Origin: Halorussus halophilus
Lineage (GTDB): Archaea; Halobacteriota; Halobacteria; Halobacteriales; Haladaptataceae
Reading direction: 5' to 3'
Assembly (NCBI RefSeq): GCF_008831545.1
Contig: NZ_CP044523.1
Location: 1,364,001 to 1,428,000, forward strand
Length of the DNA: 64,000 nt
In this document: positions 1 to 64,000 of the stretch, in pieces
How positions within the stretch are numbered: position 1 is the first letter of the stretch
Layout of the letters: the number at the start of each line of letters is the position of its first letter
Program-made: the position numbers and the translations under genes
Notes under the pieces: model-generated
Told to the model about the DNA's origin: nothing
The model's input: only the letters and a program-made list of their open reading frames with translations
Databases searched by the model: none

Positions 1-1
1 A

Positions 2-100
2 CGCTAAACTCCCGCGGCTCGGTGCGGTCCTCGGACTTCGTCCTGCGGTCCTTCTCTCGCCGGGGTTCGTTTAGCGACCGGCCCCTTTCAGTCCCACCCT
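2..100. repeat. Hairpin-forming intergenic element
   Basis: The first 266 bases hold no convincing gene. An 8 bp inverted repeat (cgctaaac at 2-9, gtttagcg at 69-76) encloses a GC-rich stretch containing a short direct repeat (gcggtcct at 24-31 and 45-52). A pyrimidine-rich segment, cccctttcagtcccaccc, follows at about 83-100. This looks like a structured dispersed element or a mobile-element end. I cannot name it, and the element may continue beyond the left edge of the window. Confidence 0.25.
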
Positions 101-266
101 GTCGGTTGGTTCACCAGCAATAGTCCGTGGGTCGATTCACCGACAACAGCCCGTCGGCTGTCCTTCAATCACGAACTCACAACCCATCAAGAACAGCCCC
201 ACAAGAGACCCCAAAGCCCAAACGAGAGAACTCACATTCCCCGTGCGATTCACTCTCGTTTCTAGG

Positions 267-1133
267 TCACTTTTCGTTGATAGACTCGCTGGCGATGTTC
301 CGCCCGCGAGTCTTCAAACTCACTTCGCGCCGCTTGCGCACTTCCTCAAGTACGTCTAACTCGATGAGTCGCTCGAAAATCTCTTCCACTCGGTCCACGT
401 CCATGCCGAGGAAGTCCGGGATTTCGAACGACGAGACGCCCGAGTAGAGCGCCATCAGCACTTCTTTTTCGGTCTCTTCCAACTCGACCCCGCCCTCGTT
501 TTTGCGTTCGCCCTTCCGGAGTAGCGACTCCAGTAGCGAGCATCGGCGGGTCTTACCCGAGATGTACGTCTGGACGCTCGTCTCGCCCTGCGTGTGTTCG
601 ACTTCCAGCACCGTTCGCTGTTCGCCCTGCACCGTCCGGGTGGCCCGTTCGACCGAGCCGATGTCGTCCAACTCGATGCCGACGAAGGTGCCGCTGGCGA
701 TGGCGACGTTTATCATGCCCTCGTCTATCTTCAGGCGGGCTTTCTCCCAGTCGGTGCTCTGGACCACGCCACCCTCCACTGCGGGGTGCTTGGTCAGCAG
801 CATCTTCTGGTTGAGCAGTGCGCCGTACACGTCCGTCTCGAACTCGTCGATGTTGCTGCCAGCCGACAATAGGACGACGTCTTTTCCGAACTCCACGCTG
901 AGGTAGTCCGAAACACTGGCGACCGCTTGGTTCACGTCGTAGCGGCCCTTCAGCGCGCTCACTTTCTGCAGCGGGATGGTCCGCTTCCCGTCGTTGCCCG
1001 CCAACACCAGTCGCTTGTTCGAGAGGAGGACGCGGCCGCTCGTCCAGTCGGGGTCGTTCAGTTTCCGTCCGTTCTTGACGACCTGCAGGAACTTCCCCTG
1101 TGTGTCGGTTATCTTGTATTCTCCTTCACTCAT
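267..1133 (-). CDS. cheF1: Archaeal taxis protein CheF (first paralogue)
   Basis: CheF is the archaeal adaptor that links the Che phosphorelay (CheY, with CheC and CheD) to the archaellum motor; the family was formerly DUF439. The 288-residue protein has the usual length. Its N-terminal part (about 1-200) is beta-rich, with an early SGRVLLSNKRLVLAG-type segment. Residues about 215-288 resemble a winged helix (EKEVLMALYSG, then LDVLEEVRKRREVSLKTRGR). It aligns by eye over its whole length with the gene at 15828-16685, so the window has two CheF paralogues, as known in Halobacterium. It lies 92 bases downstream of the transducer gene, with no clear promoter of its own, so read-through is likely. 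Confidence 0.85.
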   Translation of the reverse strand: MSEGEYKITDTQGKFLQVVKNGRKLNDPDWTSGRVLLSNKRLVLAGNDGKRTIPLQKVSALKGRYDVNQAVASVSDYLSVEFGKDVVLLSAGSNIDEFETDVYGALLNQKMLLTKHPAVEGGVVQSTDWEKARLKIDEGMINVAIASGTFVGIELDDIGSVERATRTVQGEQRTVLEVEHTQGETSVQTYISGKTRRCSLLESLLRKGERKNEGGVELEETEKEVLMALYSGVSSFEIPDFLGMDVDRVEEIFERLIELDVLEEVRKRREVSLKTRGRNIASESINEK

Positions 1134-1225
1134 GCGTTGTGTTCGTCGCTCTCGGTCGCTCGACGGTAGCGACGGCGTCGAATTCGTCTTGTAGATACGC
1201 TCATGTCAGGGACCAGTCGAACGTG

Positions 1226-3220
1226 CTACGCGTTCCGCATCTCGTCCACGCGGTTGGCCAACTCGCCGATTGCGTCCGTCTGCTCGCGAGTCGCGTCCAC
1301 GATGTCTTCGGTCGCGGTCTCGACCTCGCGGGTCTGGTCGCGCACGTCCTCGACGGTCGCCATCACTTGCTCGACGTTCGAAGCCTGTTCGTCGTTGGCC
1401 TGTGCGACTTCGGTCACGCCGGTCGCGGCCTCCTCGACCGCGTCGGCGATCTCCTCCAGCGCGACGAGGGCGTCTTCGATCTCTTCGCCCGCGTGCTTGA
1501 CCTGCTCGTTGGACTCTTCGACTGCGACGACCGTCTCGTTGGCCTGCGACTGGATGTCTTCGATGCGCGTAGCGATTTCTTCGGTGTGTTCGCGGGTCTC
1601 GTTGGCCAACTGCTTGACCTCGTCCGCGACGACTTCGAAGCCACTGCCCGCCTCGCCAGCGCGCGCGGCCTCGATGTTGGCGTTCAGCGCGAGTAGGTTC
1701 GTCTGGTCTGCGACTTCCGCGATGACCTCGACCACTTCCTCGATTTCGTTCATCTGCGATTCGAGTTCGGTGACGGTACCGACGAGGTCTTCGCTCATCT
1801 CGATGACTTCGTCGGTGGCCTCGCGGGCACCTTCGCTGGAGTCGAGACCGCTGTCTGCTGACGCCTTCGCCTGTTCTGCGGCGGAGGCGACTTGGTCGGA
1901 ACTCGCCGCGACCTCCTGCATGCTCGCAGAGAAGTTCTCCATCTGCGTCGCGACTTGCGAAAGCTGGTCGGTCTGTTCGTCAACGCGCTCTTCGATGATG
2001 CGCGCCGACTCGGTCGCGCCTTCGACGGACGATTCGAGTTCGTCGGTCTGCTCGCCGACGCGTTCGGTCAGCGTCTCGAACCGCTCGGCGATTGCGTTCA
2101 CTTGGCTGACGACTTCGAGTAGCGAGTCGTCCACCGCGTCGTGTTCGTCGTGGAAGTCCGCACGCGCGGAGAGGTCGCCCATCTCCATCGCAGTCAGCGT
2201 ACCGATTAGCTCCTCGACGAGCGAGGTGACGCCGCGTCGTCGCTGGCGCTCCTCCGTGCGGTCGTTGATAGTTTCGACCACGGCGATGAGTTCGCCGTCG
2301 TCGTCGTACAGCGGCATCGCGGTGAAGTCGATTTCGTGTTCTTCGCCCGCGCCGTTGACCATCGTACTCTCGTCGGAGTACAGCGTCCGGTCGGTCGGTT
2401 CTTTCGTGAGACCGAACTGCTGGTCGGCGGTCTCCGGTGCCTCGGCGACCTTGTCTGCCAGCGTCTTGACGCGGCGTCCGTCCGGGTAGAACGCCTCGCT
2501 AACGTGACTCTTGCCGATTGCCTCTTCGGCGGAAACGCCGGTCAGTTGTTCGAGCGCGGCGTTCCACGCCGCGACCTCGTCGCGCTTCACGTCGAGCATG
2601 AACACGGGAACGCCGACGCCGTCGAGTAGGTCGTCGTCGTCCACGTTGAGTTCGTCTTCCTCGTTCGCCTCGAACTCGAACTCGCTCTCGCCTGCGCCGT
2701 TCGCAGAGCCACCCTCGTAAGCATCGAGTCCGGCCTCCATGTCGCTGAACGTCGCGGAGAGCGACGACTGGAGTTCTTGCTCGGTCTGCTGTATCTCCGA
2801 GGAGACGGCTTCGTTGCCGTCACCCAGTCGGGCTTCGAGTTTGTCGAACGCTTCGGCGACGAGCGTCTCGACGCTCGCCTCGTAGGTCGCCGCGAACGTT
2901 CCGGTCGGAACGCCAGCCTCCGCGTGTCGGCGTCCGAGGTCGGCCGCGTCCCCCGCGGCCGACTCGGGGTCTTCGAGTGCTTGTCCGAGGTGGACTGCCT
3001 GTGCCTGCTGGAGTTCTTCTGCGACTTCTGTCCCCCGATACGTTTCGGCGAGTTGCGAGCGCGTTACGGTTCCACCCGAGGAGACGGAGACCTCGCTGGT
3101 CTGGACGCCGCCGTCGAACGTTACGTCTCGACGCTCGTCTGCGTCACTGACGTTCCGGTCGTCGGCGTCACTGCCGCTCCGTGTCCCGGTTAATATTTTT
3201 CGTAGCCGGTCCCTAACCAT
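1226..3220 (-). CDS. Soluble methyl-accepting taxis transducer with PAS domain
   Basis: A cytoplasmic haloarchaeal transducer (Htr type) that would control CheA through CheW. No membrane segment is visible in its 664 residues. Residues about 1-170 are helical and unrecognised, an acidic linker follows at about 170-195, and a PAS domain lies at about 200-310 (VPVFMLDVKRDEVAAWNAAL to ETINDRTEE). The rest is coiled coil, with the conserved hairpin tip ADQTNLLALNANIEAARAGE at about 504-523 and GFEVVADEVKQLA just after it. There is no C-terminal CheR-tethering pentapeptide. A TATA box about 30 bases upstream of the ATG fits a leaderless transcript. The signal sensed cannot be told from sequence. 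Confidence 0.9.
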   Translation of the reverse strand: MVRDRLRKILTGTRSGSDADDRNVSDADERRDVTFDGGVQTSEVSVSSGGTVTRSQLAETYRGTEVAEELQQAQAVHLGQALEDPESAAGDAADLGRRHAEAGVPTGTFAATYEASVETLVAEAFDKLEARLGDGNEAVSSEIQQTEQELQSSLSATFSDMEAGLDAYEGGSANGAGESEFEFEANEEDELNVDDDDLLDGVGVPVFMLDVKRDEVAAWNAALEQLTGVSAEEAIGKSHVSEAFYPDGRRVKTLADKVAEAPETADQQFGLTKEPTDRTLYSDESTMVNGAGEEHEIDFTAMPLYDDDGELIAVVETINDRTEERQRRRGVTSLVEELIGTLTAMEMGDLSARADFHDEHDAVDDSLLEVVSQVNAIAERFETLTERVGEQTDELESSVEGATESARIIEERVDEQTDQLSQVATQMENFSASMQEVAASSDQVASAAEQAKASADSGLDSSEGAREATDEVIEMSEDLVGTVTELESQMNEIEEVVEVIAEVADQTNLLALNANIEAARAGEAGSGFEVVADEVKQLANETREHTEEIATRIEDIQSQANETVVAVEESNEQVKHAGEEIEDALVALEEIADAVEEAATGVTEVAQANDEQASNVEQVMATVEDVRDQTREVETATEDIVDATREQTDAIGELANRVDEMRNA

Positions 3221-3245
3221 TTCGCCCAGAAAGAGACACTACCCT

Positions 3246-3280
3246 CTTATAAAGTTTTACGCAAATTTCAGACGCGATAA
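3246..3280 (-). promoter_or_regulatory. Promoter of the transducer gene
   Basis: Reading toward the gene there is a TATA box (ctttataag, 3246-3254) about 27-34 bases before the start codon. A GATAA half-site lies at 3276-3280, on the plus strand. The same half-site sits at almost the same distance from the TATA box of cheW2, but the left half of the full TTATC-N6-GATAA site is poor here. Confidence 0.5.
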
Positions 3281-3296
3281 CTTGGGGGATTGCTTT

Positions 3297-4517
3297 CTAA
3301 TTCCGGCCACCGAGTTTCGAAAGTGCCGAGAACGCGCGTTTCCGAACTTGTTCGTCGTCCGTTCTGTCGATTATCGAATCTAATCTGTCTCGCGCGCGTT
3401 CGCCGCCGACCTTGCCGAGCGCGAACGCCGCCTTCGCGCGCGCGGCCGAACTCGCTTCCGTGTCGTCCAACAGATCGAGTAGTGCGTCCTCGGCAGCCTC
3501 GCCCCCAATGTTCGTGATGCTCGTCGCCGCGAACTGCGAGGTCATCCCGTCCTCGTCGTCCAGTACACCGGCTAAGGCTTCGATTGCGGCCTCTCGATTG
3601 CGGTCGCCGGTCACGCGCCCGAGTAGCCACGCGGCGTTTCGCCGCTGGTGTGCCTGTCGCCCTTCGTCCAGAATTTCGACCAGCGAGTCCACGACGCTCT
3701 TGTGGTCGGTCGCGCTTAGTTTCTCGACCATCGTCTCCCGGAGTTTGTGGCTCTGTTGGCCCGGCGCGTTCGAGAGCAGTTCGATGAGCGAGAACACCGC
3801 CGCGCGCCGCACTGCTTCGATGTCGTCCGAGAGGAGTGAGATGAGTGCGTCCAGCGGCTTCGCGCTCCCGAAGTTCCCCAGCGAGTTCGCCGCGATTCGC
3901 CGCACGGTCTCGCTTTCGTCGTCCAGCAGGCCCAGAAGTGCCGACAGTGCTTCCTCACCCCCTATTCGGCCGAGCGAATCGGCCGCTTCGCGGCGCACCT
4001 CGACATTGCTGTCGGCTAACACTTTTTCGAGTGCAGACACCGCTCGCGGGTCGCCGATGCGACCCAGCGCGCGCGCCGCTCGCGCTCTCACTCGTGGGTC
4101 GGGGTCACCAAGTCGCTGGACGAGCGGTTTCGTGCCTGCTTGACTCCCGATGCGGCCCAACGCGTTGGCCGAGGCCATCCGGAGTTCGGCTTGCTCGTCG
4201 GTCAGCGACTCGGCGAACGCCTCCGCGCGTGCCCACTCGGCTCCGTCAGAGGAAATCTCTTTGTCGGAAATCTCTCGGATGAGTCGCTCGACGGCGTGGC
4301 GCTGGTCGAGAGCGTCTATAGCCGCGGCCCGCACGGCGTCGTTCTCGTCGGACTTGGCCGCCTTGACCAGCGGGTCCAGAACTAACTTGTCGGGGGCGTC
4401 GATGTCGCCGAGGATTTCGGCGGCGCGACGGCGGACTGCCTCGCTGTTACTCCTCGTGAGTAGCGAGGTAATCTCGTCGGCGTCGCCGGTCTTTTCGAGT
4501 TCGAACAGCGAAGTCAC
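3297..4517 (-). CDS. HEAT/PBS-repeat protein linked to taxis
   Basis: A 406-residue protein built almost wholly of HEAT (PBS-lyase type) repeats about 31 residues long. Examples are ELRMASANALGRIGS, RVRARAARALGRIGD, EVRREAADSLGRIGG and TVRRIAANSLGNFG. Such proteins are scaffolds. In Halobacterium a homologue annotated as phycocyanobilin lyase-like lies beside the CheF genes and was reported to bind CheF and Che proteins. That precedent, and its position between the transducer and the archaellin gene, supports a role in coupling taxis to the motor. No phycobilin chemistry is expected. The start gives repeats from the N-terminus onward. I see no strong promoter upstream. Confidence 0.8.
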   Translation of the reverse strand: MTSLFELEKTGDADEITSLLTRSNSEAVRRRAAEILGDIDAPDKLVLDPLVKAAKSDENDAVRAAAIDALDQRHAVERLIREISDKEISSDGAEWARAEAFAESLTDEQAELRMASANALGRIGSQAGTKPLVQRLGDPDPRVRARAARALGRIGDPRAVSALEKVLADSNVEVRREAADSLGRIGGEEALSALLGLLDDESETVRRIAANSLGNFGSAKPLDALISLLSDDIEAVRRAAVFSLIELLSNAPGQQSHKLRETMVEKLSATDHKSVVDSLVEILDEGRQAHQRRNAAWLLGRVTGDRNREAAIEALAGVLDDEDGMTSQFAATSITNIGGEAAEDALLDLLDDTEASSAARAKAAFALGKVGGERARDRLDSIIDRTDDEQVRKRAFSALSKLGGRN

Positions 4518-4579
4518 TGCTACTCAATCGAAGTGGCCGTAGAAAAAACGTTGTGGTCGCTCGAAAGTAGTCTACTGCG

Positions 4580-5203
4580 TTAGACCGTCACCGCGCTCTC
4601 TTGGGAGAGCGACTGCGGGACGTTTGCGCGGTAGATGGTGACTGCACCGTACTGGGTGGTGAGCTTGAGTTCGACTTCCTCGCCCTCGCCGAGGTATGAA
4701 CCACTGATTGCCGTCGTGTTCAGGGTGACCTTGAAGCGGTCATCCTGTTCGTCGAGGACTGGCACCGAGTCGGACGGATCCTTGATTGCGTTGACCGCGA
4801 AGTACGGGGTACTGCCGACGAGGTTCGTCTCGGACGACTCGACAGTGATGCTGTCTGTCGTGTTGCTCGTCAGCGTCTTGGCCGTATTCGGACCAATCCA
4901 CTCGATAGTCGCAGTCGAGAGGTTGATGTCGTCGGAACCAGAGCCGCGCATCACGGTGAGGTTGATGTAATCCACCTGCTCGTTGGCGACGTTACCGAAG
5001 CCGGAGACGACCTGCACGCGGTTGGACACCTGTGCGGACGACTCTTGACCGGTCTGCTCGGACTTCGTCTGCAGGAAGCCTGCAGTGTTGATGAGGACGC
5101 CAGCGGCAATTGCGGCGACCAGAACCATTGCGATGAAGACGATGAGGGTACCGATACCCACCTGACCTCTGTCAGTTAGACGTTCCTTGAGTTTCTCTTT
5201 CAT
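4580..5203 (-). CDS. arlB: Archaellin (archaellum filament subunit)
   Basis: The filament protein of the archaellum (FlaB/ArlB). The chosen ATG gives 207 residues; a longer frame would add 32 residues unlike any archaellin. A short charged leader ends in TDRG, followed by [20 protein letters not shown], the classic archaellin N-terminal helix. Preflagellin peptidase should cut after Gly13, leaving about 194 residues. Four N-glycosylation sequons (two INLT/NLS-type, two NTT) are visible in the outer domain. It is the only archaellin gene in the window and is away from the arl accessory operon, as is usual in haloarchaea. Its promoter carries the TTATC-N6-GATA site described separately. Confidence 0.92.
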
Positions 5204-5272
5204 GTTTTCGCTCCTGTCCGAGTGGCAACGTGTAGTTGGCTCGGACGCTATCTGGACCGAAACAAACCGTAG

Positions 5273-5322
5273 TAATAAATGTACGGACGCAATTATCACG
5301 TCTGATATCAGAGCTCGATATA
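5273..5322 (-). promoter_or_regulatory. Archaellin promoter with repeated TATC/GATA sites
   Basis: The TATA-like element (plus-strand aataaatg, 5274-5281) lies about 70 bases before the arlB start, implying a 5' leader of roughly 45 bases. Upstream of it is TTATC (5293-5297), six bases, then GATAT (5304-5308). This overlaps a perfect 12 bp palindrome, tctgatatcaga (5301-5312), and is followed by another gata (5317-5320). The stretch from the TATA box to TTATC closely matches the cheY promoter (aataaatg, 6-7 bases, gcaattatca). Confidence 0.6.
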
Positions 5323-5390
5323 ACTACAGAACGATACGTACGCTCTGTGGGGTTAGGAAATCAGTTTCGTGGTATATCTATTCGTTCGAC

Positions 5391-5669
5391 CTATCCATCG
5401 ATGATACTGTACATCACGAACAGATAGCCGATGGTCGTGATGAGGTAGTTGACCGACAGCAAGAGTCTCGTCCCCGTGAAGTCGGTGGCGAAGGCACTGA
5501 CTGTCGTTGCGATAGCCGCGGCGACGATGAGCGTGAATCCGACCGAGAGGTGGAGCATCGCTCTGCGCGAGGTGCGTTGATAGGCACGTACCGCCATCGT
5601 CACCATCGCCAGTCCGGCCGTCGCCAATGTGACGCTAAACAGTGCGTACAGCAGTTCTATCGTTCGCAT
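5391..5669 (-). CDS. Small three-helix membrane protein (DUF7521-like)
   Basis: A 92-residue protein with about three membrane helices: residues about 3-26, 42-60 and 70-88. It lies 78 bases downstream of the winged-helix gene at 5748-6086 and is probably cotranscribed with it. Haloarchaea carry many such pairs of an ArsR-like regulator and a small membrane protein (family name DUF7521 from memory). The membrane protein may sequester the regulator or sense envelope state, but no function is shown by the sequence. Confidence 0.65.
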   Translation of the reverse strand: MRTIELLYALFSVTLATAGLAMVTMAVRAYQRTSRRAMLHLSVGFTLIVAAAIATTVSAFATDFTGTRLLLSVNYLITTIGYLFVMYSIIDG

Positions 5670-5747
5670 GGTTTGAAATTTGAGAGGCAGGTCGTTCGTA
5701 GCGTTGTCCGAACCTCGTAGGTTCGTGGCTTAAGTCTGTCCCCGACA

Positions 5748-6086
5748 TCACTCGGATTTGAGGTCCCGCCACACGTCGGCGAGGGAGTTGTCCAGTTCCG
5801 GCCGGTTGTCCATCTCGACCTCGATGGTCTCCGGTTCGAAGTTGAGCGTCAGCGCCCCGACGTTCCGCCGGTAGACCTTCGTCCGACGACCTTCGTCGGA
5901 GAATTCTCTGCCCGACAGTTCGAGCAGGTCCGCTTCGGTGAGTTCCTCGATGCGTCGGTAGCTCGTCGCTATCGGAATTTCGAGTTGGTCGCTCAACTCC
6001 TGAGCAGACTTCGGGTCGCTAGTGGCCCGGAGTATCTCGGCGTTGTACTTGTTGCCGAGCACTCGCAGGAGTTCGACGGCCTCCAT
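5748..6086 (-). CDS. Winged-helix regulator next to archaellin
   Basis: A 112-residue ArsR-like winged-helix protein. Helix-turn-helix residues lie at about 24-55 (DPKSAQELSDQLEIPIATSYRRIEEL), a charged wing at about 60-80 (GREFSDEGRRTKVYRR), and a short acidic tail ends the protein. I start at the ATG at 6086 instead of the TTG just before it, because a TATA-like ctttttaacc lies about 30 bases upstream, as expected for a leaderless message. A perfect inverted repeat, TTATC-N6-GATAA, sits between this TATA and the start codon, so autorepression is likely. Related sites precede arlB, arlCDE and cheY, making this protein the obvious candidate controller of the cluster. The euryarchaeal archaellum regulator EarA is also a winged-helix protein encoded by fla genes, but I cannot assign orthology. 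Confidence 0.7.
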   Translation of the reverse strand: MEAVELLRVLGNKYNAEILRATSDPKSAQELSDQLEIPIATSYRRIEELTEADLLELSGREFSDEGRRTKVYRRNVGALTLNFEPETIEVEMDNRPELDNSLADVWRDLKSE

Positions 6087-6089
6087 CAA

Positions 6090-6120
6090 TTATCGCGTTT
6101 GATAACGGGGGGTTAAAAAG
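6090..6120 (-). promoter_or_regulatory. Promoter and operator of the winged-helix gene
   Basis: A perfect inverted repeat (TTATC 6090-6094, spacer gcgttt, GATAA 6101-6105) lies between the TATA-like element (plus-strand ggttaaaaag, 6111-6120) and the ATG at 6086. A protein bound here would block initiation, so the layout suggests negative autoregulation. Confidence 0.55.
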
Positions 6121-6306
6121 GTACCGCAGCAGACCCATCAGCGAGGGAGAAGTGCCGTTCGTCGGAACAGAATACTGTCGGCTGTAATTCTCTGAACGAC
6201 GGAGCGTAGAATATGGAGGGAAACCAGTCAAACGGCCACTTTATCCAGTAATCCTCACATAGTTACAGCCGACAGTATAAAGTGCCCCCCACGGGAGAGA
6301 CCAATC

Positions 6307-6723
6307 ATGTCACAGACCGTTTCGGACGTGCAGGTCCTCGAATTTCGGCTGGAGGACCGGAAATACTGCATCGACATCGCACACGTCGATGAAATCGTGG
6401 ACAAAGACGATTTGACACCGCTCCCGAACTCCGACCCGCGCGTCGAGGGCGTGATGGACCTCCGCGGGACGACGACGACCATCATCAATCCGAAGTACGT
6501 TCTCGACATCGACCAGTCGGAGACGGGCGAGCGGGTCGTCGTCTTGGAGACGGACGACGAAGAGGAAGGGGCCGTCGGATGGCTCATCGACTCCGTCCAC
6601 CAAGTGTTCAGTATCGACGGCGACGCGGTAGACGAGTCCGTCGAGAGTGACTCCGTGCACGGAATCGTCCGTCGTGAGGACGGCTTCGTCGTCTGGGTGA
6701 AGCCCGAGAAGATAAACGCCTGA
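6307..6723 (+). CDS. cheW1: Chemotaxis coupling protein CheW (first)
   Basis: CheW bridges transducers and the CheA kinase. The 138 residues are one CheW fold: VLEFRLEDRKYCIDIAHVDEIV at the N-terminus, the conserved EGVMDLRGTTTTIINPK strand pair, and VHGIVRREDGFVVWV near the end. A TATA box (agtataaag) at about 6274-6282 gives a short leader. It reads away from the winged-helix gene. A second, longer CheW is at 31538-32071. Two CheW proteins are common in haloarchaea and may serve different transducer sets. Confidence 0.88.
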   Translation: MSQTVSDVQVLEFRLEDRKYCIDIAHVDEIVDKDDLTPLPNSDPRVEGVMDLRGTTTTIINPKYVLDIDQSETGERVVVLETDDEEEGAVGWLIDSVHQVFSIDGDAVDESVESDSVHGIVRREDGFVVWVKPEKINA

Positions 6724-6742
6724 GAAACAGCACAACAGCGCA

Positions 6743-6760
6743 TCTCTCTCTCTCTCTCTC
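6743..6760. repeat. (TC)9 simple repeat
   Basis: Nine TC dinucleotides in the 75-base space between the convergent cheW1 and glmU-like genes. It is outside any coding frame. Slippage would change only the intergenic length; it might act as a pyrimidine-rich transcription end for cheW1. Confidence 0.5.
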
Positions 6761-6798
6761 GCCGCTGTCAGGTGTCACTGTTGGTCGCGCAGTAGTCA

Positions 6799-8001
6799 CT
6801 ACCTGTCGCGCAGAACTACCTCACCCGGCGCGACTCGTGAACCGGGCGAGAGTTTGACGCCAGCGTTCAGGCTACTGTTGATGCCGGTCTTCGTCCCATC
6901 ACCCACGACCACGCCAAACTTCCGGCGACCCGTCGAGACGCGTTCGCCCTTGACCGTGAACTGCACCGATTGGTCGTCGTGGCGCAGATTGGCGACGTTC
7001 GTTCCCGCACCGAAGTTCACCTCACGCCCGAGTAGGCTGTCGCCGACGTAGCTGAGGTGACCCACGGTTGCGTCGCGCATGAAGACGCTATTTTTGACCT
7101 CCGCGCTGTGGCCGACTTTCGCGCCTTCGCCGAGGAGCGTCGCACCGCGAACGTAGGCGTTCGGCCCGACGCTCGCCCCCGACCGAATCAGTGCGGGGCC
7201 TTCGACCACGACGCCAGCGTCGATTGCCGCGCCCTCCTCGACGACGACTGGGCCGCGCAGGTCGGCAGTTTCGTGGACGCTTCCGCGCACGTCGCGCTCC
7301 AATTCGCCCAATTTCCACTCGTTGGCTTCCAGCAACTCCCATGGCCGACCCACGTCGAGCCAGCGGTCGAGTTCGACTGCGGTCACGTCGTACTCGTCTA
7401 CGACGCGGGCGAGAACGTCCGTGATTTCGTACTCGCCGCGCTCGCTCTCGCCGACGTCGAGCCATTCGCTGGCCTCCGCTGGGAAGTGATACGCGCCGGT
7501 GTTGGCGAGGTCGGTCGGCGGGTCCGCAGGTTTCTCGACGATGTTCGTGACTGTCGCCGTCTCGGTCTGCGTCGAGAGGACGCCGTAGTTCGTGGGGTCG
7601 GAGACGCGGTACGCACCGACGGCCGGGCCAGCGTCGAACAGTTCTTCGACGCCGTCCGGGTCGTAGAGGTTGTCACCGTTCAGTACGACGAACGACCCGT
7701 CGAGGTACTCGCGGGCGGCCCGAACCGCGTCGGCAGTTCCAGCCTGTTCTTCTTGGACGGCGTACTCGACGGGGACCCCGGCGTACTCCGACCCGAAGTA
7801 CTCGCGCACCACGTCGGCCTCGTAGCCGACGACGAAGACGAGTTCGGACGCTCCTGCTCGGACCGCGGCGTCCGCGGCGTGGGCAGCGAGTGGCCGGTCG
7901 GCGACCGGCAACATCGGTTTCGGCACTGACCCGGACAGTGGACGGATGCGAGTCCCCTCGCCCGCGGCGAGGACGACTGCTTGCGTTCGCGGAACTTCCA
8001 T
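6799..8001 (-). CDS. glmU: Bifunctional sugar-1-phosphate nucleotidyltransferase/acetyltransferase (GlmU-like)
   Basis: Probable glucosamine-1-phosphate acetyltransferase and UDP-GlcNAc pyrophosphorylase, the last steps of UDP-GlcNAc synthesis in the cytosol. In its 400 residues the N-terminal nucleotidyltransferase domain (about 1-235) has VVLAAGEGTRIRPLSGSVPKPMLPV and LNGDN. The C-terminal left-handed beta-helix (about 240-395) shows hexapeptide repeats and the acetyltransferase-like segment GAGTNVANLRHDD. A TATA-like element about 30 bases upstream of the ATG fits a leaderless message. It is divergent from glmS, which makes the precursor, so the pair forms a short pathway. The exact sugar cannot be proven from sequence; a dTDP- or UDP-glucose enzyme is possible but less likely. 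Confidence 0.8.
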   Translation of the reverse strand: MEVPRTQAVVLAAGEGTRIRPLSGSVPKPMLPVADRPLAAHAADAAVRAGASELVFVVGYEADVVREYFGSEYAGVPVEYAVQEEQAGTADAVRAAREYLDGSFVVLNGDNLYDPDGVEELFDAGPAVGAYRVSDPTNYGVLSTQTETATVTNIVEKPADPPTDLANTGAYHFPAEASEWLDVGESERGEYEITDVLARVVDEYDVTAVELDRWLDVGRPWELLEANEWKLGELERDVRGSVHETADLRGPVVVEEGAAIDAGVVVEGPALIRSGASVGPNAYVRGATLLGEGAKVGHSAEVKNSVFMRDATVGHLSYVGDSLLGREVNFGAGTNVANLRHDDQSVQFTVKGERVSTGRRKFGVVVGDGTKTGINSSLNAGVKLSPGSRVAPGEVVLRDR

Positions 8002-8401
8002 ATCGAAACCACCCAGCGGCGGGACTTTGTTACCCCCCTCTTGACGACTCGTAAGTGTGAGATACCCGGGGAGTAGGGCGCGATGTGGGAACCGGAACGC
8101 CTCACGTGACGGTACGATAGGTGGGACCTACGCGGCCGGTATTCTCCCCTACCGCTCTCTCAGCAAGTGTATAACAAAGGGGAGCGCTGGCTATGGGAAC
8201 AGTATCACTCGCAATCCGTCCGTAGCGGCGAACGGCGAAGCACAACGCGTGATGGAGATGACCGACGACAATGCTAAGCGAGGGTTATGCAACCGCCTGC
8301 TGGCCCCGCGATTCGGACGACGCGTATCGTGACGGTTCGAACGTAAAAATCCGACGTAACAACTCAGCTATGATATCGAACGAAATGGGGGTGCCCTACT
8401 G
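8002..8401. promoter_or_regulatory. Divergent promoter region of glmU-like and glmS
   Basis: A 400-base space without a credible gene. A TATA-like element for the minus-strand gene lies near 8029-8036. For glmS, a TATA-like cgtaaaaatc lies near 8342-8351, implying a leader of about 25-30 bases. Twelve bases at 8364-8375 (tcagctatgata) also occur upstream of arlCDE, where they form most of the inverted site. Here only the right half is good. Confidence 0.4.
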
Positions 8402-10222
8402 ATGTGTGGAATCATTGCCCGTATCGGTGACGACGACAGTGCAGTAGACGAACTCATCACGGGACTCGAAAATCTGGAGTACCGTGGCTACGACTCCGCA
8501 GGAGTCGCAATCAAGAACGGCGGCGGCCCGGAGGTGTTCAAGCGCCAAGGGAAAATATCGCGACTCAAAGACGTTCTCGCGGGAGAGGTTCCGGATGGGG
8601 GTCTCGGAATCGGCCACACCCGTTGGAGTACCCATGGCCCGCCGACTGACGAGAACGCGCACCCACACACGGACTGCACGGGTGAAGTCGCAGTCGTTCA
8701 CAACGGCATCATCGAAAACTACGACGAACTGCGCAGCGAACTCGCCTCTCGCGGCCACGAGTTCGAGAGCGACACTGACACAGAGGTCATCCCACACCTC
8801 GTGGAAGAAGAACTCGCCCGCGGTGCGTCCCCGGAACTGGCCTTCCGCCGTACCATCCGAAAGCTCTCGGGGAGCTACGCAGTCGCCATGATAACCGAGC
8901 GTGACCACGCAGTGTACGCCACGCGGCGCGGGTCACCGCTCGTCCTCGGCGTGAGCGACGGCGAGTACTTCCTCGCCAGCGACGTGCCCGCCTTCCTTGA
9001 CTTCACCGAGGAAGTCATCTATCTGGACGACGGCGACGTAGTCGTCGTTCGCTCGGACGACTACGAGATCTCGACGCTGGACGGCCAGACTGTCGAGCGT
9101 TCTGTCTCGACGGTCGAATGGGACCCCGAAGACGCTGGCAAAGGTGGCTACGACCACTACATGCTCAAGGAGATTCACGAGCAACCGACCGCGCTCCGTC
9201 AGACGCTCCGCGGCCGCGCAGACGGCACGACTGGCGAGGTCCACCTCGAAGACTTCCCGGCAGGGAGCTTCGAGCAGGTCGAACGAGTTCAGTTCGTCGC
9301 GTGCGGTACGAGCTACCACGCCGGACTCGTCGGCGCGGGATTCCTCTCTGGAGGTGGCGTCCCAGCCCAAACCTTCCTCGCTAGCGAGTACGCTACCTCG
9401 CCCGCGCCAGTGGACGAGGACACGCTCGTCGTCGGCGTCACCCAGAGCGGCGAGACGGCAGACACCCTGTCTGCGCTCCGAAAAGCGAACGCCAGTGGTG
9501 CGCGGACGCTCGCGGTCACGAACGTCGTCGGTTCGACCGCGGCCCGCGAGTGCGACGACGCGCTGTTCATTCGCGCCGGTCCGGAAATCGGCGTCGCCGC
9601 GACGAAGACCTTCTCCTCGCAGGTCGTCTCGCTCTCGCTGCTCGCCGAGCGAATCGCCCGTGACGTCACGGGGAGTCCGACCGAGGAGTCTCGCGAACGA
9701 CTAGCCGCCCTCGACGAACTGCCGGGACAGGTCCAGCAGATTCTGGACTACTCTAACGCCCAAAAGATAGCCAAGCAGTACCGCGACAGCGACGCGTACT
9801 TCTTCATCGGCCGCGGGACTGTCTTCCCCGTCGCGTTGGAAGGCGCGCTGAAGTTCAAAGAAATCTCTTACGAACACGCCGAAGGGTTCGCGGCCGGCGA
9901 ACTGAAACACGGTCCGCTCGCGCTTGTCACGCCGAAGACGCCGATATTCGCCGTCTTCACCGGGGAAAACGACGAGAAGACGCTCGGCAACGTCAAGGAG
10001 GCCGAAGCCCGCGGTGCGCCCATCGTCGCCGTCGCCAGCGAGGACCACGAGGAAGTCGCACAGCACGCAGACCACGTGCTGACGATTCCGGAGACCCATC
10101 CGGACGTGGCAGGCGTCCTCGCAAACGTCCAGTTGCAACTGCTGTCCTACCACGCTGCCGACCTGCTGGGACGGCCTATCGACAAGCCTCGGAACCTCGC
10201 AAAGAGCGTCACAGTGGAGTAG
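8402..10222 (+). CDS. glmS: Glutamine-fructose-6-phosphate aminotransferase
   Basis: Makes glucosamine-6-phosphate from fructose-6-phosphate and glutamine, the first committed step toward UDP-GlcNAc. The 606 residues are the normal length. The protein starts MCGIIARIG, so Cys2 becomes the N-terminal nucleophile after Met removal. The class II glutaminase domain (about 1-215) has GHTRWSTHG and HNGIIENY. Two SIS domains follow, with VACGTSYHAGLVG, TQSGETADTL and EGALKFKEISYEHAEGFAAGELKHGP, and the protein ends AKSVTVE as the family does. The product may feed cell-surface glycans and archaellin glycosylation. Confidence 0.95.
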   Translation: MCGIIARIGDDDSAVDELITGLENLEYRGYDSAGVAIKNGGGPEVFKRQGKISRLKDVLAGEVPDGGLGIGHTRWSTHGPPTDENAHPHTDCTGEVAVVHNGIIENYDELRSELASRGHEFESDTDTEVIPHLVEEELARGASPELAFRRTIRKLSGSYAVAMITERDHAVYATRRGSPLVLGVSDGEYFLASDVPAFLDFTEEVIYLDDGDVVVVRSDDYEISTLDGQTVERSVSTVEWDPEDAGKGGYDHYMLKEIHEQPTALRQTLRGRADGTTGEVHLEDFPAGSFEQVERVQFVACGTSYHAGLVGAGFLSGGGVPAQTFLASEYATSPAPVDEDTLVVGVTQSGETADTLSALRKANASGARTLAVTNVVGSTAARECDDALFIRAGPEIGVAATKTFSSQVVSLSLLAERIARDVTGSPTEESRERLAALDELPGQVQQILDYSNAQKIAKQYRDSDAYFFIGRGTVFPVALEGALKFKEISYEHAEGFAAGELKHGPLALVTPKTPIFAVFTGENDEKTLGNVKEAEARGAPIVAVASEDHEEVAQHADHVLTIPETHPDVAGVLANVQLQLLSYHAADLLGRPIDKPRNLAKSVTVE

Positions 10223-10300
10223 AAACCGCCGATTACCGTGCAGAACGCATCTGAACGGTCGGCGCGATTTACTCGCCGACCCACCCGTAGTTACGATACG

Positions 10301-11245
10301 ATGGGGTCTGTCGTCATCTCTCTGGACGCGGAGCTCGCGTGGGGCTACCACGACTTCGAGCAGGTGCCCGCCTGCATCGACACTGCCCGCGAGTCGTGGC
10401 TCCGCCTGTTGGAACTGTTCGATGAATTCGACCTGCCCGCGACGTGGGCCGTCGTCGGGCACCTGTTGCTCGACTCCTGCGACGGCGTCCACGAGGACCA
10501 TCCGACTCCCGATGGCTGGTTCGAAAAGGACCCCGGAACGTGGGAAGGCCGCGACGAACTGTGGTACGGCGAGTCGCTGGTGGACGCCATCGAGGACGCA
10601 GACGCCGACCACGAAGTCGGCTGTCACACGTTCTCGCACGTGGAGTTCGGTCACACCAACCGTAAAATCGCCGCCGCAGAGATGCGAAAGTGCGTCGAAA
10701 TCGCTGAAGAACGTGGTCTGTCGGTCGATTCGTTCGTCTTCCCGCGCAACTACGTGGGTCATCGAGACGTACTGGCGGCGTACGGCGTTTCCTGCTACAG
10801 GGGCAACCAGCCTCGTCGCTGGTACGACCGCGGGGTCACCGGGTCGGTAGCGAAGTTCCTCGGGTGGCCGACCCGAACTGTCGAACCGACGCTCGTCGAA
10901 CCCGAGATAGACGAGTACGGGATGGTGAACCTCCCGGCCTCGCTGTTCCTCTTCGGATTCGAAGGGACCGCCCGCAGTATGGTCGAACCGCTCGCTGGCG
11001 ACCCAGTGGTTCGGATGGCGAAACGCGGCATCGACAAAGCCGCTCGCGAGCAGGGCGTCTACCACATGTGGCTCCACCCGAACAATCTCACCGAGGAGCG
11101 TGACTTCGAGCGGATTCGAACCGTCCTCGCCCACCTCGACCACGTTCGGTCACAGACGCCACTGACCGTCGAGACGATGGGCGGCGTCGCAGGAAAGATA
11201 AAAAACGACGAACCGCTCCCGCGCGAACCTATCGGTCCGCGCTGA
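10301..11245 (+). CDS. Polysaccharide deacetylase family protein
   Basis: A NodB-fold carbohydrate esterase of 314 residues. The first motif is ISLDAELAWG near the N-terminus, and the metal-binding HxxxH is seen as CHTFSH. Conserved later segments are SFVFPRNYVGH and VYHMWLHPNNL. I start at MGSVVISLDAEL; the frame is open 21 residues further but that part is unlike the fold. It follows glmS by 78 bases and may be cotranscribed, suggesting deacetylation of an N-acetylated surface sugar. There is no signal peptide, so it probably acts in the cytosol. The substrate is unknown. Confidence 0.8.
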   Translation: MGSVVISLDAELAWGYHDFEQVPACIDTARESWLRLLELFDEFDLPATWAVVGHLLLDSCDGVHEDHPTPDGWFEKDPGTWEGRDELWYGESLVDAIEDADADHEVGCHTFSHVEFGHTNRKIAAAEMRKCVEIAEERGLSVDSFVFPRNYVGHRDVLAAYGVSCYRGNQPRRWYDRGVTGSVAKFLGWPTRTVEPTLVEPEIDEYGMVNLPASLFLFGFEGTARSMVEPLAGDPVVRMAKRGIDKAAREQGVYHMWLHPNNLTEERDFERIRTVLAHLDHVRSQTPLTVETMGGVAGKIKNDEPLPREPIGPR

Positions 11246-11251
11246 GAGTTA

Positions 11252-11668
11252 TTAGTCTGTGTCGCTCCCGCTTCCTCGGTCGAACCGCGACGCACCGGCA
11301 CCGTCGATGTACTTGACGAGGCCACGAATCGACGCTTTGAGGTCGGCTTTGTCCACCGGTTTTTCGAGCAGTGTGTGAACGCCGTGGCTCAGTGCCGCCT
11401 CTCGCATCGCGGGCGGAATCGACGCCGCGAGGACGAGCATCGGCGTCGAACGCTCGTGGAGTTGCCGACAGCGCTTCCAGATGTCCTCGGTGAACCCGTC
11501 CACGTCGAGGATGGCGAGCGCGATGTCGTCGCGGTGGTCGATGAACTCGTCGAATTCGTCCATGCTGCGAGCTATCTCGACCTCATACTCACTCCTGAGC
11601 AACTGCGCGAGTAGCTCCAAGTTCCGTTGCTGGCGACCCAGCGCGAGTATGAGGGCGGCTTCGCTCAT
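11252..11668 (-). CDS. Degenerate receiver-domain protein
   Basis: A 138-residue CheY-like fold. The phospho-acceptor candidate is Asp in LAILDVDGF, and the conserved Lys is in LLEKPVD. The acidic pair that binds magnesium near the N-terminus is missing (LILALGRQQRN), so phosphorylation may be weak or absent. Its start overlaps the stop of the KaiC-like gene by four bases (ATGA), so the two are coupled. It probably modulates or is read by that ATPase. The C-terminal tail is short and disordered. Confidence 0.7.
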   Translation of the reverse strand: MSEAALILALGRQQRNLELLAQLLRSEYEVEIARSMDEFDEFIDHRDDIALAILDVDGFTEDIWKRCRQLHERSTPMLVLAASIPPAMREAALSHGVHTLLEKPVDKADLKASIRGLVKYIDGAGASRFDRGSGSDTD

Positions 11669-13167
11669 CGGTCACCTTCGGAGACGACCCCGAGCTGGTC
11701 GTGGTCCGAGGCTCCGTTGGCCCACTCTGGCTTGCCGGTGAGAAGTCCGCGAAGTCCGGTCAGTGGTTCTCCGACTTCGACGCCGTGACTGCTTATGTTG
11801 AACTCCCGCAGGGTACGTTCGAAGTCGCTGGTGCGTTTTTTCAGCACACCGATGGCTTTGCGCATCTCGCCACTAAGTTCGAGATGGCGCAAGAAAAGGA
11901 TGTTGTCCGCGAGATAGCTCACGCCGGTTTCGGTGGCTTTGAACTCGCCGGTCACGTTCTGGATTTCGTCCACGAGGATGACCGTGACGCCCATGTTCGT
12001 CAAGTACCGACAGAGCCGGTGAACCTTTCGCACGACCTCCTCCTGCTCGTGGTCGCGCAGCGAGAGTTCGTAGCCGTTGATGCCGTCTATCATCACGATG
12101 TCGGTCTCTCGCTCTTGCACGTCTTGCTGGACGTTGTTGGCGAACTCGACCGCGGATTGTTCGAGCGGTTCGACCTCTTGTACGTCGAGCGACCCTTCGT
12201 CCACCATCTCCTTGACCGGAATGCCGATGGACTCGCTTCGCTCGAAGAACGTCGCTTTCGACTCCTCGAACATGTAGATGACCGACCGTTCGCCGCGCCG
12301 GGCCGCCTCTTTCATGAACAGCGATCCGGCGGTGGTCTTGCCGACGCCCGTCGGACCGCTGATGACCGTGACTGTTCCACGTTCTAACCCACCGCACAGT
12401 AAGTCGTCCACTTCCGTGACGCCGGACGAAATAGTTTCGGACGGGAACTCGCGGTCGTGTTGTTTCGGTCGCAGTTCCGGATAGATAGCCATCCCCCGTC
12501 CGGGGGCGATTCGAACTGCGTGCTGTCCCGACAGCGTCGGCGACCCTCGGAACTTGGGCACGGTCAGCACTCGCGCGTCGGGCGTGTTGCGGAGGTCGAT
12601 AGTCCCGTCGGTGATGTACTGGAGGTCGTCGTCGGGGTCGCGCTCGGTGTTCTGGGAGGTGAACAGCACGGTGGACCCGGCTTCTTTGAGAAACCGGGTG
12701 AGCGAGATGACCTGTTTTCGGAACTGGTACTCGTCGGGCGAGAGGTGTCGAAGCTTCGTCAGCGGGTCGATGAACACTCGGTCGGGCGAGAGTTTCTCGA
12801 CCTCTTTGGTGATTCGACTGGTTATGGGGTCCTGCTCGACTTCGTTCGGTGCGAAGATGTCGTACGACTGGTCTTCTGCGAACACGTCGGAACTCGGACT
12901 CAAATCGAGGAAGTGGACGTCGTCCAGGTCGATGCCCAGCGTCGAGGCGTTCCGGCGAATGTCGTCTTCGGTCTCCTCGATGTTGACGAACAGCGACGTT
13001 TCTCCCTCGTCTATCCTGGCAGTGAGGTACTGCATCCCGAGAATGGTCTTTCCCGTTCCGGGGTCGCCCCGAATCAAGTAGCTCCGTTCGGTGATGAGAC
13101 CACCGTGGAGGATAGTGTCTAAGCCTTCTGACCCCGTGGAGATACGATCCAATGAACCAGTCGTCAT
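11665..13167 (-). CDS. Two-domain KaiC-like RecA-fold ATPase
   Basis: A 500-residue protein with two RecA/KaiC domains. The first Walker A is GDPGTGKT (about 34-41) and the second GPTGVGKT (about 272-279), with Walker B-like VFIDPL and IVMIDGING. Haloarchaea have many such proteins, often paired with receivers and kinases and thought to work in signal transduction, not in a true circadian clock (there is no KaiA or KaiB here). The C-terminal KaiC-type Ser/Thr autophosphorylation pair is not evident. It is the first gene of a two-gene operon with the degenerate receiver. The ATG lies in an AT-rich leader. Confidence 0.85.
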   Translation of the reverse strand: MTTGSLDRISTGSEGLDTILHGGLITERSYLIRGDPGTGKTILGMQYLTARIDEGETSLFVNIEETEDDIRRNASTLGIDLDDVHFLDLSPSSDVFAEDQSYDIFAPNEVEQDPITSRITKEVEKLSPDRVFIDPLTKLRHLSPDEYQFRKQVISLTRFLKEAGSTVLFTSQNTERDPDDDLQYITDGTIDLRNTPDARVLTVPKFRGSPTLSGQHAVRIAPGRGMAIYPELRPKQHDREFPSETISSGVTEVDDLLCGGLERGTVTVISGPTGVGKTTAGSLFMKEAARRGERSVIYMFEESKATFFERSESIGIPVKEMVDEGSLDVQEVEPLEQSAVEFANNVQQDVQERETDIVMIDGINGYELSLRDHEQEEVVRKVHRLCRYLTNMGVTVILVDEIQNVTGEFKATETGVSYLADNILFLRHLELSGEMRKAIGVLKKRTSDFERTLREFNISSHGVEVGEPLTGLRGLLTGKPEWANGASDHDQLGVVSEGDR

Positions 13168-13409
13168 ATCCGTTCTACTCGAACCTATCGGGATAGGCGC
13201 AATAAGCGTTATTGGCCAATAGTTGGAATATTTTGCCGATTCACTGTTCTCTAAACCAGTATTTTCCGGTGTTTCAGGCCCTGTAGCGTGTATTTATTGG
13301 TTTTTATACTATTCGGTCTCAGAGAGGGTTGCTTCACGACTCTCTGTTGCTCTGATTCTTGTGGTGCTGTCGCTCGGCGACGGGCGCCTCGCGGGAACTG
13401 CAAGAATAC
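13168..13409. other. Non-coding leader and degenerate repeat copy
   Basis: AT-rich at 13185-13320 (probable promoter of the KaiC-like gene). From about 13320 it becomes like the repeat units that follow: ctctgattcttgtgg at about 13347 resembles cttttgattcag and cttctgattcctc in the next units. I see no gene. Confidence 0.35.
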
Positions 13410-13690
13410 GGAAGAGTGGGAGTCGAACTCGACACCCTTCTGATTCCTCTCGTGTCTCACTCATTGGCGAGCGACTACAAAGTCGCTCGCCGGACGTTCG
13501 ACACAGAGCGGAAGGGGCGGGAGTCGAACTGGGTCAGACGTTCCGGGCGTGCGGCCCTCCGGGCCGTTCCGGGACTGCGACTGACTTGCTCGACTCCCTT
13601 TTGATTCAGTTCGTCGTTCGTGTGTTGGCGAGCGCCGCTACGCTCCGCTCGCCGAGTACTCACGACGAACGGAAGGGGCGGGAGTCGAAC
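13410..13690. repeat. Three copies of a tRNA 3'-end-like 20-mer
   Basis: The 20-mer ggaaggggcgggagtcgaac occurs at 13510-13529 and 13671-13690, and a diverged copy, ggaagagtgggagtcgaac, at 13410-13428. On the minus strand each reads like a tRNA T-arm and acceptor 3' end. The third copy is the 3' end of the tRNA-like element at 13671-13753. Between copies lie strong hairpins: 11 bp stem with 4-base loop at 13466-13491, 8 bp stem at 13627-13653, and cggccc/gggccg near 13551-13565. The layout resembles repeated target-site remnants left by integration at a tRNA. Confidence 0.55.
13466..13491. terminator. Perfect 11 bp hairpin
   Basis: ggcgagcgact pairs perfectly with agtcgctcgcc around an acaa loop. 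No T-run follows, so it may be a processing or structural element in place of a terminator. The histidine kinase gene to its right also reads leftward, so its transcript would run through here. Confidence 0.3.
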
Positions 13691-13753
13691 CACGCGAAGC
13701 CTGTCAGGCTACCACCGACGACCGGCGGCACTCTACCACTGAGCTACCCTTCC
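13671..13753 (-). tRNA. tRNA-like element, probably a degenerate tRNA
   Basis: On the minus strand 83 bases fold like a tRNA. A 7 bp acceptor (GGAAGGG/CCCTTCC), TA at 8-9, a D arm (GCTC-AGTGGTA-GAGT), a 5 bp anticodon stem (CCGCC/GGTGG) and a long variable hairpin (AGCCTG-A-CAGGCT) are followed by a T loop TTCGACT. However, the seven-base anticodon loop GGTCGTC lacks U33, and the T stem (CGTGG/CCCGC) is largely unpaired. I know no haloarchaeal tRNA beginning GGAAGGG, so I give no anticodon. It could be a pseudo-tRNA or a tRNA mimic of mobile-element origin. Confidence 0.4.
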
Positions 13754-13812
13754 AACCACTTCCGCTACCACCCGAAGAACCCTAATCGTTCCCCTCGCGG
13801 CAGTGCCCGCGG

Positions 13813-15726
13813 CTACCGTCCAACTGGTTGCTCGTGGACCGACACCTGCGTGAACACGAAGCGGGCACCGCCCGCAGCGTTCTCTTCGAGGCGGACTTCC
13901 CAGCCGTGAGCCTCCGCGATGCTTGAGACGATAGCGAGTCCGAAACCAGTGCCTTCGTCAGAGGTGGTGTACCCGTGGTCGAAGACCCGCTCGCGTAGCG
14001 ACTCTGGGATACCCGGTCCGTCGTCTTGGACGTAGAACCCCGTGCCGTCGTCGAGCGCCCCCACCTCGATGGTCACGTCTTCGCTGCTGTGCCGGACCGA
14101 GTTGCGGAACAGGTTCTCCAACAACTCCCTGAAGCGCGCGTCGTCGGCGTCCACCACGAGGTCGCCGTCGAGTTCGAGCGTCGCGGTGTCTGTCTGGACC
14201 GTGGTCCACGCCGTGTTGGCCGCGTTGACGAGCGACACGCGCTCGGACTCGTCCACGAGTTGCCCGCGGCGAGCGAGTGCCAGCAAGTCTCCGACCAGTG
14301 CGTCCATCCGGTCTAGCGCCCGCGACAGCGGCGGGACGTGTTCGTTGTCGTCGTCTATCTCTTCGGCCAGCATCTCGAACCGACCGTGCGCGACGTTCAG
14401 CGGGTTGCGCAGGTCGTGAGAGACGACGCTGGCGAACTCCTCCAGTCGCTCGTTCTGGCTGGCGAGTTTGCGCTCGCGCTCTTTCTGCTCGGTGATATCG
14501 ACGTAGATGGCGAACGCTTCGGTCCCGCCGTCCTCGGTCACTGGAGCCGTGTGCAACAGGAAGTCTCGAACGCCGTCGGTGGTGTTGCGGTGGACTTCCA
14601 CGCCCTCGATTCGGTTGCCACGCTGGACTTCGTGGTTAAGCGAACGCCCCTCGTCGTGGCAGTCCTCGGGCAAGATGTACTCGTCCACGGAGTCGCCGAC
14701 GATGTCGCTGTTGCTCCAACCGAACACTTCTTCGAACGCGGGGTTGAGCGACGCTGCGATCGGCTCACTGCCGCTCAAGTCGTAGCGCACGACGGCGTTC
14801 GGGAGGTTCTCGAACAGCGCGGCGAATCTGTCGCGCTCGGCGCGCAACTCTGTCTCCGATTGGAGTCGTGCCAGCGCTTCTTCCAGGTGTGCGGCGAGTA
14901 TTTCGGCCAACTCCCGGTCGTCGTCGTCGAACGCGTTCGGTTCTTCCGAGACCGCTTGGAGGACGCCGTACTCGCCGATAGCGACCGTCAGTGCAGAGCG
15001 ATACTCGCTCTCGGCAGGCACCACTGCTGTCTCCCTCACGTCGTGGACTAACGAGGAGTCGCCAGTCCGGTACGTCCGAGCGGCGAGTTTGTCGTCGGCG
15101 TCGATGTTCGTCGTGTCGTAGTAGCCGTCCGTTGGGACGCCTTTCGAGACCGCTTGCGGGACGAGTTCGCCTCCCTCGACCACATCGACCGCACAGAGGT
15201 CGAACGCCAAGGTCTCCTCTGCCGCCTCGACCGCGAGGTCGTAGATATCCTGTGCCGACGTGCAGGCCACCGCTTGGGTGGCAACGTCGTGGAGGGCTTC
15301 TATCTTCTGTTTGGTCTCGCGTACCTCGACCTGTGCGTGGTGTTGCGTGACAGCATTCTCGACGCGGTTGGCCAGCACTTCGTACTGTTCGGTCTCGGTT
15401 CCCTTCTGGAGGTAGTCGGTGACGCCTGCCGAGATAGCCTCGCTGGCTATCTCCTCGCTTCCCTTGCCCGTGAAGAGGATGAACGGGAGGTCGGGGTCTG
15501 ACTGCCGGACGCCGTCGAGGAACTCCAATCCATTGGATTCGGGCATGTCGTAGTCGCTGACGACACAGTCGATCTGTTCGTCGCCAGTCACGCGGTCGAG
15601 CGCGCTAGTCGGTCCAGACTCGACTACCACCTCGATGCGGTCGTTAGCCCGCTTTAGGTACGTCGCCGCCATCTCCGCGACGACGGTGTCGTCGTCCACC
15701 AATAGAACGCGGATGGAGTTCCCCAT
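13813..15726 (-). CDS. Receiver-GAF-PAS sensor histidine kinase
   Basis: A 637-residue hybrid kinase. An N-terminal receiver (about 1-125; VLLVDDD, phospho-Asp in VVSDYDMPESNG, Lys in YLQKGT) is followed by a GAF-like domain (about 140-290). A PAS domain (about 300-420; FENLPNAVVRYD to YVDITEQKERE) comes next, then HisKA with the phosphoryl-accepting His in FASVVSHDLRNPLN. The HATPase has LENLFRNSVRHS, DDGPGIP and GTGFGLAIV. No membrane helices, so it is cytosolic. The input signal is unknown. It is not in an obvious operon with a taxis gene; the closest neighbour is cheF2. Confidence 0.9.
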   Translation of the reverse strand: MGNSIRVLLVDDDTVVAEMAATYLKRANDRIEVVVESGPTSALDRVTGDEQIDCVVSDYDMPESNGLEFLDGVRQSDPDLPFILFTGKGSEEIASEAISAGVTDYLQKGTETEQYEVLANRVENAVTQHHAQVEVRETKQKIEALHDVATQAVACTSAQDIYDLAVEAAEETLAFDLCAVDVVEGGELVPQAVSKGVPTDGYYDTTNIDADDKLAARTYRTGDSSLVHDVRETAVVPAESEYRSALTVAIGEYGVLQAVSEEPNAFDDDDRELAEILAAHLEEALARLQSETELRAERDRFAALFENLPNAVVRYDLSGSEPIAASLNPAFEEVFGWSNSDIVGDSVDEYILPEDCHDEGRSLNHEVQRGNRIEGVEVHRNTTDGVRDFLLHTAPVTEDGGTEAFAIYVDITEQKERERKLASQNERLEEFASVVSHDLRNPLNVAHGRFEMLAEEIDDDNEHVPPLSRALDRMDALVGDLLALARRGQLVDESERVSLVNAANTAWTTVQTDTATLELDGDLVVDADDARFRELLENLFRNSVRHSSEDVTIEVGALDDGTGFYVQDDGPGIPESLRERVFDHGYTTSDEGTGFGLAIVSSIAEAHGWEVRLEENAAGGARFVFTQVSVHEQPVGR

Positions 15727-15827
15727 TGGGTGGGTACGTTACCAATTCTATTATAAAAGGTCTTAGGAGTTTTACAATACCGATATCCGTGTAAAATAGG
15801 CTAAACCAGTTCTCGAACTGTAGTGTC

Positions 15828-16685
15828 TTAGGTGTTGACGGTTTCGATGCGGTCGCTGACGAGCAGTTGTCCCTGAGCCGTCAGCGACAAGCCCTTCTCA
15901 CCCTCGTCTACGAGACCTTTGTCGTGGAGGTCGTTGAGTAGCATCGTCACGCGACTCGAATCGAAGCCGAGCATCCCTGCGAGGTCCCCACTCCCGGCAC
16001 CGGAGTAGATAGCGACGAGTGCTTCGAGTTCTTCTTCGGACGCGCTCACGTCTTCGACGGACTTGGCGAGTTCGGAGTATTCCAAGCGGAGATACCGACC
16101 GAGCAAGTTCAGCTTCCGCGTGGTCTCGATGCCGAACTCGGAGGTCACAGTTTGGCCTTGGTGTGAGTGGCGAATCGCGACGACCGACCCGACTTCCCGT
16201 TCCTCTCGTTGGAAGTAAGTGACGTTGGCCAGGTGTACTTCCGTCGTACCACCCGAACCACCGAATCGGACGACGCCCGGCTTGATTCGCAACTTCGCAG
16301 TCTCGAACGACTCGTCGGTCACGCGTCCACCGATTCGTGCTGGATGTTTGATTTTCGCTCGCGTCCCGTTGAGTATCGCCTTGAACAGAATCGTCTTGAA
16401 CCGACCGACCTCCTCCGAACCGGCCTCGATTACTGCGACCCGTTTCGTGCCGTCGTCTTCGTACGCGACCGAAATCGTGTCTTGGAAGAACTCTTCCATC
16501 TCACCGGGCACGTGGCCGACGGTAACGTCGAAGATGGCAGAGAGTGGGACTGTCTGTTTATCGTCTGCCATCGCTAAGACGAGGCGTTTCGGACTGAGGA
16601 CGATTCGACCTCGGACGGGTTCGGGGTCGTCGAACGACCCGAGACTGAACCGTGCGACGAAGTCGGCGATTACCTTTTCGGACAT
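15828..16685 (-). CDS. cheF2: Archaeal taxis protein CheF (second paralogue)
   Basis: A 285-residue CheF-family protein, homologous along its whole length to the gene at 267-1133. Shared features are GRIVLSPKRLVLAM near the N-terminus and a C-terminal helix-turn-helix-like part (EEELEALVAIYSGAGSGDLAGMLGFDSSRVTMLLNDL, then GLSLTAQG). I start at MSEKVIADF because the longer open frame has an arginine-rich N-terminus with no counterpart in the paralogue. A TATA box (plus-strand gtaaatatttttt) lies about 65 bases upstream of the ATG, leaving a leader that contains the palindrome gagaattctc (16732-16741). Two CheF proteins may serve different motor states. Confidence 0.85.
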   Translation of the reverse strand: MSEKVIADFVARFSLGSFDDPEPVRGRIVLSPKRLVLAMADDKQTVPLSAIFDVTVGHVPGEMEEFFQDTISVAYEDDGTKRVAVIEAGSEEVGRFKTILFKAILNGTRAKIKHPARIGGRVTDESFETAKLRIKPGVVRFGGSGGTTEVHLANVTYFQREEREVGSVVAIRHSHQGQTVTSEFGIETTRKLNLLGRYLRLEYSELAKSVEDVSASEEELEALVAIYSGAGSGDLAGMLGFDSSRVTMLLNDLHDKGLVDEGEKGLSLTAQGQLLVSDRIETVNT

Positions 16686-16731
16686 GATTGTGCGGAACTC
16701 GGTGACGCCCGCGTAGCGTCCCGTCTTTCGA

Positions 16732-16762
16732 GAGAATTCTCGGAAGCCGTAAATATTTTTTC
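16732..16762 (-). promoter_or_regulatory. cheF2 promoter with palindrome
   Basis: The TATA box of the minus-strand gene is aaaaaatatttac (plus strand gtaaatatttttt, about 16749-16761). A perfect 10 bp palindrome, gagaattctc, lies at 16732-16741, roughly where the transcript would begin, a suitable position for a repressor. Confidence 0.4.
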
Positions 16763-16822
16763 GGTCCGGTGAAGCTGACGGGCCAGACGATATAACTGGC
16801 TCACTGCCGTCGTTTTTGCCGA

Positions 16823-17845
16823 ATGTCGGCAGAGTCACCCGGCGTGACGATCGACCGCCGGACGAAACTGAAAGCACTCGTGGGGTTCGTCGTCGCCGGA
16901 GTCCTCCTGTACCTCTTCGGGCGCGTCATCGGGTGGGACGAGATACTCCGAACGTTCCAAGAAGCACAGCCAGCGTGGCTTCTCGCGGCCTGCCTCTCGA
17001 CGCTCGCCTCGCTGGTCATCTGGTCTAAGTCGTGGGACGTCATCCTCCACACCGTCGGCATCGACGTTCCGTTCCGGAAAATCGTCGTCACCTACCTGGC
17101 GGCAACGTTCGCCGACTACGCGACGCCGTTCGGAAAGGCCGGTGGCGGCCCGTTCATCGCGTACGTCCTCGCCGCCGACACGGACGCGAACTACCAGGAC
17201 AGTCTCGCCAGCGTCGTCACTGCCGACCTACTCAATTTGCTTCCGTTCTTCACGTTCGCGGGTGTCGGCACGCTCGCGCTCCTGATTCGAGGAGAAGTTC
17301 CGCGACAGGCACGCACGCTCGTCGTCGGCCTCGGGGGCCTCGCTATCCTCGTTCCACTTTTCATCTACGCCGGATGGAAACGACGGACTCTCGTCACGCG
17401 TATCGTCGGCGGCGTCACCGAACCGCTCGCGCGCCGCACCGACCGCATCGACGCAGACGGCATCCGTGAGCGCACGGAAGAGTTCTACGGCCACGTGGAC
17501 CACATCGCCGCCAGTCGCGGTCAACTCCTTCACACGCTCGTCTACGCCTACGTCGGGTGGCTCTGCTTCGCCGCGCCGCTCTACTTCGCAGCCCAGACGC
17601 TCGGCCAGAGCATCAGTCCGTTCATCGTGCTGTTCGTCGTCCCTGCCAGTTCGCTCGCGGGCATCGTCCCGACTCCCGGCGGCGTCGGTGGCGTCGAGTT
17701 CGCCTTGGTCGGCCTGCTCGTCGCGCTGACGAGTTTCTCGCCAGAACTAGCTGCGAGCGTCGCGCTGGTCTACCGTGTCGCAAGTTACTGGTTTACGCTC
17801 GCCGTCGGCGGTCTCGCCGCGTTCCCCGTGATTCGCCGGACCTGA
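16823..17845 (+). CDS. Flippase-like membrane protein (LPG synthase TM family)
   Basis: A 340-residue polytopic protein with about eight membrane helices of the UPF0104/lysylphosphatidylglycerol synthase membrane-domain family. Family-like segments are ATPFGKAGGGPFIAYVLA and the C-terminal GIVPTPGGVGGVEFALVGLL. There is no soluble aminoacyl-transferase part. Haloarchaeal members are often beside glycosylation genes and may move lipid-linked sugars, but the cargo is unproven. It is divergent from cheF2 and converges with arlJ three bases from its stop. Confidence 0.8.
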   Translation: MSAESPGVTIDRRTKLKALVGFVVAGVLLYLFGRVIGWDEILRTFQEAQPAWLLAACLSTLASLVIWSKSWDVILHTVGIDVPFRKIVVTYLAATFADYATPFGKAGGGPFIAYVLAADTDANYQDSLASVVTADLLNLLPFFTFAGVGTLALLIRGEVPRQARTLVVGLGGLAILVPLFIYAGWKRRTLVTRIVGGVTEPLARRTDRIDADGIRERTEEFYGHVDHIAASRGQLLHTLVYAYVGWLCFAAPLYFAAQTLGQSISPFIVLFVVPASSLAGIVPTPGGVGGVEFALVGLLVALTSFSPELAASVALVYRVASYWFTLAVGGLAAFPVIRRT

Positions 17846-17848
17846 CTC

Positions 17849-19570
17849 TCAGACGTTCAGGAACGACCCGACGACGATGCGAGTGAACACCGCGATGCCG
17901 CTGGAAATCCACGTCAGCAGCACGAAGTGGAGGTAGGCGTTGACCTTGTGCCCACCGTCGGCGATGCGGACCATCAGCGACGACAGCACGGAGTTGAGCA
18001 GGACGATGATGATGAGCAGGTACTCGATGGTGTCGATGTCGTAGACGCTCGTGTGGATGATGGTATCGAAGTTGAACTGTCCGGTGTTCAGCCCGATGGA
18101 CATGCTCGCAAGCACTGCGACGATTTCGAGACCGATGAAGAACGCGAACGTCGAAGCGGCCGTGATACCGTACAGGACACCGATGAGCGTGACCGTGGAC
18201 TGCTCGCGCCGTTCGCGCAACTGGAGGACCTCGTTCATGTTGCTGGAGATGAGTTCGCCGAGTTTCTTCGGGTCGCCACCCATCTGGCGGCCCACGAGGT
18301 ACATCTCGCTGAATTTCTGGATGAGGTACGACCGCGAGTCTGCCGTGAAGTGTCGCCACGCCATCGCCGGTTCGATGCGCATGTTCAGTCGCTTGTAGAG
18401 GTCGTCCACGTTCTGGGTCAGCGCACCGAACTCCTTGCCACGCAGGCTCTCTAGAACCTTCGAAGTCGTACTCTGCTTGGCCGTCTCGGTGGCTCCGAGC
18501 GCGCGGATGAAGTTAGTGAACTCGTCGTCGCGCTCTTTGATGTACTCTTCTTCTTTGCGCGCCGCGATAGCCGGGATGAGCAACGGTGTTGTCGGAATCG
18601 CGGCGTAGAACGGCATCGGAATGTCGTCGGGGTTGATGTGCGTCTGTCCCGTCAGAACGAGCAGACAGGCTATCATCGTGACGAACGTGAGAAACACGCC
18701 CAATCCCACGGAGAGGCGGACGCGCCACTCGCTCCCAGTCGTCTTCTGGGGATGGTACCACAGCGGGTCGTGTGGCGCGGTATTCCGAATCATCAACAGG
18801 AATCCCATCTGCACGAACGCGAACATCACGACGACGGCGCTGACCGTCATCGTCGGGTCGGTCCCGGTGAGAATCGGGAGGACGGTGGCGAACACGAGGG
18901 CGAACGTCGCGGAGAGAATCATCGAGAGGTAGAGGTCCTTCATCACTTCGAGGTTCTCCAGCGACCCCTCGTAGATGGTCACGTAGTTCTGAATGACCAC
19001 GTCCTGCTCGCTGAGCAGGAAGTCCTGAATCTCCTGTCCGGCGTTGATGGTGTACGCGAGTCGGTCCAGGAAGTCGGCGAACGGCTTGCTCGGCGACTTG
19101 TTCGCGCGGATGCGGAGCGCGTCGTCGAGGCTCTGGTTCCACGTGTCCACCAGTTGGACGATGCGTCGCATCTCTTCGGCGAGCGCACCGTACTCCTCCT
19201 CTTCGCCGAGGGTGCGGAACACCTCGACGCGGTCGATGTTCGCCGTCGAGAGGATGGTCATGTGTGTGATGAACAGGTGGAGGTTGTCCTCTATCTCCTT
19301 GCGTTTCTGGTCGCGCAGGAGCTTCGGGTAGACGACGGCGACGACCAACGAGAGCGCCCCCAGCAGCGGAATCGGGAGCGAAATCATCAGCGGGAAGTCC
19401 GTGACGACGAAGACGACGACGGTAATCAGGAAGAACAGAATCGACGGTGCGACTACCATGCCGACGTATCGAGAGACCGGCGTCTCCATCTGCCGGTAGG
19501 ACTCTATCGTCGAGGACGCGAACCCGCTGAGCAGGTCTTTCGCGCCTTGTGGTTGTTCTTGTGCCGCCAT
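17849..19570 (-). CDS. arlJ: Archaellum membrane platform protein
   Basis: ArlJ (FlaJ) is the polytopic platform on which the ArlI motor acts. The 573 residues have about nine hydrophobic helices in groups (about 40-90, 215-265, 285-345 and 465-572). Two TadC-like cytoplasmic loops carry LRDQKRKEIEDNLHLFITHM and MYLVGRQMGGDPKKLGELIS. It is the last gene of the arl run but is separated from arlI by 241 bases with its own TATA box, so it can be transcribed alone. Confidence 0.92.
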   Translation of the reverse strand: MAAQEQPQGAKDLLSGFASSTIESYRQMETPVSRYVGMVVAPSILFFLITVVVFVVTDFPLMISLPIPLLGALSLVVAVVYPKLLRDQKRKEIEDNLHLFITHMTILSTANIDRVEVFRTLGEEEEYGALAEEMRRIVQLVDTWNQSLDDALRIRANKSPSKPFADFLDRLAYTINAGQEIQDFLLSEQDVVIQNYVTIYEGSLENLEVMKDLYLSMILSATFALVFATVLPILTGTDPTMTVSAVVVMFAFVQMGFLLMIRNTAPHDPLWYHPQKTTGSEWRVRLSVGLGVFLTFVTMIACLLVLTGQTHINPDDIPMPFYAAIPTTPLLIPAIAARKEEEYIKERDDEFTNFIRALGATETAKQSTTSKVLESLRGKEFGALTQNVDDLYKRLNMRIEPAMAWRHFTADSRSYLIQKFSEMYLVGRQMGGDPKKLGELISSNMNEVLQLRERREQSTVTLIGVLYGITAASTFAFFIGLEIVAVLASMSIGLNTGQFNFDTIIHTSVYDIDTIEYLLIIIVLLNSVLSSLMVRIADGGHKVNAYLHFVLLTWISSGIAVFTRIVVGSFLNV

Positions 19571-19811
19571 GGATTTCCCGTCGTCTGAAACGCCGACTCG
19601 CAGCCTACTCGCGGGGTTTACGTCCCACCTTCATAAATCTTGCAAGGCGGATATATTTTCAGCTCTGCTTTATTAAGAGGGGTCCTGGAAGAAAGCGTCT
19701 GTAGCTGATAACAGTACAGTTTCGCCAGTCCACTGTCACCGAATAACGTACAATAGATACGTTCGCTTCGCGACAACTATCAGACGGTGCGGGAAAACGC
19801 TCGCGTCTCGG
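19571..19811 (-). promoter_or_regulatory. arlI-arlJ intergenic promoter
   Basis: The gap contains a strong TATA box for arlJ (plus-strand ggatatatttt, about 19649-19659), giving a leader of about 50 bases. A gctgataa half-site lies at about 19704-19711. I see no gene here. Confidence 0.5.
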
Positions 19812-21587
19812 TCAGAATCCGCGGTGGATGTCGAACGGCAACCCGTCGATGCCGTCGCGCTGGAACGAGGTGATGGTCTCGTTCACGTCGTGGTAACCCA
19901 GAATGTTCTCTTCTATCATCCGCTCCATGAGTTCGGCGCGGAACTCCAACTCGTCGTAGATGTCGCGAGTGTTCTCGTAACCCAGCAAGGTCGCAATCTG
20001 CTCTTCCAAGACGTAGGAGTTGTTCATGCCTTGGAAGACAATTTCGTCCTCCACGGGGTCCCAGTAGAACGACTGGCGGGTGACGACGCCGCCCATCTCC
20101 TTCGAGTAGCCCTCGATTTCCTGCACCGAAGTCACGCGACGAAGCACGTCGTCGCCTTGTTTGACCCGGTTCTGGAACAGCGCCACGTCGGCGTTGTCCA
20201 TGAACGTCTCGGGGATATTGATGGGGTCGCCAGTGAAACGCTGAATCATCGAGACGATGTCGCTCGCGTGGAACGTCAGCATCACGGGGTGACCGGTCTG
20301 GGCCGCCTGGAACGCCATGCGACCCTCTTCGCCACGAACCTCACCCACGATGATGTAGTCGGGGCGCGAACGCAGTGCGGCCGCGACGAGGTCGAACATG
20401 TCCACGTCCGAAGAGTCTTCGCCGCCGCCCTCACGCGTGAGCAACTGCTGCCACGTGTCGTGGGGCGGTAGAACCTCGGCGGTGTCCTCTGCGGTGTAAA
20501 TCTTCGCGTCCCGCGGGATGAACGACATGATACAGTTCAGCGTCGTCGTCTTCCCGGACGCCGTCTCTCCGACGACGAACACCGTCTGCTCGTTCTCTAG
20601 GCAGAGCCAGAGATACGCCGCCAGCTTGGGCGACAACGTCCCCCACTTCGTAATCTGGGCGACGGAGAGCGGCGTCCCCTCGCCCTGACGGATGGTGAGG
20701 CTCGGTCCCTTCAGGCTCACGTCGTCGGAGTAGATGATGTTGATACGCGACCCGTCCGGCAGAGTCGAGTCCACGATAGGGTCGGAGTCCGAAACGGGGT
20801 CGCCCATCCGCTCGCCCATGTTGCGTAGCCAGTTGTCGAACCGCTCGTTGGACTGGAAGTCAACGCTGGTGCCGAGCATGCCGTACGTGCCGTGGTCCAC
20901 GTACGTCTCGTGGGGGCCGATGACGTGAATGTCCTCGTTCGCCGGGTCGCGCATGATGGGTTCCAGCGGCCCGAATCCGACGATGTCACGATTCAATCGG
21001 TACCGGATGTTCTCGTAGGTCTGCTCGGACACTTCGTAGGTACCGATGTTGGTGAAGTCTTTGACAATTTCCACGACTTGCTCGGCGGAGAACGTCTGCA
21101 CCCCGGTCTTGAAATCGTTGTACGAGATGCTCTTGACCCACTGGAGTATCTGTTGGGGCGACATCGACGAGAGGTTTCTGTTACCACCGTCGTCGTCGTT
21201 GACCAGCACCGTCTCGTCCAGCAGTTCTTCGATTCGGTCGTCGTACTCTGACTCGTCCTGTGGCGCGGGCTTGTTGACGCTCCGTTCGAGAATCTGGCTC
21301 CGAACTTTGCCGAACAGTTCCTGCTCGGTGCCCGAGAGTTCGGGTTCGATGCAGTGCAACTCCGTCTCTTGGCCGATGTCACCGTAGACGTGACTGTAGA
21401 TGGGACCACCCACCGGGTAGATGACGTTCGGCTTGTCGGCTTCCCAGTCGCTACTGGGTTCATCGACCAACCGTGGGAACTCCCCGGTGAACTGCTTGAA
21501 CCGTTTCAGGTAGTCCCGCAAGTGCGGCCGCCGCATGGCTACTTCCCGCAGGTCGTCCTGTATCTGTGCGGTCCCGTGTTCTGTCAT
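19812..21587 (-). CDS. arlI: Archaellum assembly and rotation ATPase
   Basis: ArlI (FlaI) is the hexameric secretion-superfamily ATPase that assembles and turns the archaellum. The 591 residues include an N-terminal domain (about 1-220). The Walker A is VVGETASGKTTTLN at about 333-346, the Asp box TAEDTAEV follows, and Walker B is DYIIVGEVRGEEG. The His box is TGHPVMLTFHASD. All catalytic motifs are intact. The gene follows arlH by six bases. It is distinguished from pilus ATPases by context (arlF, arlG and arlH immediately upstream). Confidence 0.95.
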   Translation of the reverse strand: MTEHGTAQIQDDLREVAMRRPHLRDYLKRFKQFTGEFPRLVDEPSSDWEADKPNVIYPVGGPIYSHVYGDIGQETELHCIEPELSGTEQELFGKVRSQILERSVNKPAPQDESEYDDRIEELLDETVLVNDDDGGNRNLSSMSPQQILQWVKSISYNDFKTGVQTFSAEQVVEIVKDFTNIGTYEVSEQTYENIRYRLNRDIVGFGPLEPIMRDPANEDIHVIGPHETYVDHGTYGMLGTSVDFQSNERFDNWLRNMGERMGDPVSDSDPIVDSTLPDGSRINIIYSDDVSLKGPSLTIRQGEGTPLSVAQITKWGTLSPKLAAYLWLCLENEQTVFVVGETASGKTTTLNCIMSFIPRDAKIYTAEDTAEVLPPHDTWQQLLTREGGGEDSSDVDMFDLVAAALRSRPDYIIVGEVRGEEGRMAFQAAQTGHPVMLTFHASDIVSMIQRFTGDPINIPETFMDNADVALFQNRVKQGDDVLRRVTSVQEIEGYSKEMGGVVTRQSFYWDPVEDEIVFQGMNNSYVLEEQIATLLGYENTRDIYDELEFRAELMERMIEENILGYHDVNETITSFQRDGIDGLPFDIHRGF

Positions 21588-21593
21588 AGTTGA

Positions 21594-22361
21594 TTATGCG
21601 ACGCTACGACTCTCGATGACGATGCCCGCGTCCGCACGGACCGAGTATCCGATAGTGTCACCGACCTGTTCGCCCATCCCGGCGAATCGCTTGACTGAGA
21701 TGTTGCGGCGCACGTCGTTGCCGACTTCGACCATCTGGAGTTCCATGAACACGTCGGCGATGGCACGGAACGGACCGATGGCTTCCTCGTCCACGGTGGA
21801 GGGGTCCACCGTGAGGACGATGACCTGCCCCTGCGAAACGAGGTCACGGAAGAACGAGATGATTTCGAGTGCCGCTTGGCGCTCCTCGTTCTGACGGATG
21901 AGTGCCTCGAACATGGGGTCGTTGCGGAGGATGGCGTCGAACGTGTCGATGACGATGACGTCGGCGTTCCACATCGCTTCCGCGTTCATCAGGCGGTTGA
22001 GCAGTTCCTTACGTGACCCCTCTTCGTCGTCGTTCGACGGCGCGGTCAGTCGGCCGCCGCCCGTGTCCACGTCCGCGTGGAGGAACAACAGGCGTTCGTC
22101 CAAGAGGTGGTCTTCGACGCCGTAAGACAACGAGTGCATCTGGTCGATGAACCCACCGATAGTGAGTTCCGTCGAGAGCAGCGTCACCGAGTGGCCCGTC
22201 TCACAGAGTCCGTAACTGAATCGCTGGCTCATCGCACTCTTGCCCGCGCCGTAGTCGCCTTCGATGAGGACGATGGACCCGCGCGGGATACCGCCGCCAA
22301 GTTCGTGGTTCAGTCGGTCGTGGTCGTCGAGGCCGAGCGAGTATAGGTTGTCTTGTGTCAT
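21594..22361 (-). CDS. arlH: Archaellum ATP-binding regulator
   Basis: ArlH (FlaH) is a KaiC-like RecA-fold protein that forms a ring under the motor and modulates ArlI. In its 255 residues the Walker A is [11 protein letters not shown] (about 34-44) and the Walker B-like strand is [11 protein letters not shown]. The catalytic glutamate of active RecA ATPases is not evident, as is typical of ArlH. Its start overlaps the arlG stop by four bases, which suggests translational coupling. Confidence 0.93.
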
Positions 22362-22816
22362 GGTGTTCTGAATCTGAGCGTCTGCGTGTCTTCGTTGACT
22401 ATCACGGTCACGCGGTGGTCACCGTTCGCCAGCGTCTGGGCGGGGTCGATTTCGACTTTGACGACGTTTCCGACGGTCCAGTACTGCCCATCGACCACCG
22501 TCAAAGTAACATCAACTTGATACTTCCCGTCTATTAGCACGTCGATCTTGTCGTTCTCAGCTTCGAGGTCCCGCCTTCCGGTGTTCTTTACCAACAGCGT
22601 GACGTTCCCTTCGCCGTCGCCGTCGTACACCGCACTGCTACCAGGGTCGCTGATTATCTCGACGTCCGTCCGCACGTCTTCCATCACGTCCACGCTTCTG
22701 TCACCGAGGGCCGACGAGAGCCGCTGGACCCCACTGGTGAACGTCCCGGCGACGCTCGCTGCGATGAGCAGACTGGCGATGAACAAGATGAGATGGGAAG
22801 TCGAGACGCTCGCCAT
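22358..22816 (-). CDS. arlG: Archaellum stator protein ArlG
   Basis: A 152-residue protein with one N-terminal membrane helix ([22 protein letters not shown], about 5-26) and an outer beta-sandwich. ArlG forms filaments capped by ArlF that anchor the motor to the S-layer. The order arlF-arlG-arlH and the overlap with arlH confirm identity. The archaellin-like helix has no leader peptide in front, as is usual for this family. Confidence 0.88.
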
Positions 22817-23263
22817 TCAGAGTGCCTCCTTGGCTGCGGCCACACCAGACTCCGTGACGACCTTCACGCGTGGAGTGGTCGTCGAGACGGAGGTATTGAA
22901 CTGGAGGGTTTCGCCGGGGAGCCACAGGTTCGTGTCCTTATTTCCGCTGACGTTGAGCGTCTCCATTTCCGTATGGGGCCTGTACACTCCTTCTATAAGA
23001 ATGTCGGTGTCGTCAACCGACAACGTCGTGCTACCCGTGTTGTTGACTTCCACGGTAAGGTACGTCTCTCCACCGGCGTTGCCGACGCTGGTCGAGACGA
23101 TGCTCAACGCTGTGTTCTGTTGTTCGAGGGCGTCGCCCTGACTCCCCTCGTACGCGTCGTTGACGCGCTCCATCCCGTTGTTCGCGGCTGTGTAGGCCAT
23201 CCCGAAGCTGATGAAGATGCCGAGGAAGATGACGACGGTCGCCCCGCTAACGCTGAATCCCAT
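22817..23263 (-). CDS. arlF: Archaellum stator protein ArlF
   Basis: ArlF binds S-layer protein outside the cell and anchors the motor. The chosen start gives 148 residues beginning MGFSVSGATVVIFLGIFISF, the expected N-terminal membrane helix. A longer frame adds eight charged residues and is less likely. The start lies 17 bases inside the end of arlCDE, so translation is coupled. The outer domain has sequons and beta strands (ILIEGVYRPH). Confidence 0.88.
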   Translation of the reverse strand: MGFSVSGATVVIFLGIFISFGMAYTAANNGMERVNDAYEGSQGDALEQQNTALSIVSTSVGNAGGETYLTVEVNNTGSTTLSVDDTDILIEGVYRPHTEMETLNVSGNKDTNLWLPGETLQFNTSVSTTTPRVKVVTESGVAAAKEAL

Positions 23264-24656
23264 CGCGCCCACCTCGAATCTGCGCACAGTGTTCGACGAT
23301 CTTCCGTTGGACGGCGTCGCCGGTCAACTGGCTCAGGAAGGTCAGGCTCTGAATGTGGTCGTCGATTTCGAGCGCAGCGGGACCAGTCTCGCCAGGATCG
23401 ACTTCGTTCACGTCGGCGAATCCACCGACGAACGACAGAAGCTCTTCCTCGACCGACTCGCTAATCCAGCCGATGTCACCGTAGTAGGTGATGGTTCGAA
23501 CCGCGTCGTCTGCTCCGAACTCCGTGACGAGGAACTCCAACCACTCCATCACCACGAGGTCCGAGACGTAGCCGCTCGGAAGACGGGCGAGGTACGGTTT
23601 GCTGTCCAGTCCGGAACTGTTCGATTGAACTGGTGTCGCGGGCTCGGCTTCCGTCGGTTCCGTGTCGTCCGGTTCGTCGAACTCGAAGTCCCCGTCGGGC
23701 GACTCCGGTTCGGCCTCTACCTCGACGGTCGGTTCCTGTTCGGGGTCGGCGTCGGTCTCCTCGCCTTCCTCTTCTTCCGCCCAATCGGCGTCGCCCGACT
23801 CGTACTCCTCTTTTAGGTCTTGGAAGGTCGAACCACCGGCCTGCCCGCCGTCCGCGTCGTCTGCGTCGTCCGTGTCGGTTTCCATGTTCATGTCGTCCAC
23901 TTCTCCCATTCCCTCGTCGGGGCTATCGAATCCGAGGTCGTCCCCGCCGAGGTCGTCGTCTTCGCCCTCGAAGTCGTCTTCTTCGTCCTCGAAGTCGTCG
24001 TCGAAGAAGCTCTCTGCTTCTGCGTCGGCGATGTCGGAGTCGAGGTCTTCTTCCTCCTCTTCCTCCTGCTCGCCGTCGAAGAGGCCGAAGCCACCTTCGT
24101 CGCCGCCGAGGGCACCGCCACCCATGCCGTCGCCCATCCCGCCGCCCTGCACGTCGTCCACGAAGGGGTTGACGCCGCGGGTGACCATCTCGTAGATTTC
24201 GAGTAGCTTGCGGACGTTCTCCTCGGCGTCGTCCACTTTGCCACTGATCTGTTCGTTCTCGCTCCGGACGGTCCCGACGGTCGAAGAGATTTCGGCGACT
24301 TCGTTCTCCAACTCGTCGATGCGGTTCTCCAACTCTTGGGTCGGGCCACCGCCGCCACCCATGCCGCCGAACTCGTCGTCGCCGCCGCCACCGTCGGCCC
24401 AATCGCCCATGCCGTCTTCCATTCCCATGTCGTCACCCATGTCGCCGAAGTCGTCGTCCATCCCGCCGTCCATCCCGCCGTTCATCCCGCCGTCCATGCC
24501 GTCGCCCATGCCGTCACCGAACAACTCGTCGTCGCCGCCGCCTTCGGCTTCGACGTTCTCGCCCTCCTCTTCGTCCATGAAATCCATGATACCCATGGCG
24601 ACCATACTCGTCCCGACGAGGTGGACGAATTGGTCGCTGAGACCGATAAGTTTCAT
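23247..24656 (-). CDS. arlCDE: Fused archaellum switch protein ArlCDE
   Basis: In euryarchaea ArlC, D and E form the cytosolic switch that receives CheF/CheY signals. Here they are fused into about 469 residues. A short N-terminus is followed by a Gly/Met/Asp-rich low-complexity stretch (about 38-105) and an ArlC-like coiled coil (LENRIDELENEVAEISS to EIYEMVTRGVNPFVD, about 110-165). A long acidic linker (about 170-355) leads to the ArlD/E domain (KPYLARLPSGY, VVMEWLEFLVTEFGADDA, ITYYGDIGWIS). I chose the ATG at 24656 because a TATA-like attaat lies about 30 bases upstream; a frame from a TTG three codons earlier is also open. It is the first arl gene after cheR. Confidence 0.85.
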   Translation of the reverse strand: MKLIGLSDQFVHLVGTSMVAMGIMDFMDEEEGENVEAEGGGDDELFGDGMGDGMDGGMNGGMDGGMDDDFGDMGDDMGMEDGMGDWADGGGGDDEFGGMGGGGGPTQELENRIDELENEVAEISSTVGTVRSENEQISGKVDDAEENVRKLLEIYEMVTRGVNPFVDDVQGGGMGDGMGGGALGGDEGGFGLFDGEQEEEEEEDLDSDIADAEAESFFDDDFEDEEDDFEGEDDDLGGDDLGFDSPDEGMGEVDDMNMETDTDDADDADGGQAGGSTFQDLKEEYESGDADWAEEEEGEETDADPEQEPTVEVEAEPESPDGDFEFDEPDDTEPTEAEPATPVQSNSSGLDSKPYLARLPSGYVSDLVVMEWLEFLVTEFGADDAVRTITYYGDIGWISESVEEELLSFVGGFADVNEVDPGETGPAALEIDDHIQSLTFLSQLTGDAVQRKIVEHCAQIRGGRDGIQR

Positions 24657-24680
24657 TACCGACAACAGCGAACTTCCGCC

Positions 24681-24716
24681 ACATTAATCTTCCCCCTGAG
24701 TTATCAGCTATGATAC
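24681..24716 (-). promoter_or_regulatory. arlCDE promoter with inverted TTATC/GATA site
   Basis: The TATA-like element (plus strand acattaatct, 24681-24690) lies about 30 bases from the start. Twelve bases beyond it is TTATC (24701-24705), the spacer agctat, then GATAC (24712-24716). Spacing and sequence match the arlB and cheY sites. This gives the arl genes a promoter separate from the che operon, whose last gene, cheR, ends close by. Confidence 0.6.
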
Positions 24717-24775
24717 TCCGGGACACCCGAGAGAAAAGGAGGTTTTGAGGGTCTATACGGTGGGATTTACGCCAC

Positions 24776-25600
24776 TTACCCTCGCTTATCGGATGTGTCC
24801 ATTTGTCTGTATATCCGCAGTCGGCGCTCCACAGACTCGAACTTTGGTTTCAGTGACTCCGGCAACGTCTCTGTTTTCCCGATAACTAAGAACCCACCGT
24901 CACGAAGCGACTCGGTCACCGTCCGGAGGATGGGCAGTTTGTGTTCGGTGTCGATGTAGATGAACAAGTTCCGACAGATGACGAAGTCGAAGTTCGACTT
25001 CGGTTCTCCGTTGATGAGGTCGTGACGCTGGAAGCTCACGCGCTCTTTCACGGCGTCGGTGACGGCGAACTGGTCGCCCTCTCGTTCGATGAACCGCTCG
25101 TAGTTCGACAGCGGCGCGAGCTGTTCGCCGATGTCGGTCGTGCGCGTACTCTCGTAGACGCCCTGTCGCGCGGCCGCGAGTATCTCGCGGTCGATGTCGG
25201 TCGCAGTTATCTCCACGCGCGACTCGTCTATCTCGGGGTCGTCCAACGCCAGCATCGAAAGCGAGTAGGGCTCCCGGCCGTCCGAGCAGGCAGCACTCCA
25301 CAGTCTGACCCGTCGATTGTCGTCGGTCAGTTCGCGCAACACCGGACGCATCTCTTCCCAGACTTCCGGGTTACGGAAGAAGCTCGTCACGTTGACCGAG
25401 AACGCGTCGAGAAGTGCGTCACACTCCTCCTCGTCGTCACGTAGCAGGTCGTGGTACTCCTCGTAGGTGTCGGTATCGGTCCGACGCATCCGGGAGGAGA
25501 CTCGCCGGTCGAGATACGAGTCGTCGTAGTAACTCGTCGCGAATCCGAGTTCTGCCTCGACGTACTCGGTGAGTCGGTCGAACGTCGGGTCCTCACTCAT
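24776..25600 (-). CDS. cheR: Chemoreceptor glutamate methyltransferase
   Basis: CheR methylates glutamates of transducers with S-adenosylmethionine. The start at MSEDPTFDRL gives 274 residues and overlaps the cheD stop by four bases (ATGA). The N-terminal helical domain has YLDRRVSSRMRR, then VTSFFRNPEVW. The SAM site is RLWSAACSDGREPYSLSM, and FVICRNLFIYID and FLVIGKTETLP follow. A usual Gly is Ala in the SAM loop, which should not abolish function. It pairs with CheB downstream in adaptation. Confidence 0.93.
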   Translation of the reverse strand: MSEDPTFDRLTEYVEAELGFATSYYDDSYLDRRVSSRMRRTDTDTYEEYHDLLRDDEEECDALLDAFSVNVTSFFRNPEVWEEMRPVLRELTDDNRRVRLWSAACSDGREPYSLSMLALDDPEIDESRVEITATDIDREILAAARQGVYESTRTTDIGEQLAPLSNYERFIEREGDQFAVTDAVKERVSFQRHDLINGEPKSNFDFVICRNLFIYIDTEHKLPILRTVTESLRDGGFLVIGKTETLPESLKPKFESVERRLRIYRQMDTSDKRG

Positions 25601-26106
25601 AGTTCGACGACCTCCTCGTGGGCGCTCTTGACGGTCAGCGTCCACGTAGCCGGGTGGAGTTCTAACGAGCGACCGTAGTCGCCACCGACGTCTTCGGCGA
25701 CGAGTTCCACGTCGAATGAAGCCAACGTCTCGCGGGACTGCTCGACGTTCCGCTTGCCGACCGCCTCGCCGACGCCGGAGAATTCGAGCATCTGACTACC
25801 GCCCGTCAGTTTCGCTTCGATGCGGTCGCGGTCCGCACCACCGTCTTCGACGGCGGCCAACAGTTGCTCGACGGCCGTCGGAACTGCTTTCGCTGGCTTG
25901 GATTCGCGGGCGCTCTCGGTCGGTGCCGGGAGCATGACGTGTGCCAGTCCAGCAACCTTCGTGTCGGGGTCTCCGAGAGCGATACCGACACAGGAGCCGA
26001 GACCGCTGGTCGTAATCTTGGTGTCGCCGGTCGCGACGGCGTAGTCGGCCACGCCGACCTTCACTCGGTCTCTCACGTCACTCCCAGAGACAGAGTCTGT
26101 GTTCAT
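25597..26106 (-). CDS. cheD: Chemoreceptor glutamine deamidase
   Basis: CheD deamidates transducer glutamines and interacts with CheC and, in archaea, CheF. The 169 residues hold the catalytic Cys in TTSGLGSCVGIALGD (about residue 39), the His in GLAHVMLP (about 56) and the Thr in ITTS. The gene overlaps both the double CheC gene and cheR by four bases. Confidence 0.93.
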   Translation of the reverse strand: MNTDSVSGSDVRDRVKVGVADYAVATGDTKITTSGLGSCVGIALGDPDTKVAGLAHVMLPAPTESARESKPAKAVPTAVEQLLAAVEDGGADRDRIEAKLTGGSQMLEFSGVGEAVGKRNVEQSRETLASFDVELVAEDVGGDYGRSLELHPATWTLTVKSAHEEVVEL

Positions 26107-27299
26107 AGTTCGAGCGACCCCGCCTTCGTCGTCCGCTCGGCAGTCGCACCGACTTCGAGTTGTGCGAGTGCTTCGCGGAGTTCTTCCTCGTCTGGGATGG
26201 CGTACACGCCGCAGTCGAACTCGCGGTCGTCAGCGTGGAGCGTCGCGTCGAAGAAGAACGCGAACTCCTGTCGCTGACCGAGACGCGCGACGAGCGAATC
26301 TGCGATGGCCGTCCCCATATCGTGGACGAACTGTGGCGTCGAGATTTCGATAGACGTTTCGAGGACGTTCGCCCACCCGTCGATGAAACTGGACGCCATC
26401 ACGTTCCCCAACTCCTGCATCGCGCTCTGGGCCATGCCATCGAACGATTCGACCGTCTCGGTACCGGGAACCAAGGCCGCGGCGACTTCGCGCGCAGACG
26501 ACTCGTCGAGTAGTATCATGACGTAGCCGCCCGGCATCCCCTCGAACGACAAGACGACTCCGACGTGACGCTGCTCGGAGAGTTCGGCTGGAACGTCTTC
26601 GACGGGGACGAAACTCAGCGTCGTGATGTCCACTTCGGTGTCGATACCCGTCATGGTCGAGACGCTCTGAGACGCGGTCGTCGCACCCGCGTGGGCCATC
26701 TCGCGGAGCGTTCCCAACTTTTCGAGCGGGATGTCGTCGCCGTCCGCGAGCATGGTGTCCATCGACTCGGGGTCGGGAAACATGTGGAAGGCGACGTCGA
26801 GTTCCTCGCCGACTGCGCCGACGTGACTGCGGAAGACGAACGCATGGTCCTGTTCGTCGTCGAGTCCGGCCGACAACAGGAGGTCGCCCTGTTCGCCTTC
26901 GACGTACTCCGGCGGCGTGATGTCGATGGTGGTACCTAACTCATCGGCCCACCCATCGACGAAGCCGCTGGTGACGACGTTCCCGAGTTCACAGACGGCG
27001 CTCTCGCTCAACGCTTCCCCAGGCATCAGTGCGTCCAACAGCGTCTCCGCGCTTTCTGGCGCGAACGAGAGCAACGTCCCGCCCCGGATGCCGCCGTCGA
27101 AGTCGATGGCGACGGCGACTCGCTCCTCGTCGTCTCGCGCGAGGTCTTCCGACGACGCCAACGTCATCTTCGTCACGTCGACTTCCGTTTCGATGCCGGT
27201 CATCCCCGAGAGGTTCTGGGCGGCGCGCTCCGCGCCTTCGTGGGCCGCTCGGCTGAAGGTGCCGAGCGATTCGACATTCACGTTCATGCTGGAGACCAA
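26103..27299 (-). CDS. cheC: CheC-type phosphatase with two tandem domains
   Basis: A 398-residue protein made of two CheC domains (about 1-195 and 196-398). Each has the ELGN...DGWA signature of the CheY-P phosphatase site: VCELGNVVTSGFVDGWADEL and MQELGNVMASSFIDGWANVL. The partner motif near each domain start (SGMTGIETEVDVT, STMTGIDTEVDIT) lacks a clean ExxN, so I expect one active site per domain. It probably dephosphorylates CheY-P and binds CheD. The start codon lies 10 bases from the end of the shorter cheC. Confidence 0.88.
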   Translation of the reverse strand: MVSSMNVNVESLGTFSRAAHEGAERAAQNLSGMTGIETEVDVTKMTLASSEDLARDDEERVAVAIDFDGGIRGGTLLSFAPESAETLLDALMPGEALSESAVCELGNVVTSGFVDGWADELGTTIDITPPEYVEGEQGDLLLSAGLDDEQDHAFVFRSHVGAVGEELDVAFHMFPDPESMDTMLADGDDIPLEKLGTLREMAHAGATTASQSVSTMTGIDTEVDITTLSFVPVEDVPAELSEQRHVGVVLSFEGMPGGYVMILLDESSAREVAAALVPGTETVESFDGMAQSAMQELGNVMASSFIDGWANVLETSIEISTPQFVHDMGTAIADSLVARLGQRQEFAFFFDATLHADDREFDCGVYAIPDEEELREALAQLEVGATAERTTKAGSLEL

Positions 27300-27309
27300 C
27301 GAGTGAACG

Positions 27310-27921
27310 TCATATCTCTATCTGTTGCATCAGTTCGACCAATTCCGCGAGTTCGGGGAACGTGTACACTTTCACTTCCACGTCGGCGTTGCGGGCCCGA
27401 ACTTGCGAGTCGAAGACGAGTGCCATCTCGTCGGGCCGAGACCCGACGAGGTTATCGACCATCCGACTCCCCGCACCGTAGGTGAACTTCGGCGTCGAGA
27501 TGTCGATGGTCGTGTTCAGCACGTTCGCCCACCCGTCGATGAACCCACTGGTCATGATGTTCCCGATTTCCTGTACTGCTGACCGCTCCATGTCGCTGAA
27601 TCCCTTCGAGTCGGAGGACTGTCCGCCCATCATTCCGGCCGCGAGGTTCTTCGCGCTCCGGGCACTGAACAGGAACAGAATGTATCCGTGGGGTGGTTCG
27701 ACTAACTCGATGTGGATACCGACTTGCTTCTCGTGACCGACGTGCGTCTTGATGTCGTCGATTTCGAGGAAGTTAATCTTGGTAATCTCCATCTCGGTCT
27801 CCATCCCGGTCATCTGACTCAGGTGGTCGGCGACGGTGTTCGCCCCCTCCTTCGCCATCTGGTTGAAGAGATTCAGCTTTCGAATATCGACCTTCAAATC
27901 AGTAGTTTCTCCTCTGCTCAT
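27310..27921 (-). CDS. cheC1: CheC phosphatase, single domain
   Basis: A 203-residue CheC. The active-site signature is VQEIGNIMTSGFIDGWANVL (about 127-146). The first half has LSQMTGMETEMEI without an ExxN pair. It removes phosphate from CheY and may be stimulated by CheD. Its start overlaps the cheA stop by four bases. Beside it lies the double-domain paralogue, evidently derived by duplication and fusion. Confidence 0.9.
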   Translation of the reverse strand: MSRGETTDLKVDIRKLNLFNQMAKEGANTVADHLSQMTGMETEMEITKINFLEIDDIKTHVGHEKQVGIHIELVEPPHGYILFLFSARSAKNLAAGMMGGQSSDSKGFSDMERSAVQEIGNIMTSGFIDGWANVLNTTIDISTPKFTYGAGSRMVDNLVGSRPDEMALVFDSQVRARNADVEVKVYTFPELAELVELMQQIEI

Positions 27922-29984
27922 AATGATTCCACGTCCAATATCGTCACTACGTCGCCCTCGCCGAGGACTGCGGCACCCGAGAGGCCGGGGATGCCGGAGA
28001 GGATGCCCTCGAACGGCTTGACGACGACTTCTTCTTGTCTGCTCACGGCGTCACAGTGGATGGCGACCTGCCGCTCGGACTCTTTGACGCGAACGAGCAT
28101 GCCGTCGCCGTTGCGCGTCTCGCCCGGCACGTCGAGTGCGTCGCCCAGTCGAATGAGCGGGTAGACGGTGTCGTCGTGCGTGACGACTTCCTCGCCCTCG
28201 ACAGTTTTGACCGCACCCATGCGCCGGATTTCGTCCACGTTCTTGATGGGGATGCCGTACTCCTCCTCGCCGGACTGGACGAACAGCACCTTGACGATAG
28301 CGACGGTCACCGGAAGCGAGAGGCTGAACGTCGTCCCCTCGCCCGGCGTGCTGTCGATGTCGATGTGGCCGTCGAGGCGCGAGACGGTGTCCTGGACCAC
28401 GTCCATCCCGACGCCGCGGCCGCTCACGTCGGTCACTTCCTCGTTGGTCGAGAAGCCAGCGTGGAAGACGAGTTTCTGGGCTTCTTCGTCTTCCAACTCG
28501 TCGGCCTCTTCGCGGGTCATGATGCCTTTCTCGACAGCCTTCGCCCGAATTCCGTCGGGGTCGATGCCGCCACCGTCGTCTTCGACGGTGATGGTCACGC
28601 GGTCGCGCTCGCGCGACCCGCGCAGGCGAATCGTCCCCTCGGTCGGCTTACCTGCTTCGTCGCGTTCGGCTGGCGGCTCGATGCCGTGGTCTACCGCGTT
28701 CCGAAGCAGGTGCATCAGCGGGTCGCTAATCTCGTCCAGGATGGTGCGGTCCAACTCGATGTCGGTGCCCTCCATCTCGAAGTTGATTTCTTTCTCTTGG
28801 GTGCGAGCGAGGTCCCGCACGAGTCGCGGGAACTTGTTGACGACCTTCTTCAGCGGCACCAGTCGCATGTCCATCACGGTGTCTTGCAGGCTGGACGTAA
28901 TCTTGTCCAGTTCGTCGAGGTGGTCTTCGGCGCTGTCTAGCTGGGCCTGCTCGACCGACCGACGAAGCTTGATGCGACTCGTGACGAGTTGCTCGACCTG
29001 TCCGTGGATGTCGTCCAGTTGGTCCACGTCCACGCGAACCGACTGAATCTCCTCGATTTCGCCACCGGACTTGCTGGAACTGCTCTCTTTGGACTCGGAC
29101 GAATCGTCGTCTTCGCCATCTGTGGCTTCAGCCTCCGCCTCCGCTTCGGCCTGCTTGCGCGCGGCGGCGGCGGCCTCGGTCGCAACGTCGATGGCGTCCG
29201 CCTCGATTGGCGTGACGGTGCCGTCGGTAATCTTGCTGACCGCTCCGACGACCGCCTCGACTTCGCCAGCGCTGTCTGCGCCGACGAACACGTCGAAGCC
29301 GTCCTCGTACTCGCCTTCGTTGATGGCGTCCACGTCGGGAACCGCACCGAGGATGTCGAGGTCGTCACTCAACCCCTGTAGCGCGAACATCCCGTCTACG
29401 GCTTTCATCTGCGCGTCGCTCATATCGACGGCCACGTGGAACGTTGGCGTCTCTACGGCGGCTAGCGTCGCGGGGTCGTCTAGTTTGGCGAGTGCTTCTT
29501 CGAGAGCCTCGTCGTCGCTGTCCGCGTCGTCGTCAGCATCGCCACTCGTCTCGTCGCCCGCATCAGCCGACTCGGTGTCTGGTTCGTCGGCCGACTGGCT
29601 GGCGATGCCACCTGCTTCGAGGACGCCGCGAATCTCGGCGATGGTCTCCTCGTGGTCGGCACTCGACTCGCCGTTCTCCTCGATTTCGTCGAGCGCGCGG
29701 TCGATTTCGTCAACGCCGTCGAAGACGAGGTCCATAATCTCCGGCGACACGTCCATCCGACCCTGCCGAATCTCGTCCAGTAGGTCTTCCAGCGCGTGTG
29801 CGAGGTCGCTCTCGCTCTGGTAGCCCATCGCGCCGAAGTTGCCTTTCAGCGTGTGTGCCGTCCGGAAAATCGAGTCCATCGCCTCCTCGTCACTGGGGTC
29901 GTCCTCCAGTTCGAGCAGCGAGTTGTTCAACTCCGTGATGTTCTCCTCGCTTTCGCGTATGAATTCTTGTAAGTAGTCTTCCAT
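27918..29984 (-). CDS. cheA: Chemotaxis histidine kinase CheA
   Basis: CheA phosphorylates CheY and CheB in response to transducers. The 688 residues contain an HPt domain with phospho-His44 in RTAHTLKGNFGAMG. An acidic linker and a CheY-binding P2-like domain (about 180-280) follow. A P3 dimerisation helix pair is next (VEQLVTSRIKLRRSVEQAQ), and then the HATPase with LLRNAVDHGIE, DDGGGIDPDG and GRGVGMDVV. A CheW-like C-terminal regulatory domain ends the protein (PIKNVDEIRRMGA, HCDAVSRQEEVVVKP). All motifs are intact. It is six bases downstream of cheB. Confidence 0.95.
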   Translation of the reverse strand: MEDYLQEFIRESEENITELNNSLLELEDDPSDEEAMDSIFRTAHTLKGNFGAMGYQSESDLAHALEDLLDEIRQGRMDVSPEIMDLVFDGVDEIDRALDEIEENGESSADHEETIAEIRGVLEAGGIASQSADEPDTESADAGDETSGDADDDADSDDEALEEALAKLDDPATLAAVETPTFHVAVDMSDAQMKAVDGMFALQGLSDDLDILGAVPDVDAINEGEYEDGFDVFVGADSAGEVEAVVGAVSKITDGTVTPIEADAIDVATEAAAAARKQAEAEAEAEATDGEDDDSSESKESSSSKSGGEIEEIQSVRVDVDQLDDIHGQVEQLVTSRIKLRRSVEQAQLDSAEDHLDELDKITSSLQDTVMDMRLVPLKKVVNKFPRLVRDLARTQEKEINFEMEGTDIELDRTILDEISDPLMHLLRNAVDHGIEPPAERDEAGKPTEGTIRLRGSRERDRVTITVEDDGGGIDPDGIRAKAVEKGIMTREEADELEDEEAQKLVFHAGFSTNEEVTDVSGRGVGMDVVQDTVSRLDGHIDIDSTPGEGTTFSLSLPVTVAIVKVLFVQSGEEEYGIPIKNVDEIRRMGAVKTVEGEEVVTHDDTVYPLIRLGDALDVPGETRNGDGMLVRVKESERQVAIHCDAVSRQEEVVVKPFEGILSGIPGLSGAAVLGEGDVVTILDVESL

Positions 29985-29990
29985 TCGTTC

Positions 29991-31034
29991 TCACCCGTTA
30001 GCCTGAATCGTCCGTAGTATTTCCTTGCTCACCTCGTCCGCGGGGAGGACGCTGTCCACGCACCCTGTCTCGATAGCGCGAGCGGGGATGCCGAACACCG
30101 AACACGTCTCTTCGTTCTGTGCGATGGTCGCGCCAGCGACGCCCTTGATTGCCTCGATGCCCACCGCACCGTCCTTGCCCATACCGGTCAGGACGACGCC
30201 CGTCAGTGGGTCCGAGACCTTCTTCGCGGCCGACTCCATCGTCACGTCGATTGCCGGGCGCACGCCGTGCATGGGTTCGTCTTCGTTCAGTCGAATCCGG
30301 ATGCGACCGCCGCCGTAGCCCGCCACTTCCATGTGGTAGCCACCTTGTGCGACGACTGCTTCGCCGCCGCCGATTCGCATCCCGTCGTCGGCTTCCACCA
30401 CGTCGTACTCGCTCCGGCGGTCCAGTCGAGCGGCGAACCGCTCGGTGAACCCGTCGGGCATGTGCTGAACGACCAGCACTCGCAAGTCCGCATCGCGCGG
30501 GAGGTCCGAGAGGACGCGCTCGACCACTCGGGGGCCGCCCGTGGAAGCGCCGATGACGACCGTCGGATTCTCGACGTAACCGTGGTCGGCGTCGATGGTC
30601 CCGGACTCTGGTTCCGGGTCCCTCGTCCCGACCGACGAGAGGTCCGCTCGCGTCGCGGACTCGACCTTCTCGACCAGCGCGTCACCGTGGGAGGATATCT
30701 CCGTCGAGACCTCTCCCCCGGGTTTCGCCAGAAAGTCCACGGCACCTTTCTCCAGTGCCTCGAACGTCGCGTCCGCGCCGTCTTCCGTGTGGGCGCTCAA
30801 CATCAACACTGGCGTCGGGGTCGTCGCCATGATCTCCTCGACGGCCTCGATGCCGTTCATGCGAGGCATCTCCACGTCCATCGTCACGACGTCTGGGTCG
30901 TGTTCCGCGACCGCGTCCACGGCTTGCTTGCCGTCGCGGGCTTGCGCGGCGACTTCGACCCCGCCGTCTTCGAGGATGTCGGAGATGACGGTCCGCATGA
31001 AGTGAGAGTCATCGACGACGACTGCCCGTGTCAT
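29991..31034 (-). CDS. cheB: Chemoreceptor methylesterase CheB
   Basis: CheB removes methyl groups from, and deamidates, transducers when phosphorylated by CheA. The start at MTRAVVVDDS gives 347 residues and overlaps the cheY stop by four bases. The receiver domain (1-120) has phospho-Asp53 (VVTMDVEMPRMNG). The esterase domain has the catalytic Ser in VIGASTGGP (about 164), His in VVQHMPDGF (about 191) and Asp in GMGKDGAVG. The longer upstream frame is a shadow of cheY. Confidence 0.95.
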   Translation of the reverse strand: MTRAVVVDDSHFMRTVISDILEDGGVEVAAQARDGKQAVDAVAEHDPDVVTMDVEMPRMNGIEAVEEIMATTPTPVLMLSAHTEDGADATFEALEKGAVDFLAKPGGEVSTEISSHGDALVEKVESATRADLSSVGTRDPEPESGTIDADHGYVENPTVVIGASTGGPRVVERVLSDLPRDADLRVLVVQHMPDGFTERFAARLDRRSEYDVVEADDGMRIGGGEAVVAQGGYHMEVAGYGGGRIRIRLNEDEPMHGVRPAIDVTMESAAKKVSDPLTGVVLTGMGKDGAVGIEAIKGVAGATIAQNEETCSVFGIPARAIETGCVDSVLPADEVSKEILRTIQANG

Positions 31035-31390
31035 GCGACGACGTCGTTGATGGCGTCCATCACGCTCGGCTTCTGGAAGGGTTTCGTGATGTATCCGTCT
31101 GCACCGGCCTTGATGGCCTTCTTCATCTTTTCTTCCTGCCCGATACTCGTACACATGATGATGTTCGCACCGGGGCTCCCTTCCTTAATTTCGGAGGTCG
31201 CCTCGATGCCGTCACGGATCGGCATGACGATGTCCATCATCACGAGGTCCGGTTGTTTCTCGTTGTACAGTTCTACTGCCTCCACCCCGTTCTCCGCCTC
31301 GGCGGCGATTTCGAACTCTTCTTCGAGAATTTCCCGGAGGAGATTCCGCATAAATTCCGAGTCGTCAACGATTAGCACGTTCTTTGCCAT
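31031..31390 (-). CDS. cheY: Chemotaxis response regulator CheY
   Basis: A 119-residue single receiver domain. It has the acidic pair in VLIVDDSEFMR, phospho-Asp53 (LVMMDIVMPIRDG), Thr81 (IIMCTSIG) and Lys103 (YITKPF). CheY-P reaches the archaellum switch through CheF in archaea. It is the promoter-proximal gene of cheY-cheB-cheA-cheC-cheC-cheD-cheR, all packed with overlaps or gaps of at most ten bases. Confidence 0.95.
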   Translation of the reverse strand: MAKNVLIVDDSEFMRNLLREILEEEFEIAAEAENGVEAVELYNEKQPDLVMMDIVMPIRDGIEATSEIKEGSPGANIIMCTSIGQEEKMKKAIKAGADGYITKPFQKPSVMDAINDVVA

Positions 31391-31400
31391 ACGCAGTCAC

Positions 31401-31461
31401 CAAGCGCTTGGTTTGAAAGGGGGTCAAATAAATGCTCCCCTGCAATTATCAGCGTTGATGT
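31401..31461 (-). promoter_or_regulatory. cheY operon promoter and operators
   Basis: The TATA box (plus strand aataaatg, 31428-31435) lies about 40 bases before the start. A perfect 12 bp palindrome, ccaagcgcttgg (31401-31412), falls between the TATA box and the ATG, near the expected transcript start. Upstream, TTATC (31446-31450), spacer agcgtt, GATG (31457-31460) repeats the inverted site of the arl promoters with one mismatch. Confidence 0.6.
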
Positions 31462-31537
31462 TCGCCCGAAAGCGGACGCTTGGACCGTGATAGCTGAGAA
31501 AACCTCCAACGAGTGTCAGTATCAGCCGTCTAGACGC

Positions 31538-32071
31538 TCAGTTCAACTGGTCGATGATGACGTCGATGTCCACCCAGACGACCAAGTCGAGTTCGTCGTC
31601 GCCGTTGGGCTTGCGGATGATGCCCCGCGAGACTTTCTCTTCGATGCCCTGCGTGTCGAGGTTCGAGAGGTCTTGCTCGGTGTCGATTTGCGTGACCGGA
31701 TACGTCGAGACTTCCCGGACTTCGTCCACCCGGATGCCTATCTTCTGCTTGTCGTCCGGTCGGTCTAGCACCAGTACGTTCTGCTCGGCCTGTTCCGGGG
31801 CGTCGCTCTCGATGCCGAGGTGGGTGCGCGGATTGAGTATCGCCGTCGTCTCCCCACGGAGGTCCATCACGCCGTCGATGGAGTCTGGCGTGCGAGGGAT
31901 TCGCGTCACCTTCTTGATTTCGACGATGCTGTCTACTTCGCCGATGTCTATCGCACAGTAGTCCTCTCCGAGTCGGAACTCGACGACTTGGCGTGTCTCG
32001 ACGTCCTGCAAGGTTTCAGCGTCCTCGTCGGACGACTGCTCCGATTCGGGGTCAGCCTGTTGCACTCCCAT
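31538..32071 (-). CDS. cheW2: Chemotaxis coupling protein CheW (second)
   Basis: A 177-residue CheW with an acidic N-terminal extension of about 30 residues before the fold begins (RQVVEFRLGEDYCAIDIGEVDSIVE). Core motifs are IDGVMDLRGETTAILNPR and VSRGIIRKP. I prefer the ATG at 32071 (MGVQQADP) because the TATA box at 32103-32111 is then about 32 bases away; an ATG seven codons earlier is also open but too near the TATA box. It precedes cheY by 147 bases but has its own promoter. Confidence 0.88.
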   Translation of the reverse strand: MGVQQADPESEQSSDEDAETLQDVETRQVVEFRLGEDYCAIDIGEVDSIVEIKKVTRIPRTPDSIDGVMDLRGETTAILNPRTHLGIESDAPEQAEQNVLVLDRPDDKQKIGIRVDEVREVSTYPVTQIDTEQDLSNLDTQGIEEKVSRGIIRKPNGDDELDLVVWVDIDVIIDQLN

Positions 32072-32102
32072 GACGTTCTCTGGTTCAAACATCGAAGCGG
32101 AG

Positions 32103-32170
32103 TACATAAAACCCGTGCCCCACTCTCGCACCTGATAATTTGACACTCTCTACAGTTTGACACACTCTAC
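32103..32170 (-). promoter_or_regulatory. cheW2 promoter with direct repeats
   Basis: The TATA box is plus-strand tacataaaa (32103-32111). Upstream lies a tgataatt half-site (32133-32140), then two 15-base direct repeats differing at one base: tttgacactctctac (32139-32153) and tttgacacactctac (32156-32170). Their 17-base period and place upstream of the TATA box suggest tandem activator sites. Confidence 0.5.
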
Positions 32171-32179
32171 AAACGTCAC

Positions 32180-32833
32180 TCACACGTCTTCCGGGGGAAA
32201 CACCATGCCGTGACCGTCTTGGACGGCTTCGAAGAGGTCGGCGATGGAGTCGTCAGGTTCGAGGTCGTAGGACTCTAGAATCGCTTGCAAGCACGACGGC
32301 GAGTAACGAACGCGCACGTTCGACTCGGTCAGCAAGATGCCAAGCACGTCTTCGACGGCCGTGGAAGTAGTCAACTGCTGGGCGTACCACCGCATCAGAC
32401 TGTCGAATACGGTCGTCACGTCGTCGGAGAACATCTGCTGGTGACTAATCGACTCTTCAGCTTTCGCCGTGACGTGGAAGCCGTACTGCGCGCTCGTTCC
32501 TTGCAGGTCGTTCTCCAACCACTGCTTGACCGACGCGGAGTCGGCGGCAGGCCGACCAGTGCTCGGAGCGCCAGTAGCCTCCTCGGCGTCGAGTGGATTC
32601 GGTTGCTGGGGTGGCTCCTCGCCAGCCTGCCCTGCTCCCGGTCCCGTGCCTGCGCTACTTCCGTCGCCGCTACCCGCGGCCTCCGACGGCACGTTCGGGC
32701 GTTCGTTGGCACCGATGACGTAGCGGCCTTCGTCCAACGAGACGACGTTCTCGTCTTCCTCGATGTCGAGTTCGTCGGGCGAGAGTGCCGACTTCTCGCG
32801 GGAATTCCGCTCGTCCTCGGGTGCCGGACTCAT
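32180..32833 (-). CDS. Haloarchaeal acidic protein of unknown function
   Basis: A 217-residue protein upstream of cheW2 and on the same strand. The N-terminal part contains SPDELDIEEDENVVSLDEGRYVIG, like a short conserved haloarchaeal motif. A Gly/Pro/Ser-rich disordered linker (about 45-95) follows. The C-terminal domain is helical (SVKQWLENDLQGTSAQYGFH to LMRWYAQQLTTSTAVEDVLGILL). No enzyme motif is seen. Similar proteins lie by che genes in other haloarchaea, so a taxis role is possible but unshown. Confidence 0.65.
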   Translation of the reverse strand: MSPAPEDERNSREKSALSPDELDIEEDENVVSLDEGRYVIGANERPNVPSEAAGSGDGSSAGTGPGAGQAGEEPPQQPNPLDAEEATGAPSTGRPAADSASVKQWLENDLQGTSAQYGFHVTAKAEESISHQQMFSDDVTTVFDSLMRWYAQQLTTSTAVEDVLGILLTESNVRVRYSPSCLQAILESYDLEPDDSIADLFEAVQDGHGMVFPPEDV

Positions 32834-33054
32834 GCGGTGCGCTACCGCTCGACTTTACATAAACCCACCGGCCCACTGTCGTGTCGATACAGAACCATTT
32901 CCTGCCGGTCGATGGCTCAAATCTCATCGAAGCGGCCGCTGATTGACGACAAATTTTGCCGTACGGGCCTGATTTACCGTGAAGAACACGATGTTTTCGA
33001 CAATCGTTGAAATGGGGATTTATTATCGTCGAACTACTTCCGTCGAATACTCGA

Positions 33055-33318
33055 ATGAGCGTTCAACGACCGACGACATCGACCGAACCGCTGCCGAACG
33101 AACTCGACTCGCCGCGCGCGAAACTCGTCTACCTGTATCTCTCCACGGAGAGGACGGCGGCCACCGGAACCACCGCGTCCGATGCAGGTGGCGCTAGCAT
33201 CGACGAACTGCAGTCGCAACTCGACTTGCAGAAGATCACTCTGTACAGTATTCTGCGGACGCTCCGCGAGCGAAACCTCGTCGAGAAACGCGGTGATTCG
33301 TTCGCAGTCGCCGAGTAG
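33055..33318 (+). CDS. Small winged-helix regulator
   Basis: An 87-residue protein whose C-terminal half is a helix-turn-helix/winged helix: SIDELQSQLDLQKITLYSILRTLRERNLVEKRGDSFAVAE. The N-terminal helix is preceded by a low-complexity stretch. I start at MSVQRPTT because a TATA box (gatttattat, about 33018-33027) lies about 30 bases upstream, fitting a leaderless transcript. It stands at the border of the taxis cluster. It may regulate the divergent 217-residue gene or taxis genes; the targets are unknown. Confidence 0.65.
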   Translation: MSVQRPTTSTEPLPNELDSPRAKLVYLYLSTERTAATGTTASDAGGASIDELQSQLDLQKITLYSILRTLRERNLVEKRGDSFAVAE

Positions 33319-33450
33319 CTACTCGTCGTCTTCGCGTGCCGAGCGTCCGTCTGATTCTGGACACAGTTGGTCCGGCGTCCGTTCGTGACGCGGCATGGCC
33401 ACGAACCGTTCGATTCGTTCGCGCTCTTCTTTCGAGAGGGACATGGCCAT
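33319..33450 (-). CDS. Small charged protein (43 residues)
   Basis: An open frame reading MAMSLSKEERERIERF, then VAMPRHERTPDQL and an acidic tail. It converges with the winged-helix gene, its stop codon directly after that gene's stop. A T-rich element (plus-strand gcaaaaagac) lies about 25 bases upstream of the start. Composition and a short amphipathic helix look like a genuine haloarchaeal microprotein, but nothing identifies a function. Confidence 0.4.
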   Translation of the reverse strand: MAMSLSKEERERIERFVAMPRHERTPDQLCPESDGRSAREDDE

Positions 33451-33597
33451 CCGAACTCTGTGAGAACGCAAAAAGACAGTGGCTACCGGTCGTCTCCCTG
33501 ACTGTTTCCCCTCGTCTTCTCGCCTCGCTGACCGTACGTTCCTCTTACCAGAGCAACCAATTTAGCCGTCGCGCCCGTTGTCCATCTGGGGGAAAGT

Positions 33598-34452
33598 ATG
33601 GCCGCAGAGGACGACAAGTATCCAGTAGAGTCAGGACGACGGCGTTTCGTGAAAGGTGTGGTCGGGAGTGCGGCACTCGTCGGTATCGGCACCGGCGCGG
33701 CCGCGAGCATCAACAGCGCGACTGCACCGACGGGAGCGGGTGGTGGTATCGTCCAGTACTTCGGCGTCGAGAACATCGACGGCCCGGCACCGCGTGGGAT
33801 GCCCCAGATTCCCATCGAGATAGACGACGAAGGCTTCGTTAAAGGTGTTTGGCCCGAAGTGAGGGAGGTCCAAGAACAAGGACAGACGTTTACCGTCGCC
33901 GAGATGCAACTCGGCGGCATCACCTACTCCAGCGAGTGGTTCCAGTACTGCGGCGTCCAGACGTATCCCGGCGTCGCACCGGACGCCGACCAAGACAACT
34001 TCTTCCGATACGCCAACTCTTCGCCGTACGAGTGGCAACAGGAAGAAGTCGAGGCGGGCGCGCGAGTGAACGTTTCGGACTTCGAGGACTACGAGTCGTG
34101 GGGCAACGGCATCGGCGAGAGCGGACTCGGAAAACCGGCATTGGCGACGTGGCGCTCTCAGGACGTGCCGCCCGGTGGCACCATGCCGGTTCAGATAATC
34201 CGTAGCACCCGGTTCGAGCAGATGGCCGAGCAAGGCAACGAATGGATTTCCGCCAGTACGGCGCAGGGGTTCATGGCCAACCTGAACAAGTGTACGCACT
34301 TCTGTTGCGTGCCGGGGTTCAAGGCGCTCCCCGACAGTCGGAAGTTCGGTGCGGCGAACGACATCTACTGTCAGTGTCACCAGTCGGTGTACGACCCGTT
34401 CAGCATCGTCGAGTTGTCGTTCGTCGCGCTCCCGCGACCCGAGGACGAGTAA
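33598..34452 (+). CDS. Rieske iron-sulfur protein with Tat signal
   Basis: A 284-residue Rieske [2Fe-2S] protein of the cytochrome bc type. The N-terminus has a twin-arginine-like motif and anchor (GRRRFVKGVVGSAALVGIGTGAA, about 12-34). Both cluster boxes are complete: CTHFCC (ligands Cys and His, plus disulfide Cys) and CQCHQS near residues 253-276. It should sit on the outer face of the membrane and pass electrons from menaquinol. No cytochrome b or other bc subunit lies next to it here, which is unusual. The long insert before the boxes matches haloarchaeal members. Confidence 0.85.
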   Translation: MAAEDDKYPVESGRRRFVKGVVGSAALVGIGTGAAASINSATAPTGAGGGIVQYFGVENIDGPAPRGMPQIPIEIDDEGFVKGVWPEVREVQEQGQTFTVAEMQLGGITYSSEWFQYCGVQTYPGVAPDADQDNFFRYANSSPYEWQQEEVEAGARVNVSDFEDYESWGNGIGESGLGKPALATWRSQDVPPGGTMPVQIIRSTRFEQMAEQGNEWISASTAQGFMANLNKCTHFCCVPGFKALPDSRKFGAANDIYCQCHQSVYDPFSIVELSFVALPRPEDE

Positions 34453-34778
34453 GTCCACAGAAAGCGGTGTCCGGTTACCATGGGGGAGTCCTTGACACAA
34501 ACGTGACACGGTTTAGACGGCGTCTGGCCATCTGCAACCGATTGAGAACCGTCTCGGGAAGTGCAGACCTCACTCGCACGCCCGGACACGTCCATCCCGG
34601 AGGACGCAGTTAGAGTTACGATAGCACCGGTGATTATTATGGGTTTGTTAACGACCACTCGAACCACGACTACCAAAGTCGAAGGTAGTGGGACCGACTG
34701 ATGGCCTCCCCGTGCCGGGCGGTAATCCGACAACAAAGACTTTGTACTCACAGTAAGCAATCACAATTATTGAGACGA
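34453..34778. other. Intergenic stretch without a gene
   Basis: About 326 bases after the Rieske gene. An AT-rich segment near 34628-34650 and caattattgag just before the next start could carry promoter elements. A 20-codon frame from 34639 has no support. I see nothing else. Confidence 0.4.
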
Positions 34779-34991
34779 ATGCTCTCCGCAGCCGTCACCC
34801 GAGTAAAACAGGCGCTCGGGTCGTCGGCTTCCGGTCCCAAGGACACCGCGCCTGACGACGACGAGGAAGAGAGGAAAGGTCCCGACCTCTACGAATGCGA
34901 AGGATGCGGGTCGGTGTTCATCTCGAAACCCGACGAATGTTCGAGTTGCGGCACCGACGATTTTACGAACGTCGGTCAGTTCGAGCGATAA
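34779..34991 (+). CDS. Small zinc-ribbon protein
   Basis: A 70-residue protein with a basic amphipathic N-terminus (MLSAAVTRVKQAL), an acidic linker, and a C-terminal zinc ribbon with two CxxC knuckles (YECEGCGSVF and CSSCGTDDF). I start at MLSAAVTR; the longer frame has a cysteine- and arginine-rich start that looks random. Such proteins are common in haloarchaea and their partners are unknown. Confidence 0.65.
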   Translation: MLSAAVTRVKQALGSSASGPKDTAPDDDEEERKGPDLYECEGCGSVFISKPDECSSCGTDDFTNVGQFER

Positions 34992-35007
34992 ACTCCACGC
35001 CGACGGG

Positions 35008-35235
35008 TCAAATCTCTTCGTGAATCCAGTAATGTGCGATGTGAGTCGTATCGACCCAGTGAACCTCGTCGTCGGCCTCGATTCGCATGTACGGTTCGTC
35101 CTCGAACTCGACGTTGTGCCCGTGTAGTTCGAGTTCTTCGCCGCCCGCCGTCTTGACCATTATCTCGCCCTTTTCGTCTAGGTTGTCTCTCAACCGATGG
35201 TACATCGACTTCGCACTGCTATCTGGCGATGACAT
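35008..35235 (-). CDS. Conserved small haloarchaeal protein
   Basis: A 75-residue acidic protein: helical start (SSAKSMYHRLRDNL), then beta strands (GEIMVKTAGGEELELHGHNVEF, VHWVDTTHIAHYWIHEEI). It looks like a small SH3-like or barrel fold. It converges with the zinc-ribbon gene, 16 bases apart. Function unknown. Confidence 0.6.
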   Translation of the reverse strand: MSSPDSSAKSMYHRLRDNLDEKGEIMVKTAGGEELELHGHNVEFEDEPYMRIEADDEVHWVDTTHIAHYWIHEEI

Positions 35236-35460
35236 TGGTCGATGCCTCCGGTCGAAACTTGGATTTCGATAGTGAAATGGCTTGTTGCCACGTTCGAAAA
35301 TAGGTGAACGAGCCGCGTGGATGCGACTCAGACGCAGGTTTCCCGACTGCCCAGTGACGAGGTTCGACCACTCTTAGACGATGAACGCGAATCCGAAGTT
35401 CGAAGCCAGGGGTGGGCTTCTAGGTGAAACCTTACAAGCCAATACATAAACCCCTACAGT

Positions 35461-36798
35461 ATGACTGGCGCAGACCCACGCGGCCAAGTTGAAACCCTTC
35501 GCTCCCGACTCAGCGGCGACCACCCCGACAAAGACCCCGAAGTCCCCCTCGAAGCAGACCGCCATCATCTCCTCAAGATGGTCGAAAACATGCGACTCAT
35601 GCAGAGCGAAGTCGGCGACCACCGGCAACTCAAACTCCTCCGGCACTGCCGGCGCATGGCCTTGCTCGTCGACTGGCCGAGCGTCCGTGACTTCCGAGAG
35701 AACGACGAAGCCGAAGCCGCTGGCATCGACACCGAAGACGACATCGAAGCCCTCCTCAAAGACGTCGGCCTCCTCGGAGCCACCCTCGAATACCGCACCG
35801 CTGCCGAGGCGATAGTCCGCTGGATCCACGACGAGTACACCAACGAGCATACGAATCAGGACTACCGGACTGCGATCCGTTCGTTCGGCCGCTATCGGTT
35901 GAAACGCGACGAGACTACGGACAGTCTCGCGTGGATTCCGACGACCACCAGCAACGACTTCAATCCCGTTCCGTCGGAGCGTGACCTCCTCAAGTGGGAG
36001 TACGACGTCGAGCCGATGGTCGATGCCGCGCATAACACACGGGACAAGGCGTTGTTCGCGGTGCAGTTCGAGGCTGGGCTGCGTGGGGGTGAACTCTTCG
36101 ACTTGCGAGTGGGTGATATCTATGACTCCGAGCATACTGTTGGACTGCATGTGGACGGCAAGCGTGGTGAGCGAACGATTCATCTCGTGATGTCCGTGCC
36201 GTACCTTCAGCGCTGGCTGAACGACCATCCTGGCAGCGACAACGACCACCTTTGGTCGAAGCTCTCCAAGACAGAGCGGCCTTCCTACAACTCCTTCCTT
36301 GGGTACTTCAAGAACGCCGCCGGACGTGCTGACGTCTCGAAGGCGGTGACGCCGACGAATTTCAGGAAGTCGAATACGCGCTGGCTCGTCTTGCTCGGGA
36401 TGAGCCAGGGTCGTATCGAGGACCGCCAAGGCCGCAAGCGCGGCAGCGATCATACGCGGCGGTATCTTGCTCGCTTTGGTGAGGAGTCGAACGAGCGGAC
36501 GTATGCTCGCCTGCACGGCAAGGATGTTGAGGTCGAGGATCCGGAGGAAATCGGACCGATCGACTGCCCGCGATGTGACCGGGAGACGCCGCGCAATCGC
36601 GACCGGTGTATGTGGTGTCATTTCGCGCTGTCGCCCGATGCGGCGTCCGAGGCCGAGCAAAAGCGGAAGGCAGCGTTCACGGCGGTCTCTGACCTCACCG
36701 AGGACGGAGAGATTGATGCTGGTGAGGCGGCGGCGACGCTGAACGAGTTGATCAACGACCAGGTGCAGTCGGCGTTGGACGAGCAGCGTCATTCCTGA
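35461..36798 (+). CDS. Tyrosine recombinase (integrase) with zinc ribbon
   Basis: A 445-residue phage-integrase family recombinase. The N-terminal SAM-like DNA-binding part spans about 40-160, and the catalytic domain about 180-345 with Arg in EAGLRGGELFDLRVGD (about 207). The second box reads TPTNFRKSNTRWL, where the usual HxxR is NxxR-like, then GSDHTRRYLARF with the probable nucleophile Tyr near 335. A C-terminal zinc ribbon (CPRCDRE...CMWC, about 372-394) and a helical tail follow, as in many haloarchaeal integrases. It marks the start of the accessory region. No intact tRNA target is next to it, and I could not find paired att repeats. Confidence 0.85.
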   Translation: MTGADPRGQVETLRSRLSGDHPDKDPEVPLEADRHHLLKMVENMRLMQSEVGDHRQLKLLRHCRRMALLVDWPSVRDFRENDEAEAAGIDTEDDIEALLKDVGLLGATLEYRTAAEAIVRWIHDEYTNEHTNQDYRTAIRSFGRYRLKRDETTDSLAWIPTTTSNDFNPVPSERDLLKWEYDVEPMVDAAHNTRDKALFAVQFEAGLRGGELFDLRVGDIYDSEHTVGLHVDGKRGERTIHLVMSVPYLQRWLNDHPGSDNDHLWSKLSKTERPSYNSFLGYFKNAAGRADVSKAVTPTNFRKSNTRWLVLLGMSQGRIEDRQGRKRGSDHTRRYLARFGEESNERTYARLHGKDVEVEDPEEIGPIDCPRCDRETPRNRDRCMWCHFALSPDAASEAEQKRKAAFTAVSDLTEDGEIDAGEAAATLNELINDQVQSALDEQRHS

Positions 36799-36956
36799 CC
36801 CTCGAGCTGGTCGAGAATTTCGAGCGCGGTTTTCGCGTCGCTGCTGAGTTCGTTGTCGAGTTCGGAGAGCGCCTCGAGGACTTCGCGGTGGTTGCCGAGG
36901 CGCTCTTGGACGTGTTCTGCGTTGTTGCGATGGGGGTTGTTTTTCTGGATAGCCAT
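36789..36956 (-). CDS. Small helical protein paired with the integrase
   Basis: A 55-residue protein (MAIQKNNPHRNNAEHVQERL, then a helical acidic tail) that overlaps the integrase end by ten bases on the opposite strand. The much longer upstream frame is Thr/Pro/Arg-rich and not protein-like, so I use the internal ATG. Small convergent genes behind haloarchaeal integrases are common; an excision or regulatory role is only a guess. Confidence 0.5.
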   Translation of the reverse strand: MAIQKNNPHRNNAEHVQERLGNHREVLEALSELDNELSSDAKTALEILDQLEGQE

Positions 36957-37766
36957 CGAGCTATGTGGACTCAGATTGGCTCTGAGCAGGCCATTGACGG
37001 GCACGACACTGTAAGACCACAGTGTTGTGGGTGTGGAAGTGGCGCGCTGGTGCGTGTTCGGTGTGCGCGCACAGTGTGGGGCCCGTGGTTGCTGGGGCGT
37101 CGGTGACCGTCGAATGCCGGTGTGGCCGATGACGCCTGATCGATACCGGGCTGCGTTCAGTACAACGTGGTTGTGTTTGCGTGGGAGGCGAATCGAGACA
37201 GATTGTACACGCACCGTCACGGGAACACGGGGGCACTGGTACGTGGCCCCGGCATCGCGTATAAACCTACGCCCAACCCTCTGGATAGTCGTCCGACCTC
37301 TAGTGGTGGGCGAACGACGGGGTTGTGTACTGGTGGGCGTGAGCGTGTCGCTTCGGCTGGTGGTCATGCTGTGTCACCACTTCCTAGTGGGAGCGACAAA
37401 CATCGCCTCGCGCGTGCGCGTGAAAAGTCATCGGTGCTGTGCTGGCCGCTGGTTCGGAACGGCTGCGTTCCTGGACGTTGCTCACCGGGCGACTGTCGGT
37501 AAGAGACCGATGCTGAGAGCGTCCGCTCGGTGATGGTCGGACAAGAGTTGATGCGCGTGTCTGTCGTGGGCATCGGCCTGTGCTGCGTCGGTACCAGTGG
37601 GAAGCACGAGGGCAGTGTCCGGTGGTTCTATGAATGCCCTCGGCTCCACACCTAGAGAGGGTCCGACACACCATAATACTTAGGGCCTAAGGGTAATAAT
37701 ATAATGACAATATGCTACAGCATTGTGCCTTAAGACGGAGACACACCAATAGTTGGTATACCACCA
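36957..37766. other. Long gene-free, G/T-skewed region
   Basis: About 810 bases without a credible gene. From about 37010 to 37570 the plus strand is strikingly rich in G and T. A small inverted repeat, cactgt/acagtg, lies near 37009-37024. The end (37670-37730) turns AT-rich (taataatataatg), the probable promoter of the next gene. It might be a non-coding RNA, an attachment region or decayed DNA. Confidence 0.35.
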
Positions 37767-37979
37767 ATGCTTGATGAAGACGATCTCGGCCCTGCAGATA
37801 AGATACTACTCGATTTGCTCACCGAAGGCCGCGTGACAGCTCCATTCGCTGCCGAAGAGACCGGGTACAGTCTTCAGTACGTCCGCGATAGACTTGGCCG
37901 ATTCGTCGAGCACGATAACGCCCGAAAAATCCACGAAGGACTGTATGAACTCGTCGAAGATCCCCGCGAGAGTGGATAG
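37767..37979 (+). CDS. Small winged-helix protein of plasmid/virus type
   Basis: A 70-residue protein beginning MLDEDDLGPADKILLDLLTEGRVTAPFAAEETGYSLQYVRDRLGRF: a compact helix-turn-helix with a short wing (ARKIHEGLYELVEDP). This type is abundant in haloarchaeal plasmids and proviruses. An AT-rich segment with TATA-like elements precedes it. Probably a regulator of nearby mobile-element genes. Confidence 0.65.
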   Translation: MLDEDDLGPADKILLDLLTEGRVTAPFAAEETGYSLQYVRDRLGRFVEHDNARKIHEGLYELVEDPRESG

Positions 37980-38251
37980 AAAATCAGGTTCTGTTGATGA
38001 TACAGGTTTTGTTAAGAATGTCGTGATAACGATGATAGTCAGGAGCTACTAATAGCTCCACTACCTCACCGCTCATACCGTTTTCAACTGCCCGACAACT
38101 TAGTCGAACTTAGTCGTTTTTTAAGCGAGATAGGCCGATACAGGCCCTCACGACCAATCCGCTGTTAAAATCATCCGGTGACTACATCGAAAAAGCCTGT
38201 ATTTGCGAATCGGTTCCCAACTTTATATACAACATCCCGAAACCACCAGCT

Positions 38252-38515
38252 ATGGTATACGAACTCGGAGTATTGGTCATTGTCGTCCTTATCACAGGTT
38301 CAGACGCACCGTCTCTGCTTCAAAACCTCACGAACGCTCTCGAAACACTCGCTACCTTTTCAGTAGTGACATTAGTCTCGGTCACTATTCACATACACCT
38401 ACCCTCTCGACTTCCCTTCTTCTCAAATAAAAGTGGCGAGGACGATGACGAAGACGAGGGACCCAAGGGCGGTATGGAAGTTATTGACTGGGGGAGATTG
38501 CTCCGACTCGTCTAA
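38252..38515 (+). CDS. Small predicted membrane protein
   Basis: An 87-residue frame with two hydrophobic stretches (VYELGVLVIVVLITG and LATFSVVTLVSVTIHIHL) and an acidic C-terminal tail. A TATA-like ctttatatac lies about 30 bases upstream of the ATG, which supports expression. No family recognised. The 272 bases before it hold no gene that I can see. Confidence 0.4.
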   Translation: MVYELGVLVIVVLITGSDAPSLLQNLTNALETLATFSVVTLVSVTIHIHLPSRLPFFSNKSGEDDDEDEGPKGGMEVIDWGRLLRLV

Positions 38516-38610
38516 ATACCAGTCGGACGACTACCGTCGGACGGTTCACCGAAGGTCCGGGTGGAGCAACGAGTACAATCGGAAGCGGTAGAGGTGGCGA
38601 TTATCGCCAC

Positions 38611-38700
38611 TTAAATGCTCAGTCGGTAGATGTTGTTCCGATACAACTGCTCGATGTCCTCGTAGTCGGTTTGCAGATACGAATGAATCGGCTCGTTCAT
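38611..38700 (-). pseudogene. Short protein fragment (29 codons)
   Basis: The frame reads MNEPIHSYLQTDYEDIEQLY and ends nine residues later. The composition is protein-like, but it is too short for a known fold and looks like the end of a lost gene. A genuine microprotein is possible. Confidence 0.25.
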
Positions 38701-38823
38701 CGACCCATCCTACTGAGGACCGTCATATCTACTTGTAGATTCCGTATGTGGAACAGAGATCTTGCACTCATCGCCGCTTTAGCGATTCTCTCCTGACGAA
38801 ATTGGTTCGATATAGCAACTCCT

Positions 38824-38976
38824 ATGAGCTGTGGAATGATTTTTATCGAAGGAGTATTAAATTATATAAAAATTACAAAATTCGCCAGTGCGGCCGCCAA
38901 ACTCCTTGAGATGAATGGCGGGGAGTACGAGAATGAAGGCGGGAACTGGGTTTCGATTAGAACCCTTCGCGGGTAA
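38824..38976 (+). pseudogene. Protein fragment (50 codons)
   Basis: The frame ends KFASAAAKLLEMNGGEYENE then GGNWVSIRTLRG, a coherent C-terminus of a haloarchaeal protein, but its upstream part is AT-rich and unlike it. I read it as the tail of a decayed gene. Confidence 0.25.
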
Positions 38977-39341
38977 CTTCTCGCATGCTTGATTTTGATT
39001 CAGCATTCACGAGTACCAAGTCCAGGAGCGTCAGAATTCCAATACCTTTATCAGAAGCGCGTTAGTCACGTGCAAGAGTGAATCCGAGCATAAATTCTAC
39101 ATATTTGCTCTGGGCCCCTATCTACTGGCATCTACATCGCCATCGGACAACAGTCAATTCCAATCGCGTTAATGTCACTCCCGTCCTCTTCTAGGAGCAT
39201 GAGACGTGATTCTAACGAATATCGGTGCTTCGGAGATACTCGGGCAAAGAAACGATCGAGTTGTACCTCAACTCGATTACACCGCTAGCTACGGGTACAC
39301 AATCTCAACCAATATATGCAGTCTACCAATAATGAGGCAAT

Positions 39342-39638
39342 ATGACCTCCAAGAAGACGTACAGTGAAGAGCGAGATTGCAACGAGTGTGGGGATACATA
39401 TACTGCGTCAGTCTACATCGGTGTCGGTCGAGACTCTACTGATGGTTTGTGCTCTGACTGCTACAGTAACCAGAGACAGAAGCGGATTGACCGTGTGCTA
39501 AGTGAGTATCCCGAAAAGTGGTACCGACCTGATTCGGACAAATATGGTATTGCGGTGTACAAACCAGACGGCGAGCGACGATATTACAAGCACGACATCC
39601 ACGCTATCCAAAGGATAGAGTCATGGTATTCTGAATAA
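39342..39638 (+). CDS. Small zinc-finger protein
   Basis: A 98-residue protein with two cysteine pairs near the start (CNECGDTYTA and CSDCYSNQ) likely to bind one zinc, then a basic/aromatic C-terminal part (WYRPDSDKYGIAVYKPDGE). The TATA element about 25-30 bases upstream implies leaderless expression. Many provirus genes look like this. Function unknown. Confidence 0.6.
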   Translation: MTSKKTYSEERDCNECGDTYTASVYIGVGRDSTDGLCSDCYSNQRQKRIDRVLSEYPEKWYRPDSDKYGIAVYKPDGERRYYKHDIHAIQRIESWYSE

Positions 39639-39705
39639 GCGTTAGATAGTCCAACTTAGTGTAGTAGCGAAGAATGCCTCAAAATACGACACCGGTTCTG
39701 CTCAC

Positions 39706-40731
39706 CTAATCTCTTAGTTTCTCATGACGCTCAATCATCTTGTCAGTCAAGAACTCCACCGCATCGTCGGCGGCCTCATATGCCGCTCTCGCCTCTTCTT
39801 CGGAAGGCACGTATCCTTCGTGAACAACCCGGTTCCGCATCTCCCTCGTTTTCTCGTCCCACGCCTCGAACTCATCAGTTGCCTCAAAGTCAAAGTGGAG
39901 CGTTTTAGGCACCGTTTCTTTCGCAAGCGTCGTAATGGAAGTGTAGTCTCCGTCATCTACAAACACTGACTCTATCTCGTCATCAGGTATACCTTGGGCC
40001 GTCATTAGGTCCTTTAGCCCGTCTTTGAGGAATGTTTCAAACATCGTCCCAGCGGTGATGACCGCGAGCCGATATTCGCCCAAGTCGAGCTTGTCCCTAG
40101 CGTCCAAACGAAGAGAAATCGTGATGGGGACTTTGTGTTCTGTGTCCAGTCGGGCTTCGATTGTATCGTGGGCCTCTTTGTCGATGGTTGAAGTTCCGGG
40201 CGTCAGTGCGCTCCCCGGATACATAGTGCCGTGGTCGTACGTATCTCCATTCTCGAACACCGTTGCCCGCATGAAGTAAACGACCTCTGAGGGGCTAACA
40301 CCACGAATCCAGTAATACTCCAGAGAGGCACGATACACTTCCAAGAATTGATTCACGTGGTCTACTGCGGCGCGTATGATTCGCCCTTCTCGTCCGTCGA
40401 GGTTCTTCAGCCACTTGGTCGGGCTGCCCTCTTTCACGGCCTCAAAATCGTCATCAAGGTCGTCGGGTAGAGCGTCAAGCAACTGCCTGTCGAAACCGAC
40501 CTTGACCTTCGTATAGGAGACATTCCCTAATCGGTCGCCCTCAACCTGTCCAAACATCATCCCCGGCCTTTCGCCCTCTGCACCCTCGCGAGCTTCCTTT
40601 TTAAATTGAAGCTCGGCTGGCACGCCTTCAATACTGGAACGAAATCGTGCGGCCTTGTTGCCCTCGAAAGAGTCCTCCACCTGTAGTATATACGGAATTT
40701 CGAATTGAACCCACTCAGCGGAAACTTCCAT
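39706..40731 (-). CDS. Protein with C-terminal HEPN-like domain
   Basis: A 341-residue protein. The N-terminal two thirds are mixed alpha/beta with no recognised family (MEVSAEWVQFEIPYIL start). The C-terminal 130 residues are helical and contain EMRNRVVHEG, with Arg299 and His304 in the R-N-x3-H arrangement of HEPN ribonucleases and HEPN-like proteins. I start at 40731 because a TATA box (plus strand ttttatatct) is about 22-30 bases upstream. HEPN proteins often act as RNases in phage defence or toxin systems. Whether this one is catalytic is unknown. Confidence 0.6.
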   Translation of the reverse strand: MEVSAEWVQFEIPYILQVEDSFEGNKAARFRSSIEGVPAELQFKKEAREGAEGERPGMMFGQVEGDRLGNVSYTKVKVGFDRQLLDALPDDLDDDFEAVKEGSPTKWLKNLDGREGRIIRAAVDHVNQFLEVYRASLEYYWIRGVSPSEVVYFMRATVFENGDTYDHGTMYPGSALTPGTSTIDKEAHDTIEARLDTEHKVPITISLRLDARDKLDLGEYRLAVITAGTMFETFLKDGLKDLMTAQGIPDDEIESVFVDDGDYTSITTLAKETVPKTLHFDFEATDEFEAWDEKTREMRNRVVHEGYVPSEEEARAAYEAADDAVEFLTDKMIERHEKLRD

Positions 40732-41023
40732 GAAGGATGACAGAATGGTGCTTGTTTTATATCTATCCCCGGCCGTCGAACCGCTGAAGGAGTGTCCCAA
40801 CCACGAGCGCGGTACCAGAATATGACTGTGCCGAGACCTCTCGGGCGACGGTCGCGCGGCTCGTCGAAACAGGAATTAACCCAAGATGCGGCACTACAGC
40901 ATCCGGTAGTCTATCGAGCCGTTCGGAGAGCGAAAGTGATACCAAAAACTAATTTCCGGTAATGAAGACAATCCAGCGAAATATTATTATTGTCATTGCT
41001 GGTTAAGGCTCTAGAGGGAAACC

Positions 41024-41866
41024 TTGACCGATTTAGACAAAGTCATTGACTTTGATTTAACACAATGGATTAAAGACGAGTTTTCGTTTGAAAGTCAGAC
41101 TGCAGTTGAAACTACACAAGCCCGATACACTATTGTCCCTGTGTTAAGGACTCCAGAGGTCAATCCGGGAGAAACCGTACGTGTCTCTATTTACCTTTCT
41201 GGGTATGGAATTCCGGAACGGAACAAATTATCGATAGTTCATCCTCATCCTAATGTCCTTTCTCACAAAGGGGTAGGGGGGATAATAACTAGCATAAGTG
41301 AAGTGAAAAGACCACAAGGTAACAATATCATCGCAGGTAAACCAGCAACCCATAGCGGAATAGCGCCTAAACGGGTAGTAGACCCCTTCGGCACTAACCT
41401 TGGTATTCCACAAGCATATTTCGCCGACAAGCCAGAATGGCATAAAGTTAGTAAAAAATATCCTTTGCAACGAGGAGAACTGCTTCCACAAATCATGTCG
41501 GAGAGTGCTTCAGATGGAATAGCCCCAATTGAATTATTTTATAATATATCTGATACTTCCCCCTCCGGTGATTATAAAACCAACCTTATATTCACATATT
41601 TCGACGGGGATAATATGTCGCAATCAGAATCGACAGTATCCTTTCATGTGAATAATTGGCGGGAGCAAAGAGAACCGTTGCCCGCGATCGCCATAATTCT
41701 CGGTGCCATTATTGCCTTTCTTAGCCTATTAATCTCAGCCGGCATACCAACAATTATTCTGGACTATCTTCAAGGATTTCAGGCAACTATAGGAGTTTTT
41801 GGATTAGCCATGCTAATTACTATAACTATGGAGGTTATAGAACTATATACAATATCTAAGCTATAG
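41024..41866 (+). CDS. Unknown protein with C-terminal membrane helices
   Basis: A 280-residue protein from a markedly AT-rich stretch. Residues about 30-215 look beta-rich and soluble (TIVPVLRTPEVNPGETVRVSIYLSG to STVSFHVNNW, resembling an Ig-like fold). Two membrane helices follow (PAIAIILGAIIAFLSLLISAG and ATIGVFGLAMLITITME). The start is a TTG with a TATA-like attattatt about 35-45 bases upstream; a later start is possible. The foreign base composition points to recent transfer. Function unknown. Confidence 0.55.
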   Translation: MTDLDKVIDFDLTQWIKDEFSFESQTAVETTQARYTIVPVLRTPEVNPGETVRVSIYLSGYGIPERNKLSIVHPHPNVLSHKGVGGIITSISEVKRPQGNNIIAGKPATHSGIAPKRVVDPFGTNLGIPQAYFADKPEWHKVSKKYPLQRGELLPQIMSESASDGIAPIELFYNISDTSPSGDYKTNLIFTYFDGDNMSQSESTVSFHVNNWREQREPLPAIAIILGAIIAFLSLLISAGIPTIILDYLQGFQATIGVFGLAMLITITMEVIELYTISKL

Positions 41867-41994
41867 ACTCTATTACTGGCTGAAAGCAATATATACTGAT
41901 AGGCTGAGGCAAAACCCATTCTTCCAGATGTGAATTCTCCGGTAGAGGCAGCAGGAAGACATAAGCATGACCCTTTCAAGGAGGTTGACTGCTA

Positions 41995-42435
41995 ATGACA
42001 ACGAATTGCAGGTCTGAATTGGACGACAAGGCCATCTCCTTGGCTACAGAGGGAAAATTTGGCAAGGCTGGAGACATGTTTGTCCAAGATGGCTTCGAAG
42101 AAGCAGGGCAGTGGTTCGGAGTATCCAGTTGGGGCCAAAGAATTGCGTATGATTTACAAGGCATATCTCTCTTATCGGCTGTCCGATCGAAAGTGTCAGT
42201 GTCAATCCACGGCTAACCTCGATATTTTCCTTGCAGAGGAGTACGCCGCCCGTTTTCAGAACAAATCAAAGTCATCCCATACACCTACGCAAGCAGAGCG
42301 CAGTGCGTGGTACGAATTTATTGGTGACTTCTATTTGTCGATGAAATAGTAATTCCTTCTGAGGCTAATGAGCAGGCTAAGGGCATATACGAAGAAGTAG
42401 ATAACCTGTTCGCTCACTTCGCCGAGGGGCACTTA
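41995..42435 (+). pseudogene. Frameshifted haloarchaeal gene
   Basis: One protein seems split over frames. The first frame starts MTTNCRSELDDKAISLATEG and KFGKAGDMFVQDGFEEAGQW. The second frame then continues with RKCQCQSTANLDIFLAEEYAARF and SAWYEFIGDFYLSMK. A third adds SEANEQAKGIYEEVDNLFAHF after that stop. The pieces follow each other in sense, like a tetratricopeptide-type protein whose conserved order is helix pairs ending in AERSAWYEFIGDF. At least two frameshifts make it non-functional. Confidence 0.45.
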
Positions 42436-42438
42436 TGG

Positions 42439-42846
42439 TTGTTCAAGCTGTCTTCAGCAGTACAATCCTCGTTGCGGGAGCAGACAACGATCTTATTATT
42501 GATTCAACTCAAGCTCATCTCACTGATTGAGTTTAAGAGCGACATCTCTCTGCCGAGTATTCCCGGCGTCGGAGGTGGCAGTGGGAATGGAGGCAGTGGA
42601 GGAGGTCCAGTCGTCCCCGGACTTTATTCAGGTGGTGTCGTCGAAAACGCTGAAATCGGTCAGGTCCACAAGGGCGAAGCCGTAATCCTGGAACATCTGG
42701 TCGATGGAATGAAGCAAGGTAATGGTGGGAAGACCGTGAGGATTGAGACTGGTCCGATTCAAGCAGATTCCTACGCCGGAGGGAAGGCAGCAGGTCGTGG
42801 ACTCGCCGAGGAGCCACGTAGCCACAATTTTGACTGGTCTTTCTAG
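42439..42846 (+). pseudogene. Tail tape-measure C-terminal fragment
   Basis: The frame contains a Gly-rich hinge (PGVGGGSGNGGSGGGPVVPG) and then YSGGVVENAEIGQVHKGEAVILEHL. This resembles the C-terminal GGxV...HxGEAVI signature common to tail tape-measure proteins of phages and haloarchaeal tailed viruses. Only about 135 codons remain, there is no good start codon (TTG), and the frame runs in from the broken gene upstream. I read it as a provirus remnant. Confidence 0.45.
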
Positions 42847-42907
42847 AATTCCGTTGGTTAAGTAAACACTCTTATTTCATTCGCTTGTTAACATTCGTAT
42901 TAAGAAT

Positions 42908-43372
42908 ATGCCCGCACCCTATTCCTGTGAGTTCTGCACAGAGGAGTTGGATTCCTTAGACGAGATGGCTACTCATCTGCACGAAGAACATGATATTCCA
43001 CAAGAAAATATTATTCTCAATTACCCGAACCTGCCTCAATTGCAAGGCCAGACCGCTCCAGAACCTTCAACAATCCAAAATCCGACTCCACAGACTAACC
43101 AACCTCAAGAAAATGCGATTCGACCGTTACTTGAGAATCCAGATGATGCAGAGAAGTTGATTGAAACAACATTTGATAAATGGAACACTGCGAAGGAACA
43201 AGGCCTAAAATACCAATGGAGAATGGTAATGGTAGTTGGTGGTTTATTTTCAGTAGTACTTCTTTCCGCTTCTTGGCTCACCTATACCGGCGTTCTACAG
43301 GGAAGTGCCTATACACTTCTCCTCGGTACCCTAATCGGCTACTTGCTTACTTTCTTGGAAGACTACTTGTAG
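42908..43372 (+). CDS. C2H2 zinc-finger membrane protein
   Basis: A 154-residue protein starting with a classical C2H2 finger (CEFCTEELDSLDEMATHLHEEH, Cys8/Cys11 and two His). A Pro/Gln/Asn-rich linker follows, then an amphipathic helix and two C-terminal membrane helices (MVMVVGGLFSVVLLSASWL and YTLLLGTLIGYLLTFL). A finger joined to a membrane hairpin suggests a membrane-tethered nucleic-acid or protein sensor. An AT-rich stretch upstream supplies the promoter. Function unknown. Confidence 0.6.
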   Translation: MPAPYSCEFCTEELDSLDEMATHLHEEHDIPQENIILNYPNLPQLQGQTAPEPSTIQNPTPQTNQPQENAIRPLLENPDDAEKLIETTFDKWNTAKEQGLKYQWRMVMVVGGLFSVVLLSASWLTYTGVLQGSAYTLLLGTLIGYLLTFLEDYL

Positions 43373-43485
43373 AGCGTAGTCGTCAGCCGTGTGGAAGGAT
43401 GGATTGATTCTTTCCTTTCGGATATAGCCCGAACGGCTGAGAGCGGGCGTTAGACTGGTTCACTGCGAGCTTAGGACGGCGTTCT

Positions 43486-43866
43486 TCAGCTGGATACGGC
43501 GTTTCTGACCCAACTGAAGGTGTTGGTGAACGAACCAGATGGCAGTGCAATCAGCGGGAGAATCATTGCTCCTGCTATGATGAGGTAGTACGGCAATATT
43601 CCCTGCGTCTTAGTTATCAAGATGATTGTGGCGACCAGCGCATTGGCTGATACGTAGGTGCAGTAGACAATGAACGGAAGCGTCGCTGACGGAGCATTAT
43701 CGAACAGAGTCCGCCACTTTCGGTCCTGCTCAACTTCGGAGACTGAGTTCATATACTCGTTCAGTCGCTCCTGCTCTTCACTCGACAAGTCGGTGTACTG
43801 TTGCTCTTCGAGGACATTTGTCGGGACCTGTTCGTCGGGGTCGAGTTGGTCTGTGTTTTGACTCAT
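43486..43866 (-). CDS. Small membrane protein, acidic N-terminus
   Basis: A 126-residue protein. The acidic N-terminal half includes LSSEEQERLNEYMNSVSEVEQD, then two or three membrane helices (LPFIVYCTYVSANALVATIIL, YYLIIAGAMILPLIAL). I start at MSQNTDQLD; the upstream frame belongs to the next small gene's region. Likely cotranscribed with the 35-residue protein at 43884-43991. No family recognised. Confidence 0.5.
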   Translation of the reverse strand: MSQNTDQLDPDEQVPTNVLEEQQYTDLSSEEQERLNEYMNSVSEVEQDRKWRTLFDNAPSATLPFIVYCTYVSANALVATIILITKTQGILPYYLIIAGAMILPLIALPSGSFTNTFSWVRNAVSS

Positions 43867-43883
43867 GGAGGGATTGACTGTTC

Positions 43884-43991
43884 TTACTGAAGGATGCCAG
43901 TGACTGCTTGATACCCCGCTGCTGCGAGCATGGCTAGCAGAGTGACGTACACTCCAGTTTCGAACAGTGCTGTGAACAATTCCGTACTCAT
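43884..43991 (-). CDS. Single-helix membrane microprotein (35 residues)
   Basis: The frame encodes MSTELFTALFETGVYVTLLA, then MLAAAGYQAVTGILQ, a clean single membrane helix. A TATA-like element (plus strand attaagatatcct, about 44009-44021) lies about 25 bases upstream. It ends 17 bases before the 126-residue membrane protein on the same strand, so the two likely form an operon. Confidence 0.45.
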   Translation of the reverse strand: MSTELFTALFETGVYVTLLAMLAAAGYQAVTGILQ

Positions 43992-44129
43992 ATGTTATGC
44001 GAATCTGATTAAGATATCCTATCACTTATGCTTTCCCCCTAAAACAAGTAATAGTTGGCTGAGTTCAGGTGAGATTGTTTTACTCGAACGCCACCATTCT
44101 TGTCAGAACAGTATCTCTTTATCTCTTAG

Positions 44130-44870
44130 GGCACTGTCTAGTTAGCGCGGTTTGAGAAGTGAGCAGGTTGTGCGGTTGGTTGGAATGAAACTCGCAAACC
44201 TGCTCAGAGAGACGTTAGACACGGCTACTCTTGAATGTTGGCAGCGGGAGCGGACGGCGACGCCCGTCAGGGCGTTCGCCGTCCGCCTCCACGCTGCCGG
44301 ATGTTCGCTCAGAGAAACAGCAGCGATTCTTGGGCTCCTCGGCGTTGATCGGACGCATGGAGCGGTCTGGAGTTGGGTACATCGGTTAGCTGACAGCGTC
44401 GGCGACCCGCCGTCGGCGACGCCGACGCGGGTCGCGGTCGATGAGACCGCTGTCAGGATCGATGGTGAGTGGTCTTGGGTGTATGCTGCAATTGACCTCG
44501 ACACAAAGCTGCTGCTCGATGCTGCCGTGTTTGGACGACGAGGCACTGATCCAGCGGCTGCGTTCCTCCACGGCCTCACCCAGAAACACGATTGTTCAGA
44601 AACTGTGTTTCTAGTCGATGGCTATGGATATCTGACTGCCCTCTCTCGATTAGAATTGAGCGGTCGGCTTGACTACACTGACCGAAACCAGATCGAAAAG
44701 TGGTTTCAGACCCTTAAGATGCGGATCGACCGCTTCCATTCGTCGTGGGTGGGCAGTCGGCGGAGCGTCCGCCAGTGGCTTGCGTCGTTCGTCCACTACT
44801 ACAATGTTCAGCGACCGCACCAAGCACTCGATGAACGCACGCCAGCTGAGGAGGAAAACTAGACAGTGCC
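44130..44870 (+). mobile_element. IS6-family insertion sequence, complete
   Basis: A 741 bp element bounded by perfect 14 bp inverted repeats (ggcactgtctagtt at 44130-44143, its complement at 44857-44870). It is flanked by an identical 8 bp target duplication, tctcttag (44122-44129 and 44871-44878). Length, repeats and an 8 bp duplication fit the IS6 family. Intact repeats and duplication show that the insertion is recent. Confidence 0.92.
44185..44862 (+). CDS. IS6-family transposase
   Basis: A 225-residue DDE transposase. The helix-turn-helix is at about 20-60 (RAFAVRLHAAGCSLRETAAILGLLGV), the DDE residues lie in RVAVDETAVRI, VFLVDGYGYL and RNQIEKWFQTLK, and the C-terminus reads FVHYYNVQRPHQALDERTP. 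All three acidic residues are present, so it may be active. I start at MKLANLLRE in place of the upstream TTG; the stop is inside the element just before the right repeat. Confidence 0.9.
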   Translation: MKLANLLRETLDTATLECWQRERTATPVRAFAVRLHAAGCSLRETAAILGLLGVDRTHGAVWSWVHRLADSVGDPPSATPTRVAVDETAVRIDGEWSWVYAAIDLDTKLLLDAAVFGRRGTDPAAAFLHGLTQKHDCSETVFLVDGYGYLTALSRLELSGRLDYTDRNQIEKWFQTLKMRIDRFHSSWVGSRRSVRQWLASFVHYYNVQRPHQALDERTPAEEEN

Positions 44871-45247
44871 TCTCTTAGCATCCTATCTGAAAATGGAGTC
44901 GAGGAACGCAGAGATTCAGATTAGATTCAATTAGAAGTTGTCCGACTCCAAGCTTTCGCCCGAGTGTTGACTTTGGCGTGAGTGTTCTCAATGAAAGGTT
45001 AGAGGTCGGAGGAGTTCATTCCTCCAAATTCGCAATATCTTCTACGTCTGAGTACGACGGACGTACAGACAACTAAACTCGGTGTGTCGGTCCGACCGGC
45101 CACCGATTTCATGAACGGCGAACGCCGGTAGCATCTGCGCAAATCAACGACCGATTGTGAGAAAATATCTCCATTCGCCTTCGAACGTTACGTTTTTTGA
45201 GCAATTGTCGGAGAAGCTTTTTTAGTGTCGAGTCTAACTTCTAAGAA
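44871..45247. other. Intergenic stretch after the IS
   Basis: About 377 bases without a credible gene. A small inverted repeat, ggagga/tcctcc, lies near 45015-45032. The last 50 bases are AT-rich and probably carry the promoter of the next small gene. Confidence 0.35.
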
Positions 45248-45451
45248 ATGTTCGCAGAAATCCTCAACTGGTTCATGTCAGCATCAATCGGTACAATCGC
45301 AGCAATGGGAACCATCGTAGAATGGCTGTTATTGGGCCTAATTATGTTCTACGGGGGCGTTCAGAAGCTTCGAAAGAAACACCAACGTTGGAAGATGCGA
45401 CAGGACTGCATTGACTACCTCGAACACTGGAACGAAAAAGGAGGCCTCTAA
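45248..45451 (+). CDS. Small membrane protein with basic tail
   Basis: A 67-residue protein with one or two hydrophobic segments (ASIGTIAAMGTIVEWLLLGL and LIMFYGGV) followed by a basic helix (KLRKKHQRWKMRQ). The membrane-plus-basic-tail layout resembles small holin-like or provirus proteins, but this is only a shape comparison. Confidence 0.45.
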   Translation: MFAEILNWFMSASIGTIAAMGTIVEWLLLGLIMFYGGVQKLRKKHQRWKMRQDCIDYLEHWNEKGGL

Positions 45452-45477
45452 TTTACGTACGCCACTTCTTCCCACAG

Positions 45478-45567
45478 TTACTTCTGTTCAACGGGAATTT
45501 GTACGGTGACATTTGACTGTTCGTCTTCGGAGTCGTTACTTGCTTCTGTTGGGTTATCAAATTCCAT
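45478..45567 (-). CDS. Possible acidic microprotein (29 residues)
   Basis: The frame reads MEFDNPTEASNDSEDEQSNV and nine more residues, with a typical acidic haloarchaeal composition. There is no further support. Confidence 0.22.
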   Translation of the reverse strand: MEFDNPTEASNDSEDEQSNVTVQIPVEQK

Positions 45568-45662
45568 TCTACATCCTCTATCGCGTAATAAGGTTCCTAC
45601 AATCAAAAATTATTCTGGTTTTTTAAGTAAGAACAGTATTGGCTTCTCATTCCTTGAGGAGG

Positions 45663-46685
45663 TTACTGAGTGACGTGGACTTCTGCATTTGCCGGGGCAA
45701 ACGAAATGCCACATTCCGGTAGATATGTAAGTTCAATGCTAGTGACCTTGAGTTGGTCGCCAGGACTGAGATTACTTAGGTCAGTAATATCCGGGGGATG
45801 CGCAGAGAGACGCTCGTACGCGGCGAACCTATATGCGAGGTTCTGTGCGTCCGGAAGCGAGAGTTGAGCGCGGCCGAAGTCCTCTGCTGCTTTGGTGTGA
45901 AGTCCAAAATACGGGTTTGTGACCTCGACTTCTGGACCATGCGGACCGTCTGTCTGTTCAAGAGACTGGCAAACCCTTGCCTGAAGATTCTCGTTTGATG
46001 CAGGGATCGCGAACGTCCCTCTCCGGTCTTTCCACTCGTCTTTCTCAGCACTACCAACAAGCTCGCTTTCAGGCTTTTCTTGGTTAGTATAGAATGGCAT
46101 ATTGACCGTTCGAGTCGCTTCAGCGAGCCCCGAAGGCTGCTCAGCGGAAAGGAGGAAAGAGATGGTTGGCCGCCGTATCGACTCTCGAAGAGTCTTTCCA
46201 TCGCCCGGTTGGTCAGAGGGATCACCAGCGAAAGTAACGGCCTCAACGCCTCGAAGACGGTCACCGACCGGTGCAATCCAGACAGCACTCCCGTTGTGGT
46301 GAGTGTTCTCGATATGGAAGTGCGATTTTGCAGGAACCTGGAATTGCTTCGCAAATGAGTGGAGTCCAGTCCCCCACCATGCGCCGTCGGTCTGATCTAT
46401 ACACCACCACCCAGAGTCACTATCGACACCCGGAAGATTAGTGAGACTCCCAAATACTTCTCCCGCGATATCGTGGGCGACAAAGCTGGAAGATTCTTCG
46501 TGCGCGTCGGCACTCCGAATATAATAAGACGCCCGCTCGAAGGTGTCGTGGAGTGGAGCGAATGTCAGGGGATTCCCCACGCCCCCTGAGCGACCGGAAG
46601 TCTTCGATCGATGGATGATTTGATCTCCAGCGTTAGACAAATGCTTCGTTATACCCGTTTCTCCCGATGTTTGCTTTTCCCCCAT
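45663..46685 (-). CDS. Unknown 340-residue accessory protein
   Basis: The frame from the ATG at 46685 (MGEKQTSGETG) is soluble and mixed alpha/beta: DTFERASYYIRSADAHEESS, GWWCIDQTDGAWWGTGLHSF, FHIENTHHNGSAVWIAPVGDR, and a C-terminal beta part ending CGISFAPANAEVHV. No membrane helix, and I recognise no family. A TATA-like element (plus strand cgagataagg) lies about 25-30 bases upstream. The frame continues further upstream in a different style that belongs to another gene's remnant, so I reject the longer start. Confidence 0.55.
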   Translation of the reverse strand: MGEKQTSGETGITKHLSNAGDQIIHRSKTSGRSGGVGNPLTFAPLHDTFERASYYIRSADAHEESSSFVAHDIAGEVFGSLTNLPGVDSDSGWWCIDQTDGAWWGTGLHSFAKQFQVPAKSHFHIENTHHNGSAVWIAPVGDRLRGVEAVTFAGDPSDQPGDGKTLRESIRRPTISFLLSAEQPSGLAEATRTVNMPFYTNQEKPESELVGSAEKDEWKDRRGTFAIPASNENLQARVCQSLEQTDGPHGPEVEVTNPYFGLHTKAAEDFGRAQLSLPDAQNLAYRFAAYERLSAHPPDITDLSNLSPGDQLKVTSIELTYLPECGISFAPANAEVHVTQ

Positions 46686-46749
46686 CGTACTTCGACTGTA
46701 CCGAGAGCTACGAGATAAGGATTTAGTAATTTCGACCTTCGGCGTTGCA

Positions 46750-46898
46750 TTACATAACTCGTCGCGCTCCCATGTGATAGTAGTCCGCCGCGACGACGAA
46801 CACGTGGTCACAGTCCGACAGCACCGCCGGGTCAAGTGAACTGCTTGGTCGACGAACTGGAGTAGTCGCGACTTTGGGTGGGTCTCCATTCGGTCACA
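46750..46898 (-). pseudogene. Gene remnant upstream of the unknown protein
   Basis: On the minus strand, in a different frame from the gene beyond it, about 48 codons read coherently: GDPPKVATTPVRRPSSSLDP followed by AVLSDCDHVFVVAADYYHMGA. A TGA precedes them. The peptide looks like the end of a lost protein. Confidence 0.22.
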
Positions 46899-47053
46899 CT
46901 ACCGGGCGAACCTGTAGATACTCGATACCGTTGAACAGAACACAATTCCAACTTCTGTGTGGAGATTATCTGTCACTCTCAAACGAATTATCGGTGAATT
47001 GTGTAGCGATCAGTTCACCACAACTATCAGGTATTGTATTGAATCGGGTACCG

Positions 47054-47758
47054 ATGAGAAACGGCAACGATCAGCTACGAACAGAACTTGATCGCAAATT
47101 CCAACCGCCGATCGATACGCTGCTTGACCCATCTTTACTCGTCGCCAACCGCTCTCTCGAACGGTTAGTCAACTCTGGGATTTTCACGTCTCAGACGCAG
47201 GCCACGCTCGGCCCGACACCAACTAAACCGCGTCTCGGAGACCTGTTCGTCCCCGCAACCTTTCACAAGCTTGTTTCGGACGAGAAACAGTCTACGGTGC
47301 GAAAGACAGCCGTATGGGATTTCTATCGGGGACAAGCCGAGGCAGCGTTTCGGGACGATATCATCGACCTTCTCGATGAGAATGATGTGGAGGTGTTTTC
47401 GGCCGAAACGACGCCGGCGTTCCTATCCCAGACGAATGTTATTGACGACCCTGATCGAGAAAACCGACGGTTGACTATTCTCACGGAGGAACTGTCCTTC
47501 TTGCAGTCTGGTGGGGTCGTTCTGTCGCGGACATCGACGGCCTTCGAAGCACTTCGCGACGCTGGAGTGGTGACAATCGACATCGGGAACGCCGAGTTGG
47601 ATCCTGAGTTGCGAGAGACGCTGACCGGCATCGGGTACGGAAGTCCGGCAGAGATTTGTGCTTTCGGCGTTTCGACCGCCGAAACGACTGCCGATGCTCT
47701 TACGGCGAACGTTATTGACCGCAATTCTAATCTTCTACTCTATCAGTTGGGTGATTAG
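47054..47758 (+). CDS. Unknown protein, possible PIN-like nuclease fold
   Basis: A 234-residue protein. I start at MRNGNDQLRTEL, since the earlier part of the open frame is not acidic. The pattern DTLLDPSLLVANRSLERLVNSG, then GDLFVPATFHKLV, and later EVFSAE and VVLSRTSTAFEALRDAGV recalls the order of PIN-like domains (Asp on strand 1, a VP..F helix), but the acidic set is not certain. It converges with the coiled-coil zinc protein five bases away. As a border gene of the defence island it may be a nuclease or toxin; this is unproven. Confidence 0.45.
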   Translation: MRNGNDQLRTELDRKFQPPIDTLLDPSLLVANRSLERLVNSGIFTSQTQATLGPTPTKPRLGDLFVPATFHKLVSDEKQSTVRKTAVWDFYRGQAEAAFRDDIIDLLDENDVEVFSAETTPAFLSQTNVIDDPDRENRRLTILTEELSFLQSGGVVLSRTSTAFEALRDAGVVTIDIGNAELDPELRETLTGIGYGSPAEICAFGVSTAETTADALTANVIDRNSNLLLYQLGD

Positions 47759-47762
47759 TTCC

Positions 47763-48923
47763 TCACTCGTCGCAGCAGGCACTTCCGATCGTTTGGTTTC
47801 CTTCCAAGGTGAGAGGATTCTCCACGGTTAGCGGCCGGCCACATCGTTCGCAGGTTACGTCCTCCATCACGCCAGTGCCGACGGCGTACCCATATGATCT
47901 CGTGACCGTAGTATCATCTACCCCCAGTGTGAGGTCGAGATCACCGCGCTCGTATGAGACCGAAGTTACAGAGACAGGACTCATTCGAACGGTGAGCGCG
48001 TGTCGCTCCCGGATGTCTCGACGTTTCTCGGGAAAGCCCGCCTCAATCTGAGACGTCACATCGTCTATTTCGGCACGCAGGTCGTCTAGCTCCGCTTGGA
48101 GTTCTTTTCGCTTCCGGAGTGCCTCGACGCGCTCATCCTGTGATGAAGCTTCATCGATTGTTTCGGTCGTCTCTTCGACACGCGTGGTCAGACGATTGAT
48201 CTCGTCCTCCAACTCGTCACGGCGCTGGCGCACGAACTGTCGGTACTCGTCAAGTTCAACCTCGAATGCACGTGTCGCCCGTTCACGAGTTTCCTTCACG
48301 ATGGAAGCCAATTCGTTCTTGAGGGTAGTCCGTGCCGTATCAAGTGCATCAGTCAGTACCGGTTCGTCAATAGGACTTCCATCGGCGAGTTCTCCTTGCT
48401 TGCCGTCAACCATCTCAAGATATGTCTCAGCGAGCCGGGGACGCTCCTCGTGATCGTTGAGGTCGATAGCTACGGCGTGAAGCTCCTCGCGCTGATACTC
48501 GCTGACGGTCTCAATCCCGACGTGGAAGAGCGCACAGACGGCCTGTCGATCGTAGTATGGCGTGAAGGAACTATCTACGGCCTCAGCCGGGCCGGAAGCA
48601 ATCCACGGAGGGAGCTGAATATCGACGTGATCGCCTGTGAGCGACATCGAGCTGACCGGCGTTCTGTCGGCCGCCTCATCGAGCATCCGTTCCACGAACG
48701 GGCTCTCAGGGGCAATAACGAGGGAATCATCGCCGACGTCGTTCGGTTCGTCGACGATCTCCAATACAGCCCCATCTAATTCAAGGTCGGTGTCCGCGCC
48801 GTCGGGAAGTGTGATTGACCACCGTCCACCCTCCTTCGTGATCTCGGCGCCAAGCGAGGCCAGATAGCTCTCCGTGAACTGTTCGACCGTGCGTTGCGTA
48901 ACTGGCAGAGTAGCGTCAGTCAT
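47763..48923 (-). CDS. Coiled-coil zinc-ribbon partner of the SNF2 helicase
   Basis: A 386-residue protein starting MTDATLPVTQRTVEQF, with its start eight bases inside the helicase gene, so the two are translationally coupled. The N-terminal domain (about 1-170) is mixed alpha/beta. A long coiled coil (about 190-315; QRRDELEDEINRLTTRVEET, LRKRKELQAELDDLRAEID) follows, then beta strands and a zinc ribbon (CERCGRPL ... SACC). The pairing suggests a subunit that loads or anchors the helicase. It is the last gene of the minus-strand defence operon. I know no named family. Confidence 0.6.
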   Translation of the reverse strand: MTDATLPVTQRTVEQFTESYLASLGAEITKEGGRWSITLPDGADTDLELDGAVLEIVDEPNDVGDDSLVIAPESPFVERMLDEAADRTPVSSMSLTGDHVDIQLPPWIASGPAEAVDSSFTPYYDRQAVCALFHVGIETVSEYQREELHAVAIDLNDHEERPRLAETYLEMVDGKQGELADGSPIDEPVLTDALDTARTTLKNELASIVKETRERATRAFEVELDEYRQFVRQRRDELEDEINRLTTRVEETTETIDEASSQDERVEALRKRKELQAELDDLRAEIDDVTSQIEAGFPEKRRDIRERHALTVRMSPVSVTSVSYERGDLDLTLGVDDTTVTRSYGYAVGTGVMEDVTCERCGRPLTVENPLTLEGNQTIGSACCDE

Positions 48924-50679
48924 CGTCAGCCCCCAAGTCGAAGCCCTCGAAAACGCCGGCGTTGAAATCCTCAAGTTTGTCGGCGAGGTCGCGCTGCTCC
49001 TGTAGATCGACAGCCATCGCGTCGAAGTCGTTCTCCAACTCGACCTCAGAATCCGCTTCGACTAATCGCTCGAACACGTCATCTTCAAAGTTGCGCCCAG
49101 TCTCCTCCAGCCGGGTTAGGATCTCGCTCAGTTCGCCGACAGACTGCTGGAACAGGTCGATCTTGTGGTAGAGTCGCTCCAGCACATATTCTTCAATAGT
49201 ATCCTTCAGCGCGATATTGAACACGTAGACCTCACGATCCTGCCCGATGCGATGGATGCGGCCGATGCGTTGTTCGACCTTCATCGGGTTCCACGGGAGA
49301 TCGTAGTTGACCATCACGTTGCAGAACTGGAGATTCCGCCCCTCATTCATCGCGTCCGTCGAGACGAGAACGCCGCCTTCATCCTCGAACCGTTCGACGA
49401 TTTCCTCCTTCTCGTCGCTAGAGTGGCCGCCGTGGAACGCGTGGGTCGTGTAACCCTCCTCGGCGAGCGTCTCCAGAAGTTCCCGCTGTGTAGCACGGAA
49501 TTGTGTGAAGACGATAACGCGTCCCTTGTCGACGCGCTCCTGCGCTTCTTGAGTGATTCGCTGGACGCGATCAAGTTTCGTCGGCGTCTCGACTGCGTCA
49601 ATCCGCTCGAGAATCTCCTCGAGCTTGTCGGCGTGAGCGGGTCGGCTTCCCTCGCCGTCGAGCTGACGTTCAACCGTTCCCCTGAGCGCCGCTGGACTGC
49701 TGACAACCTCCTTCTGGAGCGTCATCAGGACGAGTTTCTGTCCCTGACTCTCTCGATATGCCCCACGAACGTACTCTGTGACCGCCTCGTAGAGATCGCG
49801 CTCCGCAGGCGACGGAGTGAAGGTACGGGTAGTGACGTTGCGTGGCGTGAAGTCGATGTCCGTTTCCCCGCGCCGGTTGCGGATCATCACCTCGCGAAGC
49901 CGGTTTTGGAGTTCGTTGCGGTTGACCAGCGTTTCTTGTGATTTGTTCACGAAGTAATGGTGAAACGCCTCACGCGTCCCAAACAGACCCGGCCGGAGCA
50001 GGGAGATGATATTATAGAGGTCGGTGACGTCGTTCTGAATCGGTGTCGCGGTGAGGAAGAACGCGTAGTCGTAAGAGAGCTTGTCAAGGAGTGCGTAGCG
50101 GTCTGTCTCCTCATTCTTCACATAATGAGCCTCGTCCAGCACGAAAACGTCCCAGTCGCGGGCGAGGACGGTTGAGCGGTGTCGGTCGCTCTTCGCGGTG
50201 TCGATGCTGGCAATGATATGGTCATGGGCGTCGAAGCCGGCGAAGTCATCGTCGTAGTTGCAGATGAACTTGAGGCCGAACTTCTCAAGCATCTCGGCCT
50301 GCCACTGTTGGGCGAGCTGTGCCGGCGTGAGAATCAGCACAGCGTCGTCGGTGCCGCGGTGGTGCATCTCCTTGAGGATCATCCCGACTTCGATTGTCTT
50401 CCCGAGGCCAACCTCGTCGGCGAGAAGTGCCTTCCCGTCCATCTCGAAGAGAGCACGGTGTGCAGCGTCTACTTGGTGTTCGAGGAGCTTGACGTCTTCC
50501 TCGTCAAGATGTGAGAGCGACCGGAGTTCTGAGTCCGGTTGCCCCGCCTGTAGACGGTTGGCCTGTATGGTGAGACGGTGATTCTCAAGTGAGGACGCGT
50601 CTCCAAACTCAGCCACTAGTTCAGTTCCTTCCTCGTGGCGGAACTCCACGTCCACGAGGTTATCTCTCGACATCTGCAT
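48916..50679 (-). CDS. SNF2-family helicase/translocase
   Basis: A 587-residue SNF2 ATPase: Walker A region LLADEVGLGKTIEVG (about 86-100), DEAH box VFVLDEAHYVKN (about 178-189) and motif III LTATPIQND. The C-terminal lobe has VIVFTQFRATQ, LVSTDAMNEGRNLQFC and the closing motif QRIGRIHRIGQ. A short N-terminus resembles RapA/HepA-type bacterial enzymes. In context it would move along DNA for the methylase/nuclease set. It is flanked by the Mrr-like gene and the coiled-coil gene on the same strand. DISARM class 1 also has an SNF2 helicase (DrmD), but the other Drm proteins are absent. Confidence 0.85.
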   Translation of the reverse strand: MQMSRDNLVDVEFRHEEGTELVAEFGDASSLENHRLTIQANRLQAGQPDSELRSLSHLDEEDVKLLEHQVDAAHRALFEMDGKALLADEVGLGKTIEVGMILKEMHHRGTDDAVLILTPAQLAQQWQAEMLEKFGLKFICNYDDDFAGFDAHDHIIASIDTAKSDRHRSTVLARDWDVFVLDEAHYVKNEETDRYALLDKLSYDYAFFLTATPIQNDVTDLYNIISLLRPGLFGTREAFHHYFVNKSQETLVNRNELQNRLREVMIRNRRGETDIDFTPRNVTTRTFTPSPAERDLYEAVTEYVRGAYRESQGQKLVLMTLQKEVVSSPAALRGTVERQLDGEGSRPAHADKLEEILERIDAVETPTKLDRVQRITQEAQERVDKGRVIVFTQFRATQRELLETLAEEGYTTHAFHGGHSSDEKEEIVERFEDEGGVLVSTDAMNEGRNLQFCNVMVNYDLPWNPMKVEQRIGRIHRIGQDREVYVFNIALKDTIEEYVLERLYHKIDLFQQSVGELSEILTRLEETGRNFEDDVFERLVEADSEVELENDFDAMAVDLQEQRDLADKLEDFNAGVFEGFDLGADDD

Positions 50680-50754
50680 CTATCATTTTATTCGAGGTGT
50701 TATTGTTTTTCGCTCTTCAGGAGATCGTGCTGAACGCAGTCCCAGTTTAGCGAG

Positions 50755-51711
50755 TTAGTATGCTTGCTCCAGCTTTTCAGCGACTCGTAACCTGTTGACG
50801 GCAACAGAATCCGTCGTATCAATAATTTTTTCGGCACTCTCACATGCGTCCGTGGGATATTCTAAGACTGCCGGGATCTGTTCTTCGTCGAAGGTTTCAA
50901 TGAACCACTCAGCGAGTTCTGATGCAGACATTTCGGCTGGTGACGGCCGTATTTGCTCATCCAATATCTTGGAAATCGCCGCTCGGAGAGCGACGTTCTT
51001 GGTCGTCGGACTTCCTCGCTTGAACTGATCCGCGTCCCTGAGGAGGGCGTCGGCGATTTCTGGGGCGCTTAACGAGGGTTTTGAGTCCCATCTCACTCTT
51101 GTCGTTTGGTCCCATCCATCCTGCTTGGTAAATGCGTGAAGCGTTGCCTGCTTGCCAATAGACGGCTTCGGGGGATGAGAGTCGAAGAACGAATAGAGCA
51201 AATCACGAACCGCTACAGGGTCTTCCAATCCCGTACTTTCGACAAGCTCGTCGGCCATCGGTTCCAGAGATAATCGATGACCTGCTGTATCGTTGATCGG
51301 TGCATATTCCGCTAATAACCGATAGTGGTTATCGGTTGACACCGTGGCGACGAGTCTGTGTGCATCTAGAATTTCCACCCCGAGGTCGGAAGCAATTTCC
51401 TTCGCCTCGCTTGTGAATCTACTCGTGGTGACAATAAGAGCGAGATCGGCGTTCTCCTGTTTCCGCAGGGCAGAATACTGTTGAACGTCCGGGCTACTTA
51501 CCGGATTCTCTTGGGCATATCGTTTGACTTGGATCACCTCCGTTCGGGGATAGGGGAACTCCCGAGACGCCCATACGTCAACGCCTCTGTCCTTCCCTGG
51601 GGGAGTGACCTCTGTCTGATAACCATATTGCGCCCAGACGTCAGCGACGAACTGCTCAAATTCATCAGGGGGAATTGATCGAAGCTTTTCCTTCAGAAAC
51701 TCGGAGGTCAT
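50755..51711 (-). CDS. Mrr-like restriction endonuclease
   Basis: A 318-residue protein with an Mrr-type PD-(D/E)xK nuclease at the N-terminus: FEQFVADVWAQYGYQTEVTPPGKDRGVDVWA (Asp45) and VIQVKRY (Gln61, Lys63), then QQYSALRKQ and ALIVTTSRFT. The C-terminal part (about 150-318) is helical without a recognised domain and may be a specificity or partner-binding region. Mrr nucleases cut modified or foreign DNA. The stop-to-start gap to the methylase gene is 29 bases, so it belongs to that operon. Confidence 0.82.
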   Translation of the reverse strand: MTSEFLKEKLRSIPPDEFEQFVADVWAQYGYQTEVTPPGKDRGVDVWASREFPYPRTEVIQVKRYAQENPVSSPDVQQYSALRKQENADLALIVTTSRFTSEAKEIASDLGVEILDAHRLVATVSTDNHYRLLAEYAPINDTAGHRLSLEPMADELVESTGLEDPVAVRDLLYSFFDSHPPKPSIGKQATLHAFTKQDGWDQTTRVRWDSKPSLSAPEIADALLRDADQFKRGSPTTKNVALRAAISKILDEQIRPSPAEMSASELAEWFIETFDEEQIPAVLEYPTDACESAEKIIDTTDSVAVNRLRVAEKLEQAY

Positions 51712-51740
51712 TTGTACTTTGATTCGGAGATTAGCTGTAG

Positions 51741-54392
51741 TTAGTAGTCGCTCAGCCGCGACTCCAGAATGTTCCGGTAGGTGTCGTCTCCAGTCGCATC
51801 GGCGAGTCCTTCACACAACTCGCGCAGGTCGTCGGTAATCTCCCACTTGCTGAGGTACTCGGAGACGGACTTGCCATGTTCCCAGCGGTAGCGAAGGAAC
51901 TGCGCCTTGTCGAGGTCGGTGAGTTCTTCGTCGCTGTTTACGCGTGACTGGATGTAAACGATGCGCTTCTCGTCATCCCAAGTACCGAGCTTGAAGCCGT
52001 CGTCCATCTGGTAGAGGCGCATGTCCTCCATGCGCTCTGGTGTGGCGTTTGTCCCACGGGAGAGTTTATTGAGGTCGTCGTAGGACGCGTTTGGGGTCTC
52101 CAGCAGGTCAAGGAAGACGTCGATCTCACCGATGTCGCTCCCGTGCTGGATGACGCCATAAATCTCGTCGACGACCTCCTTCGCGGTCATCGTCTCGCCA
52201 GCCCGTTCGACCTTACCGTGGTGCTTCGAGTACTCATGGAAACAGCGTCCCATCTCGACGACGCCAATGTCGCCGCGTGAGAGGTCCCGGTTCTCTTCTA
52301 GACGTTGGCGGGTTTTCCGGGCAGTTCGGTAGATGTTCCGTCGGAGACTGTTCCAAGAAATTGGATTCCGTTCTGTTGCAGGACGGGCGACAATAATAAT
52401 GTCAAACGAGACAGCTTCTCCCTCGAAGAACTTGTGGGTGTCCGCAGAAATGGGATAAGTCGCGGTGACCTCAAATCCTACATCACAGAGTGCAGATAGA
52501 AGTTCGCCCCAAGATTCAACGTCACTGTGATGGTATGTGAAGGTAAGGACACCATCTTGCTTGAGTGATTTTGAAATCGCATTAAATGCTTGTCTGATTT
52601 CATCTTCAAATTCGTTAGCACCCTTCTTAGCTGCAGGATTAGCTACAATACTTTCAGCTCTGGGTGTTTTTTCAGGTTCAAATACCTCATATTCATCTTC
52701 TAACAGTACACGCTGCCAAACATAAAAGAAGTCAGATAGCTCTGAGTAAATAACATTGTCATAATAGGGTGGGTCTGTAATTACTGCATCAAATTCGTTT
52801 TCACCATTTAATTCTCGCATGTCTCCACAATAAGTAGACGCTTCATCACCGATTTTTTGTCTGAATGGAGGTGACTCAATCGTATCATCCTCTTCGATAT
52901 ATCTCTCGGTTGGTTCGTGTGCATATTTAATTCCATTAATAACCATTTCCCAGATAGACTCAAACGTCCCCATCCCATATTTTGTTCCCCAGACATTACC
53001 TTCGACAGGCTGCTGAGGAGGATCGAATGAATTTGATTTGAAAATATGGTTTGATTTATTTGCAGATGATTGATATGGTGTCATAACTGTATTCGTTCTC
53101 AACGCATCAGAAAACGCTAGAAGAAGATACTCAGCAGCATTTTGGTTCTCAATTCCGTCAATAGATCTCAATATCTTCGATAATGCCAATAGCTGGCGGT
53201 CATTGAACATGTCCTTCCACTGTTTGAAACCGTGGCGAAGAACGTTATGCCCCCCACCAATACTCCCTTCAAACAGGGTGCTATCCGTTTTAATCCCGGG
53301 AGGAATCTCTTCATTGGGTACATACTCTTTCAGTTCATCTGAACTTGACCATTCTTCCGCTGCTTCCTCATAGAGTTGAATATCTTCTTCTTCAACTGCT
53401 TTGTACCCTTTCACTTCTGATTTTGATCGCCCGTTAGAATCACAGGTCGGACAATAATATTCAACTGCATAGAGTCGCTGGTCAAACCCTCCTTGTTCTT
53501 GAATACCGTCTAAGACTCCGTACTTTTGTCCACAGTCTTCGCAAATATACCCACGATCAATATTTCCTTCTGATGGGGTGAAGTAGTGACTACATTCAGA
53601 ACAGGAGGATTCTTGTTGCCAATCATCTACCAGTACGACTGATTCACATTCTGGACAGAGAACATTATAACTACCCTGGTTTTCATACCGGCCTTTTCCA
53701 ACTCGATAATCCTTATATAGAGGAACCGTTGACTCACAAGAAACGCAATCCAATTCCTTGACCCACATATAATACATTACATCTGCCTTATGATTCCCGT
53801 TTGGGCAAGAAGTTTGATAGAACCTGAGAATATCCTCAGAAACATCGTCTTTTACTTGCTCAAATGCTGATTCGATTTCGTCTAAATCAGACTGCCCGGC
53901 CTCAACCTCTTTCTTTGAAACAAACCACGCTACTGGGTTTAGATCGTATCCAACCGATTTGGCCCCAAATCGAGAGGCTTCAACAAGAGATGTTCCACCT
54001 CCCATGAACGGGTCAAGAATTTTTTTCCCATCTACACTGACATCTTTTGAATAAAGTTTCCATAGACTTTCTGGATTCGCAAGATCGACGCTTTCCAATA
54101 GATCCTGTATATTATTGCTATCGTCGCTGAAATCACTGAGAGAGCCGTTTATACCGGGTTCGTGAACCGTTACTTTCTCGTCATCATCCAATAACGTATA
54201 AAGACAGATAGCACGAAAGACGCAGCCGTGTCGCCTTGCCCACCATTTGTGCATCGTATAAATCGGACGATAATGTCGCTTAGCGCGTTCCTCTTTTTCA
54301 GCAATTTCGTTAACGCGTTCTATGGGAAATCCTTTTTCGATAGGAAGTGTCTCCCGCCCATCTTCGCCAGACTCTCCGATTTCCTGAGACAT
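51741..54392 (-). CDS. DUF1156 zinc-containing adenine-specific DNA methylase
   Basis: An 883-residue N6-adenine or N4-cytosine methylase of the COG1743 type. The N-terminal DUF1156 signature HKWWARRHGCVFRAI is at about 48-62. SAM motif I is ILDPFMGGGTSLVEASRFG (about 125-143), and the catalytic motif IV is ITDPPYYDNVIYSELSDFF (about 540-558). Between them lie several zinc-ribbon cysteine pairs (CxxC near 217, 246, 264, 284 and 314). Such methylases are known from defence islands, where they mark self DNA. The gene is mosaic: the first about 635 codons are AT-rich, and the last about 250 are GC-rich like the neighbours. The C-terminal part could contact partners conserved in this host. Confidence 0.88.
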   Translation of the reverse strand: MSQEIGESGEDGRETLPIEKGFPIERVNEIAEKEERAKRHYRPIYTMHKWWARRHGCVFRAICLYTLLDDDEKVTVHEPGINGSLSDFSDDSNNIQDLLESVDLANPESLWKLYSKDVSVDGKKILDPFMGGGTSLVEASRFGAKSVGYDLNPVAWFVSKKEVEAGQSDLDEIESAFEQVKDDVSEDILRFYQTSCPNGNHKADVMYYMWVKELDCVSCESTVPLYKDYRVGKGRYENQGSYNVLCPECESVVLVDDWQQESSCSECSHYFTPSEGNIDRGYICEDCGQKYGVLDGIQEQGGFDQRLYAVEYYCPTCDSNGRSKSEVKGYKAVEEEDIQLYEEAAEEWSSSDELKEYVPNEEIPPGIKTDSTLFEGSIGGGHNVLRHGFKQWKDMFNDRQLLALSKILRSIDGIENQNAAEYLLLAFSDALRTNTVMTPYQSSANKSNHIFKSNSFDPPQQPVEGNVWGTKYGMGTFESIWEMVINGIKYAHEPTERYIEEDDTIESPPFRQKIGDEASTYCGDMRELNGENEFDAVITDPPYYDNVIYSELSDFFYVWQRVLLEDEYEVFEPEKTPRAESIVANPAAKKGANEFEDEIRQAFNAISKSLKQDGVLTFTYHHSDVESWGELLSALCDVGFEVTATYPISADTHKFFEGEAVSFDIIIVARPATERNPISWNSLRRNIYRTARKTRQRLEENRDLSRGDIGVVEMGRCFHEYSKHHGKVERAGETMTAKEVVDEIYGVIQHGSDIGEIDVFLDLLETPNASYDDLNKLSRGTNATPERMEDMRLYQMDDGFKLGTWDDEKRIVYIQSRVNSDEELTDLDKAQFLRYRWEHGKSVSEYLSKWEITDDLRELCEGLADATGDDTYRNILESRLSDY

Positions 54393-54469
54393 TGATCTAT
54401 GCCTACTACGTTATGTTGGGGCCATGTATAGCTTTCCGATATGCGGCTTGAAAGTTGATTGAAGACTTC

Positions 54470-55798
54470 CTATGAGACGGAAAACTCACTATCGCTTTGC
54501 CGCCATTCGGGAACGATATTCTCTAGTTCCTCAGATTGAATCTCTCCGGGCCGGTTCCCGAACACCCACTCCACGTCGTCAAGGTTCAGGTACGGCTCCT
54601 CCAGCCGCATCCGAAGTAGTTCCTGCAGCACGTCGGCCTTGAGCAGGACGATGTTGTCGATATCGGTATTCGTCCGTAGATCACGCAACGTCGATTCCTC
54701 AGTGTCACGGAACGAACTCGAGACGATGGCGAAGTAGATGTGCCGCTTGCCCTGGTCACGGAGCCGACGCGTATGGGTCTCGATGTACTCCCGGATCGTC
54801 CGGTCGTCGCGGCCGATTCGATATCCTTCTTCTCGTTTCTTCGCGTCATAAATGACTGCGTAGTCGTTCCGAGCCGCCTCGGCGATTCCGTCTGGATTTC
54901 GACCAGAGCCCTGTCCCAAAACCTCGGTGTCGAACCCGAGCATCTCGAATAAGGTACCGCATTTTTGCTCGAAGATAATCGGGAGATCGGTATCGACCGG
55001 CGCGTACCGGTTCACGGCTTCGTCTGTGCCGGCCGCGACTTCGTCTAAGTCGGCGACGACCGGCGGAAGGTACGGCTTATCGACGTCGACGAATGTCTCC
55101 GTCTCTTCGATTCCACCACCTGCTTCTTCCTCCTCGATTTCGGAATCGTCCCAATCTTCGTGCCAGTAGGTTGCATTGTCTACGTCCCGATACTCGACCG
55201 GACTTTCTAACCACGGTTCAGCCTCCACTCGCAGTTCGTCCAGCGTCTCGACGAAGTTCACGTATCGCGTTCCGTACGGCGCATCGGTATCGAGTAGGCC
55301 CACATCGCCGAGATACTGCTCCGATGTCGGATAGAATATCGGCCACTCAGTAGGCCGTTGAATGTGCCAGAAGTAACTGAGGAAGAAGATCGTCGACTTC
55401 GGGAAAGGGTCGGAATCGATGTCGTTGTCCTTCAACCGCTGCGTGTACTCGGCGAACGAATCGATCTTTGCTCCAGCCTCGTCTACCGACTCGGGCGGCT
55501 GGATAGCCTCCCGGAGCCGGTCGCCGAAATCGACCTCGTCTGGGGCGGCATTGAACAGCTTGTTAAAATGCATCTGGCCGATGAAGCCGTCGAACCCCCA
55601 GAGCTGGTTTCGCTTGTTGAGACCGTCGATCCGGCTCTTGAACTCAACGATGTCGACGTCATCACTCTGGAAATCGTCGATAAGCGGTCGAATCTTCTCC
55701 TCGGCGACATCGTCTCGCTTGCTGTTGTGTTCTCTGTAGTACTCTTGGGCCTCTTCACTGTCTACGAACTCCTGGAAGATGTCCTCCGGAATGACCAT
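54470..55798 (-). CDS. Putative PD-(D/E)xK endonuclease, first gene of the operon
   Basis: A 442-residue protein. The N-terminal half (about 1-200) is helical, with aromatic motifs (LWGFDGFIGQMHFNKLFNAA, FFLSYFWHIQRPTEWPIFYP), and an acidic linker lies at about 205-235. The C-terminal domain has FEQKCGTLFEMLGFDTEVLG, RNPDGIAEA and YAVIYDAKKREEGY, a clear PD...DxK active site like that of type II enzymes of the FokI-cleavage kind. It is divergent from the large ATPase gene and lies 77 bases before the methylase gene. Probably the system's nuclease. Confidence 0.72.
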   Translation of the reverse strand: MVIPEDIFQEFVDSEEAQEYYREHNSKRDDVAEEKIRPLIDDFQSDDVDIVEFKSRIDGLNKRNQLWGFDGFIGQMHFNKLFNAAPDEVDFGDRLREAIQPPESVDEAGAKIDSFAEYTQRLKDNDIDSDPFPKSTIFFLSYFWHIQRPTEWPIFYPTSEQYLGDVGLLDTDAPYGTRYVNFVETLDELRVEAEPWLESPVEYRDVDNATYWHEDWDDSEIEEEEAGGGIEETETFVDVDKPYLPPVVADLDEVAAGTDEAVNRYAPVDTDLPIIFEQKCGTLFEMLGFDTEVLGQGSGRNPDGIAEAARNDYAVIYDAKKREEGYRIGRDDRTIREYIETHTRRLRDQGKRHIYFAIVSSSFRDTEESTLRDLRTNTDIDNIVLLKADVLQELLRMRLEEPYLNLDDVEWVFGNRPGEIQSEELENIVPEWRQSDSEFSVS

Positions 55799-55991
55799 TA
55801 TTGTCTGCAGAGATACGCCGGGTTCTGTTTATGACTGTATATTTACGCCAACGGGAGACATCAACGTCGAGTGAATCAGCGGTGATTCTGTGATACCGTT
55901 GGACTCCTCGACTGTAGGTCTCCAAGGGCGGCAAGCCGAGGACAGTTACCGCAGTATTTAAGCTATTTACAGACACTTATCAGAATAACGA
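55799..55991. promoter_or_regulatory. Divergent promoter of the defence system
   Basis: Both operons start from this 193-base space. A TATA-like element serves each direction: plus-strand gtatatttac (about 55836-55845) for the nuclease operon, and gtatttaag/ctatttac (about 55952-55969) for the ATPase. Between them is a perfect 6 bp inverted repeat with a 4-base loop (gaatca 55873-55878, tgattc 55883-55888), a candidate operator that could control both. Confidence 0.5.
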
Positions 55992-58900
55992 ATGGCTAGT
56001 GCGGATTCTCTTACACGAACGATCGCGGACACGGTCACGATAAGCCGGGAACTCCGAGAGGAAGGCGAGATCGACGGGCAAGTCAAACTCTACAACGTCG
56101 TTGAGGAAGATGAGTTCGAGGCCGACGCGTCTACCTTCTTCGACCGGACGCTGATGACTCAGGGTCTTCGTGAGGGCTTCGTCGACCTTCGTGATACTCT
56201 TCGGGGTGACGCCAATTACGGCACGCACATCCTCTATGGGCCGTACGGGAGTGGGAAGTCTCACCAGATGGTGGCGATGTACCACTGTTTCGCCGATCCC
56301 GAGGCCGCCGGCGAGTTCGGCGATCATCACGTCGACGGCTTCAGTGACGCCTTGCCTGAAGAGGATAATTCAGAGGCAGTCACTGTCTCGCTCCAACAGC
56401 GTCAGCCTGACTACCTCTGGGAGCCACTCTTCGACGTTCTTGACTACGACGCGTCAGAGAGCGATCTCGACCCGTATCCAGATATGGAGACTATTCAGGA
56501 GGCCGCCGACGGGCGTACGGTCGCGTACCTGATGGACGAACTCGAAGACTGGTTCGAGCCGTTGAGTGGCGACCGGAAGAAGCGCAACCGCGGCTTCCTC
56601 CAAGCCTTCCTCGAAGCAGCCGACCTCAACGACAGTGGCGTCTTCGCCATCGTTTCCGTCCTTCGGAAGGGTTCTGACGTTCACCGAATCCTCGACAGGG
56701 AGAATGCATCTGAAGTCAATATGAGCAGCAAGGTCAGCAAGCAGGAGGTTATTCGCCACCGCCTTATCGACGACATCGACGAGGACGCTGTCGACGAGAC
56801 TGTTTCGGGCTACGTGGACGCATACGCCGACAATGACCACGTGCCGGACTCTGACATCCCGAGTGACCTCGCGAATGAGATGCGCGAGACGTACCCGTTC
56901 CACCCTGTCCTCCTGAATGCCCTCGAAACACGATACTACGCTGACGAGGGCAACCAGAACACGCGGGGAATGATCTATCTCTTCTCGAAGATTCTGACGA
57001 CCGCTGCTGATTCCAAGGCCGACCCAGACGACGAGGAAGCCTCCCTACTCATTGAAGAGACCGATCTCGTAACGCACGGCGACATCGATGCCGTCCTGTT
57101 CGACGATGAGCTTACTCGAATCAATATCGACCGTCCGGGTGTCTGTATCGACGACATCCGCAACCGTGTCGCCCCTGACGCGATTCCCTACGGCCGTCGC
57201 ATCCTGAACACGATTCTCCTATACAGTCTCAAGCCCGACGAGGGCGAGGGCGCGGGCAAGGCCGAGATCGTAATGGGAACTTACCAGACGGGCGACCTCG
57301 TTTCAGACATCGTCCTGAATCTCGAGCAGCTCTACGGAGTCGCGTGGTACCTCCACAAGCTCAACGGCAAGTACGCCATCCGCGACCGGCAGAATCCTAA
57401 CGCACTCATTCAAAACAAGGCCGAGGATGTTGACGAGCAAGTTGCATTAAGCCAAATTTCCGACACTGTCGGGCAAGTTTTCGGTAACAATGCGTACCCT
57501 GTCGGGTTCACAGATGGTGATTTGAAACAGGTTCCAAACACTCGCGAAATTAAGGTCGTCGTCAATGCCAGCGATTGGACGCAGGACAATATCGAAGCTG
57601 TAATCAAAAATTCTGATGGTAGTCGCGGTCGCGATTGGCGTAATACACTCGTGTTCGTTCAACCATCTGGAAGCAAGGCGATTGAATCAGGTACGGGATT
57701 CATCGAAAAATCCCGGTATATCAAAGGGGCTGAACGCGTGTTAGACGACGGTTCTCTTGATAGCGAGATACAGACTTCTGTAGAACGCCAAAAAGAGGAT
57801 GAGCAGCGCGAACTACGAGATCGTGTCGAGCTAGCCTATGGAGAGGTTCTTGACGGAATTGATCTTCTCAACGGGTTTGAGCTCGCTGCGGAAATGGATC
57901 TCAACGTATTTGTCGGTGATGATAAAGAAGAACTTGATGCGTCGAACATCGTAGAAGAGGCAACTACATCGGGACTCGAGCTAAGAGAGAATATTTGGGA
58001 AATAGTGGAGGATCTAATTGATCGACGTGATGAAGCTACTTTCGAGGACATCTACGAACAATTCCTTTGCGAACCTAAATATCCGATTCCGGGTAGCCCG
58101 AACGATGTGCTGAATGCTGCTGTTGAGGCGCTTGAAGACAAATCGGTGATCACACACGGCTCCAATGGCTTCTCTGAATCGCTACAGGGCAGCTCCCTCG
58201 ACACCACGATATTGAAAGAGAGCGACGTGCAACGGTGGACGGTCGACGACGTCGTAGAGGAACTCCGGCGGCGATTCGGTAGCGGAACGAAGGCGATCGA
58301 CATCGGGAACTTCGAGCTCGAACTCTTCGAGGATACCGAAATCTGGCTGGAAGGCGATGGCCACGACACGGTGATGACAGCTACCGCCAGCCTCGCGCAG
58401 GACGATCAATACGTCCTCTACAGTGGCACAGAGATCGCTACGAAGGCCAAATCTGACGCGACGATCCGCGACATTTCGGACGCCGAGCGAATCGGCACTC
58501 CCGAGGTTCGCGAACGCATTGGCGACGCCTTGGAGGGGAGCGGTCGGTCGAACACCCACCGAATCCTCGAAGAAATCCGCCGCGACGAGACAGTCTACCT
58601 TCCGGGAGACGAGACCAAGCAAGCGTTCCGGGAGGCAGTAATCGACTTCCTCGTGGACGATTATCTCGTCGACATCGATCGCGAATACACGGACTCACTC
58701 GACAACTTCGACAACTGTGATTCGAGGGACGTGACGCTTGTCCCCGTAGTGCCGGACGACGTCGGCGAGCAGATCCTTGACTATATCGACGATCTCGACG
58801 GGGGCGACGAGTTCACGGTCGGAAGCGTGGCCGAACGATTCGACGAGTCTGTCTCCGAAGACGCCGTTCAGACATACCTCCTGCAGAACCTCGGACGCGA

Positions 58901-59264
58901 GGCCGAACCAGAGTACGTGATCGCGTCGGATGGCTCGGGCGATCCGACACGGTGGTCGCCGGGGTATCAGTTCCGAGTGCCGAGTGGCGGCTGGCGCTTC
59001 GTGTTCAACGGCGATGACGTGGCAGAACTTCGGCGGAAATGGCGTCAAGACGAGGACTCCGGGGAAGTCACCTATGGAGAGGTGAGATTCCAGCTGGACA
59101 ACCGGATGGGCATTCCCGGGCCGCTCCAAGGCGCTGCGAGGATCAAAGAGACGATGACGAAGCTGACGCTCGAAGCGGGAGAGGACTTCACAAAGGTACG
59201 CGACCTCTTCGAGCAGATGCCGGACGAGGCGTCGAATATCTCCGTCGAAATCAACTTCGAGTAA
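55992..59264 (+). CDS. Large P-loop ATPase (DUF499/BrxC-PglY-like)
   Basis: A 1090-residue ATPase. Walker A is YGPYGSGKSHQM (83-90 core), and Walker B is TVAYLMDELEDWF (about 177-187). The arrangement GPYGSGKSHQMVAMYHCF recalls DUF499 (COG1483) ATPases, which are often found with DUF1156 methylases, and the BrxC/PglY ATPases of BREX/Pgl systems. I cannot decide between them. The rest is several helical/winged domains (about 640-1090) without catalytic motifs, suited to DNA or subunit binding. Codons about 473-713 are clearly AT-rich against a GC-rich remainder, suggesting that a central module was exchanged. It starts the plus-strand arm of the system and is followed two bases later by a small partner. 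Confidence 0.72.
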   Translation: MASADSLTRTIADTVTISRELREEGEIDGQVKLYNVVEEDEFEADASTFFDRTLMTQGLREGFVDLRDTLRGDANYGTHILYGPYGSGKSHQMVAMYHCFADPEAAGEFGDHHVDGFSDALPEEDNSEAVTVSLQQRQPDYLWEPLFDVLDYDASESDLDPYPDMETIQEAADGRTVAYLMDELEDWFEPLSGDRKKRNRGFLQAFLEAADLNDSGVFAIVSVLRKGSDVHRILDRENASEVNMSSKVSKQEVIRHRLIDDIDEDAVDETVSGYVDAYADNDHVPDSDIPSDLANEMRETYPFHPVLLNALETRYYADEGNQNTRGMIYLFSKILTTAADSKADPDDEEASLLIEETDLVTHGDIDAVLFDDELTRINIDRPGVCIDDIRNRVAPDAIPYGRRILNTILLYSLKPDEGEGAGKAEIVMGTYQTGDLVSDIVLNLEQLYGVAWYLHKLNGKYAIRDRQNPNALIQNKAEDVDEQVALSQISDTVGQVFGNNAYPVGFTDGDLKQVPNTREIKVVVNASDWTQDNIEAVIKNSDGSRGRDWRNTLVFVQPSGSKAIESGTGFIEKSRYIKGAERVLDDGSLDSEIQTSVERQKEDEQRELRDRVELAYGEVLDGIDLLNGFELAAEMDLNVFVGDDKEELDASNIVEEATTSGLELRENIWEIVEDLIDRRDEATFEDIYEQFLCEPKYPIPGSPNDVLNAAVEALEDKSVITHGSNGFSESLQGSSLDTTILKESDVQRWTVDDVVEELRRRFGSGTKAIDIGNFELELFEDTEIWLEGDGHDTVMTATASLAQDDQYVLYSGTEIATKAKSDATIRDISDAERIGTPEVRERIGDALEGSGRSNTHRILEEIRRDETVYLPGDETKQAFREAVIDFLVDDYLVDIDREYTDSLDNFDNCDSRDVTLVPVVPDDVGEQILDYIDDLDGGDEFTVGSVAERFDESVSEDAVQTYLLQNLGREAEPEYVIASDGSGDPTRWSPGYQFRVPSGGWRFVFNGDDVAELRRKWRQDEDSGEVTYGEVRFQLDNRMGIPGPLQGAARIKETMTKLTLEAGEDFTKVRDLFEQMPDEASNISVEINFE

Positions 59265-59266
59265 CA

Positions 59267-59653
59267 ATGGTCGAACACGGTAAACTCCCCGGTGAGTACA
59301 ACATCGTCGCCAAGGACGAGTACGACCTTTTTGACCATCAGGTGCCCGTTGAGGAGTTCGAGGAGATGCTTCGTGAGAACGATGTTCCGGACGAACTCTG
59401 TGTCGTTGGCCTCGACGATGTATTCGGCGACAACGATGCGGTAAACGAGTTGTCGGCAGTGATGGATCGTCGGGCGAACGGTCTTGAGAACCGCGATCCG
59501 CTACCAACGGTTCAATTCGCCGTCGAGGGGTCGTTTCAGCGTCGGCAACGGGACTTCGAGTTACAGGCCGGAAACGATTTCCATCGACTCAGTCGCATCT
59601 TCGGGCCACAGATTGACCGCCGGAGCAGCGAATGGCTCACTGCACCGTTCTGA
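59267..59653 (+). CDS. Small partner of the large ATPase
   Basis: A 128-residue acidic protein starting MVEHGKLPGEYNIVAKDEYD, two bases after the ATPase stop, so it is cotranscribed and probably its partner. It has mixed alpha/beta composition (VPVEEFEEMLRENDVPDELCVVGLDDVFGD; RQRDFELQAGNDFHRLSRIF). DUF3780 proteins often accompany DUF499 ATPases, but I cannot assign this one to that family. It converges with the McrC-like gene seven bases away. Confidence 0.5.
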   Translation: MVEHGKLPGEYNIVAKDEYDLFDHQVPVEEFEEMLRENDVPDELCVVGLDDVFGDNDAVNELSAVMDRRANGLENRDPLPTVQFAVEGSFQRRQRDFELQAGNDFHRLSRIFGPQIDRRSSEWLTAPF

Positions 59654-59660
59654 GGAGGAT

Positions 59661-61436
59661 TCAGAGAAGTCGGAAGTCGCCGACTACTGAAACGGTCGTG
59701 GGCGTTCCGTCCTCCCCACGCGTCACGAAGTATAAGTCGATTCGTTCGTCGCGTCCCTCTTTCCGGAAAACCGGGACACATGTCGTCGACCCCACCGAAT
59801 AATCTCGGCAGTGCGTCTCAATCTGTCGTCGCGTCCATTTCCCACCTTGCTCGAGGTCGGAGCGTGACCGATACTGCGTCGACAGAGTGTCAGCGGCCGC
59901 GTTGACCACTCGAAGCGAGAATTCGTGGACATTACTGAAGTCGAACGGCCCATCAGGATCGGTCAGGCGTTCCAGCGCGGACGCGTCATGCTGGTCGAGA
60001 CAAAGCGCATGTTCCTCTACTGCTCGGAAGACATCGAGGCCGGGGTAAACCTCGGCGATCGCCTCATGCAAGTAGTCGCGGATGCCGTCGTGGTAGCCGT
60101 CGAGCGAGAATCCATCGCTGTCAGGGGGGACGACTTGTAGCTCCGCATCCGTCTGTGAGACTGTCCGCGTCCGCGGCTCACCAAGCGGTGTCAGAAAACC
60201 CATTCGGGATGTGTCGAGCAAGTATGCGTAGCTGAACAGGCGCGATCGCGAGCCCCCACTCTTTACCGGATCTTTTCCCTCCGCGTAGTACTTCGAGTCG
60301 AGAACGGCCAGCGTCTCGTCACCTTCCTCAACCGCGTGATCCGGTTGGTGATACACCTGTGACTCGCTCTCGAATGGCTGGAGTGTCGGCGATCGAACGG
60401 CCGAAACGTTCTCGGTCTGTTCGATGCGGTCATACCCCTTGATCACATCTAGTTCGTCTTCGATAGCGACCTGCGAGTACTGCTCGAACAGCGACTCCAT
60501 ATTCAACACGTAGTCCACGACCAGTTCTCGGTCACCCTCCATCGCTGGCGTTCCGAGAGAGGAGGATACGACCGCCTTCGAAACCTCGACTGCCTGTCGG
60601 TAGTAGTGGCGTTGTTTCGGGAGATCGTGGAGCGAAAACTGACGATACTCAGGAATCCGTCGGCGATTACTCGTGACGTCGAGTTCCTTGAGGTTACATA
60701 CCTCCTGATGCACCTGCGAGAAGACATGGTAGTACGCCTGATGGTCGTACTTGTCCTCATACTGTCTAAAGAGTCGCAGTAAATGTGTCCCCGCGTAGTG
60801 AAGCAATGAGTTGGCCGGGTTGTCGTAGTTGACCTCCTTCAACAGGCAGTGCTGCTGGGCACGTCCCTCCGCCTGATTGACTAACGACTGCTTGATGTCG
60901 ATAACGCCTCGTGGCTGTTCGAGGTCGGCACGACGCGTCTCGAGTTGCCGGATGAATCCATTGCGATGGATGTCTTCGAGTCCGTTAAGGTAGTTGATCG
61001 CCAGAATCAGGAAGACATCCTCCAGATCGACGTCCTCAGTACGGAACTCATCGAGCGGGATTCCGTGGTACTCAACCGACCGCTTGCGACCGTGAACCGC
61101 CAGTAGCATATCGAAGATGTAGTCCCAATCGATCTTCGGCTCAATGCGGAGTTTTGATCTGGGCGTGAGACTAACTATACCCACATTGTCACGTGCGGTT
61201 ACGTGCATCACCGGGCCATCGAGTCGAACCTTGACGACTCGATACTCCTTGTCGCTATCGTCGATCGACTCCTGTGTCTTTACGAAGACATTGTCGGCCT
61301 CTTGCTCGAATGAGGCTCGACGGAGCTGGTCATCGATTGAGGGCGGACATCCCTCAATCCGGATCTCACCTCGCTCGGGCACGCTGAACGTACCGGGTTG
61401 GTAGGTGTACGATGCATCCGGGTCGGAAACGCTCAT
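59661..61436 (-). CDS. mcrC: McrC-like restriction subunit
   Basis: A 591-residue protein of the McrC family, the nuclease partner of the McrB motor. The N-terminal part has McrC features (VGIVSLTPRSKLRIEPKI, ILAINYLNGLEDIHRNGF). The nuclease core PD-(D/E)xK is seen as HQPDHAVEEGDETLAVLDSKYYAEGK (Asp and the DxK pair). It is longer than E. coli McrC (about 350), with C-terminal additions of about 170 residues. Its start overlaps the motor gene's stop by four bases. Targets could be modified cytosine DNA, but homologues differ. Confidence 0.82.
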   Translation of the reverse strand: MSVSDPDASYTYQPGTFSVPERGEIRIEGCPPSIDDQLRRASFEQEADNVFVKTQESIDDSDKEYRVVKVRLDGPVMHVTARDNVGIVSLTPRSKLRIEPKIDWDYIFDMLLAVHGRKRSVEYHGIPLDEFRTEDVDLEDVFLILAINYLNGLEDIHRNGFIRQLETRRADLEQPRGVIDIKQSLVNQAEGRAQQHCLLKEVNYDNPANSLLHYAGTHLLRLFRQYEDKYDHQAYYHVFSQVHQEVCNLKELDVTSNRRRIPEYRQFSLHDLPKQRHYYRQAVEVSKAVVSSSLGTPAMEGDRELVVDYVLNMESLFEQYSQVAIEDELDVIKGYDRIEQTENVSAVRSPTLQPFESESQVYHQPDHAVEEGDETLAVLDSKYYAEGKDPVKSGGSRSRLFSYAYLLDTSRMGFLTPLGEPRTRTVSQTDAELQVVPPDSDGFSLDGYHDGIRDYLHEAIAEVYPGLDVFRAVEEHALCLDQHDASALERLTDPDGPFDFSNVHEFSLRVVNAAADTLSTQYRSRSDLEQGGKWTRRQIETHCRDYSVGSTTCVPVFRKEGRDERIDLYFVTRGEDGTPTTVSVVGDFRLL

Positions 61437-62680
61437 TGCTCGTAGGATCCCATCCGACGGCGCTCTGCTTCGAGTTCTCGGCTGGCGAGGTCGGCCGCCG
61501 GCGCGAGATCGAACATCTCGAAGGACTTGTTGAGTGCCCGATAGTGTTCCTCGATTTGTTCAATTTGCGGGAAGGCGGCCGAGTTGAGTAGTCGCGGAAC
61601 GATGAACGTTCGGAACGCCTGTCCGACCGCCTCTTCTGGGGCATCCATGTACAGGGACTCATCTTGAAGGGCTTCACGCAGGTAGATAGTCACGTCGCGG
61701 TAGTGCATCGGACCGAATCGCATGATTGGGCCTCGCGATGCCTGCTCGACTCCGTGGTTGATACCGTCGTAGTCGGCCTCAAAGAATTCGAGAAGGTCGT
61801 CGTTTCCGACGAGGGGAATGTCTCCAAGGTAGTCCTCAAGCCATCCCTCGAATAGTGCCCGGCGGTCATCGTCCTCGTACTCGTCGAGTTCAATCATCGC
61901 AAATCGGCGTGTGATGGCGTTATCCAACTCGTTGACTGTCCGATCGGACATGTTCATCGTACAGATGATGCTCACGTCCTCGTCCAATTCGATGGTCTCT
62001 CCATCGTCCGTCTCGATGAGCGTTTGATTACGGTTCTCGATGGCAGTGTACAGCGGGCCAAAAATCTGAGAGATGTCGGCACGTGTAATCTCGTCGAGAA
62101 TAACTGCGTAGGGGATGTTGAAATCACGGGCTCTCTTGACTCCCGCAGAGACTGCTCCTAGTTCTGTCTCGTAATTTAGCGACCGATAGCCGGAGGACCC
62201 CGTGAGGTTGGGGCCGATACCCCCAATTATGTCCTTGGCAGTCCACGACGGTGTAGCAGTGTGAAGGGAGTAGCCGACGCAGTGACGAAGCGCAAGCTGC
62301 TTTGCGAACGTCGTCTTCCCTGTACCGGTCGGGCCATAGAGAACGACGGGCTTCCCAGTTCGAAGGGCAGTCCGCGCGTTTCGCTCGACGCTTTCCGGGA
62401 CGAGTACCGTCTCCGGGGTATCGTCGCCACGCGTGATGACAGTTCGCTTCAAATCCTGTGATGCTTTCCCAGATTCGAGTACGGCGCGACGAATCTTGCC
62501 AACTCCTTGATTACCTTCGTGATGCAGATCAAGTTGTTGCTCGCGGATGAGGTACTCAAGTACATCAGTGTTCTCCGCACCCTCAATGGCTTCAACGACC
62601 TTCTCGTTGACGGCCCGAAGTACATCGAGATCAGCCTGCACGTCCTCAAGTGAAAAGGTCTCGTCCGAGGAACTACTCAT
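61433..62680 (-). CDS. mcrB: McrB-like AAA+ motor
   Basis: A 415-residue AAA+ protein. The Walker A is VVLYGPTGTGKTTFAKQ (about 112-128), the Walker B AVILDEITRADIS, and CTMNMSDRTVNELDNAITRRF contains the MNxxDR(S/T) motif typical of McrB GTPases. The N-terminal about 95 residues are helical and lack a recognised base-recognition domain such as DUF3578, so recognition may be by McrC or another protein. A TATA element (plus strand ttaaaaatatgg) is about 30 bases upstream, giving its own leaderless promoter. Confidence 0.82.
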   Translation of the reverse strand: MSSSSDETFSLEDVQADLDVLRAVNEKVVEAIEGAENTDVLEYLIREQQLDLHHEGNQGVGKIRRAVLESGKASQDLKRTVITRGDDTPETVLVPESVERNARTALRTGKPVVLYGPTGTGKTTFAKQLALRHCVGYSLHTATPSWTAKDIIGGIGPNLTGSSGYRSLNYETELGAVSAGVKRARDFNIPYAVILDEITRADISQIFGPLYTAIENRNQTLIETDDGETIELDEDVSIICTMNMSDRTVNELDNAITRRFAMIELDEYEDDDRRALFEGWLEDYLGDIPLVGNDDLLEFFEADYDGINHGVEQASRGPIMRFGPMHYRDVTIYLREALQDESLYMDAPEEAVGQAFRTFIVPRLLNSAAFPQIEQIEEHYRALNKSFEMFDLAPAADLASRELEAERRRMGSYEQ

Positions 62681-62909
62681 TTGTTGAATGACTGTTTCTG
62701 CCGAGGGATTAAAAATATGGTCTTGACAGACACCGACTTAGGAGGAATAGCAGACAGAGGTTATGCGGAACATGTGAAAATCGATCCTCCAAGAGTGTCC
62801 GCTACCCACTTCCCGTAGAATCAACGGTCAAATACTGATCACTATGTAGGCTATCGTTTCCACGCAGTGGAAGCCTCTTTCTGGTATCCGTACCATCGCC
62901 GTCCTTCGG

Positions 62910-63086
62910 TTAAATATTCACGGTGTTTTCACGAGCAGAGACGACATCTAATATCACGTCCTTCAAAGTGTCGTAAACGGTCGAACCTTGGAGAGGGAGC
63001 GTCTTTTCCCACCGACTCCCCATAATGACGGACAAAACGGCCGCATCCGCTTCTTCAGAAGATTGATACAGCTCTGAACAAAACAC
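62910..63086 (-). CDS. Possible small protein or gene remnant
   Basis: The frame has a GTG start, with aggag just before it, and 58 codons reading SELYQSSEEADAAVLSVIMG, SRWEKTLPLQGSTVYDTLKD and VILDVVSARENTVNI. The peptide has an amphipathic helical C-terminus and is unlike random GC-rich frames. A stop codon (TAG) lies just upstream in frame. It may be the tail of a broken gene. The rest of 62681-63182 shows nothing. Confidence 0.3.
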   Translation of the reverse strand: MFCSELYQSSEEADAAVLSVIMGSRWEKTLPLQGSTVYDTLKDVILDVVSARENTVNI

Positions 63087-63182
63087 CTCCTATCGAGAAT
63101 CTCGCGGATGGCAATTGATCCCTGACTTCCGATTGTTATCGGTGTTTTAACACAGTCGCAACTAAATCGACACAGTAACCAG

Positions 63183-63878
63183 ATGACTGACGGGCTTGAG
63201 CAGGCTGAGTTCGATATTGATAACATTCGCGCCCATAATGTTCTCCGCGCTCTGCAGGAGTTCGCCGCTGAAGCTAAGCGGCGTAAAGCGGTTAATGCTC
63301 TCAAGCAGGTGGTAAACAATTCGAACCGACAGTTCAAGGGAGGTTATGTCGATCAGGCACCAGAATACTTCACCGAACAGTATTTAATTGAGCCGATTCT
63401 CGCACAGTTGGCGCTGGAACCGTGGCCGCGGCCAGTCGATCTCGTGAAAGACGAGCGAAATCGACCCGACTACAGTCTTCGACAGGTCCCACCAAACTGC
63501 CTTGCAATCGCCGAGAGCAAAGCTCTGAATCGCGAACGCAAGCACGGCGATGCGACTGAGGATGTCCACAAGTACCTCCAAGATGAGACGTTTCTGAAGA
63601 CACTGCGGCGAGAAGAGGTGCGCTACTCAGTTGGCATCGCAACAGACGGACTGGAGTGGCGGCTGATTGCTCGCGACATTAAACAAGAAGTACAGACCGA
63701 AGTTGAAGCGTGTTCCATTGCTGGCCCCGTGGAGCTGGTCTTAGAGAAAGCCCATTCCCAAGTGGATCCGGAGGAGAACTGGACGCCCAACGCTCGGCAT
63801 CGGGTTGCCGACACGTTGATCGCCGCTTTCTCCCAAGAGAACATTGCTGAAGCCGCTATTGAGGGCTTACATTCCTGA
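63183..63878 (+). CDS. Orphan HsdR N-terminal-like nuclease
   Basis: A 231-residue protein corresponding to the N-terminal nuclease domain of type I restriction R subunits. The PD-(D/E)xK core is PDYSLRQVPPNCLAIAESKAL (Asp96, Glu111, Lys113). The helix QEFAAEAKRRKAVNALKQVV precedes it, and VRYSVGIATDGLEWRLI follows it as in HsdR and related proteins. No helicase domain follows, so it acts alone, or with a partner, or is a degraded R subunit. It starts after a gene-poor 300-base stretch on the plus strand and ends 122 bases before the window edge. Confidence 0.6.
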   Translation: MTDGLEQAEFDIDNIRAHNVLRALQEFAAEAKRRKAVNALKQVVNNSNRQFKGGYVDQAPEYFTEQYLIEPILAQLALEPWPRPVDLVKDERNRPDYSLRQVPPNCLAIAESKALNRERKHGDATEDVHKYLQDETFLKTLRREEVRYSVGIATDGLEWRLIARDIKQEVQTEVEACSIAGPVELVLEKAHSQVDPEENWTPNARHRVADTLIAAFSQENIAEAAIEGLHS

Positions 63879-64000
63879 GAGAACCTACATCATGGACAGT
63901 TGGACCAGAACGGATCAAACGGTGCAGACGAGTCTGTTCTGTCATCTCGTGAAGTGATAACTAAGTAATACAAACCTTAGATGGATAGTTCCGGGCAAGG

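Follow-up and report, generated by a model that had tools for sequence, protein, structure and literature searches.

What is the role of an RNA gene that folds like a tRNA and lacks an anticodon, and why is its 3′ end found again beside it among strong hairpins? These questions are raised by a locus in 64,000 nucleotides of the Halorussus halophilus genome (contig NZ_CP044523.1, positions 1,364,001 to 1,428,000; hereafter the window). A preliminary description of this DNA had regarded the arrangement as unexplained by normal genes, and our analysis upheld that observation as a whole and showed it to be more than a local oddity. The gene without an anticodon (TLS), its tail copies and the hairpins of the window all lie on the minus strand. 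TLS is followed by a trailer hairpin, an antisense tail, a core hairpin and a perfect 21-nt tail copy; beyond these come another trailer hairpin, another antisense tail and a tail copy that is degenerate, as listed here.

13670-13753, minus strand: TLS, tRNA-like RNA gene without anticodon (ARAGORN, Rfam tRNA model, fold, relatives)
13670-13690, minus strand: tail T1, G53 through discriminator, of which the units carry copies (repeat search, block boundaries)
13610-13669, minus strand: trailer hairpin 1, inner stem 13627-13634/13646-13653 (sequence; arms partly inverted repeat I1)
13588-13602, minus strand: unit 1 anti-tail T′, GGGAGTCGAG, antisense to the tail (paired with T2 in the predicted fold)
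13530-13587, minus strand: type-A core hairpin of unit 1, GTCGCA...CCCGGAACGGC...GCCGCACGCCCGGAACGTC (relatives)
13509-13529, minus strand: tail copy T2, 21/21 identical to T1 (repeat comparison)
13444-13508, minus strand: trailer hairpin 2, with a perfect 11-bp stem inside, 13466-13476/13481-13491 (sequence, fold)
13429-13441, minus strand: anti-tail T′ of unit 2, abutting T3, with no core after it (repeat family D2, fold)
13409-13428, minus strand: tail copy T3, degenerate and one base shorter (repeat comparison)

The tRNA-like element proposed from the sequence is real. ARAGORN called 13670-13753 as tRNA-Arg(tcg) and the Rfam tRNA model scored it at 40.2 bits, the weakest of 45 tRNA matches genome-wide, while the scan of the whole window at the Rfam gathering threshold listed no family, TLS included. 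Its minimum-energy fold was predicted to be a cloverleaf with a 7-bp acceptor stem, a 4-bp D stem, a 5-bp variable arm and a G discriminator at 13670, in which a 7-bp stem with a 5-nt loop occupies the position of the anticodon arm. The acceptor, D and T arms of an elongator tRNA are all present; a 7-nt anticodon loop with U33 and a conserved anticodon are not. The loop had already been described as lacking U33, which agrees with the fold, and just 2 of 70 distinct TLS copies had a loop of 7 nt whose second base is T, compatible with U33. The T stem, in contrast, had been described as unpaired, the sole factual slip in that account, as it forms 5 bp with one bulged U (GCG-U-GG/CCCGC) that is kept in 27/27 aligned relatives. 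The genome also holds 44 ordinary tRNA genes including another tRNA-Arg(TCG), so that TLS is not required for decoding. This second gene and the unconserved anticodon rule out a plain tRNA-Arg(TCG) and bear out the earlier judgement that the element is not an ordinary tRNA.

Searches with the exact T-arm pattern recovered 57 stretches from the named-genome collection, all haloarchaeal, and the same pattern with up to two mismatches was present in 144 of the 392 genomes of the order, a tolerance at which a few of the 144 matches may be other tRNAs. The reversed T-arm control pattern gave one match among the matches listed (G182). Sampling of 31 genomes across the phylum produced two TLS matches, both inside the order and one from the window's own genome, and TLS copies were spread over several families of the order. 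Among the 70 distinct sequences extracted (79 to 117 nt), the acceptor, T and D arms were near-invariant, and the region from the D arm to GGCTTCGCG was free to vary in length and sequence with folding kept (mean z of -2.6 versus shuffles; loops mostly 3 to 6 nt). When 27 TLS sequences were aligned, 98.9% of cells paired and ten cells had changed on both sides versus 3.2 in shuffles, a number reached by 0/500 shuffles, with all ten falling in the anticodon-like stem. The acceptor and T stems were identical in 27/27 aligned sequences, an invariance that is silent on pairing and a strong sign of constraint. The earlier suggestion of a family of structured RNAs agrees with the tRNA-like part and its conservation in many haloarchaea.

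The discriminator varied between copies (G 47, A 22, T 1; n=70), so an aminoacylation identity is not evident. Serylation was considered as a role and found to be unsupported under general aminoacylation rules, as the long variable arm is confined to one type and the discriminator is variable. A shorter type of the window's TLS family also occurs elsewhere in the genome, and single genomes possessing both types, the long sdhA-linked and the short, were those of Halegenticoccus tardaugens (L035, L048) and a Salinarchaeum MAG (L045, L071). Halorientalis copies (L040, L050, L055, L062, L075) have TGCCAGAAA in common within the replacement of the anticodon arm. Carriage of TLS by phages or plasmids was rejected, with no match in the phage collection and a single plasmid record. 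That record is plasmid pHOS100 of Halorientalis sp. IM1011, where a TLS-like match (L295, 4001-4092) lies approximately 600 nt before an orc1/cdc6 gene and overlaps no annotated protein gene.

A gene that we take to be sdhA, recognised from the protein sequence rather than by a family search, lay upstream of TLS on the same strand within 400 nt in 26 of 57 named loci and at any distance within the locus in 33/57; Haloferax species have TLS beside sdhA. A TATA-like box stood 29 to 35 nt ahead of the TLS start in 22/57 loci. As a general reading, TLS as the 3′ end of an sdh messenger was rejected on these two counts, that for sdhA within 400 nt and that for the box. TLS behaves like a separate gene and is probably transcribed independently.

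Repetition of the TLS tail in the window was largely as first described. A 20-mer reported to recur twice was exact at 13510-13529 and 13671-13690, but the third copy at 13409-13428 proved to be degenerate. The strong hairpins between the copies were also recovered, one with 11 perfect bp (13466-13476/13481-13491) and the other with 8 bp (13627-13634/13646-13653) within a stem that by eye is longer. The unit at 13506-13615 had a predicted folding energy of -47.6 kcal/mol (z -3.3).

The same arrangement was surveyed in four haloarchaeal genomes by searching 500 nt behind each tRNA gene with the gene's own last 21 nt, counting copies that were on the same strand and outside any other tRNA. The tRNA sets consisted of unique ARAGORN calls (44, 48, 56 and 46; the 56 include the TLS of genome G024 itself, and genome G201 was fetched incompletely). 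A downstream copy of the own tail was found for 68 of the 194 tRNA genes (10/44, 10/48, 26/56 and 22/46 per genome), 55 of which had no more than one mismatch. When tails of other tRNAs were tried instead, 13 of 3880 tests were positive, which indicates that tail copies are not due to chance, and own tails searched upstream gave 5/194. A canonical anticodon conserved everywhere, with copies arising by chance, was the alternative state of affairs that we checked, and it did not hold. No tail copy was counted among the 32 tRNAs of G399, a genome from outside the order, after three flags were set aside, one with a 13-nt query and two that resemble adjacent tRNA genes. Haloarchaea have tail copies as a general feature, and in the four genomes scanned between about one fifth and one half of the tRNA genes are followed by a unit. 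Behind TLS, copies were found at 8/15 short and 8/38 long loci (4 of 57 unscored); in comparison to 68/194 tRNA genes this is no clear enrichment, and the idea of TLS as a safe landing site for units was rejected.

Comparison of tRNA and copy across 72 units showed a sharp block of identity of 21 nt from G53 to the discriminator, with the 5′ side near chance. The copies were usually spaced approximately 100-220 nt apart with no evident gene enclosed. The space between tail and copy is taken up by a trailer hairpin, the tail antisense and a core. After de-duplication and a 21-nt filter 71 units remained, and the antisense arm ranked its own tail in the top tenth of approximately 95 substitutes in 38 of these, and best outright in ten. 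In 62/78 units the antisense continued as antisense of the upstream trailer, and among 37 differing units 21 had an antisense with a closer fit to the real tail than to the copy (reverse in 2, equal in 14). Selection for pairing with the tRNA is not proven by this better fit, since a T1 frozen by selection predicts the same, and we looked for compensatory change or co-evolution between antisense and copy and found none.

Related cores occurred at different tRNAs, with 120 cross-tRNA pairs versus 0 in shuffles, although in a few of the 120 both members come from one TLS, entered once as TLS and once as an ARAGORN tRNA call. Core-sharing involved 55 of 90 units, and 31 of the pairs fell within one genome. 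The type-A core of unit 1 was found in 18/18 genomes of the window's genus and has relatives adjoining Val, Ser, Pro, Arg, Asn, Tyr and Asp tRNA genes. One DNA search returned matches to TLS, cores and ordinary tRNAs together, and no count is drawn from it. Thirty core loci were fetched, 26 of which lay beside a tRNA or TLS: 23 behind an ordinary tRNA and 3 behind TLS (L296, L297, L301). At L313 a weak match touched a tRNA. The type-A cores at L312, L317 and L323 had no tRNA gene detected within 1.5 kb and are possibly stranded units or stand behind intron-bearing tRNAs missed by ARAGORN. Genome G006 had by far the most type-A core matches in the genus (23), three of them within approximately 690 bases, the first behind tRNA-Arg(GCG).

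Units move or turn over, and their gain or loss is precise at the tail. Two related genomes of the Haladaptatus family differed by exactly one unit at the TLS tail with both flanks matching. In the filled site the trailers after T1 and after T2 were alike, which leaves some latitude in where the unit ends. Within one genus, two genomes had mostly different occupied tRNA genes (4/10 shared), and their tRNA-Lys(TTT) cores differed. The preliminary description had offered a scar of repeated integration as one explanation, and the precise coming and going of units, together with related cores beside different tRNAs, makes that explanation half right; what did not stand is a scar of the usual tyrosine-integrase kind. 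An integrase-linked element of the same genome (G000:C1:683163-703832; L359, L160), whose integrase adjoins tRNA-Leu(TAA), duplicates 53 nt rather than 21 nt; its far repeat begins in the anticodon loop, lies 20.6 kb away and is preceded by neither an antisense arm nor a core. At 36007-36471 the plus strand of the window itself matches Phage_integrase (PF00589), and no ordinary tRNA gene was called in the window.

Several readings compete with that of TLS as a conserved mimic and of its units as mobile insertions. It is very improbable that TLS is a decaying tRNA pseudogene, perhaps from tRNA-Ala, with which it has the most sequence in common. Such decay would be consistent with the unconserved anticodon arm and with tRNA-Ala(UGC) as the nearest ordinary tRNA in its own genome, but not with acceptor and bulged-U T stems that are identical throughout the alignment, a middle that varies with paired changes or a presence across families of the order. 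TLS could instead be a processing signal, otherwise functionless, at which RNase P and tRNase Z cut to free a neighbouring RNA, a reading that gains from the features presumably read by both enzymes being kept in TLS. The t-element before 5S rRNA in Haloferax is a known substrate of both, according to the available text of PMC4326828. We nonetheless consider this reading distinctly unlikely, given that no 5S or other Rfam family adjoins TLS in the window, that the genome's own 5S genes (C1:3327981 and C4:4577) are not next to TLS, that the sequence just upstream of them differs from TLS and resembles it less (score 18) than tRNA-Ala does (41), and that TLS often has a TATA box of its own.

For the units, attachment-site scars of tyrosine-integrase elements (proviruses or integrative plasmids) deleted to approximately 100 bp would account for the tail copies, and the genome has ten PF00589 matches. 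In the available text of PMC8371274 archaeal integrases prefer tRNA 3′ ends, and in that of PMC7921747 Haloferax gibbonsii has partial tRNAs beside full ones with integrase elements. This origin is unlikely in comparison to mobile insertion, as the tRNA-Leu(TAA) element has a different repeat and architecture, unit copies run from G53 to the discriminator, and conserved cores at many tRNAs are not expected from random deletion. An integrase gene would not fit in the space between unit repeats, and mobilisation in trans is possible. Alternatively, the unit may be a working RNA part in which the antisense, in the precursor, pairs with the real tail and trailer or with the downstream copy, forming a switch for tRNA maturation or the end of transcription. 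Continuation of the antisense into the trailer of the upstream copy, its better fit to the real tail and the strong predicted folds speak for this switch, which we judge rather unlikely, since antisense and copy showed no compensatory change, the better T1 fit is also expected from T1 frozen by selection, and within one genus few occupied tRNA genes were common and the Lys-TTT cores differed.

The reading of TLS as a non-decoding mimic rests on its sequence, its predicted fold, its conservation and the TATA box in many relatives. A full unit consists of a trailer hairpin, a host-tail antisense, a core and a 21-nt host-tail copy, and related cores stand beside different tRNAs, each with the matching tail. 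On balance we favour, with some reserve, a conserved non-decoding tRNA mimic whose tail has been colonised by mobile, tail-copying mini-units that treat the mimic as a tRNA gene. The ends of TLS would be trimmed by RNase P and tRNase Z like those of a tRNA, and the RNA may then act through its acceptor and elbow, holding a tRNA-binding enzyme outside translation. A unit would insert at the 3′ end of a tRNA-type gene, where staggered cuts at G53 and the discriminator could duplicate whatever tail is met and leave the tRNA gene intact; insertion with this duplication is favoured as target duplication best explains both the use of any tRNA and the intact tRNA. The antisense arm might then be adapted to the host through palindrome correction, which is a guess, and recombination between tails would add or remove units, with the unit machinery presumably handling the mimic as one more tRNA gene. 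Against insertion, no transposase, integrase or reverse transcriptase was linked to the units, three of the 30 core loci were near no detected tRNA, and the antisense arm is partly host-specific, which is unexpected under simple insertion and forms the weak point of the mechanism. The 3′ edge of the copy is also the mature tRNA end, so an origin at the RNA level is equally possible.

An order-wide tRNA fold from which the decoding part is missing suggests an as yet undescribed task for an RNA of tRNA shape, and both mimic and units are open to study in tractable haloarchaea such as Haloferax. As a broader claim, which we regard as possible rather than probable, the units would be a new kind of haloarchaeal tRNA-gene element (tail, antisense tail, core, tail) that settles behind almost any tRNA gene, duplicates its tail and rebuilds the antisense, accompanied by a separate RNA gene dedicated to the anticodon-less mimic. 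TLS and units were not found in the literature searched, most subscription journals being outside its reach.

Units and tyrosine-integrase attachment sites have in common a tRNA 3′ part directly repeated downstream of an intact gene and bounding an element, while units differ in their close spacing, 21-nt repeat, antisense arm, shared core and lack of an evident gene inside. Partial tRNAs next to full ones in H. gibbonsii LR2-5 are given without explanation in the available text of PMC7921747, which does not mention a hairpin, antisense arm or shared core as in the units described here; tail-copying units may explain them. The Haloferax volcanii t-element is, like TLS, a haloarchaeal RNA with a tRNA-like acceptor and T arm and a presumed substrate of RNase P and tRNase Z, whereas TLS has, besides a complete D arm, a variable arm or extra hairpin and does not stand beside 5S. 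A compact T-arm-like hairpin (GCGGTTCGATTCCGC) was seen directly before 5S rRNA at L363 and L364, as in the Haloferax t-element. Integron attC sites are imperfect inverted repeats with a variable end, lying between repeated sites that begin with GTT; the units share this layout, although the consensus differs and neither an integron integrase nor a cassette gene was linked to them. Casposons and CRISPR spacer integration both insert beside a fixed sequence with target duplication, casposons using tRNA 3′ ends, and it is this target duplication that the units resemble, with a different duplicated length.

What the first reader, a model, noticed from the sequence alone, without database searches (positions are those of the whole stretch)
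47763..59653. Seven-gene candidate defence system: nuclease, DUF1156 methylase, Mrr, SNF2, coiled-coil zinc protein, giant ATPase and small partner
Two operons diverge from one promoter and are packed by overlaps and short gaps. DUF1156 methylases and DUF499-type ATPases are known to cluster in defence islands, but this set lacks PglZ (BREX) and DrmA/B/C (DISARM). It adds two distinct PD-(D/E)xK nucleases and a helicase with a zinc coiled-coil subunit. A methylation-guarded restriction or translocation system is the simplest reading. It is the strongest candidate in the window for something undescribed.
Basis: partly seen in the sequence, partly recalled or inferred. Interest (0 to 1): 0.85.

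Follow-up and report, generated by a model that had tools for sequence, protein, structure and literature searches.

The report
Haloarchaeal BREX-related defence system with McrBC
This is a conserved seven-gene, DNA-methylation-guarded virus-defence system of salt-loving archaea, a cousin of the known BREX and Hma systems, in which an McrBC-type DNA cutter is part of the core and the target-recognising part of the methylase is swapped between otherwise near-identical copies.

Summary
The Mrr and FokI-like nucleases are variable cargo. ATPase, methylase and helicase are relatives of Hma, i.e. the DUF499-centred 'BREX-related' (BR) systems (PMC8565338, PMC12839542). The locus fails the defining features of published BR Types 1, 2 and 3: no helicase-nuclease fusion, no HKD helicase or DUF3780, no PglZ. 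The zinc/coiled-coil protein looks like the detached C-terminal half of a RapA/BrxHII/DrmD-type helicase. The 128-aa protein is homologous to the small protein of PglZ-type BR loci. McrC is the only universal nuclease, so it is the likely effector. The methylase is mosaic: two loci with 97–100% identical other core genes share only 61% identity over methylase residues 1–680 but 97.5% over the rest. This points to specificity-cassette exchange and suggests that the methylase also guides restriction. Verdict: new variant of a known kind.

The parts
47763..48923 (-). CCZ: coiled-coil / zinc-ribbon protein (386 aa), probable detached C-terminal half of a RapA/BrxHII/DrmD-type helicase; core
   Evidence: Start at ATG 48923 overlaps the SNF2 stop. 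[quoted passage not shown] hhalign to residues 700-944 of single-chain haloarchaeal helicases, E 1.6e-8. Beside SNF2 wherever the neighbourhood was read.
48916..50679 (-). SNF2/RapA-type helicase (587 aa), no nuclease fusion; core
   Evidence: Best PDB match RapA, E 5e-41; PADLOC DrmD/BrxH/HmaA; Walker A DEVGLGKT and LDEAHY conserved.
50755..51711 (-). Mrr-type nuclease; variable cargo, not core
   Evidence: Mrr_cat E 2.8e-25; found in this slot in the window only.
51741..52352 (-). DUF1156 methylase, C-terminal part (residues 681-883), conserved within the system; core
   Evidence: 83-97% identical across the window subclade while the rest is 56-71% in nearly all pairs.
52353..54392 (-). DUF1156 methylase, catalytic plus target-recognition part (residues 1-680), exchanged cassette; core
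   Evidence: DPFxGGGT, cysteine pairs and DPPYY conserved; identity uncorrelated with the rest of the locus, rho 0.04; 44 variants of residues 321-520 among 58 methylases.
54470..55798 (-). FokI-cleavage-like PD-(D/E)xK nuclease; accessory cargo
   Evidence: FokI_cleav_dom 24.9 bits, cut-off 25; same slot only in G088 and G030.
55799..55991 (.). Divergent intergenic region, presumably promoters for both operons
   Evidence: 193 bp; TATA-like stretches visible by eye, not tested as promoters.
55992..59264 (+). DUF499 AAA+ ATPase (1090 aa), HmaC / BrxC-like; core
   Evidence: DUF499 42 bits, HmaC E 3e-16; GPYGxGKSHQ Walker A and DELED conserved.
59267..59653 (+). SMALL: 128-aa protein, homolog of the small protein of PglZ-type BR loci (candidate iSTAND); core
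   Evidence: hhalign E 9.6e-16; AF2 pLDDT 92.7; strong hits almost only beside the DUF499 clade.
59661..61436 (-).
   Evidence: PF10117 53 bits; PDH...AVLDSKYY conserved throughout; co-occurs with the DUF499 clade in 44 genomes.
61433..62680 (-).
   Evidence: AAA_5 60 bits; best PDB match McrB; GPxGxGKT and TMNxxD motifs; ATGA overlap with McrC.

Best explanation
A BREX-related (DUF499-centred, Hma-like) restriction-modification-type defence system of haloarchaea, here called the McrBC-type BR variant. Proposed mechanism: the DUF1156 methylase marks host DNA at a short site read by its internal target-recognition domain, and the same domain brings the complex to unmarked sites on invading DNA. 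The BrxC-like DUF499 ATPase with the 128-aa protein assembles or licenses the complex. The split RapA/BrxHII-type motor (SNF2 + CCZ) translocates on or remodels the DNA. McrC, driven by its McrB ring, makes the cut. Shown here: gene content, conservation, linkage, intact catalytic motifs, absence of PglZ, HKD and DUF3780, and exchange of methylase residues 1-680 inside otherwise constant systems. Inferred: all biochemical steps, and that recognition for restriction runs through the methylase. Variable genes in recurrent slots (Mrr and FokI-like here, GmrSD in about 15 other genomes) are accessory or back-up effectors.
For: Core linkage across about 50 genomes. McrC clade and DUF499 clade co-occur 44/2/3/245 among about 294 genomes (phylogeny not corrected). 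In clade-2 loci McrBC lies between core genes. Minimal cargo-free locus in G209. McrC is the only nuclease present in essentially all loci, with a conserved PD...DxK motif. PglZ is found only in the distant DUF499 loci and none scores above the cut-off in the host genome. CCZ matches the helicase C-terminus. SMALL matches the small protein of PglZ-type loci. Methylase mosaicism at protein and DNA level. Plasmid copies in named strains with the same order.
Against: No experiment shows defence. McrBC could be a conserved neighbour acting on its own as a Type IV enzyme. Three genomes have McrC without an intact DUF499 partner and two DUF499 loci lack McrC. The CCZ-helicase match is moderate (prob 95.5; E 2.2e-5 without the coiled coil) and a fold search of the PDB found nothing significant. 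'iSTAND' for SMALL rests on locus position and homology, not on a tested fold (one search gave no hit). Exchange of methylase sequence need not mean a change of target site.
Confidence: 0.65

Rival explanations
1. Two layers side by side: a BREX-like core (methylase, ATPase, helicase, small protein) that blocks unmethylated DNA without cutting, and an independent McrBC Type IV enzyme that cuts modified viral DNA, held together by selection for an echeloned defence.
For: McrBC is a classical Type IV family; GmrSD Type IV enzymes are the commonest cargo in the same loci; such complementarity is reported for BREX with Type IV restriction (PMC8565348 title and abstract) and McrBC-DISARM-like associations are reported (PMC11090510). 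McrC and McrB distances agree better with each other than with the rest (rho 0.93 against 0.70).
Against: Near-obligate linkage, unlike the freely varying cargo; no other universal nuclease in the core; no recognised modified-base reader on McrB; a methyl-directed enzyme beside a permanently active methylase needs extra discrimination.
Confidence: 0.22
2. A PglZ-lacking offshoot of Type-3 BR with BREX-like, non-cleaving exclusion, McrBC being only a regulator or clean-up enzyme.
For: SMALL is homologous to the small protein of PglZ-type loci and the helicase lacks a nuclease fusion as in Type 3 (PMC12839542).
Against: The paper reports PglZ as near-universal in Type 3; here it is absent while an intact McrC is universal.
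Confidence: 0.08
3. One reading: the seven listed genes, including Mrr and the FokI-like nuclease, are the system, with those two nucleases as its effectors.
For: Compact co-directional arrangement in this window; both nucleases have recognisable catalytic domains.
Against: Neither nuclease is conserved: Mrr in this slot in 1 locus and the FokI-like one in 3, of about 56.
Confidence: 0.05

Closest known systems
DUF499-centred BREX-Related (BR) systems, Types 1-3 (Rakesh & Krishnan, NAR 2026, PMC12839542)
   Same: DUF499 ATPase, amino-methylase with zinc-bearing internal insert, Swi2/Snf2 RapA/BrxHII-like helicase; small protein homologous to that of PglZ-type loci.
   Different: No helicase-nuclease fusion (Type 1), no HKD helicase or DUF3780 (Type 2), no PglZ (Type 3); helicase split in two genes; McrBC as constant partner. 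The term 'McrBC' does not occur in that paper's text.
Hma (helicase-methylase-ATPase; PADLOC 2021, PMC8565338)
   Same: Same three families: HmaB E 2.8e-35, HmaC E 3.2e-16, HmaA E 1.2e-59.
   Different: Hma is described as a three-gene operon; NCBI equivalog cut-offs for the related anti-phage DUF499 and DUF1156 families are missed by far (62 vs 1200, 154 vs 1000 bits); four further core genes here.
McrBC Type IV restriction
   Same: McrB AAA+ motor with TMNxxD, McrC PD...DxK nuclease, ATGA-coupled pair.
   Different: No recognised N-terminal methyl-DNA reader; locked to a methylase/ATPase/helicase locus. McrBC branches linked to DISARM-like systems and methylases were announced but not described in PMC11090510.
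BREX Type 3
   Same: PMC12839542 states that BrxC, BrxXI and BrxHII are homologs of the DUF499, methylase and helicase components.
   Different: No PglZ or BrxL; BrxA not seen by Pfam/PADLOC; DUF499 instead of DUF6079.
DISARM / ARMADA
   Same: SNF2 (DrmD/ArmA-like) helicase plus a methylase.
   Different: No YprA/DrmA helicase, DrmB (DUF1998) or DrmC found in the core.

Membership tests
BR (DUF499-centred BREX-Related) systems, general | Tripartite core: DUF499 ATPase, N6-MTase, Swi2/Snf2 helicase | tested here: met
   that the methylase makes N6-methyladenine is assumed, not tested
BR Type 1 | Helicase fused to a C-terminal active REase (79% of taxa), or other nuclease nearby | tested here: not met
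   SNF2 is 587 aa with no nuclease; the constant nuclease is a separate McrC
BR Type 2 | Standalone DUF3780 (98%) and HKD-helicase | tested here: not met
   No DUF3780 or HKD match in Pfam scans
BR Type 3 | Active PglZ in the core locus | tested here: not met
   PglZ probes hit only the five distant DUF499 loci; no PglZ over cut-off in the genome
BR Type 3 | iSTAND small protein | tested here: inconclusive
   SMALL is homologous to the small protein of haloarchaeal PglZ-type loci, E 9.6e-16; that this is the paper's iSTAND is inferred
BR Type 3 / BREX Type 3 helicase | BrxHII-like layout (inactive REase plus coiled-coil alpha+beta C-terminus) | tested here: inconclusive
   C-terminal half appears as separate gene CCZ: hhalign E 1.6e-8 and matching AF2 topology; no N-terminal TUDOR test made
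Hma | HmaA, HmaB, HmaC in a three-gene operon | tested here: inconclusive
   PADLOC profiles match but NCBI equivalog cut-offs are missed and gene content differs
BREX | PglZ and BrxC (DUF6079) | tested here: not met
DISARM | DrmA, DrmB, DrmC | tested here: not met
   No DrmB/DrmC and no YprA helicase among the core genes; DrmD cut-off missed, 273 vs 610 bits
McrBC | McrB NxxD GTPase motif and McrC PD-DxK nuclease | tested here: met
McrBC | N-terminal reader of modified DNA on McrB | tested here: inconclusive
   No Pfam match before residue 94; an unknown reader is possible
Any defence system | Protects against virus or plasmid | not testable with these tools
   Needs experiment

The most novel reading that the evidence does not exclude
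A fourth kind of BREX-related system in which an McrBC nuclease has been taken over as the effector of a methylation-guarded complex, and in which one exchangeable cassette (methylase residues 1-680) resets modification and restriction together, so that lineages change specificity by recombination while the rest of the machine stays constant.
Probability: 0.5. Interest if true: 0.8.

Novelty: new variant of a known kind. Interest (0 to 1): 0.64.

Why it matters
How BREX-like systems tell self from non-self and which component cuts is still debated. Natural pairs such as G030/G088, with 97-100% identical machinery and a 61%-identical methylase module, are a ready-made swap experiment: methylome sequencing plus a plasmid-transfer test would say whether the methylase alone sets restriction specificity. 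A universal McrC in place of the fused REase, HKD or PglZ of the other types would show that the effector of this superfamily is interchangeable. The survey also corrects the gene list a bench group would have cloned.

Tried and rejected
SMALL as a duplicate of the DUF499 C-terminal end (shared LxAGxDF look): hhalign prob 0.3, rejected. SMALL as DUF3780: no Pfam match even at E 10. CCZ by PDB profile search and Foldseek: only coiled-coil or insignificant hits; CCZ against E. coli RapA as a single sequence gave nothing, so the link rests on haloarchaeal single-chain helicases. CCZ 'fusions' of about 1100 aa turned out to be extended CCZ proteins beside a separate SNF2, not fusions with the helicase. 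FokI-like and Mrr nucleases as core: rejected. Window gene 46874-47758 as PglZ: no Pfam match. MADS: only weak mad2/mad8 matches and no paper found. Sigma-70 promoter scan: nothing, and not meaningful for archaea. DUF499 of other archaea was not compared by tree: too few typed references.
Full report
OBSERVATION. The small partner starts at 59267, the coiled-coil gene at 48923. The divergent gap is 193 bp.

SURVEY. A search of 391 genomes of the class with the DUF499 protein found it in 77. Of these hits, 56 loci examined (including the window) belong to the same clade (at least 40% identity); about 30 more places are distant (about 30%), of which five were examined. About 100 stretches around them were fetched and scanned with all window proteins. 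In the clade the methylase was found in 54 of 56 loci, SMALL in 53, McrC in 52, and SNF2+CCZ in 52; most misses are contig ends or truncated regions. McrB was found in 47, with several of the rest not assessable. These counts join. The window's Mrr gene is found in this slot in no other locus; its FokI-like gene in two (G088, G030). The minimal arrangement, without cargo, is CCZ< SNF2< | DUF499> methylase> SMALL> | <McrC <McrB (G209). In a second clade McrBC lies between DUF499/SMALL and methylase/SNF2/CCZ, so it is inside the locus.

INDEPENDENT SEARCHES. Profiles of SMALL, CCZ and McrC were run without reference to DUF499. SMALL: about 57 strong hits, nearly all beside the DUF499 clade, and none outside the order in 345 genomes of the phylum. 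McrC clade (over 700 bits, or the broken G049 copy): in about 294 genomes it co-occurs with the DUF499 clade in 44; DUF499 alone 2 (G143, G229), McrC alone 3 (G049 broken, G173, G289), neither about 245; Fisher p 3e-46. The table was compiled by hand from the hit lists, and relatedness of genomes is not corrected for, so this is descriptive. CCZ: next to a SNF2 wherever the neighbourhood was read; extended forms (675-1185 aa) sit beside a separate SNF2 elsewhere. Twelve plasmids of named haloarchaea carry a DUF499 of this clade; annotated examples (Haloprofundus halobius, Haloglomus halophilum, strain DL31) show the same order, with CCZ and SMALL called hypothetical.

WHAT THE PARTS ARE. SNF2: closest solved relative RapA. 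CCZ: AF2 model (pLDDT 86.5) has a beta sheet with two long helices inserted, the layout described for the C-terminal domain of BrxHII/RapA (PMC12839542); hhalign puts it on residues 700-944 of single-chain haloarchaeal DrmD/RapA-type helicases (prob 95.5, E 1.6e-8; 2.2e-5 without the coiled coil; reversed control 0.016). SNF2+CCZ is therefore best read as one helicase in two chains. SMALL: confident model, no PDB relative, but homologous (E 9.6e-16) to the 132-aa protein of haloarchaeal loci made of a shorter DUF499, a PglZ (PADLOC PglZ E 7e-8), and a DUF1156 methylase; by position that protein fits the iSTAND of Type-3 BR systems. McrC: PDH...AVLDSKYY conserved throughout; McrB: GPxGxGKT and TMNxxD. 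Methylase: DPFxGGGT, several cysteine pairs, DPPYY. The catalytic motifs of ATPase, methylase, helicase, McrB and McrC are intact in the window.

CARGO. Between core genes 213 further ORFs were called (crudely), 82 of them singletons. The commonest is a GmrSD Type IV nuclease (15 genomes); others include a second McrB, HNH, Fic, OLD/Gabija-like ATPases and helicases. Mrr and the FokI-like gene belong to this variable class.

METHYLASE EXCHANGE. Pairwise distances of six core proteins rise and fall together (rho 0.5-0.93 in the main clade), the methylase's do not (0.04-0.29). The reason is mosaic structure: residues 681-883 mostly stay with the locus, residues 1-680 do not. G030 vs G088: DUF499 99.4%, SMALL 100%, McrC 99.8%, SNF2 96.6%, CCZ 97.9%, methylase 1-680 60.9%, 681-end 97.5%. 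G239 vs G281: DUF499 98.1%, methylase 56.5% and 93.7%. Many other pairs behave likewise; in two (G150/G032, G135/G110) the whole methylase differs. The stretch 321-520, between catalytic motifs, forms 44 variants at 70% identity among 58 methylases, the C-terminus 9. If another, constant protein chose the sites for cutting, replacing the methylase by one of other specificity would leave the host unprotected; so the simplest reading is that the methylase also directs restriction. That the specificity changes is inferred, not shown.

MECHANISM AND RIVALS. By elimination McrC is the effector: it is the only nuclease in essentially every locus, as the fused REase, HKD and PglZ are in BR Types 1-3. 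The main rival is that McrBC is an independent Type IV layer, which the literature on BREX plus Type IV enzymes makes plausible (PMC8565348 abstract; PMC12839542). McrB's lack of a recognised reader domain and the near-obligate linkage favour the first; no experiment decides.

RELATION TO KNOWN SYSTEMS. PADLOC's Hma (PMC8565338) and the BR systems (PMC12839542) cover ATPase, methylase and helicase. The locus fails the defining feature of each BR type (see membership test). The text of the BR paper does not contain 'McrBC' (0 occurrences); its supplements could not be read, so some of these loci may be counted there as Type 1 with nearby nucleases. PMC11090510 notes McrB branches associated with a DISARM-like system and with methylases and defers them to a later paper, which may overlap. 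Hence 'new variant of a known kind'.

Noticed in passing
L131 3422-9919; L132, L133, L141, L142; pHLAC01 97421-103918 (L218): Haloarchaeal four-gene DUF499 loci (834-aa ATPase, 296-aa PglZ annotated hypothetical, DUF1156 methylase, 132-aa protein) fit Type-3 BR but have no adjacent helicase in the stretches read.
   Followed up: partly
L175-L181 (e.g. L178:1734-6841): Two-gene module: SNF2 helicase (about 590 aa) plus an extended CCZ protein (675-1185 aa) with no informative Pfam domain in the extension, apart from any DUF499 locus.
   Followed up: partly
L074 2325-4958 and clade-2 loci (G085, G051, G110, G081b, G036, G314): A second DUF1156 methylase of about 875 aa sits between DUF499 and SMALL in one clade, giving two methylases per locus.
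   Followed up: no
window 46874-47758 (+): Protein without Pfam match, convergent with CCZ, present next to CCZ in all seven loci of the window's subclade (also L183, L184, L185) and in G211.
   Followed up: partly
window 35461-36798 and 37000-64000: Phage-family integrase at the point where GC falls from about 0.6 to 0.48: probable start of a genomic island holding the defence genes; an IS240-type transposase at 44152-44862.
   Followed up: partly
window 63183-63878 (+): Protein with a weak HSDR_N match beyond McrB; homologs lie between SNF2 and the methylase in G239/G281 (L183, L184).
   Followed up: no
G023 (L105 14935-17933): McrC/McrB 74-83% identical to the window's while its DUF499 is only 55% identical: McrBC pair apparently exchanged between subclades.
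   Followed up: no
G289 L136, G049 L139, G087 L140: Apparently decayed loci that keep SMALL (and McrBC, or fragments of it) without an intact DUF499 in the stretch read.
   Followed up: no
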